A DNA stretch of 64,000 nt from Agarophyton chilense (taxonomy: Eukaryota > Rhodophyta > Florideophyceae > Gracilariales > Gracilariaceae), in assembly GCA_030374765.1 (NCBI GenBank), contig JARGXX010000098.1, positions 310,001 to 374,000 of the forward strand, written 5' to 3'. How positions within the stretch are numbered: the stretch's first letter is position 1; each line of letters begins with the position of its first letter. The notes below the pieces were generated by a model that was not told the DNA's origin, searched no databases, and was given only the letters and a program-made list of their open reading frames with translations. Position numbers and translations under genes: made by a program. Shown here in pieces: positions 1 to 64,000 of this stretch.

Positions 1-1887
1 ATCCTGAGTTAAAGAAGAACGAAGTATACCTATTGGAATGGGAGACAGTACCGCCCAATTCGGCATCACTTCAGGTTAATGCTATAGCCCCAGAGGAAAA
101 ATAACTCCTCCCTATAGCTATTGAGGAACTTCTACAGGCGCAGGCTTAAGACGAGTATCGCAAGGAAACACCCCAATTGGTAGGAACCCAAGGATGCCTT
201 TTTGACTATGACCGATTTGGACTACTATTTCGCTGCTCACCGCTGGATGGCCCACTCCAACGGGTAATACCAACTTCGCTAAGGGCGCCATTCCTATACC
301 TCGCTCATTCCCCCGCCTGGCTGGTCATCCTGGAGGCCTAAGACTGTACCATACCCTAAGAAAGTGCTTGTAATGGCCACTAATGGCACAGGACCTATGG
401 CAAACCGCACGGAACTGGACATCGTGCGCACAAATCCGAGGGTCTCGAGCCAACCATCAGGCCAAACTGAAGCTCTACTTCGCCGCAGGTCCGATGGAAT
501 TTGTCGCAATGGATATACTTGGGTCTTTGTCTAAGTCCTTCCATGGGAAACGGTTTGTTTTGGTTAAAACCGATAGGTTTACCAAACTTACCCGGGCCTT
601 ACCCCTAGGAAAGACATCGGCCACGGATGTCGCCACGGCCTTCTTGTCCCACTGGGTATATGCATATGGCATGCCACTCTACCTCCTTACGGATAAAGGC
701 AGCCAGTTTGTATCCAAATTCTTCCCGCATGTTTGTGCTATATAGGTATCAAACATGTGACCACCACGGCGTACCACCCGCAAACCAATGGCCAAGCCAA
801 ACTCTTCAACCGCACCCTTCTGGACGGATTGGCGCACTACGTTTCGGAGCACCAATTGGACTGGGACGAATACGTTGAGCCACTGGTTTATGCCTACAAC
901 ACGCAGGTGAAAGCTTCCACGGAGATAAAACCGTTCGACTTAACGCTAACAAGAGCGCCACCGCCAATAGCTGTTGACTTTCAGGAGTCTTTCATACCCC
1001 ATGACATAAGCAAAGGGATATATCCTACCAAGGCAAAGCGCTACTCGTGCCGACGCATTGGGCACATCCTCCAATCGGCAAGAACTCTACTAACCAAAGC
1101 CCAACGGCGCTACAAGTTCAACTTCGACAAAGGCGTTTGGACCACATCGACCTTTGGGAAAGGAGACCTGGTTTACCTGGACCGGCCACCGAAGGACAGT
1201 GAGGAACTCGAGGACACTACGCGAAAGCTCTTACCCCGCTCTACGGGACCATACAAAGTCCTTAAGGCCAATGATCACACCATCACGTTGCTAATCGACG
1301 GCCTACAGGACACCGTGTCCATTGACCGCGTGACACGAGCTCCCAATTCCTCCGGACCACCAAAGTCCCAGCCCCCTGGCCTAACGGAAGCACCACGACC
1401 TCAGGTCCACGATCAAGTCTCCACACCCCCTAAGGCAATTCCTGAGGACTCGACTAGCCCCACGGACACGATGGTCAATGCCAACTACTATGACCCATCG
1501 CTCCCAACCGACTCCGATGGATTCGCTCCTCTAGACCACACTCTCCTTCCGGAGGATGAGCATCAAGCGAAATATGTAATTAAGCGCATCATCTCTGCCG
1601 GTCGGGAAAAAGATGGAACTTTGCGCTATCGCGTCCGTTTGTTTGGCTACACACCTGAGAAAGATACTTGGCAAGAGCCACAAACCATTCCGGCTAGTTT
1701 TATCGCCCGCTATTGGCGCAGAATCAGCCACTAAGAGCGCGGCCTTAAGGAGGGGGCAACCTGTGGTCCAAATTATCCAACCATTGGTCCAAATAATCTC
1801 AAAATGCCTCCCAAACCGCCTCCCGACACGACGGTTCGTCGTAGCTCCCGCATCAGGGAACAAAGTCAGTCCTTCGGAGACCCCTGA
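1..1887 (+). pseudogene. Ty3 pol remnant A1: integrase and chromodomain
   Basis: The zinc-binding N-terminus of integrase is broken by frameshifts in 1-382. The core then reads from 383 to 745 (motifs VAMDILG and LTDKGSQF carry the first two catalytic aspartates) and shifts frame near 733-745. It resumes as a 333-codon frame to 1734 through the rest of the core, the C-terminal domain and a chromodomain (YVIKRI through DTWQEP to FIARYWRR, about 1570-1725). The third catalytic residue is lost: family members read GQAERFN, this copy reads GQAKLFN, so the glutamate is a lysine. After the stop at 1732-1734 the same frame still matches the A2 C-terminal tail (RRSSRIRE) up to a stop at 1885-1887. 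The gene is not functional. Confidence 0.85.
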
Positions 1888-2100
1888 GGAGGACCCGGGA
1901 CGCTCTGAAGATGGGACGCTGTCCCAGGGCACGCCCATTTGAGATACAAGAAAGACCTTGGGAAAGCACAAGCACTACTTCATTTAACTTACTAGAGTAA
2001 CCAACAAAGGCCTAACAGCCCTCGGTATGATCTCAAGGTTCGCAGAAGCGCTGGAAACACCAACAGGACTCACTAGGGCGGCGCAGGAGTAACTCTGTCG
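1..2100 (+). mobile_element. Ty3/gypsy copy A1, 3' part only
   Basis: This is the 3' portion of a chromodomain-type Ty3/gypsy element that enters from the left edge. It carries the end of RNase H/start of integrase, the integrase core and a chromodomain. It is closely similar, in opposite orientation, to element A2 at 7.4-15.1 kb, in coding DNA and for about 180 bases after the pol stop (for example the stretch near 1952-1971 matches the complement of 7993-8011). Recognisable similarity fades near 2.06-2.1 kb, where element D sequence takes over. No LTR pair is visible for this copy, so it is a truncated fragment. Confidence 0.8.
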
Positions 2101-2103
2101 TCC

Positions 2104-2704
2104 TTATTGGAACCGGCAGGAGTAAACCGGAACTAGGGTCACCCGAGGAGCCAACTGCACCACCAGAACCGGCCCCGCGAGCCGAGCACGCTTCTTCAGC
2201 GGAGATTCACCTGAAAAACTATTGTCACCATTGGAAGCCTCCCGGTCGCTCAAATTTTGACCATGACAGGCATCCAAGTCGAAATTAACCCTCTGGGACA
2301 TCACCTGCGCAGTCTGCTACAGAATATTGACCATAGCGGTCTTCAGATTCTGGCCCTGTTGGACAAACGCGGCGTAGCGCACCGAGCGACGCGCCCAGGA
2401 GTAAGCTTACCTCAGGACTGTCGCAATGTCCATCGAGGCGGTAATGCCGACGGGACGGAAGAATGGCATGACGCACTGCCCGCGGGTTCCGTCCGATGGT
2501 ATGGTCATAACGGTCCCCAGGACGTTCGTAGGCCACTTGGTATCCCGAGAAGCTCCCCGCTTGGTTGTTCAAAGCCATGGTGCCACTGCCCACAGGCTGG
2601 TCCACCGGGAAGTGAAATGGACGACCAACGGAAGCGATTAAGTCCGGAGGGAGAACTGCATATCCAACGGGCTTATAACGAGAGTTCGGCATCGCGCCCA
2701 ACCA
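2104..2704. other. Junction of A1 and element D, no gene supported
   Basis: This stretch lies between the fading A1 similarity and the first recognisable pol codons of element D. A 178-codon open frame on the minus strand (2285-2821) and shorter plus frames are present, but none shows a motif I recognise, and the minus frame overlaps real pol codons of D. It may hold decayed LTR, gag or RNase H sequence of D. I can assign nothing here. Confidence 0.4.
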
Positions 2705-4530
2705 ATGAAAAAGTACCACGATGGGAAGGTTAAATACCGATGGCTGGACATCGAATGGGTAGGAGATGGTATTCAATGCTTCACGATTCAATTGGCACAA
2801 CAGTATTGTGAGGACGAACAAAAAGGACTATGGGATGATGAAGAAGGACGGAGGAAAAAACCACCCAACATGGTAGGAGCTATCGAAGAAGGGAAGGACA
2901 CTTCAATAACCGGAAAGAAAGTCTTGCGAGCGCAAGCTACGGACACCTACTGTAGGACATTGAGCAACCCGGTTGCCATCAAAGGATTGCAGTTCGATAT
3001 AGAAAATGCACGGTACCTTGTGTGTCGTTCTACCATTATAGGAGCACTCCAGAAGGTGTTATCAGAGTTTCTACGCTCAAAGATATTGCATATAGGCCGT
3101 TACACAAGACTAGTATGCCATTCAGTAGCCACACGGTTATATTATATCTTGAAGAAACACTTCTACTGGCCCCCCATGGCCCATGATATTTACACCTATG
3201 TGGCTTTCTGCGGCTCGTGTTTAAAGACCCGATATGGTTTACGAAAGCAAAAAAAGTACCTTTAGCTTTTTTTGGTGGCTTGGCCGTTGGAATTCGTAGC
3301 TATCGACATCCTGGGCCCTCTGTCAAAAACCTCAGAAGGTTATAGATTCGTGGTGGTCATCACCGATAGGTCTTACAAACTCACAAGAGCCATACCCCTG
3401 TGGAGCACAACGTCGAAGGTCTTGGTAAGAGCCTTCGTTAATGACTGGGTAAACCCGTACTGTGCTCCATTGTACCTACTCACCGAAAATGGCTCGAACT
3501 TAGCACCTAATTTCTTTGAATCAGTATGTACCATGCTTAGGTGGAAGCATTACTTTACCACCGCGTACGATCTGCATGCGAACGGCCAATTGGAACGATT
3601 CAACAAAACTGTCGTGGCAAGACTACGAAACTATGTAGAAGAACACCAAACTAGATGGGCTGATTATGTACAGCCCCTAACATATGTCTATAACCTTCAG
3701 GAAAACTGATCTACGCAGACTACTCTTTTTGACCTGGTCCGCTCACGGACACCTCGTGGTTTGGTCCTTCAACCAAGACCAGAGAACTAACGAGAGGCTG
3801 GTACATTTACCTCCGTTAAGGTCAAGAAGGATATACTCAAAAAGCTCAGGACATTATTAAATGTCACAAATGCCAAATTTACAGTAGCCCAGAATCGTTA
3901 TAAAGCCTACAAAAACCAAGGGGGAAGAGAACTACAACGGTGGAAATCGAGGACTATGTCTTCATTGATATCCCTACCAGTAGGTCGAGACCGACGCCAT
4001 CTGAAGAAAGAGACGATATTCGTATCTATTCTGACATCAAATCGAAGCTATTCCCTAATTCTACAGGACCATATGAGGCAATCTCAGCGAATGAACCACC
4101 GTTACTGCTCGAATGGATAGACTATAAAACACCGTATTTGTAGATCGGGTTTCAATATACCCTAGGAAAGCTGCCACGACCGCAGACGCAGTCGTTGGCC
4201 CGGCACCCACAGAACCAAAGTGAAATTCACAGCTTAGTACAGGAAGCGTTCAATTGCAAGATCTGGAAAACACTCCCGACCCTACGACAGCCCAAGGACG
4301 CCAAGAGCAGAACTCAGCACCTCAACAAGCCGGGAACCTTGAGGTCCCGGCCTCCGACTGCGCGATCAACAGCATTGTAGGTCAAAATCGAACACCAGCA
4401 GGTCTTTGTTACTAGGTCCGGTGGAATGGCTATGTCCCTAGAGATGACATCTTGGAACCTCCTCATCATATACAACACAACTTCTGACTATGGTACTGGC
4501 GCAGGCGCAACGAACCCCTGCCAACCGATG
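2705..4530 (+). pseudogene. Ty3 pol remnant of element D: integrase and chromodomain
   Basis: Three plus-strand frames in series (2705-3265, 3272-3709, 3940-4143) carry a third Ty3/gypsy pol. The first aligns with the region just before integrase in A2 and then the HHCC zinc domain (FYWPPMAHD, CGSC). The second is the integrase core: FVAIDILGPL holds the first aspartate, the second catalytic aspartate is a glutamate (LTENGS instead of TDNG), and the glutamate is kept in NGQLERFN. The third is the integrase C-terminus with the STGPYE motif. A chromodomain reads across 4420-4520 (RWNGYVPRDDILEPPHHI, WRRRN) with one stop. There is no RT or gag upstream, so the element is 5' truncated and non-functional. 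Confidence 0.75.
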
Positions 4531-4597
4531 GATATCGACCTACACTGGTGCAATACGCTAAGGTGGGAGAGGGGAGACATTCGATGTGCGACTACTA

Positions 4598-4640
4598 GTC
4601 GTGGAAGAAAATGAAAGGTATGATTAAGAAGAAGCACAAG
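4598..4640 (+). other. Purine-rich tract between converging pol and antisense frame (element D)
   Basis: A short GAA/AAG-rich stretch lies between the chromodomain end of pol and the 3' end of the antisense frame. Longer tracts of the same kind sit at the same place in elements B (40,203-40,290) and C (56,947-57,120, purines on the minus strand). Confidence 0.45.
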
Positions 4641-4656
4641 TCCATTGAAAACTGCA

Positions 4657-6720
4657 CTAGGTAAGAATCCTACAAGGCCCCATCCAGGAAGGGGTTCTCA
4701 CCGCGCGTTGTAGAAGGTCTTCCAGAAGGCCCGGAACCAGTACCAGGAAGGTTTGGAGTGTGAAGCTGTGGGCTCGAACTAGACAAATGGAGAGCAAACC
4801 ATTGAGGAGTCGGAAGTAAAGGCGGTAGACCGGAAGAGGCACCCGAAGGGAAAGGAGCTGTTGGGAAAGACAAGGAGTCAGGTATGGGCATCGGCACATT
4901 ACCCACATGGTAACTGCTGCCGGAAGCCAGTAAAAGGCCCAGAGGTGCCGATGAGGCGACCGCCTGAGGTATCCGCTCGTTCCATAATGGTACTGAGACC
5001 TGCCACGTGATGCGTGACTGCCTGGTACATCGCGGCCTTGATCCGATTACGGAAGGCCCCAACCTGGTTGATAGCGGCGATATAGTCCGTGTGACGAGGG
5101 ATGAGCTGCCCCAGAAGCGCGAGAGCTTCTTGGAGAGAGCGCGATTTGGGACTGTTGAGACGAGAGACGAAAACACGCTGGATCCTCATGAGCGCCCCAC
5201 TAATGGCAAGAGCTGTAACAGACTTACCACCGCCAGCTGTGATAGGAATCACCATGAGGAACTGCGCAGGTCCAGAAAAAGGAGCAGGAACCAAACGGAG
5301 AACGTGGATAGAAAAAAGACCAGCGGAACCAACAGGTACGGCGGAAGCAGAGACGGGGGTAATACCTTCCAGAGTCTCCACCTTATGGGCAAAGGGCTGA
5401 GGAAAACCACCAATGGGCTCCTCGCCTGGTAATACCGGTTCGCCTCACTGGGAATGGTTAGCTTCCCGAAGTCTCAAACTTCCCAACATTGGTCATCCTT
5501 CCACGGATGTGACAGAGACACCTCCAAGTAACTCTCCAGCTGAGAAACGGTGTACTACGTACCAAAGAGAATCTCTTTCACACCAATCTGGCGCACAAGT
5601 TCCACTATAGAGCGAGGATTCCGGAAGGTACGAACAACAGGGGAGAAGCTATAATTGGTAATCCGAGGATCTGGGCAACGGCTGTCCCAGATAGTACCGT
5701 TGCGGGAAGCCTTGACAGCAAAAAGGGCAACAAGAACGGCTCACTCTACGAAAGAAACGAACCAAACGGTATTTTATTACCCTGCGTGTCGGTTGCAATG
5801 GCTGCTAATGTATGCCAGCACGAGAGGAGTCGGAACGCACAACCATTGAAGTACCTCGTAGACCGTTCACCATTCAAGACGGGTAACATATCACTTGCGA
5901 CGATTCTTCGTCATCTGAGAGAAGAACTCAGTGCAGTGGAAAACATTCATGGTACGGAAGAGGCTACTCCGACATAGGATCCGGGCCTCGGTGGCAGCGT
6001 CCTCGCCCCAACGGTCACGATCCAACCAGCGATTGGTGTTGGAGGATATCTTGAACATCACCATTCCCGTGTCAAACTTCAGCCACTTCGTCGATGGACC
6101 GATACGGTGCAATAATTTCAAGAGGTTACGAAAGTAGAAGAACTCGTCGTTGCACTGCAGATACGGTAGTTAGCTCGGAATGGTGTTGGTAATGAGGAAG
6201 CCAAACGGTGAGTGCTGTTTGCGCTTCTGGAAGCAAGCCTGTCTCCCTAGGCGGGAACGATTCTACCCTTACCGCGTCGGTGAAGCTAATGGCAGGGCGC
6301 CAAGACGGAAGCTGTCCCAACGGTTCCAAGAGACATATCCAGAAAGGGTTGGATGCTTGAACTGCCGTCCCATTCCAACGATGTTGACCGGGACAGGCCA
6401 AGGGGTGGCCTCCAAGTGTATTGCCTTGAGCTAATTCGGTAGCAGACCATAAAGGTTGAAGGTTGCCGGCGAGGAGAAGAAAAACTACGGATCATAATGT
6501 CCGCCACCAGGGGGGAAACCAAAGGCTTCACCAGGAATAGGTGACGAAGAGGAAACTGGAGCCGTAACAGACAGACCAAGACTACGATACCGAGAGGGGG
6601 AGCGTGTAAGAAGCTTTTGGATCCCACGGCTGCGGTTCGCACCGTGAAAACCCCTACCAGACAGGGCGGCCCACAACGATGAAGATGCGAACCGACACGG
6701 TGTTCTCTCGGCACCAGGGG
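4657..6720 (-). pseudogene. Degraded antisense ORF (aORF) of element D
   Basis: Open minus-strand pieces (6485-6714, 6126-6401, 5891-6121, 4899-5381, 4657-5176) lie downstream of and opposite to the pol of element D. Translated in order they follow the aORF of elements B and C. A Ser/Arg-rich N-terminus (RSPSRYRSL against RSPRVSFQSL in B) is followed by a block starting GLLPNSLKAI (C: GLLPGGLPFE; B: GYFPDGLSYA) and then RWLDRDRW with an A-rich helix matching GYWALVAAEW in C. The tail is proline-rich. Many frameshifts and stops are needed, so it is dead. The 160-codon frame 4899-5381 contains a P-loop-like string ITAGGGKS followed by amphipathic helices; that part has no clear match in B or C. 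Function unknown. Confidence 0.55.
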
Positions 6721-7377
6721 GCTATGTATCCTCCGATGTTCGGTTCTCGCACCCGATTCAAACCATGACGGTCGTGCAATATGTCCTCGAAGGTGTTCTA
6801 ATTCTCCGCTTATTGAGCGAGAAAGAATCGAAGGGGCCCCACCGACACGGAAACCACATCTGTAATTGGGTTGGACACACGGTGAGAGCCATCACCGTGC
6901 TCGACTGACCCTTTGGCGCACACTGGACCTCCATCATGAAGTTTCGGGGAATACGCACACAACGCAACCAGTGCAAGCCAACCAAGGCGGTCCGTCAAAA
7001 GAAGGAAGAGGAGACGAACGGAAACGATGATAACAAGAGGGGATCGCGCGACGAAGGAAGAAGAAACGAAGAAGACACCAACGAGGTATGACGGACGTCT
7101 GGTACGGAACACACACGAAACCTGCAATGGAGAACGCTACAAAAACCGATTGGAACATGAAATCCCAACTAGCATTAGCAAAACTCGAGGGAAGCGTAAT
7201 TGCGAGGCCGTTACGAGCGACTAGACCTTGATGGTTGCCGGCATGTGCAATGTATTACAGTGGTTTATTCAGCAATTTGTATAGCTTTTCGCTAATTTAG
7301 TATTAGATAGATAGGACTAAGTAGATAGAGAGGCGCACCTCAAGGGCACCTCTCCGTGGCTACGTCGCGAGGAACGT
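6721..7377. other. Unassigned tail of element D
   Basis: Minus-strand frames of about 75-105 codons overlap here, but none has a recognised motif. By position this should hold the promoter side of the D aORF and the remnant of its 3' LTR, ending where the A2 LTR begins. I see no clear polypurine tract or LTR end. Confidence 0.35.
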
Positions 7378-7828
7378 GTAACGCAATGACTTGTGGGTCA
7401 GCGTACGGGTCTCGACAGGGGGCAGCGTGGTAGAGATTGTTCTAAGGTTCGAATCCTTGACGACGGCAGTCCCAGAGTACTTGGTGCAATGAGCTGGCGT
7501 TTACTGCGTAGTCCTACATGTCGGAGCTAAGAAGACGATTGTTTGAATACCAAAGGCAAAGGGTGGAACTAATATACCAAAGGGGGTTATTTAGTATCCT
7601 AACGGGGCCTACCTTACTCTAAGGGAGAAGCGTCATTCGAGCCAAGTAAATAGTATTGGCGAGGTGCTGGGATCTCCCTGGCACTGCAATGCTAATCTAT
7701 TACACTACTTAAAATAAATTAATAAGCTGAATCAGTCCAGCTGAGGTCGGCCAGTCCACGTGGCATCTGTCATTTCGCTCAGGGCCCGGCGGCTTACAGG
7801 GCTCAACTGTCATCGTTGCTCCTTCACA
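7378..7828 (-). repeat. 3' LTR of element A2
   Basis: It matches 14,648-15,089 along its whole length: both start (plus strand) GTAACxCAATGAC and end TTCACA, with shared inner landmarks such as GGTTCGAAT, CCTAACGGGGCCTACC and CAGGGCCCGGC. On the minus strand it starts TGTGAA. A purine-rich stretch (GGTAGGAGATA on the minus strand) precedes it. The true LTR could extend further inward, to about 8.2 kb, if the right-hand copy lost its outer end; that would also explain the missing target duplication. Confidence 0.75.
7421..7460 (+). other. tRNA-like A-box/B-box pair inside the LTR
   Basis: GGCAGCGTGGTAGAG (7421-7435) resembles a Pol III A box/D-arm and GGTTCGAATCC (7446-7456) is a textbook B box with a short T-arm-like stem (AAGG/CCTT). 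They are too close together for a tRNA because the anticodon arm is absent. The same pair is in the other LTR at 14,691-14,726, with the B box changed to GGTTCGAATTT. It lies antisense to the element. Confidence 0.4.
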
Positions 7829-8078
7829 TATCTCCTACCTTAGGATTCGACCGTCACAGTGAAGTACAAATTGCCTCACACCTTCGTGGAGGTCTGGCGG
7901 TAACTGGACCTATGGGTGAACCTCCGCTTCCGCGAACCTTGAGGTCATGGTGAGGGCTATTATACCTCTGCTAGTTAGTCAAATATATTAATGCTTGTGC
8001 TTTCCCAAGGTCGTTCTTGTATCTCAAACGTGCGTGCCCTGAGACGTCCTCCAACCTTGAGAGCGTCTCAGGTCTTCC
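7829..8078 (-). other. A2 3' untranslated region between pol and LTR
   Basis: Non-coding DNA shared with A1 (positions about 1890-2060), including a conserved stretch at 7993-8011. It is either an untranslated spacer or part of a longer LTR U3 region. No gene is seen. Confidence 0.5.
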
Positions 8079-11000
8079 TCACGTGTCACCAAAGGACTGC
8101 ACTTGTTCCCTGATGCGGGAACTACGGCAAATCCTCGTGCTCCGGCGAACCGTCGTGTCAGGAGGCAGTTTTGTAGGCGTTTTGGGATTATTCGTACCAA
8201 TGGTTGCCCCGTCCTGAAGGCTGCGCTCCGTGCGGCCGATTCCGCGCCAAAAGCGGGCGATAAAATTAGCCAGAGTGGTTTGAGGCTCTTGCCAAGTGTC
8301 TTCCTCAAGTGTGTAGCCGAACCAACGGACGCGGTAGCGCAAAGTTCCATCTTCTCCCCGACCGGCGGAGATGATGCGCTCAATCACATACTCCGGTTGG
8401 TATTCATTCTCCGGCAGGAAAGTGTGGGGTCAAGAGGGGCGAATCCATCGGAGTCGGTCGGAAGAGATGTGTCGTCGTCATTGGCAATGACCATCGGGTC
8501 CATGGGGCTAGTCGAGTACGCGGGAACTGCCTTAGAGGGTGTGGACACTTGAGCGTTGACCTGAGGTCGTCGTGATTTCGTTAAGCCAGGGAACCGGGAG
8601 TTTGGTGATTCGGGAGAGCTGGAGGCTCGTGTCACCAATCAATAGACACAGTGTTCTGTAGATCGTCAATTAGTAACGTAATGATGTGTTGATTGGCCTT
8701 AAGGACTTTGTATGGTTCCGTAGAGCGGGGTAAGAGCTTTCACGTAGTGTCCTCGAGGTCCTCACTGTCCTTCAGTGGCCGGCCCAGGTAAACGAGTTCT
8801 CCTTTCCCAAAGGTCGGTGTGTTACAAACGGCCTTGTCGAAATTGACTTTGTAGCGCCGTTGGGCTTTGATTAGTACAGATCTAGTCGATTGGATGATGC
8901 GGTCGATGTGTCGGCGCGAGTAGCGCTTCGCCTGGGTCTGGTTCATTCCTTCGTTTATGTACTGGGGTATGATAGACTCCTGAAGATCCACAGCTATCGG
9001 CGGCGGCGCTCTCGTTAGTGTTAAGTCGAAAGGCGTTGACCCTGCGGAAGCGTGCACTTGCGTGTCGTAGGCATAAACCAGTGGCTCGACTTAGTTGTCC
9101 CAGTCCAATTGGTGCTCCGATACGTAGTGCGCCAATAGGTCCAGGAGGGTGTGGTTGAAGCGTTCGGCTTGTCCATTGGTGTGCGTGTGGTACGCCGTGG
9201 TGGTCACATATTAAATACCTAAGGTAGCACAAACGTGTGCAAAGAGTTTGGATACGAACTGTCTGCCTTTACCCGTAAGGAGGTAGAGTGGCATGCCATA
9301 TAGATATACCCGGTGGGACAAGAAGGCCGTGGCGACATCTGTGATTGTTGTCTTCCGTAAGGGTAGGGCTCGAATAAGCATTGTAAACCTATCGGTTATG
9401 ACCAAGACAAACCGTTTCCAATGGGAGGACTTAGGCAAAGGCCCAAGTATATCCATTGCTACAAATTCCATCGGAACTGCGGCGGGGAAGAGCTTCAGTT
9501 TGGCCTGATGGTTGGCGCGAGACCCTCGGATTTGTGCGCACGATGTCCAGTTCCGTGCGGTTTGCCATAGGTCCTGCGCCATTAGTGGCCAGTAGAAGAA
9601 CTTCCTTAGGGTCTGGTACATTCATCGGCCTCCAGGGTAACCAGCACAGCGAGGGAAATGGGCGAGGTATAGGAATGGCGCCCTTAGTGAAGTTGGTATT
9701 ATCCGTTGGAGTGCGCCATCCAGCGGTGAGAGGCGACATATTAGTCCAAATCGGCCATAGTCGAACAGGAATCCTGGGGTTCCTACCAATTGGTCTGTTT
9801 CCTTGCAGTACTCGACTTCGACCTGCGCCTGTAGGAGTTCCTCAATAGTTATAGGGAAGAGTTCTTTTTCCTCCGAGGCTATCGCATTAACCTGAGGTGG
9901 TGCCGAAGTAGGCGGTACTGTCTCCAAGTCCAATAGATATACTTCGTTCTCCTTTACCTCATAATCCTCCGATTGCCCCTTACCCATAAGGTCATCTGTT
10001 TCCGTATAGTTTTGAGGCCCATAATCTGTAAAGGGGGTGGGAATTAGGTCGTCCAATGGAGTTTCATCAGTTCCGTCGGTATTGATACGTGACAGGGAAT
10101 CTACTGCCTGGTGCTTGATACCTGGCCTGTAAGTTATCTCGTAGTCATATTCTGACAGCCTGAGGCGCCATCTAGCGAGGTGACTCGATGCATCGGTCAT
10201 ATTGGGTAACCAGCGGAGTGAGTCATGGTCTATCCTGATGGTAAAACTGGTTTCCTCGAGGTACAGAAGGAGCGTCAATACGGACCATACGATGGCTAGG
10301 CATTTCTTTTCGGTCGTACTGTAGTTTCGCTCCGCGCTGGTGAGCCTTCTGCTCCACTAGCCAACAGGTCGACAGTCCTTCGGTGAATCCTGGTTCTGTA
10401 GCAGTGCACATTACATTTGGACATCAGAGGCATCTGTGTCCAGAACGAAAAGCCTATTGGGCTTTGGTAAAGCCAATATGGTTGGGTTCAGCCATTTGTT
10501 TTTTTACTGTCTGAAATGCCTCGTACTGGTCGTCGGTAAGGGCTTCGAACTCCGAAGGTGATCCCTTCTTCAGCATCGCGTTGAGAGCTGCCGAGATCTT
10601 GACAAAACCTTGGACGAACCGTCGGTGAAAGTTGCACAAGCTCACGAAGGATCGTAGTTCCGTGTGGGTCCTAGGAGCTTAGCCTGGCGATTCGCATCTG
10701 TGGACCGTGTGGTCAACTTTAGATTTCCTGGGAGGACGACGTGACCGAGATAGTCCACCGAGGCCTGGGAGAATGCGCATTTGCGGAGTTTCAGTGTTAC
10801 TTTAGTGTTCTGTAGGATTGTTAGCACCTTCTTCACGTGGCGAAGGCGTTCTTTTACGGTCCATTTGACTTTAGACAGTACAATGTCCATTACCAGTTGG
10901 AAAGTTGCTTGTGCATTCTTTAAACCAAAGGTCATACGAGTAAATCTGAACAGACCTTCATGGGTGGTAAAGGTTGTCAGCGTTCTCACGTCTTCGGCAA

Positions 11001-12330
11001 AAGGGATTGGCCGATAACCCCAGATAGCGTCCAGTGTGGTAAATACGACAGCTTCGCCTAAGGAATCCAGACAATCGTCCATGCGTGGTATCGGGTATGA
11101 GTCCCTTTTGGTTACTGCGTTCAGCTTCCTGTAGTCGACACAAAACCTGACGGAGCCATCTTTCTTTGCCACGAGGACAAGGACTTGCCCATTCGGATTG
11201 GTTTGGAGGCGCCAGCTCTATGAATTGAGCTTTTCGCATCTTGTCTATTTGGTTGGCGAAAATTTCCCTCCTCTTAGAGCCTGTACGGTATGGGTGCTGG
11301 AAGTGTGGTCTAGCATCATCCTGAAGGTCAATGCGGTGTGTAGTGGCTCTAATCGTTACCATTTAACCTGACCACATGGCCTGGTATTCCCTGAGGAGAT
11401 CAAGTACCTGAGGCCTAAAGAATTCAAATTCTGCGCCAATGGCGACCGTCCCCTCCCATGAGTCGACGTCCTCGTCGGGAGTTCGAGTTGAAATGTTATC
11501 CATTTGGGCCTCTATAATGGCCACGGGCACAGGTAGAGTGATGCCAATCACTGTACCTTTAGGTAACCGTAAGGGTTTATCTCTGAGGTTGCTGATTGTG
11601 ACCAAGAAGGGCCTGTTGGGGTGGATGTCCATTACTCCATTGGCCATCAATGTAAGGTGCTTCAGAACCATTTTTGGGTGGTTTTGAATCGTTACGAGAC
11701 CTGGAGATGGGTAATGGACTGATACAGCGATCTGGGTCATTGTGGGTATCGTTATGGCCTTTGACAGGCGAAGCTTATTGGACTTCGTGTTTTCGGAGAC
11801 AACCGCTCGTTTGCGGTTAGCTTCTGGCCCTGGGTGGAACCACTTATGGATATGGAAGGTGCTCCGTCGAATGCGACTTTCCTAAGGCCTGGATAAATGG
11901 CCTTAATGTATCGATCGATAAAGGAGGTCCCCAGGATTGCCTCAGCGCCCAAGTTAGGACATACAAGGAACCACGTGCAGACTTTGAATTGTCCTAAGTG
12001 GAGGTAAAGTGGTGCTATCATTTTAATGTCCATTGGTCTACGTGACGCATCGGTTCTCCTTGGGATCTTCTTTGCCTGAACGAAATCTTACCAACCCAGT
12101 GGGAGCAGCTTAGGATGGACCAAGTTAGGACCAGCGCCTGTATCCAATACCGCTGTGGTCACAAGAGAGTTGTTGGAATAAAGTGCTACGGTTACTCGAA
12201 CTTTGTAATTCTCTTTCCTGAGGATACAGACGGGTTCGTTGCTTTGTTCCAATTGTGGTTCATTCTGAGTGGTCCACTGCGGGTGGTTTGTATTGGGAGT
12301 TGAGGAGCTCTTTGGCTCATGACCGTCCAA
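8079..12330 (-). pseudogene. Ty3 pol of element A2 (protease, RT, RNase H, integrase, chromodomain)
   Basis: Minus-strand pieces in order: protease 12,088-12,330 (active site LDTGAGPN) and 11,752-12,033 (ILGTSF); linker 11,363-11,740; RT 10,642-11,362 (FCVDYRKLNAV, FTTLDAIWGY, FGLKNA); RT thumb 10,454-10,645; RNase H 9622-10,411 (RIDHDSLRWL, AVDSLSR); integrase 8882-9621; integrase C-terminus 8740-9057; chromodomain 8079-8387 (YRVRWFGYTLEEDTWQEP) with an RRSTRI tail. The RT catalytic YxDD box is missing: the protein runs SKVKWTVKERL with nothing between KW and the helix that normally follows YLDD. The second integrase aspartate is a glycine (LTGKGRQF), but the glutamate is kept (NGQAERFN). 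Several frameshifts occur. Inactive. Confidence 0.85.
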
Positions 12331-12380
12331 TTGGTTGAGGCAGGGGCTTAAAGAGGGAGGATTTGCCTCGAGTGTTCCCT

Positions 12381-14611
12381 CTAGGAGTTTTCCGATGGGG
12401 TTTCCGTTTCTTCCTGAGGATAGGGTTCTCCCACGCGGTCGTCTGTAAGATCTACAATGGCGTGAACCTGGGGGACTTTGATCTGAGTATCCGGAGGCGT
12501 GGCATAGCGTGAGCTTCCAGGGATCCCTGTGGTTCGTTTCTGTGGCCTGTTATACAATCCTTCGGATCTCCGTACTCGGCTATTCTCTTCCCTTAGGGCT
12601 AGGATGTTTTTGCGTGCGTCTTCGGACACATACTTCGTACATTCACAAAGATGGGTCACAGAAAGGCAGAGGAAGCAAGCACTTGGGGAGCGAACAAAAA
12701 CGTCCTTGCGAGGCGGAAAGGGAGAATCCTTGGGTGTGGGTGGTCCAGTGGTCGCTGTAGTTCCCTGGGAGGTATATGATCGGTGCCCGAATGGAGAAGC
12801 ACTGAAATTGACCACGAGCACAGCTTCTGAATTGGCGTAATAGAGTGATGCATCCATGTCCGATTCTGTGAAGCTAACCAAATGGGCTTGGTTGGGTTTA
12901 GGAAATAGAGTTGCGTGTCCTCCGGTTGTATCAGCGTTGTGCCTGGAGATCTTATAGGTTTTTCCATAAACCTCGGCGTAAGTAACGAGCCTTTGGAAGA
13001 AGTATTATGGGTCTTCCGTGTGGTATTTGCGCACATTTGTCGGAATGGCAGGGAGCAATCCCGTGATGAAGTGACGTTTAAGTTGTCCTTCGGAGAACAC
13101 GTTTCCACATCGGTAAGCACTCATTCATAGGTCGTCTGCAAAAGCCGGTTCGGTCATGTTGGAGCTCTGCCTGAAGAAGATGACTTCCTGGTGGGCATCC
13201 ATTATGACGTCATCCGTGGCGTAAGTTTCCAAGAAGCAATGAACGACTGGAGGGTATGACCTGAGAAGCTCACGGTCTTGAACATCCACGAGGTCAGTTG
13301 TGCCAGATATCTTCGAAAACACTCGGTCACGCGCCTGTCCTGTAAGGAAGAAATGGAGAAGGTACAGAGCGGCGCCCTCGTGGGCACCGTTCTGATCGTA
13401 GGCCGTACGGAGCAAACTGAGAAATCTAAGGACAGAACTAGGATCGGAACCCGAGAAGTTGTCCGGAATGGTTAGTTGCATCCGTTTGCCCCATTTGGCG
13501 ACTCTGCGAGCCACCGAACCAGAATATTTCGCAGACGTGTCGGCCAGCCGGTAATTCCGGTAGTCTAAAACCTTAAGGAAAAGTTCGTTGGTGGTGTTCA
13601 GTCGTCTGAGGCCTCGAACGGCAGCCTCATCTACTTCCGAGTCCGTCGTTTTGGTCGAGGCCGATTCGGAATCACTCGTGTTCAAATGGTCTCTTCTTTT
13701 ACTTCTTCTGTTTTTCTTTCTCCTGCGGTTGCTTTTTTCTTACCATTGGAATAGGGACCTTAAGGATCGATCTATATATCAGATCCAATGGAGCTCTGAG
13801 GTCGCTATACCTCATATGATCCGTCGGGTGGGGCAAGCGGTCTCTCATCTAGACGCGAAGCTTCTCTTCTGCTCCTAGATTGTCCAACAAGGGGATTTTT
13901 CTAATGGTATACCCGGCGAGGGGCGGATAATGCCGTCACTCCTGGGAGTTCGGTAGGGGGTTGCCATATGGACACCGGATGGTTAATTTGTGGTGGAGTG
14001 GTCCTAGGGACCAAATTGCTCTCCTGGTGGGTGACTGCTCCTTGAACGGCCTGTAGGAGGGAGTTTATGAATAAAATCATATTCGTCCATTAGCTTAGGG
14101 ACGATTCGCATGATGAGGTAATCCGTATGGTCAACGATCGCCTTAGCTTGTCGCACGTCTACAATGGAATCCACTTGGGCTTAGCAGAGCTCACGGAGAT
14201 GAGGCCAGAGAAGGTCAGCAAGCCCTGCCGGCAGTTTTCTCTCATTCTTTCGATCTGGTTGGTTTCTCCTTGAGGTGTCCCTGGCTTAGATGTGGCCATG
14301 GCGAGGCCTTCTCGTAAACGCACTGCCACCGTTGGTTCTCGGCGAATCCTTTCAGGGTTATCCAGTGGGGTCAGTACTTCTTGCGGCTGGCTCCTCGTGC
14401 TTCTGCGGTCGCTAGCGGTATCAACCTGAGAGTCAGGCGAAATCGCCGGCGTTTTAGTCGCAATTCTTTCTACAGTAGGAGTCCTATGGTCTGGTCGGTT
14501 GGGTGTGTTTCCTGCATTCATAATGGCGGTTGCTTCTGTACTTCTGGTCCGTCTGGGAATTAAACCAAAAGTTATAATCCTGATAATTCTTCGTTCCAGT
14601 GGTCCGTTCAA
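12381..14611 (-). pseudogene. Ty3 gag of element A2
   Basis: Minus-strand gag in at least three frames. 14,159-14,611 is probably the N-terminus (starts MNGPLERR, rich in Thr/Arg/Pro). 13,125-13,685 is a capsid-like segment (IPDNFSGSDPSSV through FFLTGQARDRVF to VVHCFLETYAT). 12,381-13,120 is the C-terminus with a zinc-knuckle-like string CFLCLSVTHLCEC, which has three rather than four residues between His and the last Cys. It would package element RNA into particles in the cytoplasm. Frameshifts near 14.16 and 13.12 kb break it. Confidence 0.65.
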
Positions 14612-14631
14612 TTATTACTAGAGGATTCCAA

Positions 14632-14643
14632 GGCGGGAGACCA
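14632..14643 (-). other. Primer-binding site of element A2
   Basis: On the minus strand TGGTCTCCCGCC lies four bases after the end of the 5' LTR, the usual place for annealing of a tRNA 3' end (ending ...GGGAGACCA). Element B has the near-identical TGGTCTCCCGAC. The 3' end recalls yeast tRNA-Tyr from memory, but the primer tRNA is not proven. Confidence 0.65.
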
Positions 14644-14647
14644 AAAA

Positions 14648-15089
14648 GTAACACAATGACGGGTGGGTCAGCGTATGGGTCTCGACCGCTGGTAGCGTGG
14701 TAGAGCGGGTCCTAAGGTTCGAATTTTGGATGGCGGCACCCCCAGAGTACTTGGGGCAATGGGCTTGCGTTTACTGCGTAATCCTACAGGTTGGAGCTAC
14801 AGAAACGATGGATTAAAGACTAAAGGGTGGAACTTATATACCAAAGGTTATTTAGTATCCTAACGGGGCCTACCGTACTATAAGGGAGAAACGTCACTCA
14901 AGCCAAGTAAATAGTACTGGAGAGGCGCTGAGATCTCCCTGGCAATGTAATGATAATCCATTACACTACTTAAAATAAAATAATAATCAACATGAGTCCA
15001 CCTGAGGTCGACCCGTCCACGCATCGCCTGTAAGAGACCTCAGGGCCCGGCAGTTTACAGGGCTCAACCGTTATCAACGCTCTTTCACA
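14648..15089 (-). repeat. 5' LTR of element A2
   Basis: Direct repeat of 7378-7828 with many point differences and small indels, which implies an old insertion. It contains the same tRNA-like A-box/B-box pair (14,691-14,726) as the other copy. The outer end is TTCACA at 15,089, with no target duplication beyond it. Confidence 0.75.
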
Positions 15090-16240
15090 CCAGTCACTTT
15101 TGTAAAGTTAAGCACTTACTAGACTACTTTTACCCTTTTTGGTTTCTACAATAGACCATAAAGGCAAGTCTGGTGTTCTTACATTTTTCCGGACCCGTGT
15201 GCGCTGCGCATCACCATCTACCATCATGGTCCCAGTACGCCCGCCGTTCTTGTTGCACCCTTCGTTGGCTGGTTCTCCCACTCCTCACAGAAATACTCAA
15301 TCTCCTCCTCGGACGTCGAGCCCATCGTGCGCTCCCTAGAACCCACAGGTCCTACAACCCCTCGCTACCCTTTTGGTTCATACCAAACGCTCGGCCAGCA
15401 TTTCCGAAATGTGAAGCTTTGGCTACAGTAAAGCTTACGAAATCAGTGTCAGAAAATTTTGAAGTAAAAATACTGTTTCAAAAACAAAACCTTTATTGCA
15501 TCGTATTTACTCTACCACGAATTCAGTAATTTATTTTAGCTCCTGAAGCCTTTATACTGCTTATAAAGCGCTTTGGAATTTAATATATAAGAAAAATGAT
15601 GGCTTTTGTATTAATCTTTTCTAAGCGATCTTTGATACAATTTTTCAAATAAAAAACTGTATCAAATTGGCTTTCTTAGCCATAAACCATTCGGGTCAAC
15701 ATTCCAAACATGTTTTTGAAAAGGTTGAGGTTTACGGAGCGCGCAGGCCATTTCAAAACTGACATTTGTAAAACAATAAATCACTGTTTTATAGAAATAA
15801 ATCTATGCAGAGGGAAACTATCTTTCTGAAAACTAGATTCTTCCCGGTACGTACATTATGCAAACGATAGCAAATAGTTTGCTAAAACGTCAGCATGCTT
15901 CTCAAATCCGCATAGTAATTTCAATGGAACCAATCGCAGTTTCTCATTTCGAAAAGATTGCAGCCGGAACTATAACCGATGGCCTCCCTTATTGACTTGT
16001 CAAAATTTGCGTTTTTTCGAAGATCATGCCAATATAATTAATAGTTATCTGGACCATAAATGTTGAACCAGTTTTTGTCAGAAAAGATAACATTATTCTA
16101 TTCAGTTGTATAGTAGGATTATTTCGCACAACATTTCACACGGCTTTTCTTGTAATAGTCTTTTAAAAAATATTATCCTTCATTTTTGTGTACTTGAACA
16201 AACTATGACGGCTAACTTTACACCACATAGTACATCTGGA
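15090..16240. other. AT-rich stretch with no recognised gene
   Basis: Mostly AT-rich DNA. The longest frame (15,173-15,529, +) has no recognisable motif and unremarkable composition. It probably separates the A2 insertion from the copia fragment. Nothing else is seen. Confidence 0.5.
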
Positions 16241-17220
16241 TTAGGCAAATTTAGATTTTTGACAAATTTGCTGCAAGACAATAATGTAACGGCAAAGTTT
16301 GGGTCCAAATACACCTTCTCGGCTGGAGAAAATGTCGTAAGTCCACCAGTTACACGCTTTGTTCCGTATGTTGTAGAATTTTTGATGAAGTTGCTGGTTG
16401 TGTTTGAGCCGCGCTTGAGCTTTCGGGATATATATGAGGTTCGTAATAGAAAGCCCTTTGTGAATTTGTGTCTCCCAGATTACTTCGGACCTACGGTGGT
16501 TGTCCATAATGAAGCATCCAGTATAGGGTCGTAATGTAGAAATGAATAACACCATAAAATCAGCGCTAAGGACACCAACGGATAGTATGTTGGTCTCGAA
16601 AGACGGTGCGTGGTAGGCTTCAACGACTGTACCATTGTCGAGAGGGATCCAAACATGGCCTTTCAAAACAAGACGAGCAGTGCCGGAGCCGGCTTGTACG
16701 AACTCAATTTCCATGTGCTCGTAGCGGATAAAGGACTTACGCGAATGGAAGAAGTGATGGGCTGCGCCAGAATCGATTTAGGCTGCATCTACTTTATGTT
16801 GAAAGAGTAACGCAATGGTACTCATGTAATTTGCCACATTGTAGTTGTATAGGGATGAAGGCGGAAGGTCACCATCCCTTTGCACCACGTACGATTGGGG
16901 GTTGAAGTTATTACCTCCATTTCCCTTCCCCCTTGGCGCAAAGCGTGAATTCCAGTTGGATTCACGTTTTCCACCTTGGTTGTATTGTGGTTGGTACTGC
17001 GAGTTACGGCCAAAACCATTTTTCGAACAATTTTGTTGACGGTCAGATTTGCGAGAAGTATGTTTGTCGTTGTATTCTTATCGTTTGCGTTTGTAGCAGT
17101 CTCGGGCGTAGTGACCGCGTCGACTGCAGTAGTAGCAGTTGTTGTCGCCGTGATCCCTGTCGGAAGATGATTTGTTTCGCCAGGTCCTGTAAAAACAGGG
17201 AGGTATGTTGTTGATTGAAT
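16241..17220 (-). pseudogene. Ty1/copia fragment: gag zinc knuckle, protease, pre-integrase
   Basis: Read on the minus strand, a CCHC zinc knuckle (CYYCSRRGHYARDC, about 17,085-17,130) is followed by a copia-type protease site (IDSGAAHHFF, about 16,750-16,780). Then comes the segment VWIPLDNGTVVEAYHAPSF leading to NILSVGVL, typical of copia polyproteins between protease and integrase. Frame changes separate these pieces. No RT or LTR was found, so only a small 5' portion of a copia element remains. Confidence 0.65.
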
Positions 17221-17259
17221 TCATTTCTCTCTCGAGAGAAAGATAAAACTTAAGACCCG

Positions 17260-17560
17260 GAAGACTGCGATAGCCCCAGGAGGTCAAACCTCGAAGCAAT
17301 AAAGGCGCAAGACGAGGATCCGAGGCGCGGAGGGGAAGCGCAAGCCAAGGAATCCATGCACGGAGGCGAGACGCAAGCCGAGGAACCAAAGCGCAAAGAG
17401 GAGGCGCAAGCCAAGGAACCGATGCGCGTGGAGGTCGTAAGGTTGAAGAAATGTAGTGGCCAAATGCCAAGAGGCGCGGAGCCCTGACGCTGAAGAAGCG
17501 CGGAAGTTGTAGGTTCATGAAGCGTAGAGGCCTAAGGCCGAGAAAACGCGGAACCCAGTG
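17260..17560. repeat. 24-bp minisatellite-like tract, copy 1
   Basis: Degenerate tandem units of about 24 bases built on GAAGCGCGGAAG followed by a GTAGGTTCAT- or GCCTAAGGCCGAG-type half. The clearest units are at about 17,490-17,545. The same unit family recurs at 26,575-26,776. It encodes only low-complexity Leu/Arg/Pro-rich frames. Confidence 0.55.
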
Positions 17561-17896
17561 GAAATTGGAGATATACCATAGATATGAGTCCGATATAAAA
17601 CAAGTTTTTTGGATATATATTTTACAACTGATAGATATAATTTTAGTATAAGGTTCCATTAAGGGTCTGAACAGAGGATACAGAATCGATGCAATGTAGA
17701 TATAACTTTGAGCATATCTGGTTTTCTGATATAAATATATTTTAGTTTTCATAAAGGTCCCCGTTCGATATACGTTGGATAAAGGGAAGCGTGATATTAG
17801 TTACATGCCCTTTCGATATGCGATGGATATGAGTTAATTATGATATAAGATTGATACCAGAGAGATACAGGTTAGCTGCTTTTCAAGGATTGAGTC
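17561..17896. other. AT-rich spacer, no gene seen
   Basis: AT-rich DNA with several ATATC/GATAT motifs. Part of it (17,563-17,640) resembles 26,440-26,570 in inverted orientation. No coding signal. Confidence 0.4.
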
Positions 17897-18818
17897 GTGA
17901 CATTGACTCGGTTTGTCCGCCATCTGCGCCCCACCGCCTTCCGACGCCGCTGCAATTCACGTCCGTCGCCCTCATGTACGCCGCCGCGATGTCCTAGCCA
18001 CAGCGCTCCATCTCCATCGCTCTGCCGTCCTCTATCTTGCGTAACGCACAGTCATCCGAGCTCCGCATCTACTGACCGAGTAGGTTGCGCGCGCCGCGGC
18101 CAACCTCTGCGTGCACGAGGGGATCATCTTTGACGAGCACCCGTGCGAATCCTCTCCGTGGTCGCACGGCTTGCCTGTCGATGCTTCCTTTCCCCGTGTG
18201 TGCTGAACTCAGATTCGTACGCCTGCTCAATCCAGTTGCACTTGCCAATCACGTAGCTCGCGGCGATTGCATGCCGTTTCGTGAAGAAATCACTGTATCT
18301 AAATCTTCCGACAGGGCCCTGCTGCCCGCATGCCACCCACAAGGTACATCGATGTCAGTGTACTACTTCTGGCCGATGTTCATCGCGCCGTGTCCCTGAT
18401 CACCCGTGTCAGCGTCGATATGAAACCGTCCGGAGATGACTATCAAAACGTTCCTTGCAAATACCTTTTTGGACTCCTAGTGTCTTGCAACCGCACCCGA
18501 GCAGAGCACACGTACTGGCGCTATCAGGTCTGCACAGGAACATGCTTGTCCGATGTGCTCACCAAAAGTGTCGTGTGCGACAAGTACGATCTGGTCATCG
18601 CAACCTCAGAGCCCAGCACCCCCATCGACGCTTTCGAGCCAAACACGGCTTCCCTCCCCCTCACCCCCCCGCCCCTCCCTTGTAACGATCTTCCCACTGT
18701 ATTTGGTCTAGTGCAAGGCCCCGATCACAGCGTAATCGGCAGATGCGGCTTCGATTGCTCTTTCTTGGCATCTTGGTTCGCATCTAAGAAGGCGCATTGC
18801 TCCGACAGGAGTGATTAA
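17897..18818 (+). pseudogene. Unrecognised plus-strand frames, possibly a decayed gene
   Basis: Three overlapping plus frames (17,897-18,133; 18,085-18,399; 18,330-18,818) run in series. The last, 162 codons, is Cys-rich (CKYLFGLLVSC, YQVCTGTCLSD) and Pro-rich near its end. I recognise no family. A gene with introns or a frameshifted remnant are both possible, as is chance in GC-rich DNA. Confidence 0.2.
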
Positions 18819-18992
18819 TACTCGAAACCTTAACACCATTCCGTGCGACACATAGCTGCGGCACCCAGCCAGTGTTCACAGAATGGAGAATCACCTCTTC
18901 AGCCTTTTCAACCCCTGGTTTATCGCTATCATTATTATTTAAGAAGCACTCAACTGACGCATGACACCTGCCAGACACTTTAGAGAGCCAAA

Positions 18993-20038
18993 TTACTGTC
19001 CTTCGAAGTGCGCTTTGCCAAAGACTCGCTGTCCGCAGAGGTTATGCATCGACGCAAGGCCAAGCTGACAGTCATAAGCGGATGGGCCGGGCAAGGAGCA
19101 GCCTTGGAGTGCACAAATGTTGTTTGACGCAGCTCTGCGCTTCTTGGAGCGTCTCTTAGCCACCAATCGTTCATGATTTTGGGAAAATATAGCTAGCCGT
19201 TTCTTTTTCTTTCCAAACACCAGTGTAATCTCAACGTTTTCGTTATTGTTGACGTTGTATGAGTTGTGATTGTTTCCAACGATTATGCTTCCTTCACTCT
19301 CTCCTACGCAAAACATCGGGGTAGCCTCGCTGTTTTCATCGCTTTCATTGCAAGTATCTGAATCATTTATGGCATCACACTCAATTTCACCAGCATCGGA
19401 AATGTTATTCGACATATCATTTAGCCGAGACGCTAACGAAGTTCTTTTTTGCGTAATGCCCTCAAATGAGTCTCGACGTCTTGTGACGAATTTCTGTGAA
19501 GGTGACGCTTCGTCATAGCGTCTGGCGGAGCAGAAAACCTTGCAACACCCTCTTGCTCTGCGTCACAGATGTCATCATCATCTCCATCGCCCGCAGTGTT
19601 GCGGTTCCCTTCAGGTTTGCCCCTATTCCTGGGATGAATCCAACCATTTGGAGCCTTTTTACATTTCTTGTCGGTCTTGAACACCTCTTGGAGAAACATA
19701 CCCGCCGTCCAGTAATCCTCTGCCATTTGCAAGAAGCTGAAAGTCGCATTCAGTTTTCTTCGAACTGCCTGAAAATGAATATGGAAAAGATTCTCTGCCT
19801 CTTCGTACGTAAAAAGTCCTTTCTTAATGCTCCAATTGTTCTCAAAAGATCCCGTATAAAGCGTTTTTCTGATTCTCAAGCGGGTACGGGGAGCCCTATC
19901 TTTCGAGACGATGATGTACGACGGACTGTACGCCACATTCTTCCATTCCGCATGTGCCCGATTGAAAATATCCGCCGCTGAGCGTTGACTGCCTCCTCCG
20001 TTCTTACGGCGCCGAATAGAGGCACATGGGTACACCAA
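18993..20038 (-). CDS. Acidic/basic unknown protein, divergent to transposase, two frames
   Basis: Two minus-strand frames overlap in the region 19,415-19,433: 19,433-20,038 (201 codons) and 18,993-19,415 (140 codons), in different frames, so there is a frameshift or an intron. The first part has YEEAENLFHIHF and a long helical segment, then a GDGDDDD acidic run. The second is Asn/Asp/Glu-rich and then basic (GKKKKRL, RRSKKRR), resembling a nuclear protein. It lies head-to-head with the transposase that starts at about 20.5 kb, so it may be the accessory protein of the same DNA transposon. Family not recognised. Confidence 0.35.
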
Positions 20039-20508
20039 GACGGCTGCCTCTTAGTGGACGCGGACCTCCGCTGGCAACACATGATTTCTGATATTTGCAT
20101 TTTGATTCTAACGCGACGGTGCCATTGTGGGAAGAATACAAAAAAGGCAAGGAAGAACGAAAAAGATACACGAAGCAGAGCAGCCAAATAGACCAAAAGG
20201 AGAATGCCAAGCGCAAGGGAAAGCCAATAGCAGCCGTGCACCGTCGCAAGAGCAAAGCGAGAGTTATTACAGACGAGCTTCGCTCCCTCAACAAGACGGA
20301 AGAAAAGTATCAGCTTGGGCGGTAACGGTGGTTTTATCGAATTCGAAGTAAAATGTGGATGAACTTTTCGGTTCATGATTCAAGCAGATACGCCCTGCCG
20401 ACTGAAGATGCCAATCAACGAACACAAGGTTTATATCTTCACTTATACTCCTTCATCTGTTCTACCAACCTCCTAATTCATTCGTTTACTACACATAGAA
20501 GTCCTGTC

Positions 20509-23500
20509 ATGCCGTTCTCAGAAAAGCCTTTGTTGTCTCCCACCCCATCTTTTACCCCTGAATCCCTAGATGTTGGCTCCTTTTCGTTCGATCAGGAAAA
20601 CTGCATCTCCTTTCAGAACAGCTCTACATCTTTAACTACTGATTCACCGGAAGTCGGGTCCCTGCTATGCGATCAGGACAATATGATCTCCACCAGAAAG
20701 TGCTTTGTTTCTATATCTCAGTCTCCAAAAAGTGATGAACACTTCGTAGCGGTGAACGAAGAGGTTTAGAGTCCCCGTAAACGACGGAAGACTCCGTCAT
20801 GGTGACACCTTCGGCCGAGATGTTCAAGAGATGCATTTGTGAAGCCTCATTTGCCTAACAATGACCATTTAAAATCAAAGGAAGTGGACGATATATCTTC
20901 ATTACATCCACAAGATCGTTTCGGTAATGTGCCTCATCTCTTGGATTTTTCCAACCGTCGAATGGAGAGCCAAGAAGCTTCCTTACGTCTTGGGCGTGCA
21001 CTGTTAATCCGGGAAACTATTTTCAGCCGCATTTCTAGACTAGAAACTGAGGAAAAGATCTGGTATCTCTGTTTGACGTCTTGCAGCACAGTGCTTGCTC
21101 TCGTGAGACCTGTCGCAGAATCTTTCGTCTAACTTGCGGTGAATCTCAACTAACTCATGAGAGTATGAAGAGTTACATCACACAACGAACTGGAGTTGAT
21201 GTGCAGTCAACTAAAGGCTGTCCTGATGGACACATGGCTGCAACTGGTCTGTACAAGCAACATGAGTACTGCATTGTTCAGGATTTCAATAAACCTCTTA
21301 GAAAGGCAAATAGTTTCGCGTACTTGAAGCCAATACACCTGTTCCAGGCAATTTGTATGGAGGAGAATTCATTTCGTGAACTTTTCGAAGGCTGTCGACG
21401 AGCTCAAAATGCCATGAGACCAGAAGAGACACCTCACTTGTTTGACTACTTTCACGGTAAATCCTTTGCACGACAACACAAGGAGAGACTTCAGACTTGG
21501 AACAAAAACAGAGAACTGTTAATTTTCGTCGCGTTGAGTACGGATGGGGTCGAGATAGGAAAGAATAGACTCCCTTCGATGCAATCCTGCAGGCCTATTA
21601 TGCTTAATGCTCTCAATCTCGATGTGTCCTACAGATTCATAGCATGCAATGTTCTTATCCCGGCTATTGTACCAGGTACTCACGACAGCGATGTCTGCGA
21701 AACATTCTTTCAGCCTATATTTGACGACTTGGAAGAATTGCAGCGTGGTATTGAAATGAGCTGTTGGGATGGGTTTGATAGACGAGTGTCCGTTTTTGTC
21801 CTGTTTGTGATAGCAGATTGGCCCGCCGCCACCAAGATAGGAGGGTTTGTTGGGCACAAGGGAAAACTTTCTTGTCGTTACTGCGAGAAGACAGCGGTCA
21901 GTAATGCGTTGAAGCCATCTGGAAGTGTGCAATGCCGAAACCGTGCAATCAGAGAGAGCAACTATTTCGGATGGATTCAATCAGAGTGCCCCAATCCAAG
22001 GACAAACAAGACTATTCGACACGCATGGGACAGACTCAGCAGGGCGCACAGTGGACAGGCTCGCGGTACCACTTCTAGAATCATGCAGGAAACTGGAATT
22101 AAGCGTACGCCATTAGTCTCAACGATTCTTCTTGACTTTGCGAACTCGTTCCCCTACAACACAATGCATTTATGTTTGAGTGGGCTTGTATCGACAATCA
22201 CACGTTTTACATTTGGAATGCATGATAAGCTTTGTGCAGAGTCTTCTTTGTCATATTGGATGTTCATATAACACGAATCAACCTCTCTAGAGCGTTGTGC
22301 GTCCGGATTCCCCACTGACTGGGGGCGGTTTCCTCTCTCTTTAGAGCAGCTCTCTTCCTTCAAGGCTGAGACTCTCAAGATATTCGCTCTTCATTTTGTT
22401 GTCCCTATTTTGTCACACACCAGATTCAATCCACGTATGATCGATGTGTGGGTCACGCTGCGAAGATTGCTTTTCATCGTTCTGGATCCCACTCCTCGGC
22501 CTGAGTCAGTTCAAACTCTGACATATCTAGTTCAAAAGCTTCATGCGCTGTAAGCAAAGAATTTTTTCGTTGACGAGTACCACTCTTTCTTTTTCACTCC
22601 AACAACACATGCTTTTATTCACCTTCCTGAAATGTTGGAAGAGAATGGCCCACTTCTGAATACTTCCCAGTTTCTTCCGGAGCTTGTAATTGGAGAGCTA
22701 TTTCGGTATGTTAAATCATTCACACTCCTCGAAACAAATGATCTGAACGGCTATCTGTCTCGATTTGCCACTGGAATGCTGCTTGGAGGAGTTCGTCAAG
22801 GATTTAAACATACTGAAAACCACATTATTTCTTCGTCGTCTACTGAAGAGATTCGTGATGACCTTGATCCAATGAACAGCACAAAAGAATCTGACGGGGA
22901 AGAATGTGACGAGAGCGAGTCCGACAGTTGTCTGAAGGGATCGCCGAACATGTATTTGCTAAGGGCAGCTGGTTGGGGTGATGAATCAATGTGGAGATTG
23001 GCCGGACCAAGAGGAACTTCTTTCACTAGGGAAGTTCCAAACAGTTGATGGACTGTGTTGAGAAAGTTCTGTTTCTTAACTACAATCTTCTGCAGATTGT
23101 ATCGGTACACTCATATCAACGCGCCATACTAAAAGATGAGCACAATGGTTTTGCGATTGAAGTTCTTTCACACTATCAGAAAAGAGATGCCAAGCAGTCA
23201 AGGAAAGGATTCATGGCTCGCCAAAGCCATTGGATAGCTGATAACTTTGCTTCTGAACTTGAGAGTGAGGTCATGGAAACCTACTATGGCAGCTTTCTAG
23301 ATATCTATGAGGTTGAAGTCTACGTTGAACACGCGACCACCAGAGCCAAAAAGAATGCTTACTTCAAGTTAGTTCGTATCCACTAGCAGAATGGACTTCG
23401 CGTAAATCGAAAGCACGAGACAGTCTCCACAAAACTTGGCTCAAATGTACGAAAGGGACCAATCTTGGACACTTACAAAACATTTGAGCAGATATCGTCT

Positions 23501-23600
23501 GTTGATCGAAAGATTGGATACTTTGATCATGGTGGGCGGCGGTATTTTCTAGATGAACTGCAGAGAAGTGTATTTGAGGATAGTACTGTACGTATTTAAG
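20509..23600 (+). pseudogene. Plavaka/CACTA-like (Tnp2-type) DNA transposase
   Basis: Plus-strand frames 20,509-20,769, 20,839-21,132, 21,081-22,271, about 22,365-23,048, 23,045-23,386 and about 23,387-23,600 read as one decaying transposase. The 396-codon central part holds Tnp2-type motifs in order: DYFHGKSFARQH, VALSTDGVEIGKNR, IVPGTHDSD, and DWPAATKIGGFVGHKGKLSC with a CxxC. Later blocks HLPEM, FLPELVIGELFRYV and LNGYLSR match the C-terminal half of the family. At least three stops or frameshifts break it (around 20.77, 22.27 and 22.55 kb). It would cut and paste the element in the nucleus. I could not find its terminal inverted repeats by eye. Superfamily placement is from motif recall. 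Confidence 0.65.
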
Positions 23601-26570
23601 GAAGTTGTTGAGATTTAAATCGTTTGGGACGTCATTGCGGAGCATAACATCTTCATTTGCGCAGTCTGGTTCAACGGCGACTACTAGTTTACTTAGAATG
23701 TGGGAATCAACAAATTGCAGGAGAAAACTAAGGTCCGCGAAGAGAAGCAAGGTTGATTGGGAACATGCGTTTGGCACACACTCTCCCTTTCGGTGTTGTG
23801 TGTGTTTTGGCGTTCCACATGACGCAATGGTTGTTAGAGATGAAGAGAAAATAACAGAGCCCATCGTATTACATTCATGCTCGTTATCCATTCCAAAATA
23901 TCGGCAAAGAAATGAAAACGACTTGGTCACAGAAACTGCCGGACGTCAAACAGCTCGGCAACATGTGGTGGGCTGTTTGGAATGAAACAATTTTCCAGAG
24001 CTTTTCTAAATGTGAGCCTGGAGTTGTCCTTGTGGAGCAAGGTACACAGAGCGCAATACCATTTGCATCGAGTAGGCTTTCTCGGCACACATTGCACACG
24101 TATGCGAGCATTTTATGAACTCGTTTGAAAGGAAGCGCGCCGCTTGCTCCCGCCATCTTGAAAGGAAAGGGGTTTCGAAATCGCTCAGACTCCAAAAAAA
24201 GCCATGCCTGTCGGGTGCACCTGTTGTCCGACCCACCATCCGCATCCTTGCTTGTCTGGCTTCGAAATTTCCGAGCGACGTCGCTTGCCTCCGTTCCTCC
24301 TATCTCTCTCTCAATCACACCTCTCTACTACGTCCAGCGGTCCTCTCTTCGTTCAGCCGGCTGCGAAATTTTCACAGGACACCACTCGTCGGTTTCTCCA
24401 TCTGACACCTTGGCGCATGGCTCCTCTCGTTTACGCTACACTTCGTATTGCAAATGCATGGCACATTCTCTCGAATATATCGGCTTTGTCTTGCGAATGC
24501 ACGGGTTCCTTCTGCTGAACGCACCTATTCGTTTCTTGAGTACATGTATCTTGTACGCCGCAGTTCATGGGTCTGTTTCACGTGATAGACGCACTGTTTC
24601 ACCATGATGCATCTTCCTCTCAGTGCAGTACTTCACTTTGCGCTGGTAGAGTTCTATTTCATCTGACAGTGGGTGGACCGTATGATGGGATGGTTTGCAG
24701 CCACGGAGGGGACTTGAGCTCGGGCATTTTGGCCATTTTGGCCGGTGGCGGCGTTCTCTAAAGAGTGAGCATGATGACCAAGAACAACGTACAACTGCCC
24801 CAAAGGCCATGGACTAGGCAGAGCTGAGATCAGGGGCGGAAGCGGTGGAGGATGTACGCACGTAGGTACAAGACGTACTTGAGACTGGTGGTGTGTAGGG
24901 ATGACGGAATAGCTCATGGTCGAGATAGCAGCTTTCAAGAGAGACTCTTTGCGCTTCAATGCGCTACGCGCAAACGACCTCACCATCCCCAAATTCAGTT
25001 ACAATAACAGGAACGCCGCCTGGCAGTCGGGGCCAAGCCTCATCATCCACTGCATCGCTTCCCAACCCCACCCGTTCGCTGTAGCACGCCGCTGTCACAT
25101 ACATACTTGCTCCCGAGCTGCCCTCCTTAACCTTTGACCTTCTTCCCCGTCCGAACCGCAACCGCAACCACCTCGCCACCCACCCGTTCCTATTGCTGCG
25201 CTCATCCAACTGAAGGTTCGAGTGCGTTCCATCCAGGGCGTCTCCGACTACCAGGTCAACCCAGCTCACATTTTCGGATCGCCAAAGGCTGAATTACGTG
25301 CGACATCGAGTACGTTCTCCCTCTCCCACGATCCCAATATGCATGCTTCTGACCTTTTCAACTGTGCTTTTCTATGCACCAACATCCTCCGTTACTCTCC
25401 CAGTACGCAGCGACTTCCAACCAAAACCCCTTACCGACGATGAGGAATCGCCGGTATCATATGTGTTATCCCCATTTTTATGTTCTCTTCGTCCAGTTGA
25501 CAACGTTCTCGGTCCCAATTGTACCGTCGGCCAAAGTAGAACGCGTTTCCAAGCTTCACGTAGTCCATCGTCGTCCATTCTCTCAAATGGCAAGCTTTTC
25601 ATCGGTGAGGTTCCAGACGACAACTCGCGTGTCTTAGGCTCTGTAAATATCTTTCTCAGACGCACAGCGCAACACCGGTTTCACTGCGAAATTGTGAGGG
25701 AAGCCGTGGGTGCTCAAGAGCTTTAGATCATGAATCCCATGGAGCGGAGCAATTGAACTTTCCATTATCTCCAACTATCTCGAGAAAGAGAGAGCCGCAT
25801 TTGGTGTCCAGACGATGCCCTCGGACCGTCATGCTGAATGAAATGGATCCCATGCCGTGGGATTCCTGATCCCTGACGGTATCCATTGCATACAACTAAG
25901 TAGGGCAGGCGTTCGGTGGCGTGTCCTCGTTCCTAGGGCTCGATGTGCCGCAGTTTAAAGTGCACAATACTATGGTTCTAGAACATGTGAGGAAGGTGGT
26001 CTAAGCGCGGCAGGATGCAAGAAAGTACCGTACGGGCGGTGGAAACTTCATGTGCGGTTAGTGCATCAGTGCGGCGCCGTTTTGTTGAAGGGTGAGCATC
26101 AAGTCGTCGCCGATGCAAAGCAAAGTGGTGTGGTGGAAAAGTAGGAATAATCGGATGCGCCCATTAGGTGCTACAGGGTTTTCGTTATCATAAACTGCTA
26201 TTATTCTGGACTAGGTTCCGATAATGCAGGCCTGTCCTGCTTATAAGTAAAAATAACCGCCCTTTCCAAAGTTGTTTCAGAGCTCATCATAACCGCATCA
26301 ATTTTGCCCTTTTGTCTCCACGGAGAAATCTCGATGCTATTACTGGCCCCTATCTCTATAATAATAGTACGGCATCTGGCCGTTCTCTAAAGAATATCCC
26401 GAGGGTATCCAAAATTTATCAAACAAACATTAAAAACATATCTGTCAGGGAACTTAAACATATCAAATCTATGTATACCCTTTATCTGAAAGACATCGGT
26501 GAAATATATCCAAATTATATCTCTGAGTTTATATCAAATTTATATCTAACCTCTATCTAAGATTTCCACT
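23601..26570. other. Intergenic stretch with only weak frames
   Basis: Frames such as 23,605-23,985 (+, with a CCVCFG string), 24,125-24,607 (+) and 25,298-25,726 (+, 142 codons, with a hydrophobic stretch LLTFSTVLFYA after the start) are open but match nothing I know. The region after 25.75 kb has no frame of note. It may include the right end of the Plavaka-like element. An exon of a host gene at 25.3-25.7 kb cannot be excluded. Confidence 0.35.
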
Positions 26571-26574
26571 AGGG

Positions 26575-26776
26575 GAAGCCGAAAGCTCTTACGAAGTGCG
26601 GAGCCCGGAAGGCCGAGGAAGCGCGGAAGCCGAAAGCTCCAACGAAGTACGGAGTCCGGAAGGCCAAGGAAGAACGGAAGTCGTAGGTCGATGAAGCGCA
26701 GAGGCCGAAGGCCGAAGAAGCGCAGAGGCCGTAGGCCGGGGAAGCGCGGAAGTCGTAGGTCGAGGATGAGCCCCAA
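26575..26776. repeat. 24-bp minisatellite, copy 2
   Basis: About eight tandem units of 24-26 bases, each starting GAAGCGCGGAAG or GAAGCGCAGAGG and ending with GTAGGTCGA or GAAGGCCGA. The last four (26,683-26,776) are the most regular. It is the same unit family as 17,260-17,560. The minus strand reads a Leu/Arg/Pro/Phe repeat peptide, which I treat as incidental. Confidence 0.7.
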
Positions 26777-27029
26777 GGCGAGGCGTAAGGCGACTTATGG
26801 AGGCGCTGCAGTGGTGGGCAGATCCAATCGAATGCTACCATGCTGAAACTGTAGCGCTGGAGCCTCCCTTCCTAGGCCTCTCTGACAGTGGGTGTGACCA
26901 CTGTCGGCGGTAATGCATTTTATTTGTTTCAGTGCAAGCTACGGAGCAAGGCGAAGTGTACACGTAATGATGCGTGTGTCGTGCTGCGCCTTCGCCTTGC
27001 ATAAGGTGCACAGATATTAACAAACGTCC

Positions 27030-27375
27030 CGTGTTTCATACGCGTACAGCCGCCTTCGACAACCAAAAAGATGTTGGATCTATAGTAAGTCCACTCTTGC
27101 GTTCCTTGAAATCCCACAACGTCCCTGTGCCACACGTGTACAACAACTTTCAACGAGAAAACAGGTGTTTAATACACTACAACAGACACGTGTCCACTCG
27201 GAACATATGTAGAACCACTTTTAACAGCAATAAATGTGGTTGACACACTACAAACTTCCTCAGTACCACACGTGTACAGCAACATTTAACAACCAAAAAA
27301 TGTGTTTGATAAACTACAACCTTTCAGTGCCACACGTGTACAGCCACTTTTGAAGAGCAAAAAGTGTTTGTTTCA
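27030..27375. repeat. Degenerate ~65-bp tandem repeat
   Basis: Five or so diverged units share the order CCACACGTGTACAGC, then CAACTTTTAACAACCAAAAA, then TGTGTTTGATAAACTACAAC. The best units start near 27,127, 27,263 and 27,331. CACGTG/ACGTGT cores recur once per unit. There is no coding potential. Confidence 0.65.
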
Positions 27376-28355
27376 ATCCAGAGCCTGCGTAGGGATTATT
27401 ATTTCCCGAGACTTGACCAAAAATTGACGCTTTTGCGTTTGGTCGACTAAAGCTTTACTCCACCTCCTCGTGGTGTCGACTGGGAAGCGTAAGCTGGCTA
27501 ACGGAGTAAGTCAGAGAGGGGTCCCTGTCGGAGAGGGAAGTGATCAGGCCTTTTTGGGCCAGTGATCCCTATTATGTTGGTGTTTTTTTTCAGACTTCTT
27601 GGGACTTGTTCTAATTTTCTGAGAAAAGCAAATTATCGGTATTTCAAGGCCGGGCGTGGCAGTATGCTGGTGAAAATTATTTTTTTAAAGCTAGGTTTGA
27701 CGAAATGCAGAGCTTAAGAGAGTTCCCGTATTAGTTGTTGTCCATTGGGCTCTACTGGCGTTGCTTGTGTTAGAGTCCGGAAACGGAATTATGTAAGGTC
27801 TTTCCTTAATTTTGGTGACCAGGGGTTTTTCCCACGTACGCAAGTTTATCGTCAGTGCAATCAGGGAGGTCGCGTGAAGGTCGTGTCTGGCTGGCGGTTC
27901 TGCGTGCTTTTTAATAGAGTCTTATAAGGTTTTTTTGAAGTTGAATATCGAAAAAAACGGGTTTTTGCGATATTGGTGTTTGGTTTTTGAAGGGTTTTCT
28001 GAAAAGCAATCGTTCAATTTTCTGTACCATGCGTCTTGTGTAATGATGCAAGGCTGGGGTGTATATAGCACCAAGGTCTGTCCAGTAGTGACTATGGGTA
28101 GTGTTTTCAAGGCACGAATCTCAGGGACCTGGCGGACACAAGGCCATGACCTAGTTCCACCTGTATGGGGGTCCGGTGACGGCTGGACCTATTAAGGTCT
28201 CGCGCTCAGCCAGGAGCAGCCCTCCTAAAAGCGAAAGCCTGCACTACGAGTTAAAGTAGTCTCGAGGACGGAATGGGTCGACCGTCCTTAGAGGTGATGG
28301 ACCTGCTACAAATAAAATTTCAAACTGCAGGGCTCTCGGGCAGAAAATCGAGGGC
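27376..28355. other. Leader region before the DIRS-like element, no gene
   Basis: No credible frame. Homopolymer-rich DNA includes several TTTTCTGAAAA-like strings (about 27,615 and 28,000) that weakly resemble DNA at 32,385-32,400 beyond the element's 3' end. These might be terminal or split repeats of the DIRS-like element, but I could not align them convincingly. Confidence 0.3.
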
Positions 28356-30026
28356 ATGGGGGAATATGCCTTGTGCATCTTAAGAGAAGCTTCTCGGGGT
28401 AGGCTTTCAGTTTACCTTAGAGAAAAGTCACAGAGCAAAAATGCTCTCCTTCGTGTAATTAGGAATGAGATTCCGTGGATCTTTAAAGAGGGTGAGACGC
28501 ACGTCTTATTCAATTTCATTGAAGATAAAACATACCAACTATTTGTTGGAGGGAGTGCGTCAAAAGCAGGGTCTTCTAAGGGAATAGCGAGTACTCGAGT
28601 TTTAACTGTCTCGGATCAAAAACCTCGAGGGCGTTCTAAACGCGTGACGGGGGGCAAAGAGGGAGAATCCTCCAGTGAATACGAGTCCAAGTCCGCTCTG
28701 GATTCTGACTCTGAGGAAGAGACTAGTACGCGCCCCAGTGAAATGCGGAAAATTCTTTCTTTCATGGAGGGGTGGGAGAAGGCGCAGAAACGCATGACTA
28801 AAGACCTTAAGGAATTTAAGGAGTCGAGGAAGAGTGCAAAGAAGAAATCAAAATAGGAGGATTTTCTTGTCGACAGCAAACAGGCAATGGAAGGGGTGGT
28901 TATCGATTCCGGCAATAACTTTGACTTAGAGTCCGACGATAGAGATGAGAGTTTTTGAGCCTTACGAAAAAGGCTTTGAATTCGAAGCGACAGAAGGCGA
29001 ACAAGAAGTTCTAGGTTGCTTTCGCTAGCAAACCGTTTCCTGAACAATATATTTCGGTTGACAGTCTTTAAGGGGAAGATATGCTCCGCAAAGCCCTGAC
29101 GAATTATCCGACGGTCTCTGCGTTGGTTGAAGCTCGTCATTTGACGGGAATTCGGAACCGCCGGGAAGCTGCAACAGTAGCTCGGGTTATTGATTGCCTC
29201 ATCAGCTCGTTGGGCATTATGCGCGCTAAAAATGAGTTGACGGTGGAGTTGGCAATTCGCAGTTTGGCTGCAGTGACAATGGTTGAAAAGACTGGCAACT
29301 GGGAAGCGGCCAGAGAACTCGAAGAGGAGCACGACGATTTGACAAGCGAATCAATGAAGCGAAAGCTTCACAAGTCGGCGAAACTTCGTAAGGTATTTAA
29401 GAAGGATAAGTCTGCTTAGCGCAAGAAAGGGAACGGGAACGAAAATTAATATAAAAACAACGACAACAACGACGATAATTTTTAATTCGATGGGCATGCG
29501 TGACGTGTTTCCTATGTCAGGGGCGTCTGATATACAGGGCGGGGATACAATGAAAGCAAGCATATGACAACGACAAAAGTAGAGACGCAAGAAGAAAGTT
29601 CAAAGTATACTTGAGGCACTTCAAAGTGGGCTTAATTGCTTGTATGCCGGGCATGTCTACCCCTTTCTACCGGTACAAGAGAGAAACGATGTCCTAAGCC
29701 TGGCGAGCAATATCTTGCAAGGCATCAGGGAGGACTCATTTCGCCGACATTATTTCGTTGCGGAGGAGTCCGTAGGAAAGGTTGATTCTAAGTTCGAATA
29801 CAGCGACCCACATCAATGGGTCTGGCTGAATCCGGATCGAGTATCATTGCCAGAAAACGGTCTGGCAGCCTCAGCTGATATTATCTCATTACTACCAGGG
29901 GATATACAGCTATTATACATGACCAGAAAAAATAACCGAGAAGATGAAGAGGTGCAAGGAGCTAAGAACTCGTTTTGCGGAGTGAAGGCGAAAGACTACA
30001 GTGCACTGATTAGGAAACCAGTGTAA
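28356..30026 (+). pseudogene. Gag-like and unknown frames of DIRS-like element
   Basis: 28,356-28,856 (166 codons) has a mixed N-terminal part, then a Ser/Glu/Asp-rich segment (SDSEEETSTRP) and a very basic Lys-rich C-terminus, as in many retrotransposon gag proteins. 29,081-29,419 (112 codons) is helical and Ala-rich with a basic tail. 29,640-30,026 (128 codons) contains FRRHYF and a WVWLNPDRV string and leads into RT. Stops separate all three. No zinc knuckle is visible. Confidence 0.4.
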
Positions 30027-30065
30027 GGGGGGTTAGTAGATCTGAGGGAAAGAAAACGAAACGTT

Positions 30066-31340
30066 GTGAATGGTGTTTTTGCGGTCCCAAAGAATGAGGA
30101 AAAGCAAATGCTCATAATCGACGCCCGGAACGCTAATCTTCATTTTATTGACCGACCAAAAATCGAGCTTCCGAACCTAGGACATCTAGCGAGATTACAT
30201 ATCCCGGAAGGACGAACGCTTTATGTTGGAAAATCAGATATGGACAACCAATATCATCGAATGTAATTACCGGGATGGATGAATACGTATTTTGGTTTGC
30301 CACCAATCGAAGTCGAACGGAAAAAATTATTTCCCGTTATGCTTCCAATGCCCGTGGGGTGGTCAAACTTTGTCTTTGGGGCTCAGAAAATCCATTTATA
30401 AATCTTAGCTGGCGCTAAGGTCTCCATGGACGACTGGGTAGCGGATTCAATTTCCGTTGGCCAATATAAATTTGGAGCTTATGTGGATAATTATTTTTCG
30501 TTTGGACCGAGCAAGAAGATGTAGGAAACGAATGTGCGGGCCGTGATAAAAGAGTCTGAGCGTAGCTCTTTGCCTTCGCAGACGACAAGAGTATCATGGC
30601 CTATGGCAGAAGGAAGTACAGAAGTCTTGGGAATTGAAGTCGGAAAAAATTGCATATTGGTGCGAAAGCGCGAAAAAATGAGAACGCCGATAACAATTAC
30701 AAAAAAACCTGCTGAAAAAGAAGATATGGAAGGTGCAAGGAGTGAAAAGCATAATTGGAGCGTGGTTTATTCACTGAAGGAGACCGCTCTTTTCGGTCTT
30801 CGAAAGGATATATACCGTTACGTCCTCGACCAAAGATTATGTTGGGGGCAATGGGGTTAGCCGGAAGGAGCTGTAATTAATTTTATAACTAGCACCGTTG
30901 ATCCGGATTAATATGTCTACGCCGTTCAACAAGACATTTATTTGTACAGACGAAAGCTTAATTGGTGGAGGAGTAGTTTATACCAAGTGCCGAGATCCCT
31001 TAAAAAATTTCGAGGGATCAGATCGGACTGAATGGATCGGAGAACAGAAGTGAAAAATTGCCATACGACACCGATGGAAGAAAAAACATCCGATATATCT
31101 TCTGGAAGGCGAAGCAGTCAGTCTTGGTCTGCGTTGGGTTCTTAAAAACCGGAATAATTATCAAACACGGATAATTATGTTTATTGATAACCAGTCGCTT
31201 TTTGGAGCTTTGCTAAAGGGACGTAGCAAAAAGCAAAGCTTTAACCGGATTTGCAAACGCTGTGTCCCGTAAGTTTTCGTTGGTGATCTGACAATGGTTT
31301 ATTTTTATGCCCCTTGCAGACAAAATCCAGCCGATGAACC
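30066..31340 (+). pseudogene. Reverse transcriptase and RNase H of DIRS-like element
   Basis: RT blocks read GVFAVPKNEEKQMLIIDARNA, then LYVGKSDMDNQYHRM, a stop, YFGLPP, LPMPVGWSN and FGAYVDNYFSFG. The last is the catalytic YxDD box with its second aspartate changed to asparagine. After a stop near 30,860, RNase H follows at about 30,930-31,260 (ICTDESLIGGGVVYT, LLEGEAVSLGLRWVL, IMFIDNQSL). Then comes YAPCRQNPADEPSR at about 31,305, a block typical of the end of DIRS-type RNase H. Several in-frame stops make it dead. Confidence 0.6.
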
Positions 31341-31486
31341 GTCACGGGCGTTTTGATCTAGCTCAGAGACGGGTAAAAACGGCAACAATGCAAGGATATC
31401 GTAAGACACTTGGTTATTTTGTGCAGTGGCTGGCACAACAACCAGTCGCTCGCCCTTGATGTAGAAACGCAGAAGAAGCTGATAAA

Positions 31487-32310
31487 TTGTTCACGAGGTA
31501 TTGCACTGATCTTTTCGATGATAATCAGCAATTGAAGGAAGGAGGTGTAGCTGAAGAAAAATCAGCATTGGTATTCTTTCTCCTCGAACTCAGCGGGAAA
31601 TTTGTATTGGCAAATCAAAGTATACAAGGCTGGACGGGATCGCGCTCTAATCTTTATTTTCGCGTTTGTTTGGAAATAGTTCTATACGGATTGACATTAG
31701 ATCTTTTTCAAAACATGAATCCAGATCTTGGGGTTGGGTTTTCGCTGCTGTTTGATAAATATCTCAGGCTAGGAGATTTATTGCACTTAAAAGTATTGGA
31801 TGTCTCCATGTTACCGCTAACCAAAATGCAGCCGCATTACGGGATGTTCAATATTGCGTTAGGAAAACGTGGCCGTAGCGAATCCATTACGATAACGCCG
31901 TATTTTTAGGGGTTTTCTATGAACACATTTGTTAAAAGAAGAAAGCCGGCAGAAGCAGTAGTTCTTTTTCTGTATCAATCGGCCCGGTTTCGGGCCGGTC
32001 TCCGAAGAGCCGTCGAACGTCTAGGAATTCCGTTCGCAATTACTCCACAAATGTTTAGGTACGGTGGGACGACTACCGAATAGCTTTTTGCTTTCCTCAC
32101 TGACCAAAAAATCAAATGCGGAGGACATTAGCAAAGCGACAAGACTTTTAAGGGATCTAATCAACCACACCAATTATACCAAGCGCTAAACGAATTATCT
32201 CCGGCCTAAAGGCAGTCATTTGAGGCGGTTTACTCTAGATCATACACATATTTCAACGTGCTGCCTCCAGAATGGGCTAGGGAATTGAAACATCATGTGG
32301 AATCTTAAGC
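31487..32310 (+). pseudogene. Tyrosine recombinase of DIRS-like element
   Basis: The frame 31,487-31,909 has LLFDKYLRLGDLLHLKVLDV, which fits the recombinase box holding the first catalytic arginine. Beyond a frameshift, 32,045-32,190 reads FRYGGTTTE and then KCGGHxQSDKTFK, matching the RHGGAT...GHW-type second box with Tyr in place of His and a stop where Trp is expected. The final tyrosine is not certain. It would integrate the circular cDNA. Confidence 0.5.
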
Positions 32311-33829
32311 CAAAAATGGTTTTCGTTAAAGTCAATTCGTCAGAATTCGGCATCCGACTCGCAAAATTCTAACACTTAGAATCAGTTTTCTGAAAAATCG
32401 ATATAATAGAAAACTGTTTGGATAGTAGTAATGGACCTGGTTGTTGGAATTTAATGGGTTTTTGGTCTAGGATTAATTTTTGAGGAGTGGGGGTGAGCTG
32501 GCTAGGACTTGATTATCTTTTTGATTAAGTCGTTCGGATGCCATCGTGTTGTAGTTTAAAAAACACTTTAGCTTCGTATTAAAAATTTAAATGTCAAAAA
32601 AAAATTTATATTGGGCGATATAAGCAAGAAGTTTCTTTTTATAATTTTCGTATACATGTGTACAGCTTTGCGCGTAGAAATTAGACATACGAAAATATAC
32701 ATTTCTATTTAAGCAGCAAATACTTTCGTATACTTATCGTATTGGTATTTTCTGTAAGTACCAGATTCAGCTCCGTGCGCTGGCGCGCTTCTTTGGGCAA
32801 CACTACGCTTGCACACCTGAATATGCACCTCATACCGCCGCGCTTGCGTCGAAATCCACGCCCATGCGACCACACGTTACGCAGGTGATCCCTTTGTCGC
32901 CGCGCACAGCGGTGCCGTCCGAACCTTCGTTCGCACCGACGGCGTCGTTTGCACGGACGCCGACGTTTGGGACCACGCCGGCGGTTGTGCCGACGCCAGC
33001 GTTTGCCCTCAAGCCAGATCTTGCGCCTATGCCGGCGTTTGCGACCAGGCGTGCGCTCGTGCCCGCCGCGCCGGCCCCGTGCTGCCGCGCTCGCTACAGG
33101 AGCATGGATTACGGCGCATCAAAAACTGACTCTCAGCTCAAGGGTCGCGTCGGCGGTAGGGCGACAAGATCAAAAGTCTGGCGGATCACCTGCCTGAAAC
33201 CAAGCACGATATTGAAGCCCACTTTGCAGCTGTACCACCGCGGCCAGAAACAAATAGTGGTTGCAAAGAAGTTTGGAGGCAGCAACGGCGCATGCAACGC
33301 ACGATTCATTGCACGGAAGTAAAGAGTTAACCATGGCCCCCACGTTGTGGGACGGCGAAACTTCTCAAACGTCTTGATGCGCCTGCGTAGAGAAGCTGGT
33401 GCAACATCAGATACTGCAACTGGGCGCGCAATCGGCTGTGTCACAAACCCAAGAACGCTGTGTCACCGAAGCGCAAGTGGTTTCGGTGCGTGTGCTTTAT
33501 GGCAACGAATGCTTGCCGGAACGAATATTCTTTGACGACGAGAATCTGATATTGATGAAGCAAGCACACGACTTTGACGGTGTATGCGCAGAGGCACATA
33601 ACGCTTCGAGACTACTAAAGAGGCTACGGACACTGACTGGCAGTGGCAAACCGGGCTCTGGCGCTAAAAGCGGAAGTGCAGCGCGCAGGGCGACGATGGT
33701 TGTGCTGATGGGAGTGCAGATGAAGCAGTATGGGATACAGCTGAAGCTGGATTCAAATAGAAACGAAACTGCAGATCAAGCCCTTCAGACCAATACTGAT
33801 GAAGTGCAACAAAATTTGATGGCCTGAAT
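32311..33829. other. Region left of element B, unrecognised frames
   Basis: AT-rich to about 32.75 kb, then GC-rich. The frames 32,864-33,322 (+, 152 codons; an N-terminal imperfect repeat of PTPAFALKPD type rich in Pro, Ala and Thr) and 33,399-33,827 (+, 142 codons) are open but not recognised. Element B is inserted just after the second one (target duplication at 33,830). They may be remnants of a host gene or transposon accessory ORF. Confidence 0.3.
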
Positions 33830-33834
33830 GTAAG
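33830..33834. other. Target-site duplication, left copy (element B)
   Basis: GTAAG immediately left of the 5' LTR, repeated at 42,795-42,799 immediately right of the 3' LTR. Five bases is the usual Ty3/gypsy target duplication. Confidence 0.85.
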
Positions 33835-34457
33835 TGAAGTATTCTGCTCCGTCGGAATGCCGATAGAAGATTTTTTTTGGTTAAGTATGATGATACTCAT
33901 GAGTGAGTGCAACGGCTAGGATGAAGTTATGAAGCGGCATCCCACAGATGGTCCGTGACGTGGTATGGTACACGTCGGACATCGGTCTGCCGCAGCGCAT
34001 CCGATTCGACCCTTTTGTAGGGAAATACCGGATTGGCAACGGCGCATATACCGTAGTGAGTAGCCACGTGGCAAAAATTATCCCGTACTGTAGAGGGGTT
34101 AATCGGCTAACCAAGTTCATATCTAGATATTTTTATGTGCGGGCGCTCACCTCTTTGCACTGTACTTAAGGCAGAGAAGGGAGCGCCGACTCCAAAGTAA
34201 AAGAGAAAACAAACGGGTTCACAACTCAATTGTTCCTTGTTCAGTATTCCTTAACAGGAGATCCGGACAAGCTCTACAACAAGTAGTTGTCCGTTCAATG
34301 GTACCAACCACCCTCATTGGTGAGTGGGGCCTTACAACCCCCATTTTAGCTCGCTAGTGTTGTGCTCTACCACACCATCCCCTTAGCCACAAGCACTCAT
34401 TCGGCAGTCCCGAATACTGTTGCAGGTGTCTGCTCTCTCCGTGGAGCGGGTATTACA
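33835..34457 (+). repeat. 5' LTR of element B
   Basis: 623 bp, TGAAG...TACA, matching 42,176-42,794 with scattered substitutions and a few small indels. It is followed two bases later by the primer-binding site. Confidence 0.9.
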
Positions 34458-34459
34458 AG

Positions 34460-34471
34460 TGGTCTCCCGAC
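34460..34471 (+). other. Primer-binding site of element B
   Basis: TGGTCTCCCGAC, two bases after the LTR end. Ten of twelve bases equal the A2 site, so both families probably use the same tRNA primer. Confidence 0.7.
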
Positions 34472-34786
34472 TTAGAAACACTGTTGCTGGATACTCCAAA
34501 TATTTCGCACCTGGAACGTGGAATCTATACCGATCTTTAATTCGAATGGAATACGATCTCGGGAGTGGTTTCCGACCGCGTCCAGTTATTACGGAGTTCC
34601 GTAGTTAACTACGCTGTCGTATTCAAGTGAAGACCTCATTTATTTCGTCGCCCAACATTGGAATTGTTCAGAATGCCGAAAAAGAAGACCTAGTTTAGTA
34701 CTGGTGCCCTGGGTCCTTCAGAGCCACGGTCATGACCGAGGCTCGCCTCATCTACAGAAGCCGGAGAGGGACTATACAGTCAGGCG

Positions 34787-35227
34787 GTGACGCGCTCTCG
34801 TTCAGTGACAGATAGACGAGATCTCTCGGATGTACCCATGCCCGTGGAGTTGGCTATTGAACAAACCACGGAGGCCGATGGTTCCCATGATGAACCTAGA
34901 GACCATCAGGTCGTAACCCCTGTTGGAGAAAATGATTTACGCGCTCAGGTCCTTAGTCTCATATTTGAGTCAGACGCCTATCGAGAGCAAATCATTAGAT
35001 TGGAATCGCAGATGGCGATCATTGGCCGTCAGCTTCTGTTTTCAGAATGTACCTTTCCTGCAATGGATTTAGTTCCGGTCCTCACGAATTACGACACTCT
35101 CTCAGAGGAGGAAAGAACCCGGGTGCCGGCTGGTACCTATTGGAAGGTGAAAGCATGGCTTAGCTACCATCCTGGACGTCAATATGGAGCTCCAGTAATT
35201 GAGAACACTGGAAGCACCACAGGTTAA
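34787..35227 (+). pseudogene. Internally deleted gag of element B
   Basis: A 147-codon open frame. Its last third aligns with the gag C-terminus of element C (NYDTLSEEERTRVP against QYEALTPEEKAGVP) and begins with ECTFP, the end of the C zinc knuckle (DCTFP). The capsid region and most of the zinc knuckle that precede this in C are absent, yet the frame is open. The deletion therefore joined an N-terminal piece directly to the post-knuckle tail. The first codon here is GTG; the first ATG is at about 34,838. It cannot make a normal capsid. Confidence 0.6.
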
Positions 35228-35670
35228 CCCACAAGGTGGAAGCAACGCCCAAAGGGCAAACGACCCGCATCAGTCGGGAAACTAAGTGAGGAAAACCCTA
35301 GGGAGTCGGCTCTATTCCATTGCGTAGAGCCGACCAGGGAGTACTCGCCTATTTGTTTCCGCACTTGGAGTCATAAGGTCTTGATGAGGACTCATCACAT
35401 TCCATCCAGCGGATTGAATCCGTCTGTTGGAAAGAGAGTACAGTTTGACCATGAACTCAAACGTTCTTAGAGACGTTATAATTGCCCTTCGAAACGGGAA
35501 AAGTTTATTATGATAATGCAGAAGAGGAACTATAAAGTTTATGCCGACATCGGCTCGGAAAAGGGTTTATTGACCCCCGCCCGACAGTTCCTGACCTAGG
35601 CGCCTGACCGAACTATATTCGGATATCCGAACTAGGACCCACCGATCAGGAACAAATTCGTTACGGTCTG
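35228..35670 (+). pseudogene. Degenerate protease N-terminal region of element B
   Basis: RNYKVYADIG near 35,530 aligns with RNYKVFAYFG of element C pol. The following protease active site (LDTGA in C) reads LTxAP with a stop here, so the catalytic aspartate is gone. Multiple frameshifts. Confidence 0.5.
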
Positions 35671-38600
35671 TTGCCGGGTACCCGAGATGCTAATAGGAAT
35701 GCAGTGAGAACACTTGGAACAGTGAAGTTGCTCGTTCGACTCGGACACTTTTTAGTGAAGGTGACGTTTATTGTCTGCAAGTCACTGGCAGCACCAGTTG
35801 TTCTGGGGTGTTATTATTGTGACAGATTTGTCGAAGCAATCGGCCCCCGGAGTCGACTAGTCACGTTAGACGATGGCTCGGAAGTGCCAATAGTAAGAAG
35901 AACACTACGAAGAGTCTCTACAGCTGCTCCACTTCCACCCTCAATTGAATACAAGTTGCTCGTGGTTGTACATCACCAAAGATTCGTATGTCGAAACCTA
36001 CAGTGTTTAAGGCTCAATCCCCAACCTGAGTACAAGTGATAACACAACGACACGGACTCGTGGTAATCCAGCCTAATGCTGCGATGTATGAACATCGAGG
36101 ACTTCTCGCAGCGAATGGAATTGCCCAAGTTGAACCGGACAAAACCTCCCGAATACTCATTAGCAACTTTACCGATAATGGTTATCATTTACCGAAGAAT
36201 TAGATTGTTGCAGCTGCTCTGCCGCACCCAATAGCAGTGGTTCCGACTCCTGTCTCTACCTCACAAGTGCTAGAGTTTTCTGAGGTGTGAGACGAATCAA
36301 CTGGCGCATATGAAGGTGCCAGAGAGCAGTTGCCACCGACAGAAGGAGAGAAGGACCCAGAAAAGCTGGTAGAAGAACTAGTTCTCGAGAATGTTCCCGA
36401 AGGATATAAGGAAAGAATCAAACACATGTTGAAAAAGTATGCCTCTATGTGGACTGGATAATTAGGAGAGATCTTCGCTACAGAACATTATATTTATGCT
36501 ATTCCAGGATCTCGTCCCATTTCTCAGCCACCATACAGAGCAGGACCGCGAACTCGTCAGATCGAGGAGGACAATGTTGCCAAGATGCTCGGAGCAGGAG
36601 TAATAGAAGCAGCACAATCTACTTGGGTTGCACCTGTGGTGTTAGTCCCAAAACCTGATGGTTCTTTACGATTCTGTATCGACTATCGGAAGCTCAGCGC
36701 AGTTACGATACGAGATACATATCCATTGCCTCCGATGGACGAGAGTATAGACAGCCTAGGCAGTGCGAACTTGTTCACCACACTTGACGCCAACACTGGC
36801 TATTGGCAGGTTCCTGTAGCCGAAAAAGATCAGGATAAGACTGCATTTGTGTCACATGCTGGACTATACCGTTTCAAGCGGATGTCCTTTGGACTTACCA
36901 ATGCTCCGGCAACTTTCCAGCGCGCCCTGGACATATTACTCTCGAAGTATAAATGGAAAGCATGTTTAGTCTATTTGGACGATGTCATTTTCTTTTTTCA
37001 AGATATGAAAAGTCATATGCAACATGTGGAGGAGATCCTCAAAGCGATGCAGACAGCAGTTATAACCTTGAATTTCAAGTAATGAGAATGGTTCGCTGAT
37101 CCTCAAAACGTTGCAGACAGCAGTTACAACATTGAATTTCAAGTAATTCGAATGGTTCGCTAATACTGTGAAGTATTTGGGCCACATAATTAGGCCTGGT
37201 CAGCTTAGAATTCATGAAGCTCAGACAGCGGCATTCCGCGAATCGCAATCACTGTCCAAACAGACCCAAGTGCGATCCTTCCTTGGTTTATGTAACTTCT
37301 ACAGACGATTCATACAACGCTACTCGCACATTGAAACTCCACTGAACACATTGTTTCGTAAAAAACAGACTGTTAAGCTCGGGGAATTCAGACTCGCCGA
37401 ACACGAAGCCTTCAATACTTTGAAGAAAAACCTCGTCACAGCCCCAATCTTGGTACTTCCCAAACCTAATCTACCCTATTCTTTGGATACCGACTCCAGT
37501 GAGTATCAGGTAGGGTGTGCCCTTTTTCAGACCCATCCGGACCGTCAGAGAAAACCAATCAGTTACTGGTCACGAACGCTGAACGATGCAGAGAAGAGTT
37601 ACTCCGTATCAGAAAAGGAACGCCTTGCGGTAATGTGGGCGCTGACAACTTTAAGACCCTATCTCCAGGGAGAAACGTTTACCATCCATACGGATCCTTC
37701 GTCCCTACGATGGTTAATAACAATAACAGACCAATCCGGGAGATTAACAGGCTGGCGCTTACGACTATCTGAATTCGATTTCGAAGTTCAGTATAAGAAG
37801 GGACTGGCTAACATACAAGAAGACGCTTTTTTGCAATTGGAAACGTTAGGAGAAACCCAAGGAGAAATCGATGACGATTTACCGTGTTTCTCAATGGAGA
37901 TGAACGAAGATGAAACGCAACTGGAAGATCAAGAAGATGAAGGAGACTAAGCCCAATTGGACTGTCTCATAGCAACCCATGGAACTGAAACTCATGGTCA
38001 ACTCGAGCATATCTCGATCACTGAGCTCTTCAATGAGCAGCGATACGCTCTCGTCTTAACGGGGGGGGGAGGATTTTCCATTTTCGCTCGATTCACGAGG
38101 TATATTGCTCAGACATGTCGAGAAGCATGATCAAATCGTGGTTCCGCACGCTTTGAAGAGTCGTGTACTTTACTTGGCACATTATGCGAAGCTATCTGGA
38201 CACCCAGGAGGAATAAGGTTGTTTATGACCCTAAGAAGGGACTTCTATTGGCCAATTTTGGCAATGGACTGCCATGCTACGGTAAATCTATGTAGACCGT
38301 TTGCAATGAATCGCGTGGAACTATATAAGAAGAGGAAAAAGATAGCCCTATTCCCGGCGAAGGCGCCTCTACAATTCGTCAGCATCCACATACTGGGAGA
38401 GCTAATTCGTTCCAATCAAGGATATCACTACATACTGTTAATTACGGATCGATTCTCAAAACTTGTACAGACTGTACCGTTGAAGAGGATAACCGCTTCG
38501 GTAATAGCTCAGGCTTTCATCAAACACTGGGTTTATGTGTACGGACCGCCGGAAGTGCTGCCATCAGATAATGGAAAACAGTTTGTCGCTAAGTTCTTTC

Positions 38601-40200
38601 AGAACGTATGCCGAATATTAGGCCTCAAGAACGTGTTTACCACGACCTACCATCCACATTGAAATGTTCAGGTGGGACGCTACAACCGTACGCTATTATC
38701 CGCTCTTCTGCATTACATTGCGGATCACCCGAAGGAGTGCGACATGTACGCAGACACACTCTGTTATGCGTACAACACGCAAGTGCATACGTCTACCAAG
38801 GCGCCTCCTTTTGATCTCGTGATATCACATAGCCCACCTTCACTGCCTATGAGGTTGGATGAAGTCGAGGAAGACAAACCGACACCGGCGAAGAACCATC
38901 AGAGGTGGAGAAACGACCTGAGGTTTAGAACAGATCAAGCGGCTCGAGAATTGGCGAAAACGCAAGCGTGTTACAAACGTAATTCGGACTCCCGACGTCG
39001 AAGATAGGTGTCAGATCTCAGGGTAGGAGGATACGAGTTTGTCAGCGTGGAACGACTTGAGAAGCAGGATGGACGACGTCACAAAGTGCTACCGGTAGCA
39101 TCCGGACCTTTCAAGGTAATGGAACTCACCGATGAAACGGTAGTTCTGAAGACAGGAGAGTACGTTCAACGATTTTCGCGCGATTGTCTTGAAACCGCAC
39201 CAGACAACCAAGAAACCCAGGAAACTGAGAAAGAAAGAACTGTCTATCCGCAGGAACGGGAGCTACCCGTCGAATCAAACGATCCGCTTCCCGTGGCACA
39301 AGGCGCTGACACGGCTCGCGATCTCCCACTGCGCGGAAGTACAGTGGCATCCAATGGCAATTCTCCGAAAAATCTGAATAGGCTCCTTGGCAAGAGCCAG
39401 CAATCTGGTAAGACCACAGTACCTGATGATAGGAAAGATATTTTCAAATTTGGTCCAATTAGATCCGGTCCAGAAGCGGCTGCACACCCACCATCACACG
39501 TTCAAGTGGAACTATCAAGTGAAACCCCACTCGCTGAGCGATCGCGCTTGGCAGCCGACCGAAAAGAAGAAGGCGAAGATGAAGCTAAACATCCATTGGT
39601 GGTGGATGCACCCCCCGCGGAACTCTCGGGGAAGAAGCCCAGTTTGGCTCAGAACCCTCAGAAGGACAGAGAGAACAAGAAACGTGAAGAAAAACGGATA
39701 GCCGTAGACCCGACGACTGTTCAGTCAGAAGCCGAGAACGACGCCACAGAAACACAAGGAAGCCCTCACCTGTCCGAACAGACTACGCAGGTTCAACCTG
39801 AAGATATAGGGAGTTCCCAAGCGCCCTCTCGAGAGATTCAAGGAAACCATAACGTTTTCATATCCCGTCAGGATTCAACGCGTTCGTTTGTCAGACGGTT
39901 TAAGCCGGTTAACCGAAACCTCGTGCCATCCGCCGAAACGTTGGGAAATGCCCAAGAATGCGTCATGGATCGCATCATCGATCAAGGCGAAGACGAAGAC
40001 ACCCACAGACTACTGTATCGTATCCGTTTGTACATTTTCCTCCGGAAGCCGATACGTGGGAGCCTATAATTCATATTCCGCGCTCGCAGGTTGTGCGTTA
40101 TCATCGTCGCATTCGACTATCACTCCCTGCAGAGATCGACACCGGGCTGATGGGCTTTCTAGACGCGACTACGCGGAGCGACTGCTAATTCCGTTTCCCC
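35671..40200 (+). pseudogene. Ty3 pol of element B (protease end to chromodomain)
   Basis: Pieces in order: second half of protease 35,671-36,039 (APVVLGCYYCDRFVEAI); RT 36,585-37,082 (FCIDYRKLSAV, TTLDANTGYW, catalytic VYLDD at about 36,970-36,985); RT end and RNase H 37,168-37,950 (TDSSEYQVGCALF); integrase 38,105-38,662 (FVSIHILGEL, where the first aspartate is His; PSDNGKQF) and 38,672-39,007; C-terminal linker and chromodomain 39,008-40,069, continuing in another frame to about 40,130 (EADTWEPIIHIPRSQVV). A 64-bp tandem duplication at 37,034-37,161 breaks RT just after the catalytic box. The integrase GNGQVER equivalent is interrupted by a stop near 38,660. Inactive. Confidence 0.85.
37034..37161 (+). 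repeat. 64-bp tandem duplication inside RT of element B
   Basis: Two adjacent copies beginning GATCCTCAAA (37,034 and 37,098) and running through GCAGACAGCAGTTA to GAATGGTTCGCT, with a few differences. 64 is not a multiple of three, so it shifts the pol frame, and each copy holds a TAA. Confidence 0.8.
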
Positions 40201-40202
40201 TC

Positions 40203-40290
40203 AGAAGAATGAAAAAGAAGAAACGACTCGAGAAGAAGAAGGAAGAAGAAGAGAAGAAGAAGAGAAAAAAGAAGAAGAAGTACTTAGAGA
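40203..40290 (+). other. Purine (GAA)n tract between converging pol and aORF (element B)
   Basis: Almost pure A/G, mainly AAG/GAA triplets, just after the chromodomain and before the 3' end of the antisense ORF. Counterparts lie at 56,947-57,120 in element C (purines on the minus strand, which is its pol strand) and 4598-4640 in D. Confidence 0.7.
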
Positions 40291-40450
40291 AACGTGAAGT
40301 CACGGAGACAGAGGAATTTGGTTTATGTTATCGCGTCAAGGGTGTTCACGACATCTAATGGTCAACGTACTTACCCCTGGGTATGAATACTCAGCATGGC
40401 GGTAAGATCAGCACGATCGCCTTGCAGCTGTGTTTCGGGGAAACCCGCGT

Positions 40451-42052
40451 CTAAGAGGATTTTCTCAACGCTGCAAAAAAGGGATCCTCCGCATCGCTCG
40501 GTTGTTGGGCGAACCCATGATGGTATCTCATCGACGGGTTGACACCTGATGTCGTAGCCGTTGGTGGCGAGGCAGCCGTCGCAGGCGCAGTACCGGATAG
40601 TTCGGGTTCATCCTCGAAATCGAGTTCTGCATCAGCACCTGGAGCTTCTTCACACTCCTGATCTGCAAACTCAAAAGGTGTGTACTCGTACAAATATACA
40701 GTACGCTGATTTGGAGGGAACTCCCTAGGATTCGCACGAAGGTCACGAGCCTGATCAGACATGATTATCTGGCTGGTCCAGGGATTGTAGCATACAAAGT
40801 CTCCAGCATTAGCTGTGCGTCCTGGCGAATGATCTCGATGGCGCACCCTCGTGCCTCTAGCTGATTGCTCCAATGGAACCTCATGCCAGTCGATACTGTC
40901 GATCAAGTCTACCAAGAGTAGGAATTCGTCATGATTGGCACGGGACCCCGACACAAGAGAAAGATCGAGCTGTCTCGCATATCTCCGAGCTGTTGGCGAC
41001 ATGTATCAAACCCGATAGGTCTTGTATGTATCCCGGAGAATACAGGCTGCCATCTTGGAAATGAACTCGGAGATCACGACAGTCCAGTATCCCGAGAACG
41101 GGTCTTTGATCAACGCGGAACCGATATAGGTTTTGGCAGGAGAAAGCTCCCCCGGACATCCACGAGGGATCTAGATCTCCGCCCAGTGTTATGGCAGCGC
41201 GACATAGCGTCCAACGCGAGCATTCCACCTAATTCGTTCAATCTCTATCATTTGGTATGGGACCAGGTATCCCAAGCGAAATCTCGTAGGTCGTTCCCAA
41301 CGAGGATAATCCCAGTATGGAATGTCTCTCTTATGGAGGAAGCGGAAGTCCGCACGGAGCAATGGCCGGCGAAAACAGAGTGCCGCGTTGCGTACATCGC
41401 GTAAACCGTGCCATTCGTCGACGTCGACTTCGTATAAGGACTCGATGTACGAGTATCCTTCGCAATTCGTGCGAGCCATCCAGCGATCCAGATTCCAATC
41501 TCCAGTGAGCACGACTGTGCTAATGAACCGGTGCACTCGCTGGTATATCAGCTTGGTGAACCGAGTTGGGGCTTCGTCCATACTTTCATTGGTATACCGG
41601 GCAATCGCGGTATCTGGCAAGGCGCAGTGAGTAAGCCAATCGTGGCTGCGGATAGCCGCATACGAAAGGCCGTCCGGAAAGTAACCGCGAAAAACGTATC
41701 GGTTGATCAACGCATCATCGCGAAGAGCGACTGGGTCAAACCAGGGAGCCTGCGCCAAGAAGACAGCATCGTCGAGAGGGTCTCGTCCCACCAAGTCCGC
41801 GGGATGTGGATAGCTGCGTTGAGCCCGACGAGACGGCGCTTGAATGATTCCAGCGGAAGATACATAAGCCGTATTCGACATCACACCTGAAACCGAAGGC
41901 TGTAAGGGCAAAGATTGGAAACTCACGCGAGGAGACCGCCTTGATCGGAAGACCGAAGGCGCCGTAGCATGCGAATCGAAGCCACTGCTGGCGTCAGGAC
42001 CCTCGGAGGGTACGTCTCCGTTGTTGGAATTGTGCGGCGCGTAGGGGTTCAT
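40451..42052 (-). pseudogene. Antisense ORF (aORF) of element B
   Basis: On the strand opposite to gag-pol, one 534-codon frame starts at ATG 42,052 (MNPY...) and ends at 40,451. It stays in a single frame but is interrupted by TAA at about 41,189, TAG 18 bases later and TGA at about 41,006. The equivalent codons in element C are GCT, GAG and TGG, so the stops are recent changes. Layout: Ser/Pro-rich N-terminus (1-85), a basic-aromatic conserved domain (about 90-290) ending in LVPYQMIEIERIR with VGRYVALP, a second conserved block (GYWTVVISEF; about 315-400), then an acidic and Pro/Ala-rich tail. No transmembrane segment or known catalytic motif is visible. Function unknown. It probably has its own promoter (TATA at 42,125). 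Confidence 0.75.
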
Positions 42053-42124
42053 CGCTAAGCAGTTCGAGACAGATGGTACTTTCGTGGAGACGAAGAAATT
42101 TGGGAACGCCGATGCATGCTCCGG

Positions 42125-42131
42125 TATATAA
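42125..42131 (-). promoter_or_regulatory. TATA box for the element B antisense ORF
   Basis: The minus strand reads TTATATACC about 75 bases upstream of the aORF ATG (42,052) and about 45 bases outside the 3' LTR. This is a normal distance for a TATA element plus a short leader. It is unique DNA of the element interior, so only the antisense gene would use it. Confidence 0.5.
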
Positions 42132-42162
42132 GGACGTCTTGCGTCGCCGGTGCTTCGCGCCT

Positions 42163-42173
42163 AGCGGGGGGGA
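42163..42173 (+). other. Polypurine tract of element B
   Basis: AGCGGGGGGGA immediately upstream of the 3' LTR start, the expected priming site for plus-strand DNA synthesis. Confidence 0.8.
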
Positions 42174-42175
42174 TG

Positions 42176-42794
42176 TGTAGTATTCTGCACTGTCGGAATG
42201 CCGATGGAAGATTTTTTTTGGCTAAGTATGATGATACTCATAAGTGAGTGCAACGGCTAGGATGAAGTTATGAAGCGGCACCCAGCAGATGCTCCGTGAC
42301 GTGGTATGTTACGCGTGGGACATCGATCTGCCACGGCGCATCCGATTCGACCCTTTGTGGGGAAATACCGGATTGGAAACGGCGCATATACTGTAGTGGG
42401 TAGCCACGTGGCAAGCATTATCCCGTACTGTAGAAGGATTAATCGGCTAACCAAGTTTATATCTAGATATTATTATGTGCGGCGCTCACCCCTGTGCAAT
42501 GTACTTCAGGCAGAGAAGGGAGCGCCGACTCCAAAGTAAAGGAGACAACAAACGGGTTCACAACTCAATTGTTCCTTGTTCAGGATTCCTTTACCGGAGA
42601 TCCGGACAAGCTACAACAAGCAGTTGTCCGTTCCATAGTACCAACAACCCTCATTGGCGAGTAGGGCCTTACAACCCTCATTCTAGCTCGCTAGTGTTGT
42701 GCTCTACCACACCTTCCCTTCAGCCGCAGGCACCCATTCGGCAGTCTCGAATACTGTTGCAGGTGTCTGCTCCCTCTGTAGAGCGGATAATACA
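42176..42794 (+). repeat. 3' LTR of element B
   Basis: TGTAG...TACA, direct repeat of 33,835-34,457, directly followed by the right GTAAG duplication (42,795-42,799). A strong polypurine tract precedes it. Confidence 0.9.
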
Positions 42795-42799
42795 GTAAG
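42795..42799. other. Target-site duplication, right copy (element B)
   Basis: GTAAG, identical to 33,830-33,834. Confidence 0.85.
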
Positions 42800-43550
42800 C
42801 GTAACCTCAGCAGCAACAGAAACAAGAACAGCAGCACCTGAAGTAAGGGAATCAATACAACATGGTGAACAACACGGGACTATTATAGCACACACCACTG
42901 GGGCCCATGGAAAGAATGTGGAATTGGAGTGTCTGTCCTACGGATATTATCTCATTTGAACTCTAACCAACGGTTTCAATTATCACCTCGCTGCAACGGG
43001 TCCCAACAGCTCTGGGCTCGAGCCGTTGCATGTACAATCAATTTCGTTAAACCCCTAGCTTGCGAGCACACCCGCCCAGCAACAGACTTGACCGCCGCTC
43101 CACGGGTGAGATCCGGTGTCCACAAGTCTTCGAGACACTCGAAGCTAGTCGAAATTAACCAATATCGACGCCGCCGCCTCAACGCCGCCACTATCCACTC
43201 CAAGAATGAGCTACGCCCCAGCGCTCGAGGCCCGAGAAGGGTGCGAATCCCGATCGTTTCACCAGATTATCAGATGTTTCAAACCAAGTCGCCCCAAAAG
43301 GCCTCAAATCGTAAGTTAAATGGCGCTGCACTCTTCGGTTTGCGAGGAACTTCTCACTAGCAAAGAAGCAACGTTGTACAACGAACTTCCATAAGATGAC
43401 TAACCAACCTAAAAATTGACCTGTGTTGCGTTGGCTACCACCAACAAAGGCGCCGCCTATCCAATCACCAATATACATGTTGGCGCAGCTCTTGGTATCT
43501 GCCTCAAAACCTCTATTTCGTAGAAAGCGAACACAGGTTGACCAAGCACC
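42800..43550. other. Spacer between element B and the Harbinger element
   Basis: Open plus frames (42,699-42,959 and 42,929-43,360) have no recognised motif. The left terminal inverted repeat of the Harbinger element may lie here, but I could not identify it. Confidence 0.35.
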
Positions 43551-44696
43551 ATGGTACGACCGGATGACTTCAAGGCGGGCCGCACCATTGCGCGGCACAA
43601 GAGCAGTAAAAGGTCTTTGTCACTAGCAGTTGCTGTGGATGTTCCTACGGCTATACTGGTGGCAATCTGGATGAGGGAAAGAAAAGCAAGAGCAGATGTA
43701 CTTCGTTTGACTGCCATGGCTAATCTTACTTACCACTAATCGTTCAACTTGAACAGTTACTCTCAGGAGCAGAGTCTTCACGACTTTCGGTTTACGAAGG
43801 AGGATGTCGGGAAAGTGGCTCAAGAAATGGGATGAGGATCAGCTGCAACGAAGCGGAACCGCTACAGATTTTACAGTATTACCGCATGCTGCCTCGTTCT
43901 TCGTCGCCTATTATCTGCCTGCACGTGGTATGAACTAGAACCTACGTTTGGTATGCGATACTACACGGTGAGAAAGATTTTCTGGGAGGTGTTGGAAGGG
44001 TTTACCGGTTCAAAAGGGCAATTAGTTACTACAATTAACACTTCTTTTCTCCGAGCAAGAGCTTCATACTACGCTAAGTGTATCGAGGAAGCAGGAGCTC
44101 CCCTTGATCGGTGTGTAGGCTTCATTGACTGCACCAAAATAAAAATGCAGCGACCTGGATGACCTGGAGTTAATCAGCGTTCATGTTACTCAGGTCATAA
44201 GAGGATGCACTGTTTAATCTATCAGACGACTACAACCCCAGACGTACTCATGCTTCACCTCTATAAACCTGAAGTGGGGCGTCGGCATGATCTGACTCTG
44301 CTCAACAGTAGTGATATTGCAATAACTGAACTGGAGAATGGCTTGGCAGTTGGTGGGGAGCAGTAATATATCCACGGCGATTCTGCCCACGTGCTGCGAT
44401 CATGGTGTCAAGTAGCGTTCGGGAGGGCCACAGCTACAGCGCAGCAGGCGCAATATAATACTAGAACGAGTGCAATGCGTGTCTCAGTTGAATGGAATTA
44501 CAAAGACCTCAAGCGGATGTCCACCCGCAACGATATTGCTCGTCTACATAAGGTTAGGCGGTTCCCAGTCGGTCTACTTTACACCGCATCAGCGCTTCTT
44601 TTGAACTACAAGACATGTTTAGAACAAGGTGGTCATGTGGGCAGTTTCCTTAAGTGTACGCCTCCCTCCTTCCGCGAATATACATCATCTCAATAA
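43551..44696 (+). pseudogene. PIF/Harbinger transposase (DDE)
   Basis: Frames 43,551-43,739, about 43,770-43,950, 43,953-44,162 and about 44,165-44,696 combine into a Harbinger-type nuclease. FRFTKEDV and a helical segment come first. GFIDCTKIKMQRP holds the first catalytic Asp, followed by SCYSGHKRMHCLIY and GRRHDLTLL. Then IHGDSAHVLRSW holds the second Asp and RVSVEWNYKDLKRM the Glu. Stops occur at about 43,740, 44,162 and 44,367; an intron could account for one of them, but the others look like decay. It acts in the nucleus with a Myb-like partner, probably encoded by the convergent ORF next to it. Confidence 0.8.
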
Positions 44697-44745
44697 ATCT
44701 GATAGCACCGGAACGCGGCGTAGCGAAAAACCATGAACTACAATT

Positions 44746-45300
44746 CTAGTTGAGTTTGTCGGCAAACGCACTCATAATTTCAACCATCTTCTTATTCATG
44801 TCAATTGCTGCGCATCGCTCCTGCGTCTCTAGGGCGAATCGACGCTCCCCTAAAGCAATCCTGCGCGTATCCGTATCTTGTTTCTTCTTGATACGGCCTA
44901 TGAGCAGAGATGAAACATCATCACCAGAACCGAGGTAGACGCGTGGTTTGCGTTTTTTGGACGCTGAAGGCCTTTTACCAATACTATCGACAGTATTGGA
45001 ACCAACAGAAGCTGCCACAGACGATCCGCTTCTCTTTAACGCTGCCTCTCGGATCGAGGCTCCGGCAGAACACAATTGTTTCTCATGCTCAGATTGCTGC
45101 TCTCTCTCTACCCAATTTTCTTCTTCTTTCTCATGCATCTCGAAGATGAGGTCGTGAAGAATTGCACCTTTCTCTGCCACGTTCTCAGTGATCCTAGATG
45201 CGCTCTCGTTAATACGGGCGACCTGATGAAGGCGTTCTACTAGTCTTCTCAACGTTTCTTGGAGATTTTTAGCCGAGGGTCGATGAAAGCACTTAAGCAC
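44746..45300 (-). CDS. Accessory (Myb-like ORF type) protein of the Harbinger element
   Basis: A 184-codon open frame tail-to-tail with the transposase, 50 bases away. It has a helical, Glu/Gln-rich coiled-coil-like N-terminal half (ETLRRLVERLHQVARINES; WVEREQQSEHEKQL), a basic segment (KRPSASKKRKPRV) and a helical C-terminus (RRIALGERRFALETQERCAA). PIF/Harbinger elements normally carry a second, DNA-binding ORF, and this looks like its C-terminal part. The Myb/trihelix domain is not visible in this frame and may lie upstream of 45,300 or be lost. Confidence 0.5.
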   Translation of the reverse strand: MLKCFHRPSAKNLQETLRRLVERLHQVARINESASRITENVAEKGAILHDLIFEMHEKEEENWVEREQQSEHEKQLCSAGASIREAALKRSGSSVAASVGSNTVDSIGKRPSASKKRKPRVYLGSGDDVSSLLIGRIKKKQDTDTRRIALGERRFALETQERCAAIDMNKKMVEIMSAFADKLN

Positions 45301-46217
45301 AGCGCTAGAAACTCGAGAGAGGAAGAGATTTAGTACTGCTTTGCACAGCGTTTATGTGTTCCCCAATTATGGGAGATGGGCATGGCGTGCAGAATCCGCT
45401 TTTAGTAAGCTGGTATCGTGTGAATCGGTGAAACGAAAGCGTTTACGCTTTTTTTCTGGTCAGCAGGAGGAGGAAGCCTTGTTGTTGCGCACGGAGACAC
45501 CGGCGATGGTGTGACAGCAGGAGTGGAATCAGGGGTGGGAGGTGCGGGAGATGTAGGCCAACGGAAGCCATTTCGGGTTGTGGGAGAGGTGGTGTTGAGG
45601 TGGTTGTCATCATGGTCGGGACATACGAAATAGTTTTGGTGAGATCGGCGCAGCTCACGAGAATTGGTACGCAATATTGGTTCATTTTTCGTGTGACTGC
45701 TATTGGTGTGAAACGTGGCATATGTGGCTCGGATATTTTCACGAAGTTTTCCGTTGCTTAAATGCTCTATTGCCAATATTAGTTAGAATGCGACGCGTTG
45801 TAGTACGAGCGTAGCGAGCTGTGCTGGTTGTGCACACTGGTTTTGAAACGTATGAAGAAACGACACAAAGCGAGCGCGAGTGGAAGCGGCGCGGTGTAAT
45901 GCATGGCGAGAGCGCAGCGACCGCGAACGGGGCGCGTTCGCCGCGCGCATTCGCACGCACAGCCCATGCGGTGCGCAACGCGGCCAATGAGCGCAAGCAC
46001 ACCAGCGCCGCAGCCTCCACTCGAACGCCGCGCGTGTGCGCCCCGCCCCGCACCGTTGACGCCGTTGGCGCCGCCCCCGGTGCTCCCTCACGCTTCATTC
46101 TTCAACCGACGCTGCCGCCGCCACCATCGCCGTCGTGCCTGCCGCGCGCCTACGTCCCCTTCCCCTCCCCCTCCCCCTCCCTTCCCACCCCCCCCCTACC
46201 ACCTTCGCGGCGTGGTG
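45301..46217. other. Upstream region of the phosphatase gene
   Basis: No confident gene in 45,301-45,900. From about 45.85 kb the DNA turns very GC-rich. 46,110-46,205 is a C/T-rich tract directly before the chosen start of the phosphatase and is probably its promoter or 5' untranslated region. The phosphatase frame stays open up to an ATG at 45,903, but that part encodes only Arg/Pro-rich low complexity. Confidence 0.4.
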
Positions 46218-47297
46218 ATGTCGATGAGCGCAGCGACTGCGGGTGCGGCGGGCGCGACGGGCGCGGCGTCGCCGCCAGCAGACGCCGAGTGTGCGACCAC
46301 CGCAGCCGTGGTGGCGGCAGCGGCGGCCGGAGCGCAAGAATGCGCCGCCGCTTTGTTGCAGCAAAACCAGCAACAGTGCGCAACAAGAGGCGCGCGGGCG
46401 GCATCGTCGCTGCCGCGCGCACTGGACGCAGTGGACAAGCTGGTGGCGCAACTGGCGCGCCAGCGTCGCCGCGTGGTGTTCTTCCTGGACTATGACGGCA
46501 CGCTGTCGCCCATCGTGGAGGACCCGGAGCGTGCAGTGCTGCCTGAAGAAACGCGACACGCGTTGCGCATGATCTCGTCGCGCTTCACAACGGCCATTGT
46601 GTCGGGTCGTTCCAAGGACAAAGTACGCGCGCTGGTGGACGTGCGCGGGCTTATCTACGCCGGGTCGCACGGCTTCGACATCGAGGCGCCACACGGAGAC
46701 GTGTCACATCGCGTGGCAGCGGAGTTTGTGCCCAAGCTACGCGCGGCACGCGGCGAACTCACACGCGCGGCGCGCTCGCTGCAGGGCGCCACGGTGGAGG
46801 ACAACCTGTTGGCTGTGTCTTTCCATTATCGACGGTGCGCGGCGCAGTGCGCGGGCGAGGTACGCGAGTTGGCGGAGCGCGTGGCCAGACAGCACGGGCT
46901 GCGACTGACGCACGGCAAGAAGGTGTACGAGCTGCGGCCGCAAATCGACTGGCATAAGGGCAAGGCCGTCGAGTATTTGCTGCGCGTGTTGCAGCTGGAG
47001 GGCGCGCACGTGCTGCCCATCTACATCGGCGACGATACCACGGACGAGGATGCCTTCAGCGTGTTGCGCGCGCGCGGACTGTCCATTGTGGTGGACGACG
47101 GAGCCGCGCCGCGCTCCACCATGGCCGACCTTCGTCTGCACGATCCGGACGAGGTGTGCCGCTTCCTGTTGCGCTTTGCCGACGACGCGCTGGCCGAAGC
47201 GCAGCTGCAGCACGTGGCGCCGACGCGTCGCGACCGCTCCCCACATTCTCTCCCTCTCCCTCATCCTCTTCTTCATCATCGTCATTCTCCTCAGTAA
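46218..47297 (+). CDS. Trehalose-6-phosphate phosphatase
   Basis: A 359-residue HAD-superfamily phosphatase that removes phosphate from trehalose-6-phosphate to give trehalose. Motif I is FFLDYDGTLSPIVEDPE (nucleophile D91 and general acid D93). The motif II region is AIVSGRS (about 127-132), and SHGFDIE follows at 150-156 as in plant and bacterial TPPs. The DWHKGKAV block (about 244-251) contributes the conserved Lys. The metal-binding motif is YIGDDTTDEDAF (269-280). I chose the ATG at 46,218 because everything upstream is Arg/Pro-rich low complexity; a start at 45,903 would give 464 residues. Residues 1-60 are Ala/Gln-rich and may be a leader. No TPS domain is fused. The 3' end overlaps the convergent methyltransferase by seven bases. 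Confidence 0.9.
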   Translation: MSMSAATAGAAGATGAASPPADAECATTAAVVAAAAAGAQECAAALLQQNQQQCATRGARAASSLPRALDAVDKLVAQLARQRRRVVFFLDYDGTLSPIVEDPERAVLPEETRHALRMISSRFTTAIVSGRSKDKVRALVDVRGLIYAGSHGFDIEAPHGDVSHRVAAEFVPKLRAARGELTRAARSLQGATVEDNLLAVSFHYRRCAAQCAGEVRELAERVARQHGLRLTHGKKVYELRPQIDWHKGKAVEYLLRVLQLEGAHVLPIYIGDDTTDEDAFSVLRARGLSIVVDDGAAPRSTMADLRLHDPDEVCRFLLRFADDALAEAQLQHVAPTRRDRSPHSLPLPHPLLHHRHSPQ

Positions 47298-48283
47298 AGT
47301 CGCAGCAGCCGCCGCAACTCGCAGCGCGCCCCCCGCCCGCACAGCCGCCACAGTCGCCCCAGCCGCGCGCGAACGCCCCGCGTCAGCAACGCGCGTCGCA
47401 CCAGTATCACGTCCGTCTGCAGCCAGCGGAAGCCGCCGCGCCGCTGCGCGTCGCACAGCCACGCGCTCCACGCCCCCAGCTTACGTCCCCTCTGTCCCCG
47501 TCGCCCCTCCGCCACAAAGCTACGTCGCACCAACGGCACCTCCGTCGCCGCGCTCTCCGCGTCGCGCTCTGTCATGCCCCACGGCGCAAAGTCGAATGCT
47601 GCAAAGTCCTTGCGCAAAAGCTCCAGCAACTCACCCCCGCGCGCGTTGCACGCAATCATCTCCACCCACACCGACGCCACCGCGCGCGTCGCCAGCAACC
47701 GCTCTGCCCCGCGCACCACCGCCAGTTCGTCGCCCTGCACGTCCACCGACAGCACCGCCAGCCGCTGCCCGTCGCGCACTACGTTGTCCACGCGCCCCAC
47801 GCGCACCGTCTCGAGCACGCGCGCGTTGTCATAGCGCACCTCCATCGCGCCGCGCGACGCGTTTCCCGCCGCCATGTGCTCCACTTGCAGCCGCCAGTGC
47901 GCGTTTTGCGGCAGCGTCGCTACGCGCCGCACGTGCTTCGCAAACTTGGTTGCCGCCTCAAACGCAAATACGCGGAAGCCGGCGTGTGCTAGCGCGAACG
48001 CCTCGCCGCCCCACTCCACGCCCACGATCGCCGCCCCGTCCCCATGCGCCCGGAACAGCTGCGCCAGCGCCACCTTCATCGCGTCCGAGTGGAACGCGTA
48101 GTGCGACAGCGCTTGCCGCTGCAGCACCGTCCCCATGTACCCCATCCCAGGTATCGGCTCGGGTGCGATCGCCGCCAACACCGCCGCCGCCAGCACCACC
48201 GTCAGCACCCCCAATGCCGCCCTCGCCGTACGCCGCCTCATTGCCGCTGTCTTGCCGATCGTCCTCATCGCCGCGGTCGCCAT
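47291..48283 (-). CDS. FkbM-type SAM-dependent methyltransferase, membrane-anchored
   Basis: A 330-residue protein. An N-terminal hydrophobic helix (ALGVLTVVLAAAVLAAIA, about 23-40) after a basic stretch suggests a signal anchor into the secretory system. The Rossmann-type SAM fold starts at AAIVGVEWGGEAFALAHAGF (85-104) with the acidic end FAFEA. LSVDVQGDELAVVRGAERLL (178-197) is the typical FkbM block. FkbM enzymes O-methylate sugars and other small molecules; the substrate here is unknown, but sulfated polysaccharide methylation would fit a red alga (inference). The C-terminus is Arg/Leu-rich. It is convergent with the phosphatase (stops overlap by 7 bp) and divergent from the HCF173-like gene, 168 bases away. 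GC content is high. Confidence 0.8.
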   Translation of the reverse strand: MATAAMRTIGKTAAMRRRTARAALGVLTVVLAAAVLAAIAPEPIPGMGYMGTVLQRQALSHYAFHSDAMKVALAQLFRAHGDGAAIVGVEWGGEAFALAHAGFRVFAFEAATKFAKHVRRVATLPQNAHWRLQVEHMAAGNASRGAMEVRYDNARVLETVRVGRVDNVVRDGQRLAVLSVDVQGDELAVVRGAERLLATRAVASVWVEMIACNARGGELLELLRKDFAAFDFAPWGMTERDAESAATEVPLVRRSFVAEGRRGQRGRKLGAWSAWLCDAQRRGGFRWLQTDVILVRRALLTRGVRARLGRLWRLCGRGARCELRRLLRLY

Positions 48284-48363
48284 CGCGAGACCGCAGTCTC
48301 AGAAGCAACACCAAAAAATCTCAACTCTGTAAATTTGACTCCAACCGCGCTGTATCCCCCGCC

Positions 48364-48370
48364 TTTAAAA
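48364..48370 (+). promoter_or_regulatory. TATA-like element of the HCF173-like gene
   Basis: TTTAAAA about 80 bases before the chosen ATG (48,452), within the 168-base gap shared with the divergent methyltransferase. Pyrimidine-rich DNA follows, as expected of a short 5' leader. Confidence 0.4.
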
Positions 48371-48451
48371 ACTCTCAATCTCCCTCACAGCTTCCGCCTC
48401 CGTCTCCAACAGCACTCACCTTCACTTCACTCGAAACCCCCCCACGTACCA

Positions 48452-50176
48452 ATGTTGCTCTTCCTCACTCCCGTCAACCCGCTCTCCGCCCGCCGCGGCG
48501 GTCTCACCCTCCCGCTCCGCGCTACAGCTCCGCGCCGTCCGCCGCCCGCGCCGCCCGCGCCGTCAACCCCAGTCATGGCCTCGGAACAAACCCAGCCGTG
48601 GCCCCTCTCGCGATTTCTGCGCACCGCCATGTTCTACTCCCCACTAGGCAAAATGCTGCGCCCCGGCGGACCGGATCCGGTCGCCGACTTCCGCCGCCGC
48701 GCCAGAAAGCTCGTCAACAGCGCCAGGCGCCCCGTTTACCTCGTCACCGGCGCCAACGGTGGCTCCGGCCGCCGCGTCGTGCGCAACCTGCTGCGCCTCG
48801 GTAAAAAGGTCCGCGCCCTCACCAGGGATCGCGACCGTCTCATCGACGCCCTGCTCATGGTCGGCGTTGATGCTGTTGAACAGGAGACTAGCGGCAATCT
48901 GCACATTTTCGTTTCTGACCTCTACAACGTCAGAGAGGAGCTTTTTGAAGACGTCGTCGCTATCGCCAGCTGCACCGGCACCAGGGTGGGGCCTCAGGAC
49001 GACCCGGATCGCTCCAAGTACTTTCAGGGCGTCCAATTCTACCCCCCGCTCATTCTCGACGACATCCCGGAAAACGTAGAATATCGCGGCGTCAAGAACC
49101 TGGTCGAAGCCGCCCGAAAACATTTTGACTCCATCAACAAGGTCGAGACCGTCCCGCTTCTCGACATTAACGATATGGAAAAGGTCAAAGCCCAGTGGGG
49201 TGAACTGGATGATGTCGTCATGGGAGGCGTCAGCAGCAGCAATCTCACCGTACAAGACGACCAGCTCATCTTTTTTGGAGTCGTGTCCACGGCCAACAGA
49301 GGCGGCTTTACATCCGTCCGCACCGTCGCCTTTGACACCCCTATGGACCTCAGCGACTACAACGGCATTGATCTCAGAGTTAAGGGAGACGGCCAGAGTT
49401 ACAAGCTCATCGTTCGATGTGACCAAAACTGGGATGGCGTTTCTTATTCTTACACCTTTCCCACCGTAAAAGACGTCTGGGAAGAGGTTCGTATTCCCTT
49501 CACCGAGTTCCTCACCGTGTTCCGTGCCAAGATTTTGAGAAGCGGCAAGCCCATCAACCCGAAACGCATCTTTGTCTTCCAGATCATGCTCAGTAAGTTT
49601 GAATACGATGGAGAGCTCAACGACAATTTCAAGCCCGGAAACTTCGAGCTTTGCATTAGTTCCATCAGCGCCTTCAAAGAACCAGAAAGTGCCCGATGTC
49701 CCAAGATAGTGCACATCGGCTCGGCCGCCACCACACGCCCCCTTCGCACCGATGAGCAATTCGACGAAGTGCCACCGGCTGTCAAGCTCAATGAGCAGCT
49801 TGGGTGCCTTCTGAACTGGAAACTGGCCGGCGAGGACTCCGTGCGCATTTCGGGCGTGCCGTACTGCATTCTCCGACCCACGGCCTTGACGGAGGAAGAA
49901 ACCGTGGGGCTCGACCGTCTTGTGTTTGACCAGGGCGACAACATTACCGGACGCGTCGGTCGTGATGATGTTGCTGATTTGATCGTTAAGGCGTTTAACA
50001 CCCCACAATTGACAAATGTAACAGCAGAGGTTACCATTGCTGAGGACGATGTGCACAGTTTGGATGCTGCTGAGCAACGATTCCAGCAACTCAAGCCCGA
50101 CCAAGAAGAGACCCGATCGTATGCTCCGTTTCCTTACGTTCCGGAAGGTAGCCCCTCCCAAACGACCGCCGTTTAG
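48452..50176 (+). CDS. HCF173-like SDR/CIA30 protein, probably plastid
   Basis: 574 residues from ATG 48,452; the frame is open further upstream, but that part is antisense to the methyltransferase. The first 45 residues are rich in Arg, Ala, Pro and Ser with almost no acid, like an organelle transit peptide. An atypical short-chain dehydrogenase fold begins at PVYLVTGANGGSGRRVVRNL (94-113; TGxxGxxG nucleotide-binding loop). A CIA30 domain is inserted at about 235-420 (QWGELDDVVMGGVSSSNL, RGGFTSVRT, YKLIVRCDQNWDGVSY). The SDR part resumes at GVPYCILRPTALTEEE and GRVGRDDVADLIVKAF. This SDR-CIA30-SDR order is that of plant HCF173, which is needed for psbA mRNA translation in the chloroplast. 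Function by homology only. Convergent with endonuclease V. Confidence 0.8.
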   Translation: MLLFLTPVNPLSARRGGLTLPLRATAPRRPPPAPPAPSTPVMASEQTQPWPLSRFLRTAMFYSPLGKMLRPGGPDPVADFRRRARKLVNSARRPVYLVTGANGGSGRRVVRNLLRLGKKVRALTRDRDRLIDALLMVGVDAVEQETSGNLHIFVSDLYNVREELFEDVVAIASCTGTRVGPQDDPDRSKYFQGVQFYPPLILDDIPENVEYRGVKNLVEAARKHFDSINKVETVPLLDINDMEKVKAQWGELDDVVMGGVSSSNLTVQDDQLIFFGVVSTANRGGFTSVRTVAFDTPMDLSDYNGIDLRVKGDGQSYKLIVRCDQNWDGVSYSYTFPTVKDVWEEVRIPFTEFLTVFRAKILRSGKPINPKRIFVFQIMLSKFEYDGELNDNFKPGNFELCISSISAFKEPESARCPKIVHIGSAATTRPLRTDEQFDEVPPAVKLNEQLGCLLNWKLAGEDSVRISGVPYCILRPTALTEEETVGLDRLVFDQGDNITGRVGRDDVADLIVKAFNTPQLTNVTAEVTIAEDDVHSLDAAEQRFQQLKPDQEETRSYAPFPYVPEGSPSQTTAV

Positions 50177-50810
50177 GGCTGCCACATCACTAAACCAATG
50201 GCCTTTCCTGTTCTGTACAACCTGAAGAGTCTTTATCTACTTGCAAAAAACGACTCTAATTTTGTTTGCTTCCCGTATCGGAAATGAGCGACAGTGTTAT
50301 CGCTTTTCCTGTCATGTGTCTGTGTTGCTAATCAGATGGCACCTGATTTTCTATCTTCGGCGGCTTGGCTGCATTAAACCTAGACGCCGCCCGCGCCTTC
50401 ATCCGAATGTTCCTTTTATGAAAAACCGTAGCGCTACTCGAGCAACTCTTGGGTAACTAGAATCATTCAGCACATCCAATTGAACCACAACTTCCTTCTT
50501 TTGCGCAGCATCGCGACATAGTGTTGCGTTCCGTGAGCCCAGCCCAAGGCTTCTTTTGCGTAGGAATGCAGTGCCTGTGGACGTATGATTCTGCGATCTT
50601 ATGCAGAGTGCTGTGCTGCCGGGATGAACGACTCGCTTGGGACGGCGGGAGAAAAGCCTGTCTTCGCATGTAACCTATTTGGGTCCATAAATTACAACAT
50701 TCTGGCGCCTGGAAAAGGTGCCAAGTGAAAGGAACAGAACAGTTTCGCAACACGTCGACGAGCATCTTTTTCTTCAGATTTGCTCCTCAACTTCTCTTTC
50801 AGGGCTGTTT
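50177..50810. other. Intergenic region between two convergent genes
   Basis: 634 bases between the 3' ends of the HCF173-like and endonuclease V genes. A 100-codon minus frame (50,463-50,765) has no motif I recognise. It probably contains both terminators and untranslated 3' ends. Confidence 0.5.
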
Positions 50811-51791
50811 TCATGGGTTGGAAAATCGGTAGTCACTAGTGTGCTTCGACGATGTGAACTGCTCTTTTTTGAACAAGTCGTTTTTCTCACCCCTGAGAAA
50901 AGCTCGGGAGTGCATGTCTGCGAATCGGACAGGGGACGGTACTCGATAGTCACAAAGGGCAACAACAAGACGGGCTGAAGTCGGCAGAGATACTCTGTGG
51001 CCTACCGAAACGTAGATTGGTTTGCTTTCCGCGTTTCCAGTCAAAATCGCCTTTCCCCACACGAACCCACTCTTTCCAATCACATCGACTCCCTTTGGCC
51101 CACTGGAGGCTGCCTGCTCGCGCAGGATGCTGTCCTCGAGGCCGTCAACGTAGAGCAAACTCTTAGACACCCCGATGCATGGAATATCCTCACTCACTCC
51201 GACGTGGCATGCGAGACCAGCCTTGCGCGGATGCAGGACACCATTCCCATCAACCAACAAACAATCAATGCTTCTACGAACCTGCGGAGGAAGTTGTCTT
51301 AAAAGGGTGGATACGACTGGGCCCTCTCGAAACCCCAAGAAGGTTGGTATGTATGGTTGTGCCATAGTAACCTCGCATGACTTTGAAAACACAAGCTCAT
51401 GAGAAGAGTCTGAAAAAAGCTTCACAACTGTGACAGTTCCAATCGCCAAGTCTTCGCTGGTGGAAAACGATACATCAGCTCCAGCCACGAACAAGTCCCT
51501 GTCAGCCTCGAATCCGTCTGGTGAGAAGTAACGACCCCAGCCGTTATTGTCATCGGTGCAATCGACGCTCTTCGCTATTTCTTCCTCGGCTGCTATCCAT
51601 GAATACAACAGTGATACTTTGTCCTGACTGCCTGAACTCATTCGAGAAAGACGCGCTGAAATTAAGTTCCGGTGATACTGTTGGCGGATGCACAAAGAGG
51701 TGAAAACAACGGGGCGCGAGGAAACCCTTGTGAGATAGCTACGCACACTTGCAAGTAATGGCGTAGCGCTTCGGAAGCGTGATGTCCTCAT
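50811..51791 (-). CDS. Endonuclease V (deoxyinosine 3' endonuclease family)
   Basis: A 326-residue protein with the full endonuclease V core. VAGADVSF (102-109) supplies the first catalytic Asp (D106). PYIPTFLGFREGP (146-158) is the hallmark strand. CLLVDGNGVLHPRKAGLACHVGV (177-199) holds the second Asp (D181) and the His/Arg/Lys residues. CIGVSKSLL (205-213) and PIYVSVGHRVSL (about 257-268) follow. The family cleaves near inosine in DNA or RNA. Residues 1-50 are basic, Ser-rich and acid-free, which suggests mitochondrial or plastid targeting; M51 (MSSGS) could give a second, untargeted form. The C-terminal 35 residues are a basic extension beyond the core. Intronless, convergent with the HCF173-like gene. 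Confidence 0.88.
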   Translation of the reverse strand: MRTSRFRSATPLLASVRSYLTRVSSRPVVFTSLCIRQQYHRNLISARLSRMSSGSQDKVSLLYSWIAAEEEIAKSVDCTDDNNGWGRYFSPDGFEADRDLFVAGADVSFSTSEDLAIGTVTVVKLFSDSSHELVFSKSCEVTMAQPYIPTFLGFREGPVVSTLLRQLPPQVRRSIDCLLVDGNGVLHPRKAGLACHVGVSEDIPCIGVSKSLLYVDGLEDSILREQAASSGPKGVDVIGKSGFVWGKAILTGNAESKPIYVSVGHRVSLPTSARLVVALCDYRVPSPVRFADMHSRAFLRGEKNDLFKKEQFTSSKHTSDYRFSNP

Positions 51792-52010
51792 GGACGGCTC
51801 TGTGTCATCAGGTCACGCACGGAGAGAAGATTTTACTCGTAGAATTTGCCATTTCAATGAATCTTCAATAAAACATGTTGGTTGGTACAGTTACAGCATA
51901 TTCTTGAACCACATCCGTATCTCGGCAATCCTCCGCCACAGATTGCCTATCGACCACTTTCTCTGGCTCCAATTGTTGAACTTCCATTTCCACATTTGAT
52001 CCAAAAACCT
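51792..52010. other. Promoter-side region of endonuclease V
   Basis: No gene is seen. The DNA becomes AT-rich, and the decayed transposase begins just beyond. Confidence 0.4.
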
Positions 52011-52013
52011 GCA

Positions 52014-53040
52014 CGTGGAAATTTGCTTCAATAATGGCGGAATTAATTTTCGGCGCAGATCGTGGCTACAGACATCAAAAAGCAATCAAACTCCTAAATG
52101 AAAGGCTTAGAGCTACTGTTCTTGGAACTCACGAACGGTCTCTGGATTATCCGTCTATCTTTGGCGATGGACGCAAACGTCAAAAGTTGCAATAAGTGAG
52201 AAAGGCTGTCGTGCCATATACTCCGCTCGACGGAAACCAAAGACGGCATCTGGGTGCCCAATAGAAGCTGTCGTATATTGCGAAAGCTACAACGGACGCG
52301 TGGCATCTGTATATCATAATAATGATACTTTGTTTAGGGCCTCGAAGTTTACTTCGGTACCAAAAACTGGGTACAAGCATACAAATGGGCGTGAGCAGCT
52401 TAAAGAATTTCATCGAGTATTTGAGAGGAAGGAGGAGCACAATACCTGTTCGGAAATCGACAATACAGGAGGGTTCTATTTATCGCGCTTGAAGGTAGCC
52501 CAGGTGATGACCGGCTTTGACGAAGTGACTTTATTGCAATCAGAAGAACCTGGGTGGTTCTAAGCCAGGGCCTTCCAGTTCACATGTCGCACAACGAAAA
52601 ACTTTATTCGCGCCCTTGCAGAAAATGTTGAAGTTAGTTTTCGTCCCCTTGCCGATATAATGCGTGGAAAATCTACTGGTTGTTGTAAAATGAAAGTTTC
52701 TGAGAACGCTACAGAAGCCGTTACACGTTTGGAGCTGCGATTAAAAGCTTTGTGTCACGTTCTAAAAATTCGAACATCTTCCGCCCTGACGAAAAATGAT
52801 TACGAAGATACGCATGCATTTTTGTTATCTTAAAGTGCAATGGCGCTAAATTCCAATACAAAGGCCGACTGAATGACAGAAATGAGTAGTATCAGGCGTT
52901 CGCTTTCTAGTTCACTACGAAAATCGCAAGTCGTCGAGAAATTTATACAACTGCAAGCCGATATTAAAACGGGAGAAGTTTTCTTGAAAGACAAAACAAC
53001 TGAATCTTAATGTCCGAAGTAGCAACTGAAAAAAGAATTC
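52014..53040 (+). pseudogene. Decayed DDE-type transposase, superfamily unassigned
   Basis: Plus-strand reading with one shift at about 52,190: FGADRGYRHQKAIKLLNERL, VLGTHERSLDYPSIFGDGR, then ISEKGCRAIYSARRK, CPIEAVVYCESYNGRVASVY, and 52,300-52,563 (SKFTSVPKTGYKHTNG, REQLKEFHRVFERK). ADRGY followed by an [I/V]GT strand and an aromatic-rich helical end is the pattern of the second catalytic Asp region in several DDE transposases. Later frames to 53,040 carry helical remnants with several stops. No N-terminal half or inverted repeats were found. Confidence 0.4.
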
Positions 53041-53094
53041 TTCAATGAAACACGTGTGTAGATGGCATCACCCTAGTTCTTTGACAAAAATACC

Positions 53095-53430
53095 GTGACA
53101 AACTGGCTTCCAAGCAATTTAAAAGGGGCCACAATCCAATACACGGTTGACTACATACGAAAAGTGGGGTTGATCTCTTCGAGATTTGATAAAATGGTTT
53201 CAGACAGTTTCGATGCGTTGCTGGCATACACGGGTAAAGAAAAGGATCGTTTTATCTTTGTAGTTGAGGTAAATTCAATGACTGCACTCCGTACCATTGA
53301 GGCTACCACAAATTTGCGGAGCAGGTGCGGTTTCTTTTCTATTGTGACTAAAGTTGGCAGAAGTGAGGATGCGCTAAAGGTGTTCCACGAATTGATACCT
53401 TCTACTGTCGTACAGTGGCAGAAAGGCTGA
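53095..53430 (+). CDS. Unrecognised 111-codon ORF
   Basis: An open plus frame of mixed, protein-like composition (DYIRKVGLISSRFDKMV, KDRFIFVVEVNSMTALR) downstream of the decayed transposase. The frame is open from about 53,041 in part. No family recognised. Either the tail of the transposon's coding region or an unrelated remnant. Confidence 0.25.
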   Translation: MTNWLPSNLKGATIQYTVDYIRKVGLISSRFDKMVSDSFDALLAYTGKEKDRFIFVVEVNSMTALRTIEATTNLRSRCGFFSIVTKVGRSEDALKVFHELIPSTVVQWQKG

Positions 53431-54961
53431 CCTTGAAGGTGTCCGAGGCACTCCGCTGACCTTGTAGGTGATCGGTGCGAGGAATCATCGGCCACGTAAC
53501 TCCGGGCGAGCAACCATCCAGGTGTTGTCAGCCACGTATATTGTTGACATGTACCTTTTGGATGAGTAATTGTTAGTGATAGTAATTATAATTATGCGTA
53601 TTTTAGTACAGTAGTTGAGTGGCCACCTGGCACTGTAGCCAGTGCTGGCCAGGTCTCTGGCACTAGGTCAGAGACCGTTCCTTGCTGGCACCTCCCGGGT
53701 GATCTGGAAAGTGCAGTCCACTGCATATAGGGAACTGCACCTCCCCCATCCTTATCTGATAAAGGCAGGCATCACTTGGTGAAGGACGATGCCCTTCAAG
53801 GGGGTTCCATCCCAGGACTTAGAAGTTTCGCTCGATTGAGGACTAGCTTGGGCTATGACACAACTATACCGCTATTCGGTGCCGACGGCCGGTTAGAACC
53901 GGAGGTGCACACTGGTGGAACACGTGGACTGCACGGATGGCGACGCTCGAGTACGAGGCGTGCCACACGTGGCCCGGACTGTACCTAATGGTTAGTATTA
54001 TTTAGTAATTTTTAGTATTTATTTAGCTACGCTATCGCTATTTAGTGTGGAGCAAAACCCGGCGACGGGAAGTGCTTTCAAGGTGTTCGAAGCCTTGCTC
54101 CCTGGGGGAGGCAGACTCAGAGACAGAGCCCTCCGTTCCACCCGTAGTGTGGGGTGTAACTCCCACGGGGGATTCCGGCAGTACCGACGGAGGTGAGGGG
54201 TAGAAACCGTTGGATCGGGAATGGGTATGGGTATCCCAAAGAATGGGGGAAAATCCGGCGAAGAGGAAAAACGGGGCGAGGGTCGGGCACTAACAGGCAC
54301 CGGACCCGAGAACCAGAAAAGGGGCGAAACAACAAAAGAAACCCAATACAGGGGCGAAAACCTGTCCTCGAAAGGAAACACAAAAAGCACGCAACAAGTA
54401 AGCAGAACCCCCACGGGGTATCGTGCACGCAGGTCGTCTGAGCGGTCCCAAGGGGGTGGTTGCACGGAACCCAAACGTGGGCACTCTCCAAGTGGAGTCG
54501 TGTCCCTACGCAGGCGTTGCTAACCAGAGCCCGCTCTGGGTTGTAAGGCCGAAACGATGGCGACGAAGAACCTCTAAAGGTATCGAAGACCAACCTTGGT
54601 TACCATTTACTCTGAGCTTCGGACTGTCAGATCTCATCTCCCTAAGTAGGGCCCACTAACTAAACTCTACAGTAGTGCACACCTGCTCAGGGCCATACAC
54701 GTGGAGATCCCACTGTCAGGGCCCAAAAGTCCAACGTTCTAACAAATATCCGAAAATCGGTGCCAAAATTAAGCCACGTGTATCACGGGGCCAATCCAAC
54801 CATGGACCATCCGAATTGTCACTTCATAGGCGAACTCTAACCAGAAAACAGTGCCACCTCAGCACACCTTAGAGGGGATCATAGTCATAACCCTCGGAGG
54901 GCTCAATCCTCATTCTATGAGTTGCATCTTCAAGTATCCCCTAACTGGGCGTTGCTCTACA
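53431..54961 (-). repeat. 3' LTR of element C (outer boundary not resolved)
   Basis: The inner edge is clear: on the minus strand the polypurine tract AAGGAGGGGGAGA is followed by TGTAGAGCAACG at 54,961, a standard LTR start. The other LTR is outside the window, so the outer end cannot be fixed; it should lie between about 53.4 and 54.3 kb. A possible polyadenylation signal (AATAAA on the minus strand) is at 54,018-54,023. Frames inside it (for example 54,019-54,593 on the minus strand) are treated as non-coding. Confidence 0.5.
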
Positions 54962-54974
54962 TCTCCCCCTCCTT
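54962..54974 (-). other. Polypurine tract of element C
   Basis: The minus strand reads TTAAGGAGGGGGA against the LTR start. The same TTAAGGAGGGGG string occurs at 1744-1757 in A1, just after the chromodomain stop. Confidence 0.75.
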
Positions 54975-55171
54975 AAGACGAGGAAGAACATTCCGAGCCG
55001 TGGGTGTCTCGCTTTCCGGTCACTATACATACTTCTCTCCCAATGGGGTCCTTCACCACTTCTGAGGATCGCCACAAAACCGGCACATCGGTACAACTTT
55101 CTTCTACTCCTCCGACTTTCGGCGATAAGCAACTTCTCGCAACAGCAGTCTCAACCAGCCCTCTCAAGGGA

Positions 55172-56898
55172 ATGAACCCATACGTCCTCAACCCACTCTC
55201 GGGGCCATCGGCCTCCGCGCCGGCGGAAAACGAAGCTCCCCAGCAATGTGGATATTTCTCCGGTTTGGATGCGGCTCCGTCAGGTACCGAACCTTCCGCC
55301 TCGGCGAGCAACCGACATCCTCAGGAGGATTTGGACATTAACGCGGTGGCGTGGAACTCCGCTCATGCGATGCCCTTGGTAGCAAACTCCAGAGGTTGGA
55401 TCTCAAACGAATCCTTTCGAAGGTGGAGTCCCCTTACCGATCCGGTGATGTATTCCCGCGCTCCGTGTTCCATCCGACAGCGGTTCGCGACGATGAGCTC
55501 ATCGACTCCTACGTGGAGGACGGCTTATTGCCGGGTGGCCTACCTTTCGAGGTTGTACGTTCTCCCGATTGGAGGGCGCGGGTAGCCATAGAGCCTCAGT
55601 ATCTATACCGCGGTCGCGGGGAGTCCCTGGACAAGGCGCGCGCAGCGATGGCGGCTCTGGCCTACCAGCTATTGGAGAGGTCACGCTTTGACCATCTGGT
55701 TCCCCCGGAGTACGGGTTCGATGTCGCCTATTACCGCACGTACGGTGAGGTCTCCTACGGGGATAACCTGGCAGCCTTTCCCGGAGCCGAGTTCCGCGGA
55801 CCGGGTTTTCCTCTCCGAGAAGATATGCTCCAATGGAGTCGTCCCATCCTTCGGGCTGAATTCAGGTACCTTCAACGGCAGTTTACCCAGTATGGGTTCG
55901 ATCGACGCGTGCGCTTCGAGCGCCGCTCGCGCTCCCGTTTCGGGATCCTTGTCCCGTATCCTCACGTGGAACTGGAGCGTATTCGTAACACGGCGAAGGT
56001 TGGGCGATTCGTGCCCCTTCCAGCTTGGTGGAGTAAGGTCGAGGTCCCCCGAGGGTGATTTGCTGAACTGCCCCCATGCATCTACTATATCGGGTCTCGT
56101 TTGATGCACGACCCGAACTCGGGATACTGGGCCCTCGTTGCAGCCGAGTGGGCAGCCCGCGTAGCGGCGCACCTCCTCTGGGATGCTCATGACCATTTCC
56201 GTATCTGGTATATTCCTCCGATGCTACGGACCATCATGCGTCAGATCGACCTTGTCCCAGCGTTGGTTTCGGCCAGCAGCGTGCAGGACCTGTATCCAAT
56301 CTTGGACGTGATCGACAACACCCAATGGGATCGAGTTCCAGTGGAAAATCAGCCCGCAGGGGAAGGATCCGCGCGAGACAAGTCTCCTGGCCGGTACGAT
56401 CCGGGCTCCGGTAACTGGGTCTATTACAATCCGTTCGTAGGGGTTCGCATCAGCGCGGCGCAAGCACGGGCGCTGATTGACTCGCCTCGACCGATGCCTG
56501 TGGGACACCCGACGGGGTTCATTTGTACCGACGATTACGAGTACGAGCCTCCCGTAGACCTGGACGATCCAGCGTTGGATAACGACATGCCAGCTCCTAG
56601 TGGAGTACTCCCTGTGGAGCCATCTGCACCCTTCCAACCAGTGGGAACGACCTCAGCTGCGGCGGCGAATGCATCCGGTGGCGGTCCATCTGCTCCCCCC
56701 GGGTGGGGTGTGAACACCCTTGCGCAGGCGCCGGTTGCCACTCCGCAAGCGGATAGTGTGCGACAAGGCCTCGTGAACGCGGGCATTCCGATTCCCCCTG
56801 GTATGACGGATGTGAGCCAGATGTTGGCTTTCGCCTCGGCGTACCATCAGGGTCAGAATCCCAACGGTGGGGCGGGTCCCTCCTCGGGCTTTCCGTAG
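55172..56898 (+). pseudogene. Antisense ORF (aORF) of element C
   Basis: Opposite to gag-pol of element C and starting about 210 bases inside the 3' LTR edge. MNPY at 55,172 matches the start of the B aORF. The frame is open upstream to 55,004, and ATG 55,043 is an alternative start. A one-base shift near 55,460 moves into the frame 55,351-56,058. After a TGA at 56,056-56,058 (Cys codon TGT in B) the same frame runs on to 56,898. Conserved blocks with B: PTAVRDDELIDSYV, GLLPGGLPFEVVRSPDW, LVPYPHVELERIR with KVGRFVPLP, GYWALVAAEW, and MRQIDLVPALV. The tail is Pro/Gly/Ala-rich and longer than in B, giving about 575 codons. No known domain. Convergent with pol across a purine tract. Confidence 0.75.
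56722..56754 (+). repeat. 33-bp direct repeat, copy 1
   Basis: It sits in the tail of the aORF and matches 58,090-58,122 in 31 of 33 bases, beginning GCGCAGGCGCCGGTTGCCAC. Confidence 0.8.
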
Positions 56899-56946
56899 CT
56901 CCGCCTTCGGGCAATTGTGGAGTCCATAGCTTGGCGACAATAGTAA

Positions 56947-57120
56947 ACTTCTGATATTTGCATAACTTCTTTTCTTCTTCCTTCCTAGGATCTTAACTTC
57001 TACTTCTTTTCTTCTTCCCTCTTAGGATCTTCTTCATCTTCTTCCCTTCATACGGTCCAATCTTCTTCTTAATCTTCTTCTCCACTTCGTGGGTCTTCTT
57101 TTCCTTTTTTTTTTCATCAT
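56947..57120 (-). other. Purine (GAA)n tract between converging pol and aORF (element C)
   Basis: The plus strand is nearly all C/T with CTTCTT repeats (the minus strand is GAA/AAG) and includes two imperfect copies of a TTTTCTTCTTCC...TAGGATCTT unit. It corresponds in position and strand to 40,203-40,290 in B. Confidence 0.7.
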
Positions 57121-57290
57121 AAACTGTCCCGATAACCGGTGCTGTGTTCCCCGGTTAACGGCGCTAGGCCGAGGGCCAGTAGACATTCCCTCTCAATACG
57201 TGTTCTTCGGGATACTCTCCTCAATTCCTCTTCAGAGGTCCAACATCTTCCTCACTTCGAGGTCCCATCCTCAACAGTTCCCGTGGTGGC

Positions 57291-57580
57291 TTACCCGACT
57301 TGGGCACGATCCAGACTTGGAGGCAAGGTTACCGAAGCGCGTCGGTGATAGGATAAAACCTTAGACCTCGGAAGGTGCTCAATGGGTTCCGCTGTATCCT
57401 CATCAGGCGAGAATCCGTACCATCGGACTTGGTAGCGGACTTCTCCCTCTGGGTGTAGATGTGACGCACGGTGCGATCGATAACGAATTCCTGCGGGTAC
57501 ACTTTTCCCTGTTCGGGCTTCTCTTCCATCTTGGAACGCTCTAGTTCCCTTGAGGGTGTCAACGTAGGGTCTAGACACAC
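57291..57580 (-). pseudogene. Detached chromodomain of element C pol
   Basis: EFVIDRTVRHIY (frame of 57,580) passes by a one-base shift to EGEVRYQVRWYGFSPDEDTAEPIEHLPRSKVLSYHRR (frame of 57,578). This chromodomain is like those of A2 and B. It lies 650 bases beyond the pol stop at 58,230, separated by the tandem-repeat region, and the second part is in the same frame as pol. It would target integration by binding histone marks, but here it is uncoupled from integrase. Confidence 0.7.
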
Positions 57581-57866
57581 CCCGGTGGGTTCTTTTCCGT
57601 GTTGCGAGCGAGTCTCAGCACTTCGTCCAAACGGCGCCGAGTGGCCGGTCGGCTACGTTGTAACTTCCGTCTACGGAGTCAAAACGGCCCAGTTTTGGAT
57701 TCTTCTTAAAGCGGAGATCTTCACGATAACAACGGTGTTCTTAGATTTTGTGACGGTTGAGAAACCGCGACACGGTAGCGTCTCCAATCTCAGGGGGGTA
57801 AGACTTCAACGTCAACCCGAGCTACGGGGACGAAGGTTGCTCTTGTGCAACGCGCCGTGCGACGAA

Positions 57867-58066
57867 GGCGGTTTGCGCGACGGTTGGTCGTCAGAGCCTT
57901 TTGATTGGCTCGGTGAGGCGGTTTGCGCGACGGTTGGTCGTCAGAGCCTTTTGATTGGCTCGGTGAGGCGGTTTGCGCGACGGTTGGTCGTCAGAGCCTT
58001 TTGATTGGCTCCGTGAGGCGGGTTGCGCGACAGTTGGTCGGCAGAGCCTTTTGATTGGCTCGGTGC
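57867..58066. repeat. 50-bp tandem repeat, four copies
   Basis: Units start GGCGGTTTGCGCGACGGTTG at 57,867, 57,917, 57,967 and 58,017. The first three are almost identical and the fourth differs at a few bases. It lies between the pol stop and the detached chromodomain of element C. Confidence 0.9.
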
Positions 58067-58089
58067 CATTCGACATGTGCCACATAAAT

Positions 58090-58122
58090 GCGCGGGCGCC
58101 GGTTGCCACTCCGCAAACGGAT
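58090..58122 (+). repeat. 33-bp direct repeat, copy 2
   Basis: Second copy of the 56,722-56,754 segment of the aORF tail, placed just beyond the 50-bp repeat array. Confidence 0.8.
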
Positions 58123-58229
58123 GTGAGGTGGAGCTTTCGACACGCGCTAGCACTCTCCTGAGCTGTCCCCGACGGGTCTCACTCATTTCTTTCCCATTCC
58201 TGAGGGTTCCAGTGTCTCCATAGGAGTTC

Positions 58230-61200
58230 CTATTCCCATTCCATAACGGAGAGCCAAATTTGGTCAACCTCGTCGTCGAGATCTTCCCCGTGCGGGTCCG
58301 ATGACACAGCTCGTTCCCGAGAAAGCGGGGTTTGAGTGTGCGACACCTCAGTGTCTCGTCCGCGGCGGCGGGTGATCGTCGGCTCTGTAGGCGTTCCGGG
58401 TGCAAAGTTCTCCACACGACTCTCCCTAGGCGGGTTTTCGTCATCTTTTCTGACGTCGTGCTCGGCTGGGTCGGCGGTGATGTCGCTACCCATACGCTGG
58501 GGTTGTGACTTCTCTGTCGCCGGCTCGGTCGGGCTCGCCGTCTCACTGTGAGAACTAGATTCCCTGTTAGGGCGACTGGCTGACGCCGAAACATCGTCCT
58601 GCGAAGGAACTAAGTCCTCCTCCCCCTCCTTAGGCGGAGAGCCAGGAGGCTTGATTACCTCCGGTGGGGGAGTAACTCTGTGAGAGTTCGTTGACTGGGC
58701 CCTTGAGGGAGCGGGCCCAGGTTCGGGAGTATCCGAAGTGTTCGGTAGGTCGGTTAAACCACGTTCCGGGTGCGGAAGTATAACGGGGCGGGTGTTCGAA
58801 TCTCCGCCTGACGGGTTAACTTCGGTTGAATCATCCCCTGTGGAGGGCGTTGGTGCCGACACCACTTCCACATTTGGGTTGGGCGCTTGGGTGATGCGGT
58901 CCCTGGAGATCCGTTCGTGGCGGTTAGCGATATCCAATACCACCGTGTCCGGGTCTACAGAAACCACACGATAGGGTCCGTCCACAATTGGCGAAAGCTT
59001 GTGCCTACGTTCCTTTTCAGGATTGTAGTATTCCTTTCGAAGGAAAACGAAGTCGTCGGGCTCCACCTGATGTAGAGGTTTGCGAACCCGATTATCAAAG
59101 TCCTTCTTGTAGGCGCGTTGAGCTTTGTCCATTTCTTTCCGGGCTATCGGCACCATCTTCGTAAGCCACTCCTTCCAGGCTTTTCGGTACAATCCCGGTG
59201 ACGGGTACGTCGACAGCGTCGGTTGAGCCTCGATGGCGACCGGCGGCGGTGTCCTCGACAGTACCAGTTCGAATGGGGATAACGATGTAACCCGATGTAC
59301 CTGGGTGTTGTATGCATACGTGATAGCGTCTGTGTACAAGTCCCAATTTTTGGGGTGATCCACAACATACGATCTCAAAGCGTTGAGTATCGTGCGGTTA
59401 AACCTCTCCACCTGGCCATTCCCCTGAGGGTGATACGTAGTAACAAATAAATTCCTTACATCAAGGATTCGACATACATCCTGAAAGAACTTTGATGCGA
59501 ATTGCCCTCCGTTGTCGGATAACAACAGCACCGGCGGTCCATATACGAACACCCAATGGGTCACGAACGCTTGCGCGACGGTAGCGGCGGTGATCCGCTT
59601 CAGCGGCACAGTTCTCGTTAGCTTAGAGAATCTGTCAGAAATGACAAGCAGATACCGATGACCTCGGGGCGTCCTGATAAACTCCCCTAGGATGTCTATG
59701 GCCACGAATTCGAGTGGAGCCCGTGCCGGGAACAGCGTCAACTTCTTAGAGTGCTTCCGAAGTTTGACGTCATTCTTGGCGCAATTGGCGCAGGCCCGTC
59801 TGACGGCGTAACAATCGAATGCCATTGCCGGCCAGTAAAAGTCCCTTCTCAACGTGAGGTACAGTTTTTTTCCCCCGGGGTGGGCGCCAACCTTCACATA
59901 GTGAGTGAGGTGTAATACCCTCTGTTGTAGGGTGTGCGGCACCACTATCCTCGGGCGAGGTCCAACGGTCCTGATTAGGTAACCCTGATCGTCGTCCTCG
60001 AAAGGTAACTGAAATCCTCCGTTGAGGCGAGCCCGAATCCGTGTACAGAATGGGTCGAGCTGTTGCTCGCGTATCATCTCCTCTGGAGAGATAGGTATAA
60101 AAGAGCCGGTCGGCGAATCCAGACTCTCGTTGACGAGTATATCGTCACAAACATCATCCGTCAGCGGTTGAGCTCCTCCCTCGAGGTCCGATATCATAAA
60201 ACATGGGATGTCATCGTCCTCGTAGGGTTCCATTTCCGCTGTGGTTCCCAAGCGGGATAGTGCATCAGCCTGAGTGTTCAGCTTCCCTTTCTTGTACAGG
60301 ATCTCAAAGTCGAATTCCGACAGTCGGAGACGCCAGCGCATAAGGCGGCCCGAGGGTTCGGAGATCTCCAGGAGCCAACGCAAGCATGCGTGGTCCGTAT
60401 GGACTTTGAAACGAGTACCCATCAGATAGGGGCGAAGTGTAGCTAAGGCCCACACAACGGCTAAACATTCTTTCTCGGAGACCGAGTAGTTCCTTTCATG
60501 GACATTCAGGGAACGTGACCAGTACCCAATAGGGTGACGTTCACCATCCTCAGAGGATTGGAACAGTGCACACCCTACTTGGTTTGCACTAGCATCGGTG
60601 TCCACTTCGTAAGGGAGCCCAGGATTGGGTAGAGCCAAGATTGGCGGTGATGTTACGGCATTCACCAGTGCCGTGAAGGCAGACGCTTCCGCGTCGCCAA
60701 AAGGTTCCAGTTCAACTGGTTGTCCCTTCGTCAGGAGCCTGTTGAGGGGGGTGGCAATATCCGCAAAGTTCGGGACGAATCGGCGATACACGTTACACAG
60801 ACCTAAGAAGGATCGCAACTCCGTTTGACTTTTCGGGTGTTTTGCTTCCTTCAAGGATTTCACTCGAACTTCATCGATTGCAAGCTGTCCGGGACGGATG
60901 ATATCACCCAGATACTTAACCGAATCGGTGAAAAACTCGCACTTCTTGAGTTTCAAGGTGATTCCCGCGTCGCGGAGTATCTTCATTACGTCCCTGACGT
61001 GTTCGAGGTGGCCATCCAGGTTGTTGGAGAAGACAATAATGTCGTCTAAATACACTAGACACGTCCTCCACTTGAAGGGAGCCAACAGAATGTCTATCGC
61101 CCGTTGAAACGTTGCGGGGGCATTTGTCAACCCAAAAGGCATCCTCCGGAATCGGAAAAGTCCTTGATGACACACGAAAGCCGTTTTGTCTCGATCTTCC

Positions 61201-62780
61201 TCCCTAATAGGGACTTGCCAGTAGCCCGAATTGGCGTCGAGGGTAGAGAAAACAGTAGCGCTCCCAAGGGAGTCGATGTATTCGTCCATCCGAGGGATCG
61301 GGTACACATCCTTAATGGTTACCTCGTTCAGGCGTCTGTAATCGATGCAGAAACGCCACGATCTATCCGGTTTCGGAACTAACACCACTGGTGAGGCCCA
61401 AGCGGACTGGGCAGGTTCAATTACGCCCGTTTTAAGCATCTTCTCCACCTGAGATTTCTCCTCTTCCCGAGCTTGCGGTCCAGCCCTGTAAGGGTGTTGG
61501 GCAATAGGCCGAGTGTTCGGTAACAAGTCGATGCGGTGTTCTGTAATCCCAATAGTTCCAAGGGAACCATCCCACATGGGGGTAAATTCACGAAGCATGT
61601 GCCTCAGCTTCTCCCGATGAGATGCGGGTACATGGTTGAGATCCCATTTCTCCAATTCCTGAACAGGATCCGTCTGGTCTGCTCCTGTGATAGGGGCCGT
61701 AACCTTCTGAGGTTTAAAGTGTTCAGCGTGTGGAGCTGCAGGCGTATGCTCACCGTCTTCCGCGATTTCGGCAGTGTCCTCCCCCTCCTTAGGGTCCGCC
61801 ACACCAAGGACCTCTGCGATAGAGATCTTTGTAGGTACGACCGCATGCGGGTGTGGAAGAACAGAACCCAGGATCTGGTGTTTGACCAAATGCTGCGTTG
61901 TCTTTCCAAAGTTGGCTACCAAAACCTTGAAAGGTTTATCCGGTTCCACGGAGACAACCCCATTCGCAAGGGCGAGTTGACGCCGCGTATACAAAGACGG
62001 GTTCGGTTGTACCACATGCACACCAATTTGCTTGGTAACAACTGTGACCCAAACCTGGGTTTCTGGCGGAATAGCCACTGACTTCGCAACCTTTACCCGT
62101 GTAGACACCGGGTCCTTCTTCACAGATTCCTGCGCGACAGGGAGAGGAACGCGTGTTCGCGCTGCTCCCTGTAAGGGTTTACGAACGATTGGGATCGTAG
62201 ACCCGTCTTCGAGTTCCACAGTTCTATTCCGAGGACGGATGGCTTCCACGAAGCGGTCGCAAAAGTCACAACCCAGTATGACTGGTGCTGCAAGTGACTT
62301 GCTTACAATAAACTCTAGCTGAACGAGATAGGAGCCTAACCTCACCATGAGGGAAATTGTACCCAGTGTCCGTAGCGGGTTGTTGTTCGCATCGGCGATA
62401 TCCAAACGTGGACCGGTACGAACTTGGACCCGGAGCAGCGGGGGTAACAATTCCACATGAATTAAGTTAGGAGCGGCTCCTGTATCCAGGACAGATATTT
62501 GACGAACCATAAACTGGTTGGACAGGCCGAAGTAGGCGAATACTTTATAATTCCGCTTGGCCATTACCATAACTCGATCCGGAATACGGAGATTACGGGA
62601 CCGTATCCACGGGCGACGGAGGACACTAAAGTATCCCGAGTTAACGTCGGTGTCAGCCGTTTTCCTTGAAAGGATAGTCACAGCTGGGGAGCGAAGCTGG
62701 AGCGCCTCGGGCGTCTTCAACTCCGGCTTAGAAGACGCCCCTCCCGCAGGGGAGACTCCCAAGTTTAGTTTTTCGAAGCG
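58230..62780 (-). CDS. Pol polyprotein of element C (protease-RT-RNase H-integrase)
   Basis: 1510 codons without a stop; residues are numbered from 62,762. Protease: LDTGAAPN (active-site D93) and APVILGCDFCD (159-169). RT about 440-620: FCIDYRRLNEV, STLDANSGYW, catalytic YLDD (571-574). RNase H about 718-840: VDTDASANQVG, HTDHACLRWLL, ADALSR. Integrase: HHCC zinc domain (about 951-994), core D1023 (VAIDILGEF), D1083 (LSDNGGQF), E1119 (GNGQVER), a normal D-35-E spacing. The tail after the C-terminal domain is Pro/Ser/Thr-rich and ends LSVMEWE without a chromodomain. No good ATG is present at the start; it is probably made as a gag-pol fusion by -1 frameshift at 62,768-62,774. Confidence 0.93.
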   Translation of the reverse strand, partial: RFEKLNLGVSPAGGASSKPELKTPEALQLRSPAVTILSRKTADTDVNSGYFSVLRRPWIRSRNLRIPDRVMVMAKRNYKVFAYFGLSNQFMVRQISVLDTGAAPNLIHVELLPPLLRVQVRTGPRLDIADANNNPLRTLGTISLMVRLGSYLVQLEFIVSKSLAAPVILGCDFCDRFVEAIRPRNRTVELEDGSTIPIVRKPLQGAARTRVPLPVAQESVKKDPVSTRVKVAKSVAIPPETQVWVTVVTKQIGVHVVQPNPSLYTRRQLALANGVVSVEPDKPFKVLVANFGKTTQHLVKHQILGSVLPHPHAVVPTKISIAEVLGVADPKEGEDTAEIAEDGEHTPAAPHAEHFKPQKVTAPITGADQTDPVQELEKWDLNHVPASHREKLRHMLREFTPMWDGSLGTIGITEHRIDLLPNTRPIAQHPYRAGPQAREEEKSQVEKMLKTGVIEPAQSAWASPVVLVPKPDRSWRFCIDYRRLNEVTIKDVYPIPRMDEYIDSLGSATVFSTLDANSGYWQVPIREEDRDKTAFVCHQGLFRFRRMPFGLTNAPATFQRAIDILLAPFKWRTCLVYLDDIIVFSNNLDGHLEHVRDVMKILRDAGITLKLKKCEFFTDSVKYLGDIIRPGQLAIDEVRVKSLKEAKHPKSQTELRSFLGLCNVYRRFVPNFADIATPLNRLLTKGQPVELEPFGDAEASAFTALVNAVTSPPILALPNPGLPYEVDTDASANQVGCALFQSSEDGERHPIGYWSRSLNVHERNYSVSEKECLAVVWALATLRPYLMGTRFKVHTDHACLRWLLEISEPSGRLMRWRLRLSEFDFEILYKKGKLNTQADALSRLGTTAEMEPYEDDDIPCFMISDLEGGAQPLTDDVCDDILVNESLDSPTGSFIPISPEEMIREQQLDPFCTRIRARLNGGFQLPFEDDDQGYLIRTVGPRPRIVVPHTLQQRVLHLTHYVKVGAHPGGKKLYLTLRRDFYWPAMAFDCYAVRRACANCAKNDVKLRKHSKKLTLFPARAPLEFVAIDILGEFIRTPRGHRYLLVISDRFSKLTRTVPLKRITAATVAQAFVTHWVFVYGPPVLLLSDNGGQFASKFFQDVCRILDVRNLFVTTYHPQGNGQVERFNRTILNALRSYVVDHPKNWDLYTDAITYAYNTQVHRVTSLSPFELVLSRTPPPVAIEAQPTLSTYPSPGLYRKAWKEWLTKMVPIARKEMDKAQRAYKKDFDNRVRKPLHQVEPDDFVFLRKEYYNPEKERRHKLSPIVDGPYRVVSVDPDTVVLDIANRHERISRDRITQAPNPNVEVVSAPTPSTGDDSTEVNPSGGDSNTRPVILPHPERGLTDLPNTSDTPEPGPAPSRAQSTNSHRVTPPPEVIKPPGSPPKEGEEDLVPSQDDVSASASRPNRESSSHSETASPTEPATEKSQPQRMGSDITADPAEHDVRKDDENPPRESRVENFAPGTPTEPTITRRRGRDTEVSHTQTPLSRERAVSSDPHGEDLDDEVDQIWLSVMEWE

Positions 62781-64000
62781 GACCCCACCGAATTCGGTGC
62801 GGCTGCCTCGAAGGGGACCGGTTGTTCCCCGTTCGCGGGTACAAGTTCTGCATCCCTGTCAGCAAGGTGAGCTCGGAGTATCCTTTGTTCCTCATAGGAC
62901 CTACTCGGGACTCCAGCTTTCTCCTCAGGGGTCAGAGCCTCGTACTGAGCGGTAATTCGTGAACCCTCCCGCAGGGGAAATGTGCAGTCTGGTGCTTTGT
63001 GACCACGGAGGTAACACAAATAGCAAATCAGCTCTGCCGGGTTCGGTTGTGGACGTGAATCCATGCGACGTGGTGCTGTATCCCTCCATCCGGGGCGAGA
63101 GAACCGAGCAGCGGTATTCGCAAAAGGTAGCGATGCGGCTGGCACCCTCCGTCCTTGGGTATAGAGTGCAGGGTCTTCATCCGTAGTCGGAGCGGATGTC
63201 GACGGCAACTCAGACGTACCCATAGATTCGGGGTTACTTCCCATGAAGTGAATGTTATCATTGACCCCCACAGGGGCAGGGCCTCCTGCGAGTGACAAAG
63301 ACGAGTTACCTCCATCGGCGAGGAGTGCACGTGTCGGCCGACTCTTTCGGTTCTGCCGGGCACGGAGAGTATCCCCCTCAGCCTGGGCGTACTGAACCAG
63401 TTCCAAGTAGGTCAGCTTGCGCTTCTCTTCCCGATGTCGGGCAACCAATGCCCTTATCGAGGGGTCCAAACCATCCACAAACATGGTGCATCTCTCGTAG
63501 GCGGGGAATAAATTCCCGCATCGGTGAAACGCTTTATTCAAGCGAGTTGAATACACCGTTTCGGTTTCCATCGGCTTCTGCCGCGTATCCCTTAATGCAA
63601 GGATTGCTTCCTGAATCGCATTTCCAGTAGCGTATGACCTCAAGAGGTACTGCACCGCTTCGGGCCAGCACGTGACTCCCCCTTCTGAGGCTCGGGATGA
63701 TCCACGGACGGAGTTGAACTGGTCTTCAGCCATCCCCTTTAAGAAATAGGGTAATGCAAGATACGCTTGCGCTTCACTCATACCGAGGATGTCAGCCTCC
63801 TGGACGAACCTCGCAAGGAAATCGAGCACCAGAATTCGGTCTGTTCCTGTGAACTCCCTCTTCTGTAGGGTGATGCTCAGCCTTTTGATGTAGTCCTTGA
63901 CCTTACCCGTTCCGCGGGATGTTCGATCTCCCGAAGGGTTATCCAACCGGTAATAGCGGTACGAGAGCAGCTTCCGATAGAGAGGATTCGTCGGCTTCAG
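62765..64000 (-). CDS. Gag of element C (partial, N-terminus outside window)
   Basis: An open frame of about 411 codons to the window edge; it continues upstream of 63,946 without a stop, so the start is not seen. A capsid-like region is at left (ILVLDFLARFVQEADI, LPYFLKGMAEDQFNSV, VQYLLRSYATGNAIQEAI). A zinc knuckle CYLCYLRGHKAPDC (C-x2-C-x4-H-x4-C) is at about 62,987-63,030, followed by a tail ending SASKN. It forms particles and binds element RNA. It overlaps the pol frame in the -1 register at its stop codon. It appears intact. Confidence 0.9.
   Translation of the reverse strand: MKPTNPLYRKLLSYRYYRLDNPSGDRTSRGTGKVKDYIKRLSITLQKREFTGTDRILVLDFLARFVQEADILGMSEAQAYLALPYFLKGMAEDQFNSVRGSSRASEGGVTCWPEAVQYLLRSYATGNAIQEAILALRDTRQKPMETETVYSTRLNKAFHRCGNLFPAYERCTMFVDGLDPSIRALVARHREEKRKLTYLELVQYAQAEGDTLRARQNRKSRPTRALLADGGNSSLSLAGGPAPVGVNDNIHFMGSNPESMGTSELPSTSAPTTDEDPALYTQGRRVPAASLPFANTAARFSRPGWRDTAPRRMDSRPQPNPAELICYLCYLRGHKAPDCTFPLREGSRITAQYEALTPEEKAGVPSRSYEEQRILRAHLADRDAELVPANGEQPVPFEAAAPNSVGSASKN
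62768..62774 (-). promoter_or_regulatory. Putative -1 ribosomal frameshift site between gag and pol
   Basis: The minus strand reads G AAA AAC directly followed by the gag stop TAA. Slipping back one base gives GAA AAA CTA AAC TTG, which is the pol frame, open on both sides. It is close to the classic A AAA AAC slippery heptamer. Downstream RNA structure was not assessed. Confidence 0.5.

Follow-up and report, generated by a model that had tools for sequence, protein, structure and literature searches.

Ty3/gypsy elements of the red alga Agarophyton chilense contain an open frame antisense to gag and pol, almost certainly a protein gene under selection in several element families. Copies of it lie in three elements, denoted B, C, and D, of the analysed stretch of 64,000 nucleotides (contig JARGXX010000098.1, positions 310,001 to 374,000; hereafter the window; Table 1). 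The preliminary description of this DNA had assigned the gene to these three lineages; all three indeed share it, and two further families, B2 and E, bring the number to at least five. The elements show reverse transcriptase (RT), RNase H, and integrase in Ty3 order between long terminal repeats (LTRs), an assignment in line with the domains of the C pol, and the closest solved RT to the element RT is that of Ty3. The antisense gene is opposite in strand to pol and tail to tail with it in all five families (B, B2, C, D, and E). Its position between pol and the 3' LTR was observed for B, B2, and C, and the pol side of this position for D and E. From this gene, the elements probably produce a helper protein.

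Table 1. Features located in the window (coordinates in nucleotides from the first position of the window)
Feature	Position	Strand	Basis
Element D integrase part, strand opposite to the D antisense gene	2891..3781	+	pol comparison
Element D antisense gene relic, two frames (6400-5411, 5429-4986)	4986..6400	-	match to E-family protein
Element B 5' LTR	33829..34457	+	repeat pairs; edges read from bases
Element B pol, broken pieces	35507..39205	+	matched to C pol
Element B antisense gene copy, pseudogene	40451..42052	-	ORF and translation reading, blastp
Element B 3' LTR	42174..42794	+	repeat pairs; edges read from bases
Trehalose-phosphatase	45903..47297	+	domain match
CIA30 plus NAD-binding	48044..50176	+	domain match
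Endonuclease V	50811..51791	-	domain match
Element C 3' LTR, approximate	54046..54960	-	mapped from L064 396-1317
Element C antisense gene copy; one frameshift, one internal stop	55172..56895	+	translation, profile scan, genome relatives
50-bp tandem repeat, spacer between converging antisense gene and pol of C	57866..58065		repeat search
Element C pol, open, 1510 aa; RT, RNase H, integrase domains	58230..62762	-	ORF, domain scan
Element C gag, continues beyond the window	62765..64000	-	ORF; PF03732 below its cut-off, E 0.00029

Antisense genes and elements in the window

For element B, a frame of 534 codons had been described between pol and the 3' LTR. The frame and its place are correct, but it is not unbroken: translation shows three internal stops in addition to the final one, leaving open pieces at 41192-42052 (287 aa) and 40454-41005 (184 aa) that share one common frame. 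The window's copy is thus gene-sized but broken, i.e. a pseudogene. Its ATG, at 42052, is located about 120 bp from the edge of the 3' LTR, read at 42174. On the pol side, the RT region of element B contains a 64-bp tandem duplication (37034-37161, 2.0 copies, 90% matches) at the place where its open frame breaks. A stretch of approximately 18 bases just inside the 5' LTR is common to families B and C (34457-34480 in the window, 9430-9475 in the family C copy L064) and presumably represents the same tRNA primer site.

In element C, the MNPY start of the antisense protein is found in one frame and the remainder (55468-56895) in another, with the frameshift near 55.47 kb. The related copy L064 is flanked by LTRs of about 922 bp that are 98.0% identical over 549 bp and 99.5% identical over the other 373 bp, and its insertion is therefore young. 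The distance between its antisense ATG, at 1528, and the LTR is about 210 bp.

The antisense gene of element D had been described as a single frame (4657-6720), which contains many stops. The proposed relationship holds, albeit for two frames between 6400 and 4986 on the minus strand: the E-family protein matches this region at 6400-5411 (36% identity) and 5429-4986 (33%) with an E value of 2.65e-65. The same protein also weakly matches the C copy of the window (55693-56331, E 0.006). A scan of the window with a profile of the C and B2 proteins did not detect the D gene. Applied to six other D copies, this profile scored 16.3 bits for the best one (E 4.6e-6) and 3.1, 2.0, 1.2, 1.1, and -0.1 bits for the remaining five (E 0.04 to 0.36). 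The five low-scoring matches are colinear, on the same strand, and overlap the same profile region; two of them are no better than chance, since the best shuffled control reached 1.1 bits. Several old D copies have a long, open C-terminal part of the antisense frame (L066 1143-1916, L067 1341-1898, L068 1250-1930 on the minus strand, and L069 1361-2050), and this open part resembles the helix-rich end of the E protein.

A further element of the window, family A, spans 7378-15089 with LTRs at 7378-7828 and 14648-15089, and its pol lies close to the 3' LTR. The scan with the C and B2 profile did not find the antisense gene over this element. Mapping from its inverted partner would place the end of pol near 8229; with the LTR edge at 7828, there would be no room for an antisense gene. 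The pol end of family A occurs in two copies of opposite orientation (5-1995 and 7971-9961), which form six inverted-repeat pairs with 82-88% complementarity, and the left copy seems to interrupt element D.

Apart from these elements, the window contains a G+C-rich island (45903-51791, 69% at 46-48 kb) that likely holds host genes, and a frame at 21081-22271 matching Transposase_21 (tnp2), which we take to belong to a CACTA-like DNA transposon.

Families across the genome and selection on the protein

The genome examined comprises 80 Mb in 135 contigs. A query from element C yielded 1620 first-look candidates; each of the 150 that were scored proved to be a match. The B query gave 1394 candidates; the 136 scored consisted of the window itself, 45 rows of 72-84% identity assigned to B, and 90 rows of 61-65% assigned to B2. 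With a piece of a D copy as query, 299 candidates were obtained and 150 scored, D copies ranking top and family E below at approximately 40-47%. Both additional families, B2 with about 61-65% identity to B and E with about 40-47% to a D copy, have long open frames, those of E reaching up to 876 aa. The B2 copy L062 shows LTR matches at both ends. Counting with oligonucleotides taken from C, E, and B2 copies, with up to three mismatches allowed, resulted in 246 places for C, 143 for E, and 223 for B2, the last number possibly including some B copies; reversed-pattern controls gave none. The same genome harbors 15 matches to phycobilisome-family genes, consistent with a red-algal host, 14 of them on contig C39, where two identical-scoring matches in an 892-aa open frame lie approximately 185.7 kb apart, as if this contig held more than one turn of the circular plastid genome.

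Unbroken copies of the antisense gene are present in B, B2, C, and E. Among the fetched loci, which were the best-scoring copies and hence give shares for these copies rather than genome-wide ones, the frame is unbroken from MNPY in 12 of 29 C loci (the window's own C apart) and unbroken in one of 30 B loci (window included), namely L053 with 639 aa and without the MNPY start. The intact copies asked for in the preliminary description therefore exist.

The similarity claimed between the B and C proteins is clearly borne out. Smith-Waterman alignment of the protein halves scored 265 against a shuffled maximum of 62 (z 40.6) and 171 against 60 (z 25.8), with 1000 shuffles each, and blastp aligned both proteins with 37.6% identity over 186 columns (E 3.3e-25). 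The six motifs quoted for the three lineages are readable in both B and C, the MNPY start not being shown for D. At the profile level, B, B2, and C matched D and E with an hhalign probability of 80.7 (E 1.3e-5) over 199 columns in order, placing all five families in one superfamily. A duplicated gag was rejected as the origin of the protein, because hhalign against the gag of the elements gave probabilities of about 0.1 (E 0.56 and 0.61). In a small RT tree (FastTree, 235 columns, Ty3 as outgroup), B groups with B2 (support 0.99) and A with D and E (0.92); C joins B and B2 with a support of 0.12. If the placement of A is right, this family has lost the antisense gene, a conclusion on which a tree of this size is too small to insist. 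A chromodomain was recognized at the pol end of B2 (26.7 bits, cut-off 25.1), and a match below the cut-off in A (18.9 bits); neither the scanned pieces of B and C nor the C pol showed such a domain, and the RT tree contained no reference chromovirus.

Selection is most visible between B and B2, whose antisense genes differ at 0.24, 0.21, and 0.57 of the first, second, and third codon positions, respectively (524 codons). This corresponds to a dN of 0.264 and a dS of 2.43, the latter near saturation, and to a dN/dS of about 0.11. For the RT of the same pair, the differences are 0.15, 0.10, and 0.40 (206 codons), so both genes are constrained and RT more so. The frame on the other strand that shares its third positions with the antisense frame contains 19-37 stops in 16 intact copies (ten of C, two of B2, and four of E), as opposed to none in the antisense frame. 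Together with the excess of third-position differences, this argues for purifying selection on the antisense protein, and an origin of the signal from the sense strand was rejected on the same stop counts.

Within families, dN/dS (Nei-Gojobori, on pairs that are not independent) amounts to 0.52 in C as a ratio of means (66 pairs of 12 intact copies) and to 0.42-0.58 in E (six pairs of four copies), with 0.93 for the single B2 pair. In C, codons 1-50 and 351-400 show dN above dS. Values below 1 in intact C and E copies agree with the selection on the protein that had been suspected from frame conservation. Compared with the copy L063, the window's element C is 93.3% identical in the spacer, 97.4% in the antisense gene, and 97.9% in pol; the differing sites are distributed over codon positions one to three as 8/10/19 in the antisense gene and 35/28/32 in pol. 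Against L064, the antisense gene differs at 7/11/14 sites.

The predicted protein and its possible roles

The predicted antisense protein is approximately 560-680 aa long. The C and B2 proteins, each represented by one copy, possess a Pro/Ser/Ala-rich head, a basic core patch (net charge per 80 residues of +7 in C and +8 in B2), and an acidic tail, in which the net charge falls to -8 and -9 over the same length. The E protein, likewise viewed in one copy, starts with an RG-rich basic head, lacks the acidic tail, and contains one hydrophobic stretch with a mean of 2.09 over 19 residues, compared to maxima of 0.93 and 1.07 in C and B2. Conservation is highest in a stretch that extends from the basic patch, through a P-WW---EVP motif, to a segment containing a conserved Glu. 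As noted before from the translation, no domain is recognized: searches of Pfam, PHROGs, NCBIfam, and PDB sequences produced nothing above noise, with best E values of 0.095 (Pfam), 0.15 (PHROGs), and 0.8 (PDB).

We consider the chances about even that this is an old, conserved accessory gene of a red-algal Ty3/gypsy group, transcribed antisense from or near the 3' LTR and encoding a nuclear regulator of the element. The gene would occupy the strand that does not encode gag and pol, converging with pol and lying beside the 3' LTR. Its mRNA would start on the antisense strand in a short leader or in the 3' LTR, as the ATG is only about 120 bp (B) or 210 bp (C) away from the LTR edge. With less confidence, the protein may act in the nucleus, where it would bind nucleic acids and regulate expression or integration of its own element, as suggested by its charge layout and by the plant analogues, of which gene23 is nuclear and TRP28 is predicted to bind DNA. 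Several findings speak against this model. No recognizable DNA-binding domain was found in the Pfam and NCBIfam scans, the gene is missing from family A of the same group, and none of the B, C, and D copies in the window is intact. Furthermore, the B2 pair with its dN/dS of 0.93 and the two C stretches with dN above dS do not fit well, and the E protein lacks the acidic tail and could be membrane-bound through its hydrophobic stretch. In evolutionary terms, it is an evenly balanced proposition that these elements form an ambisense lineage, which would have gained a third, opposite-strand gene before the five gene-bearing families diverged, with the 3' LTR driving it in reverse direction; the gene would encode a new protein superfamily without known domain, be needed for spread, and have been lost later in A.

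Anti-silencing proteins directed against the host defence exist in plant DNA transposons, and a comparable role here is conceivable but rather unlikely. An accessory gene of a multi-copy element would suit it, as would the change of the protein being faster than that of RT, known from conflict genes (pN between B and B2 of 0.22 versus 0.15 and 0.10 at RT positions one and two); such fast change fits relaxed constraint as well, and no domain or test points to anti-silencing.

It is quite improbable that the gene was captured from a host or virus, or is the remnant of a nested mobile element, and is merely carried along. The origin of such genes is left open in the part of a review drawn on here (PMC7264820), which leaves space for a capture as the first origin, but the same place in five families and the selection on the protein argue against a passenger. 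Likewise, no relatives were found in phages; in IMG/VR, a first search by peptide patterns gave two matches, neither of them a relative, and a second gave none; and 27 pattern matches in bacterial and archaeal genomes included no relative.

An envelope-like protein or one for cell-to-cell spread is suggested by the place between pol and the 3' LTR, the position of env, and by the hydrophobic stretch of E. This role is distinctly improbable given the opposite strand and the C and B2 proteins, which have no comparably strong stretch.

Conservation of an antisense RNA, acting as silencing trigger or RNA regulator with the open frame as by-product, is highly unlikely. Antisense transcripts of LTR elements can form double-stranded RNA, according to the review text consulted (PMC7264820), but the concentration of B/B2 substitutions at antisense third positions is unexplained by an RNA role alone, and both roles can coexist. 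Finally, a chance open frame in repeat DNA, to which the broken window copies of B, C, and D might point, is virtually excluded, being refuted by the shuffle tests and by a codon-position signal in one frame only, with unbroken copies and hundreds of copies in diverged families adding to this.

Antisense genes of other LTR elements

Additional ORFs in antisense orientation between pol and the 3' LTR are described in plants, with Grande gene23 of maize, RIRE2 of rice, Retand ORF4 of Silene, and PvRetro13 of bean as cases named in the consulted part of the review (PMC7264820). They are present in most copies of several families, conserved, and of unknown function; gene23 is nuclear and has its own promoter (PMC7264820). 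These plant genes resemble the red-algal one in orientation and place, in their many copies, in their distribution over several families, and in conservation. For Retand, the excerpted source reports a predicted DNA binding of TRP28 and frequent tandem repeats in the respective regions (PMC11963269); the spacer of element C likewise contains a 50-bp tandem repeat. Retand differs in being a flowering-plant lineage outside the chromoviruses and in having a TRP28 domain, whereas the red-algal elements have another host, no TRP28 match and no match to any family searched, and a chromodomain in one family. Membership in the Retand type was rejected, since PF04195 (TRP28) matched none of 11 and none of 7 members at E values up to 5, within the filters of HMMER; a PF04195 search of the alga's own genome was silent, as were its 14 controls.

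Boty of the fungi Botrytis and Sclerotinia carries an antisense ORF in the same place (PMC7264820, in the part consulted); it belongs to a different kingdom and is likened here by layout, not by sequence. In HTLV, an antisense gene is transcribed from an antisense promoter inside the 3' LTR (PMC7264820, same excerpt), which offers a model for the expression of the red-algal gene; HTLV differs in being a retrovirus, and the likeness is one of layout, with no sequences compared. The preliminary description knew of no such gene in algal elements. The open-access literature searched here agrees: it yielded the plant cases and, through the review, the fungal Boty but no antisense gene of an algal LTR element, and the available sections of studies on Ectocarpus (PMC12477816), Gracilariopsis (PMC3713064), and rotifers (PMC5408684) describe no antisense gene. 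Plants and some fungi thus have known antisense genes of this kind; within the open-access papers searched, both the protein family and the host described here appear to be new.

What role antisense genes play in LTR retrotransposons is still an open question, and most of the examples given in the consulted part of the review come from flowering plants (PMC7264820). In the red alga, a single 80-Mb genome provides five diverged families with hundreds of copies and a clear signal of selection at the codon level. With this material, conservation can be mapped, expression tested, and structure studied, and one can ask whether such genes have a role in common or arose more than once.
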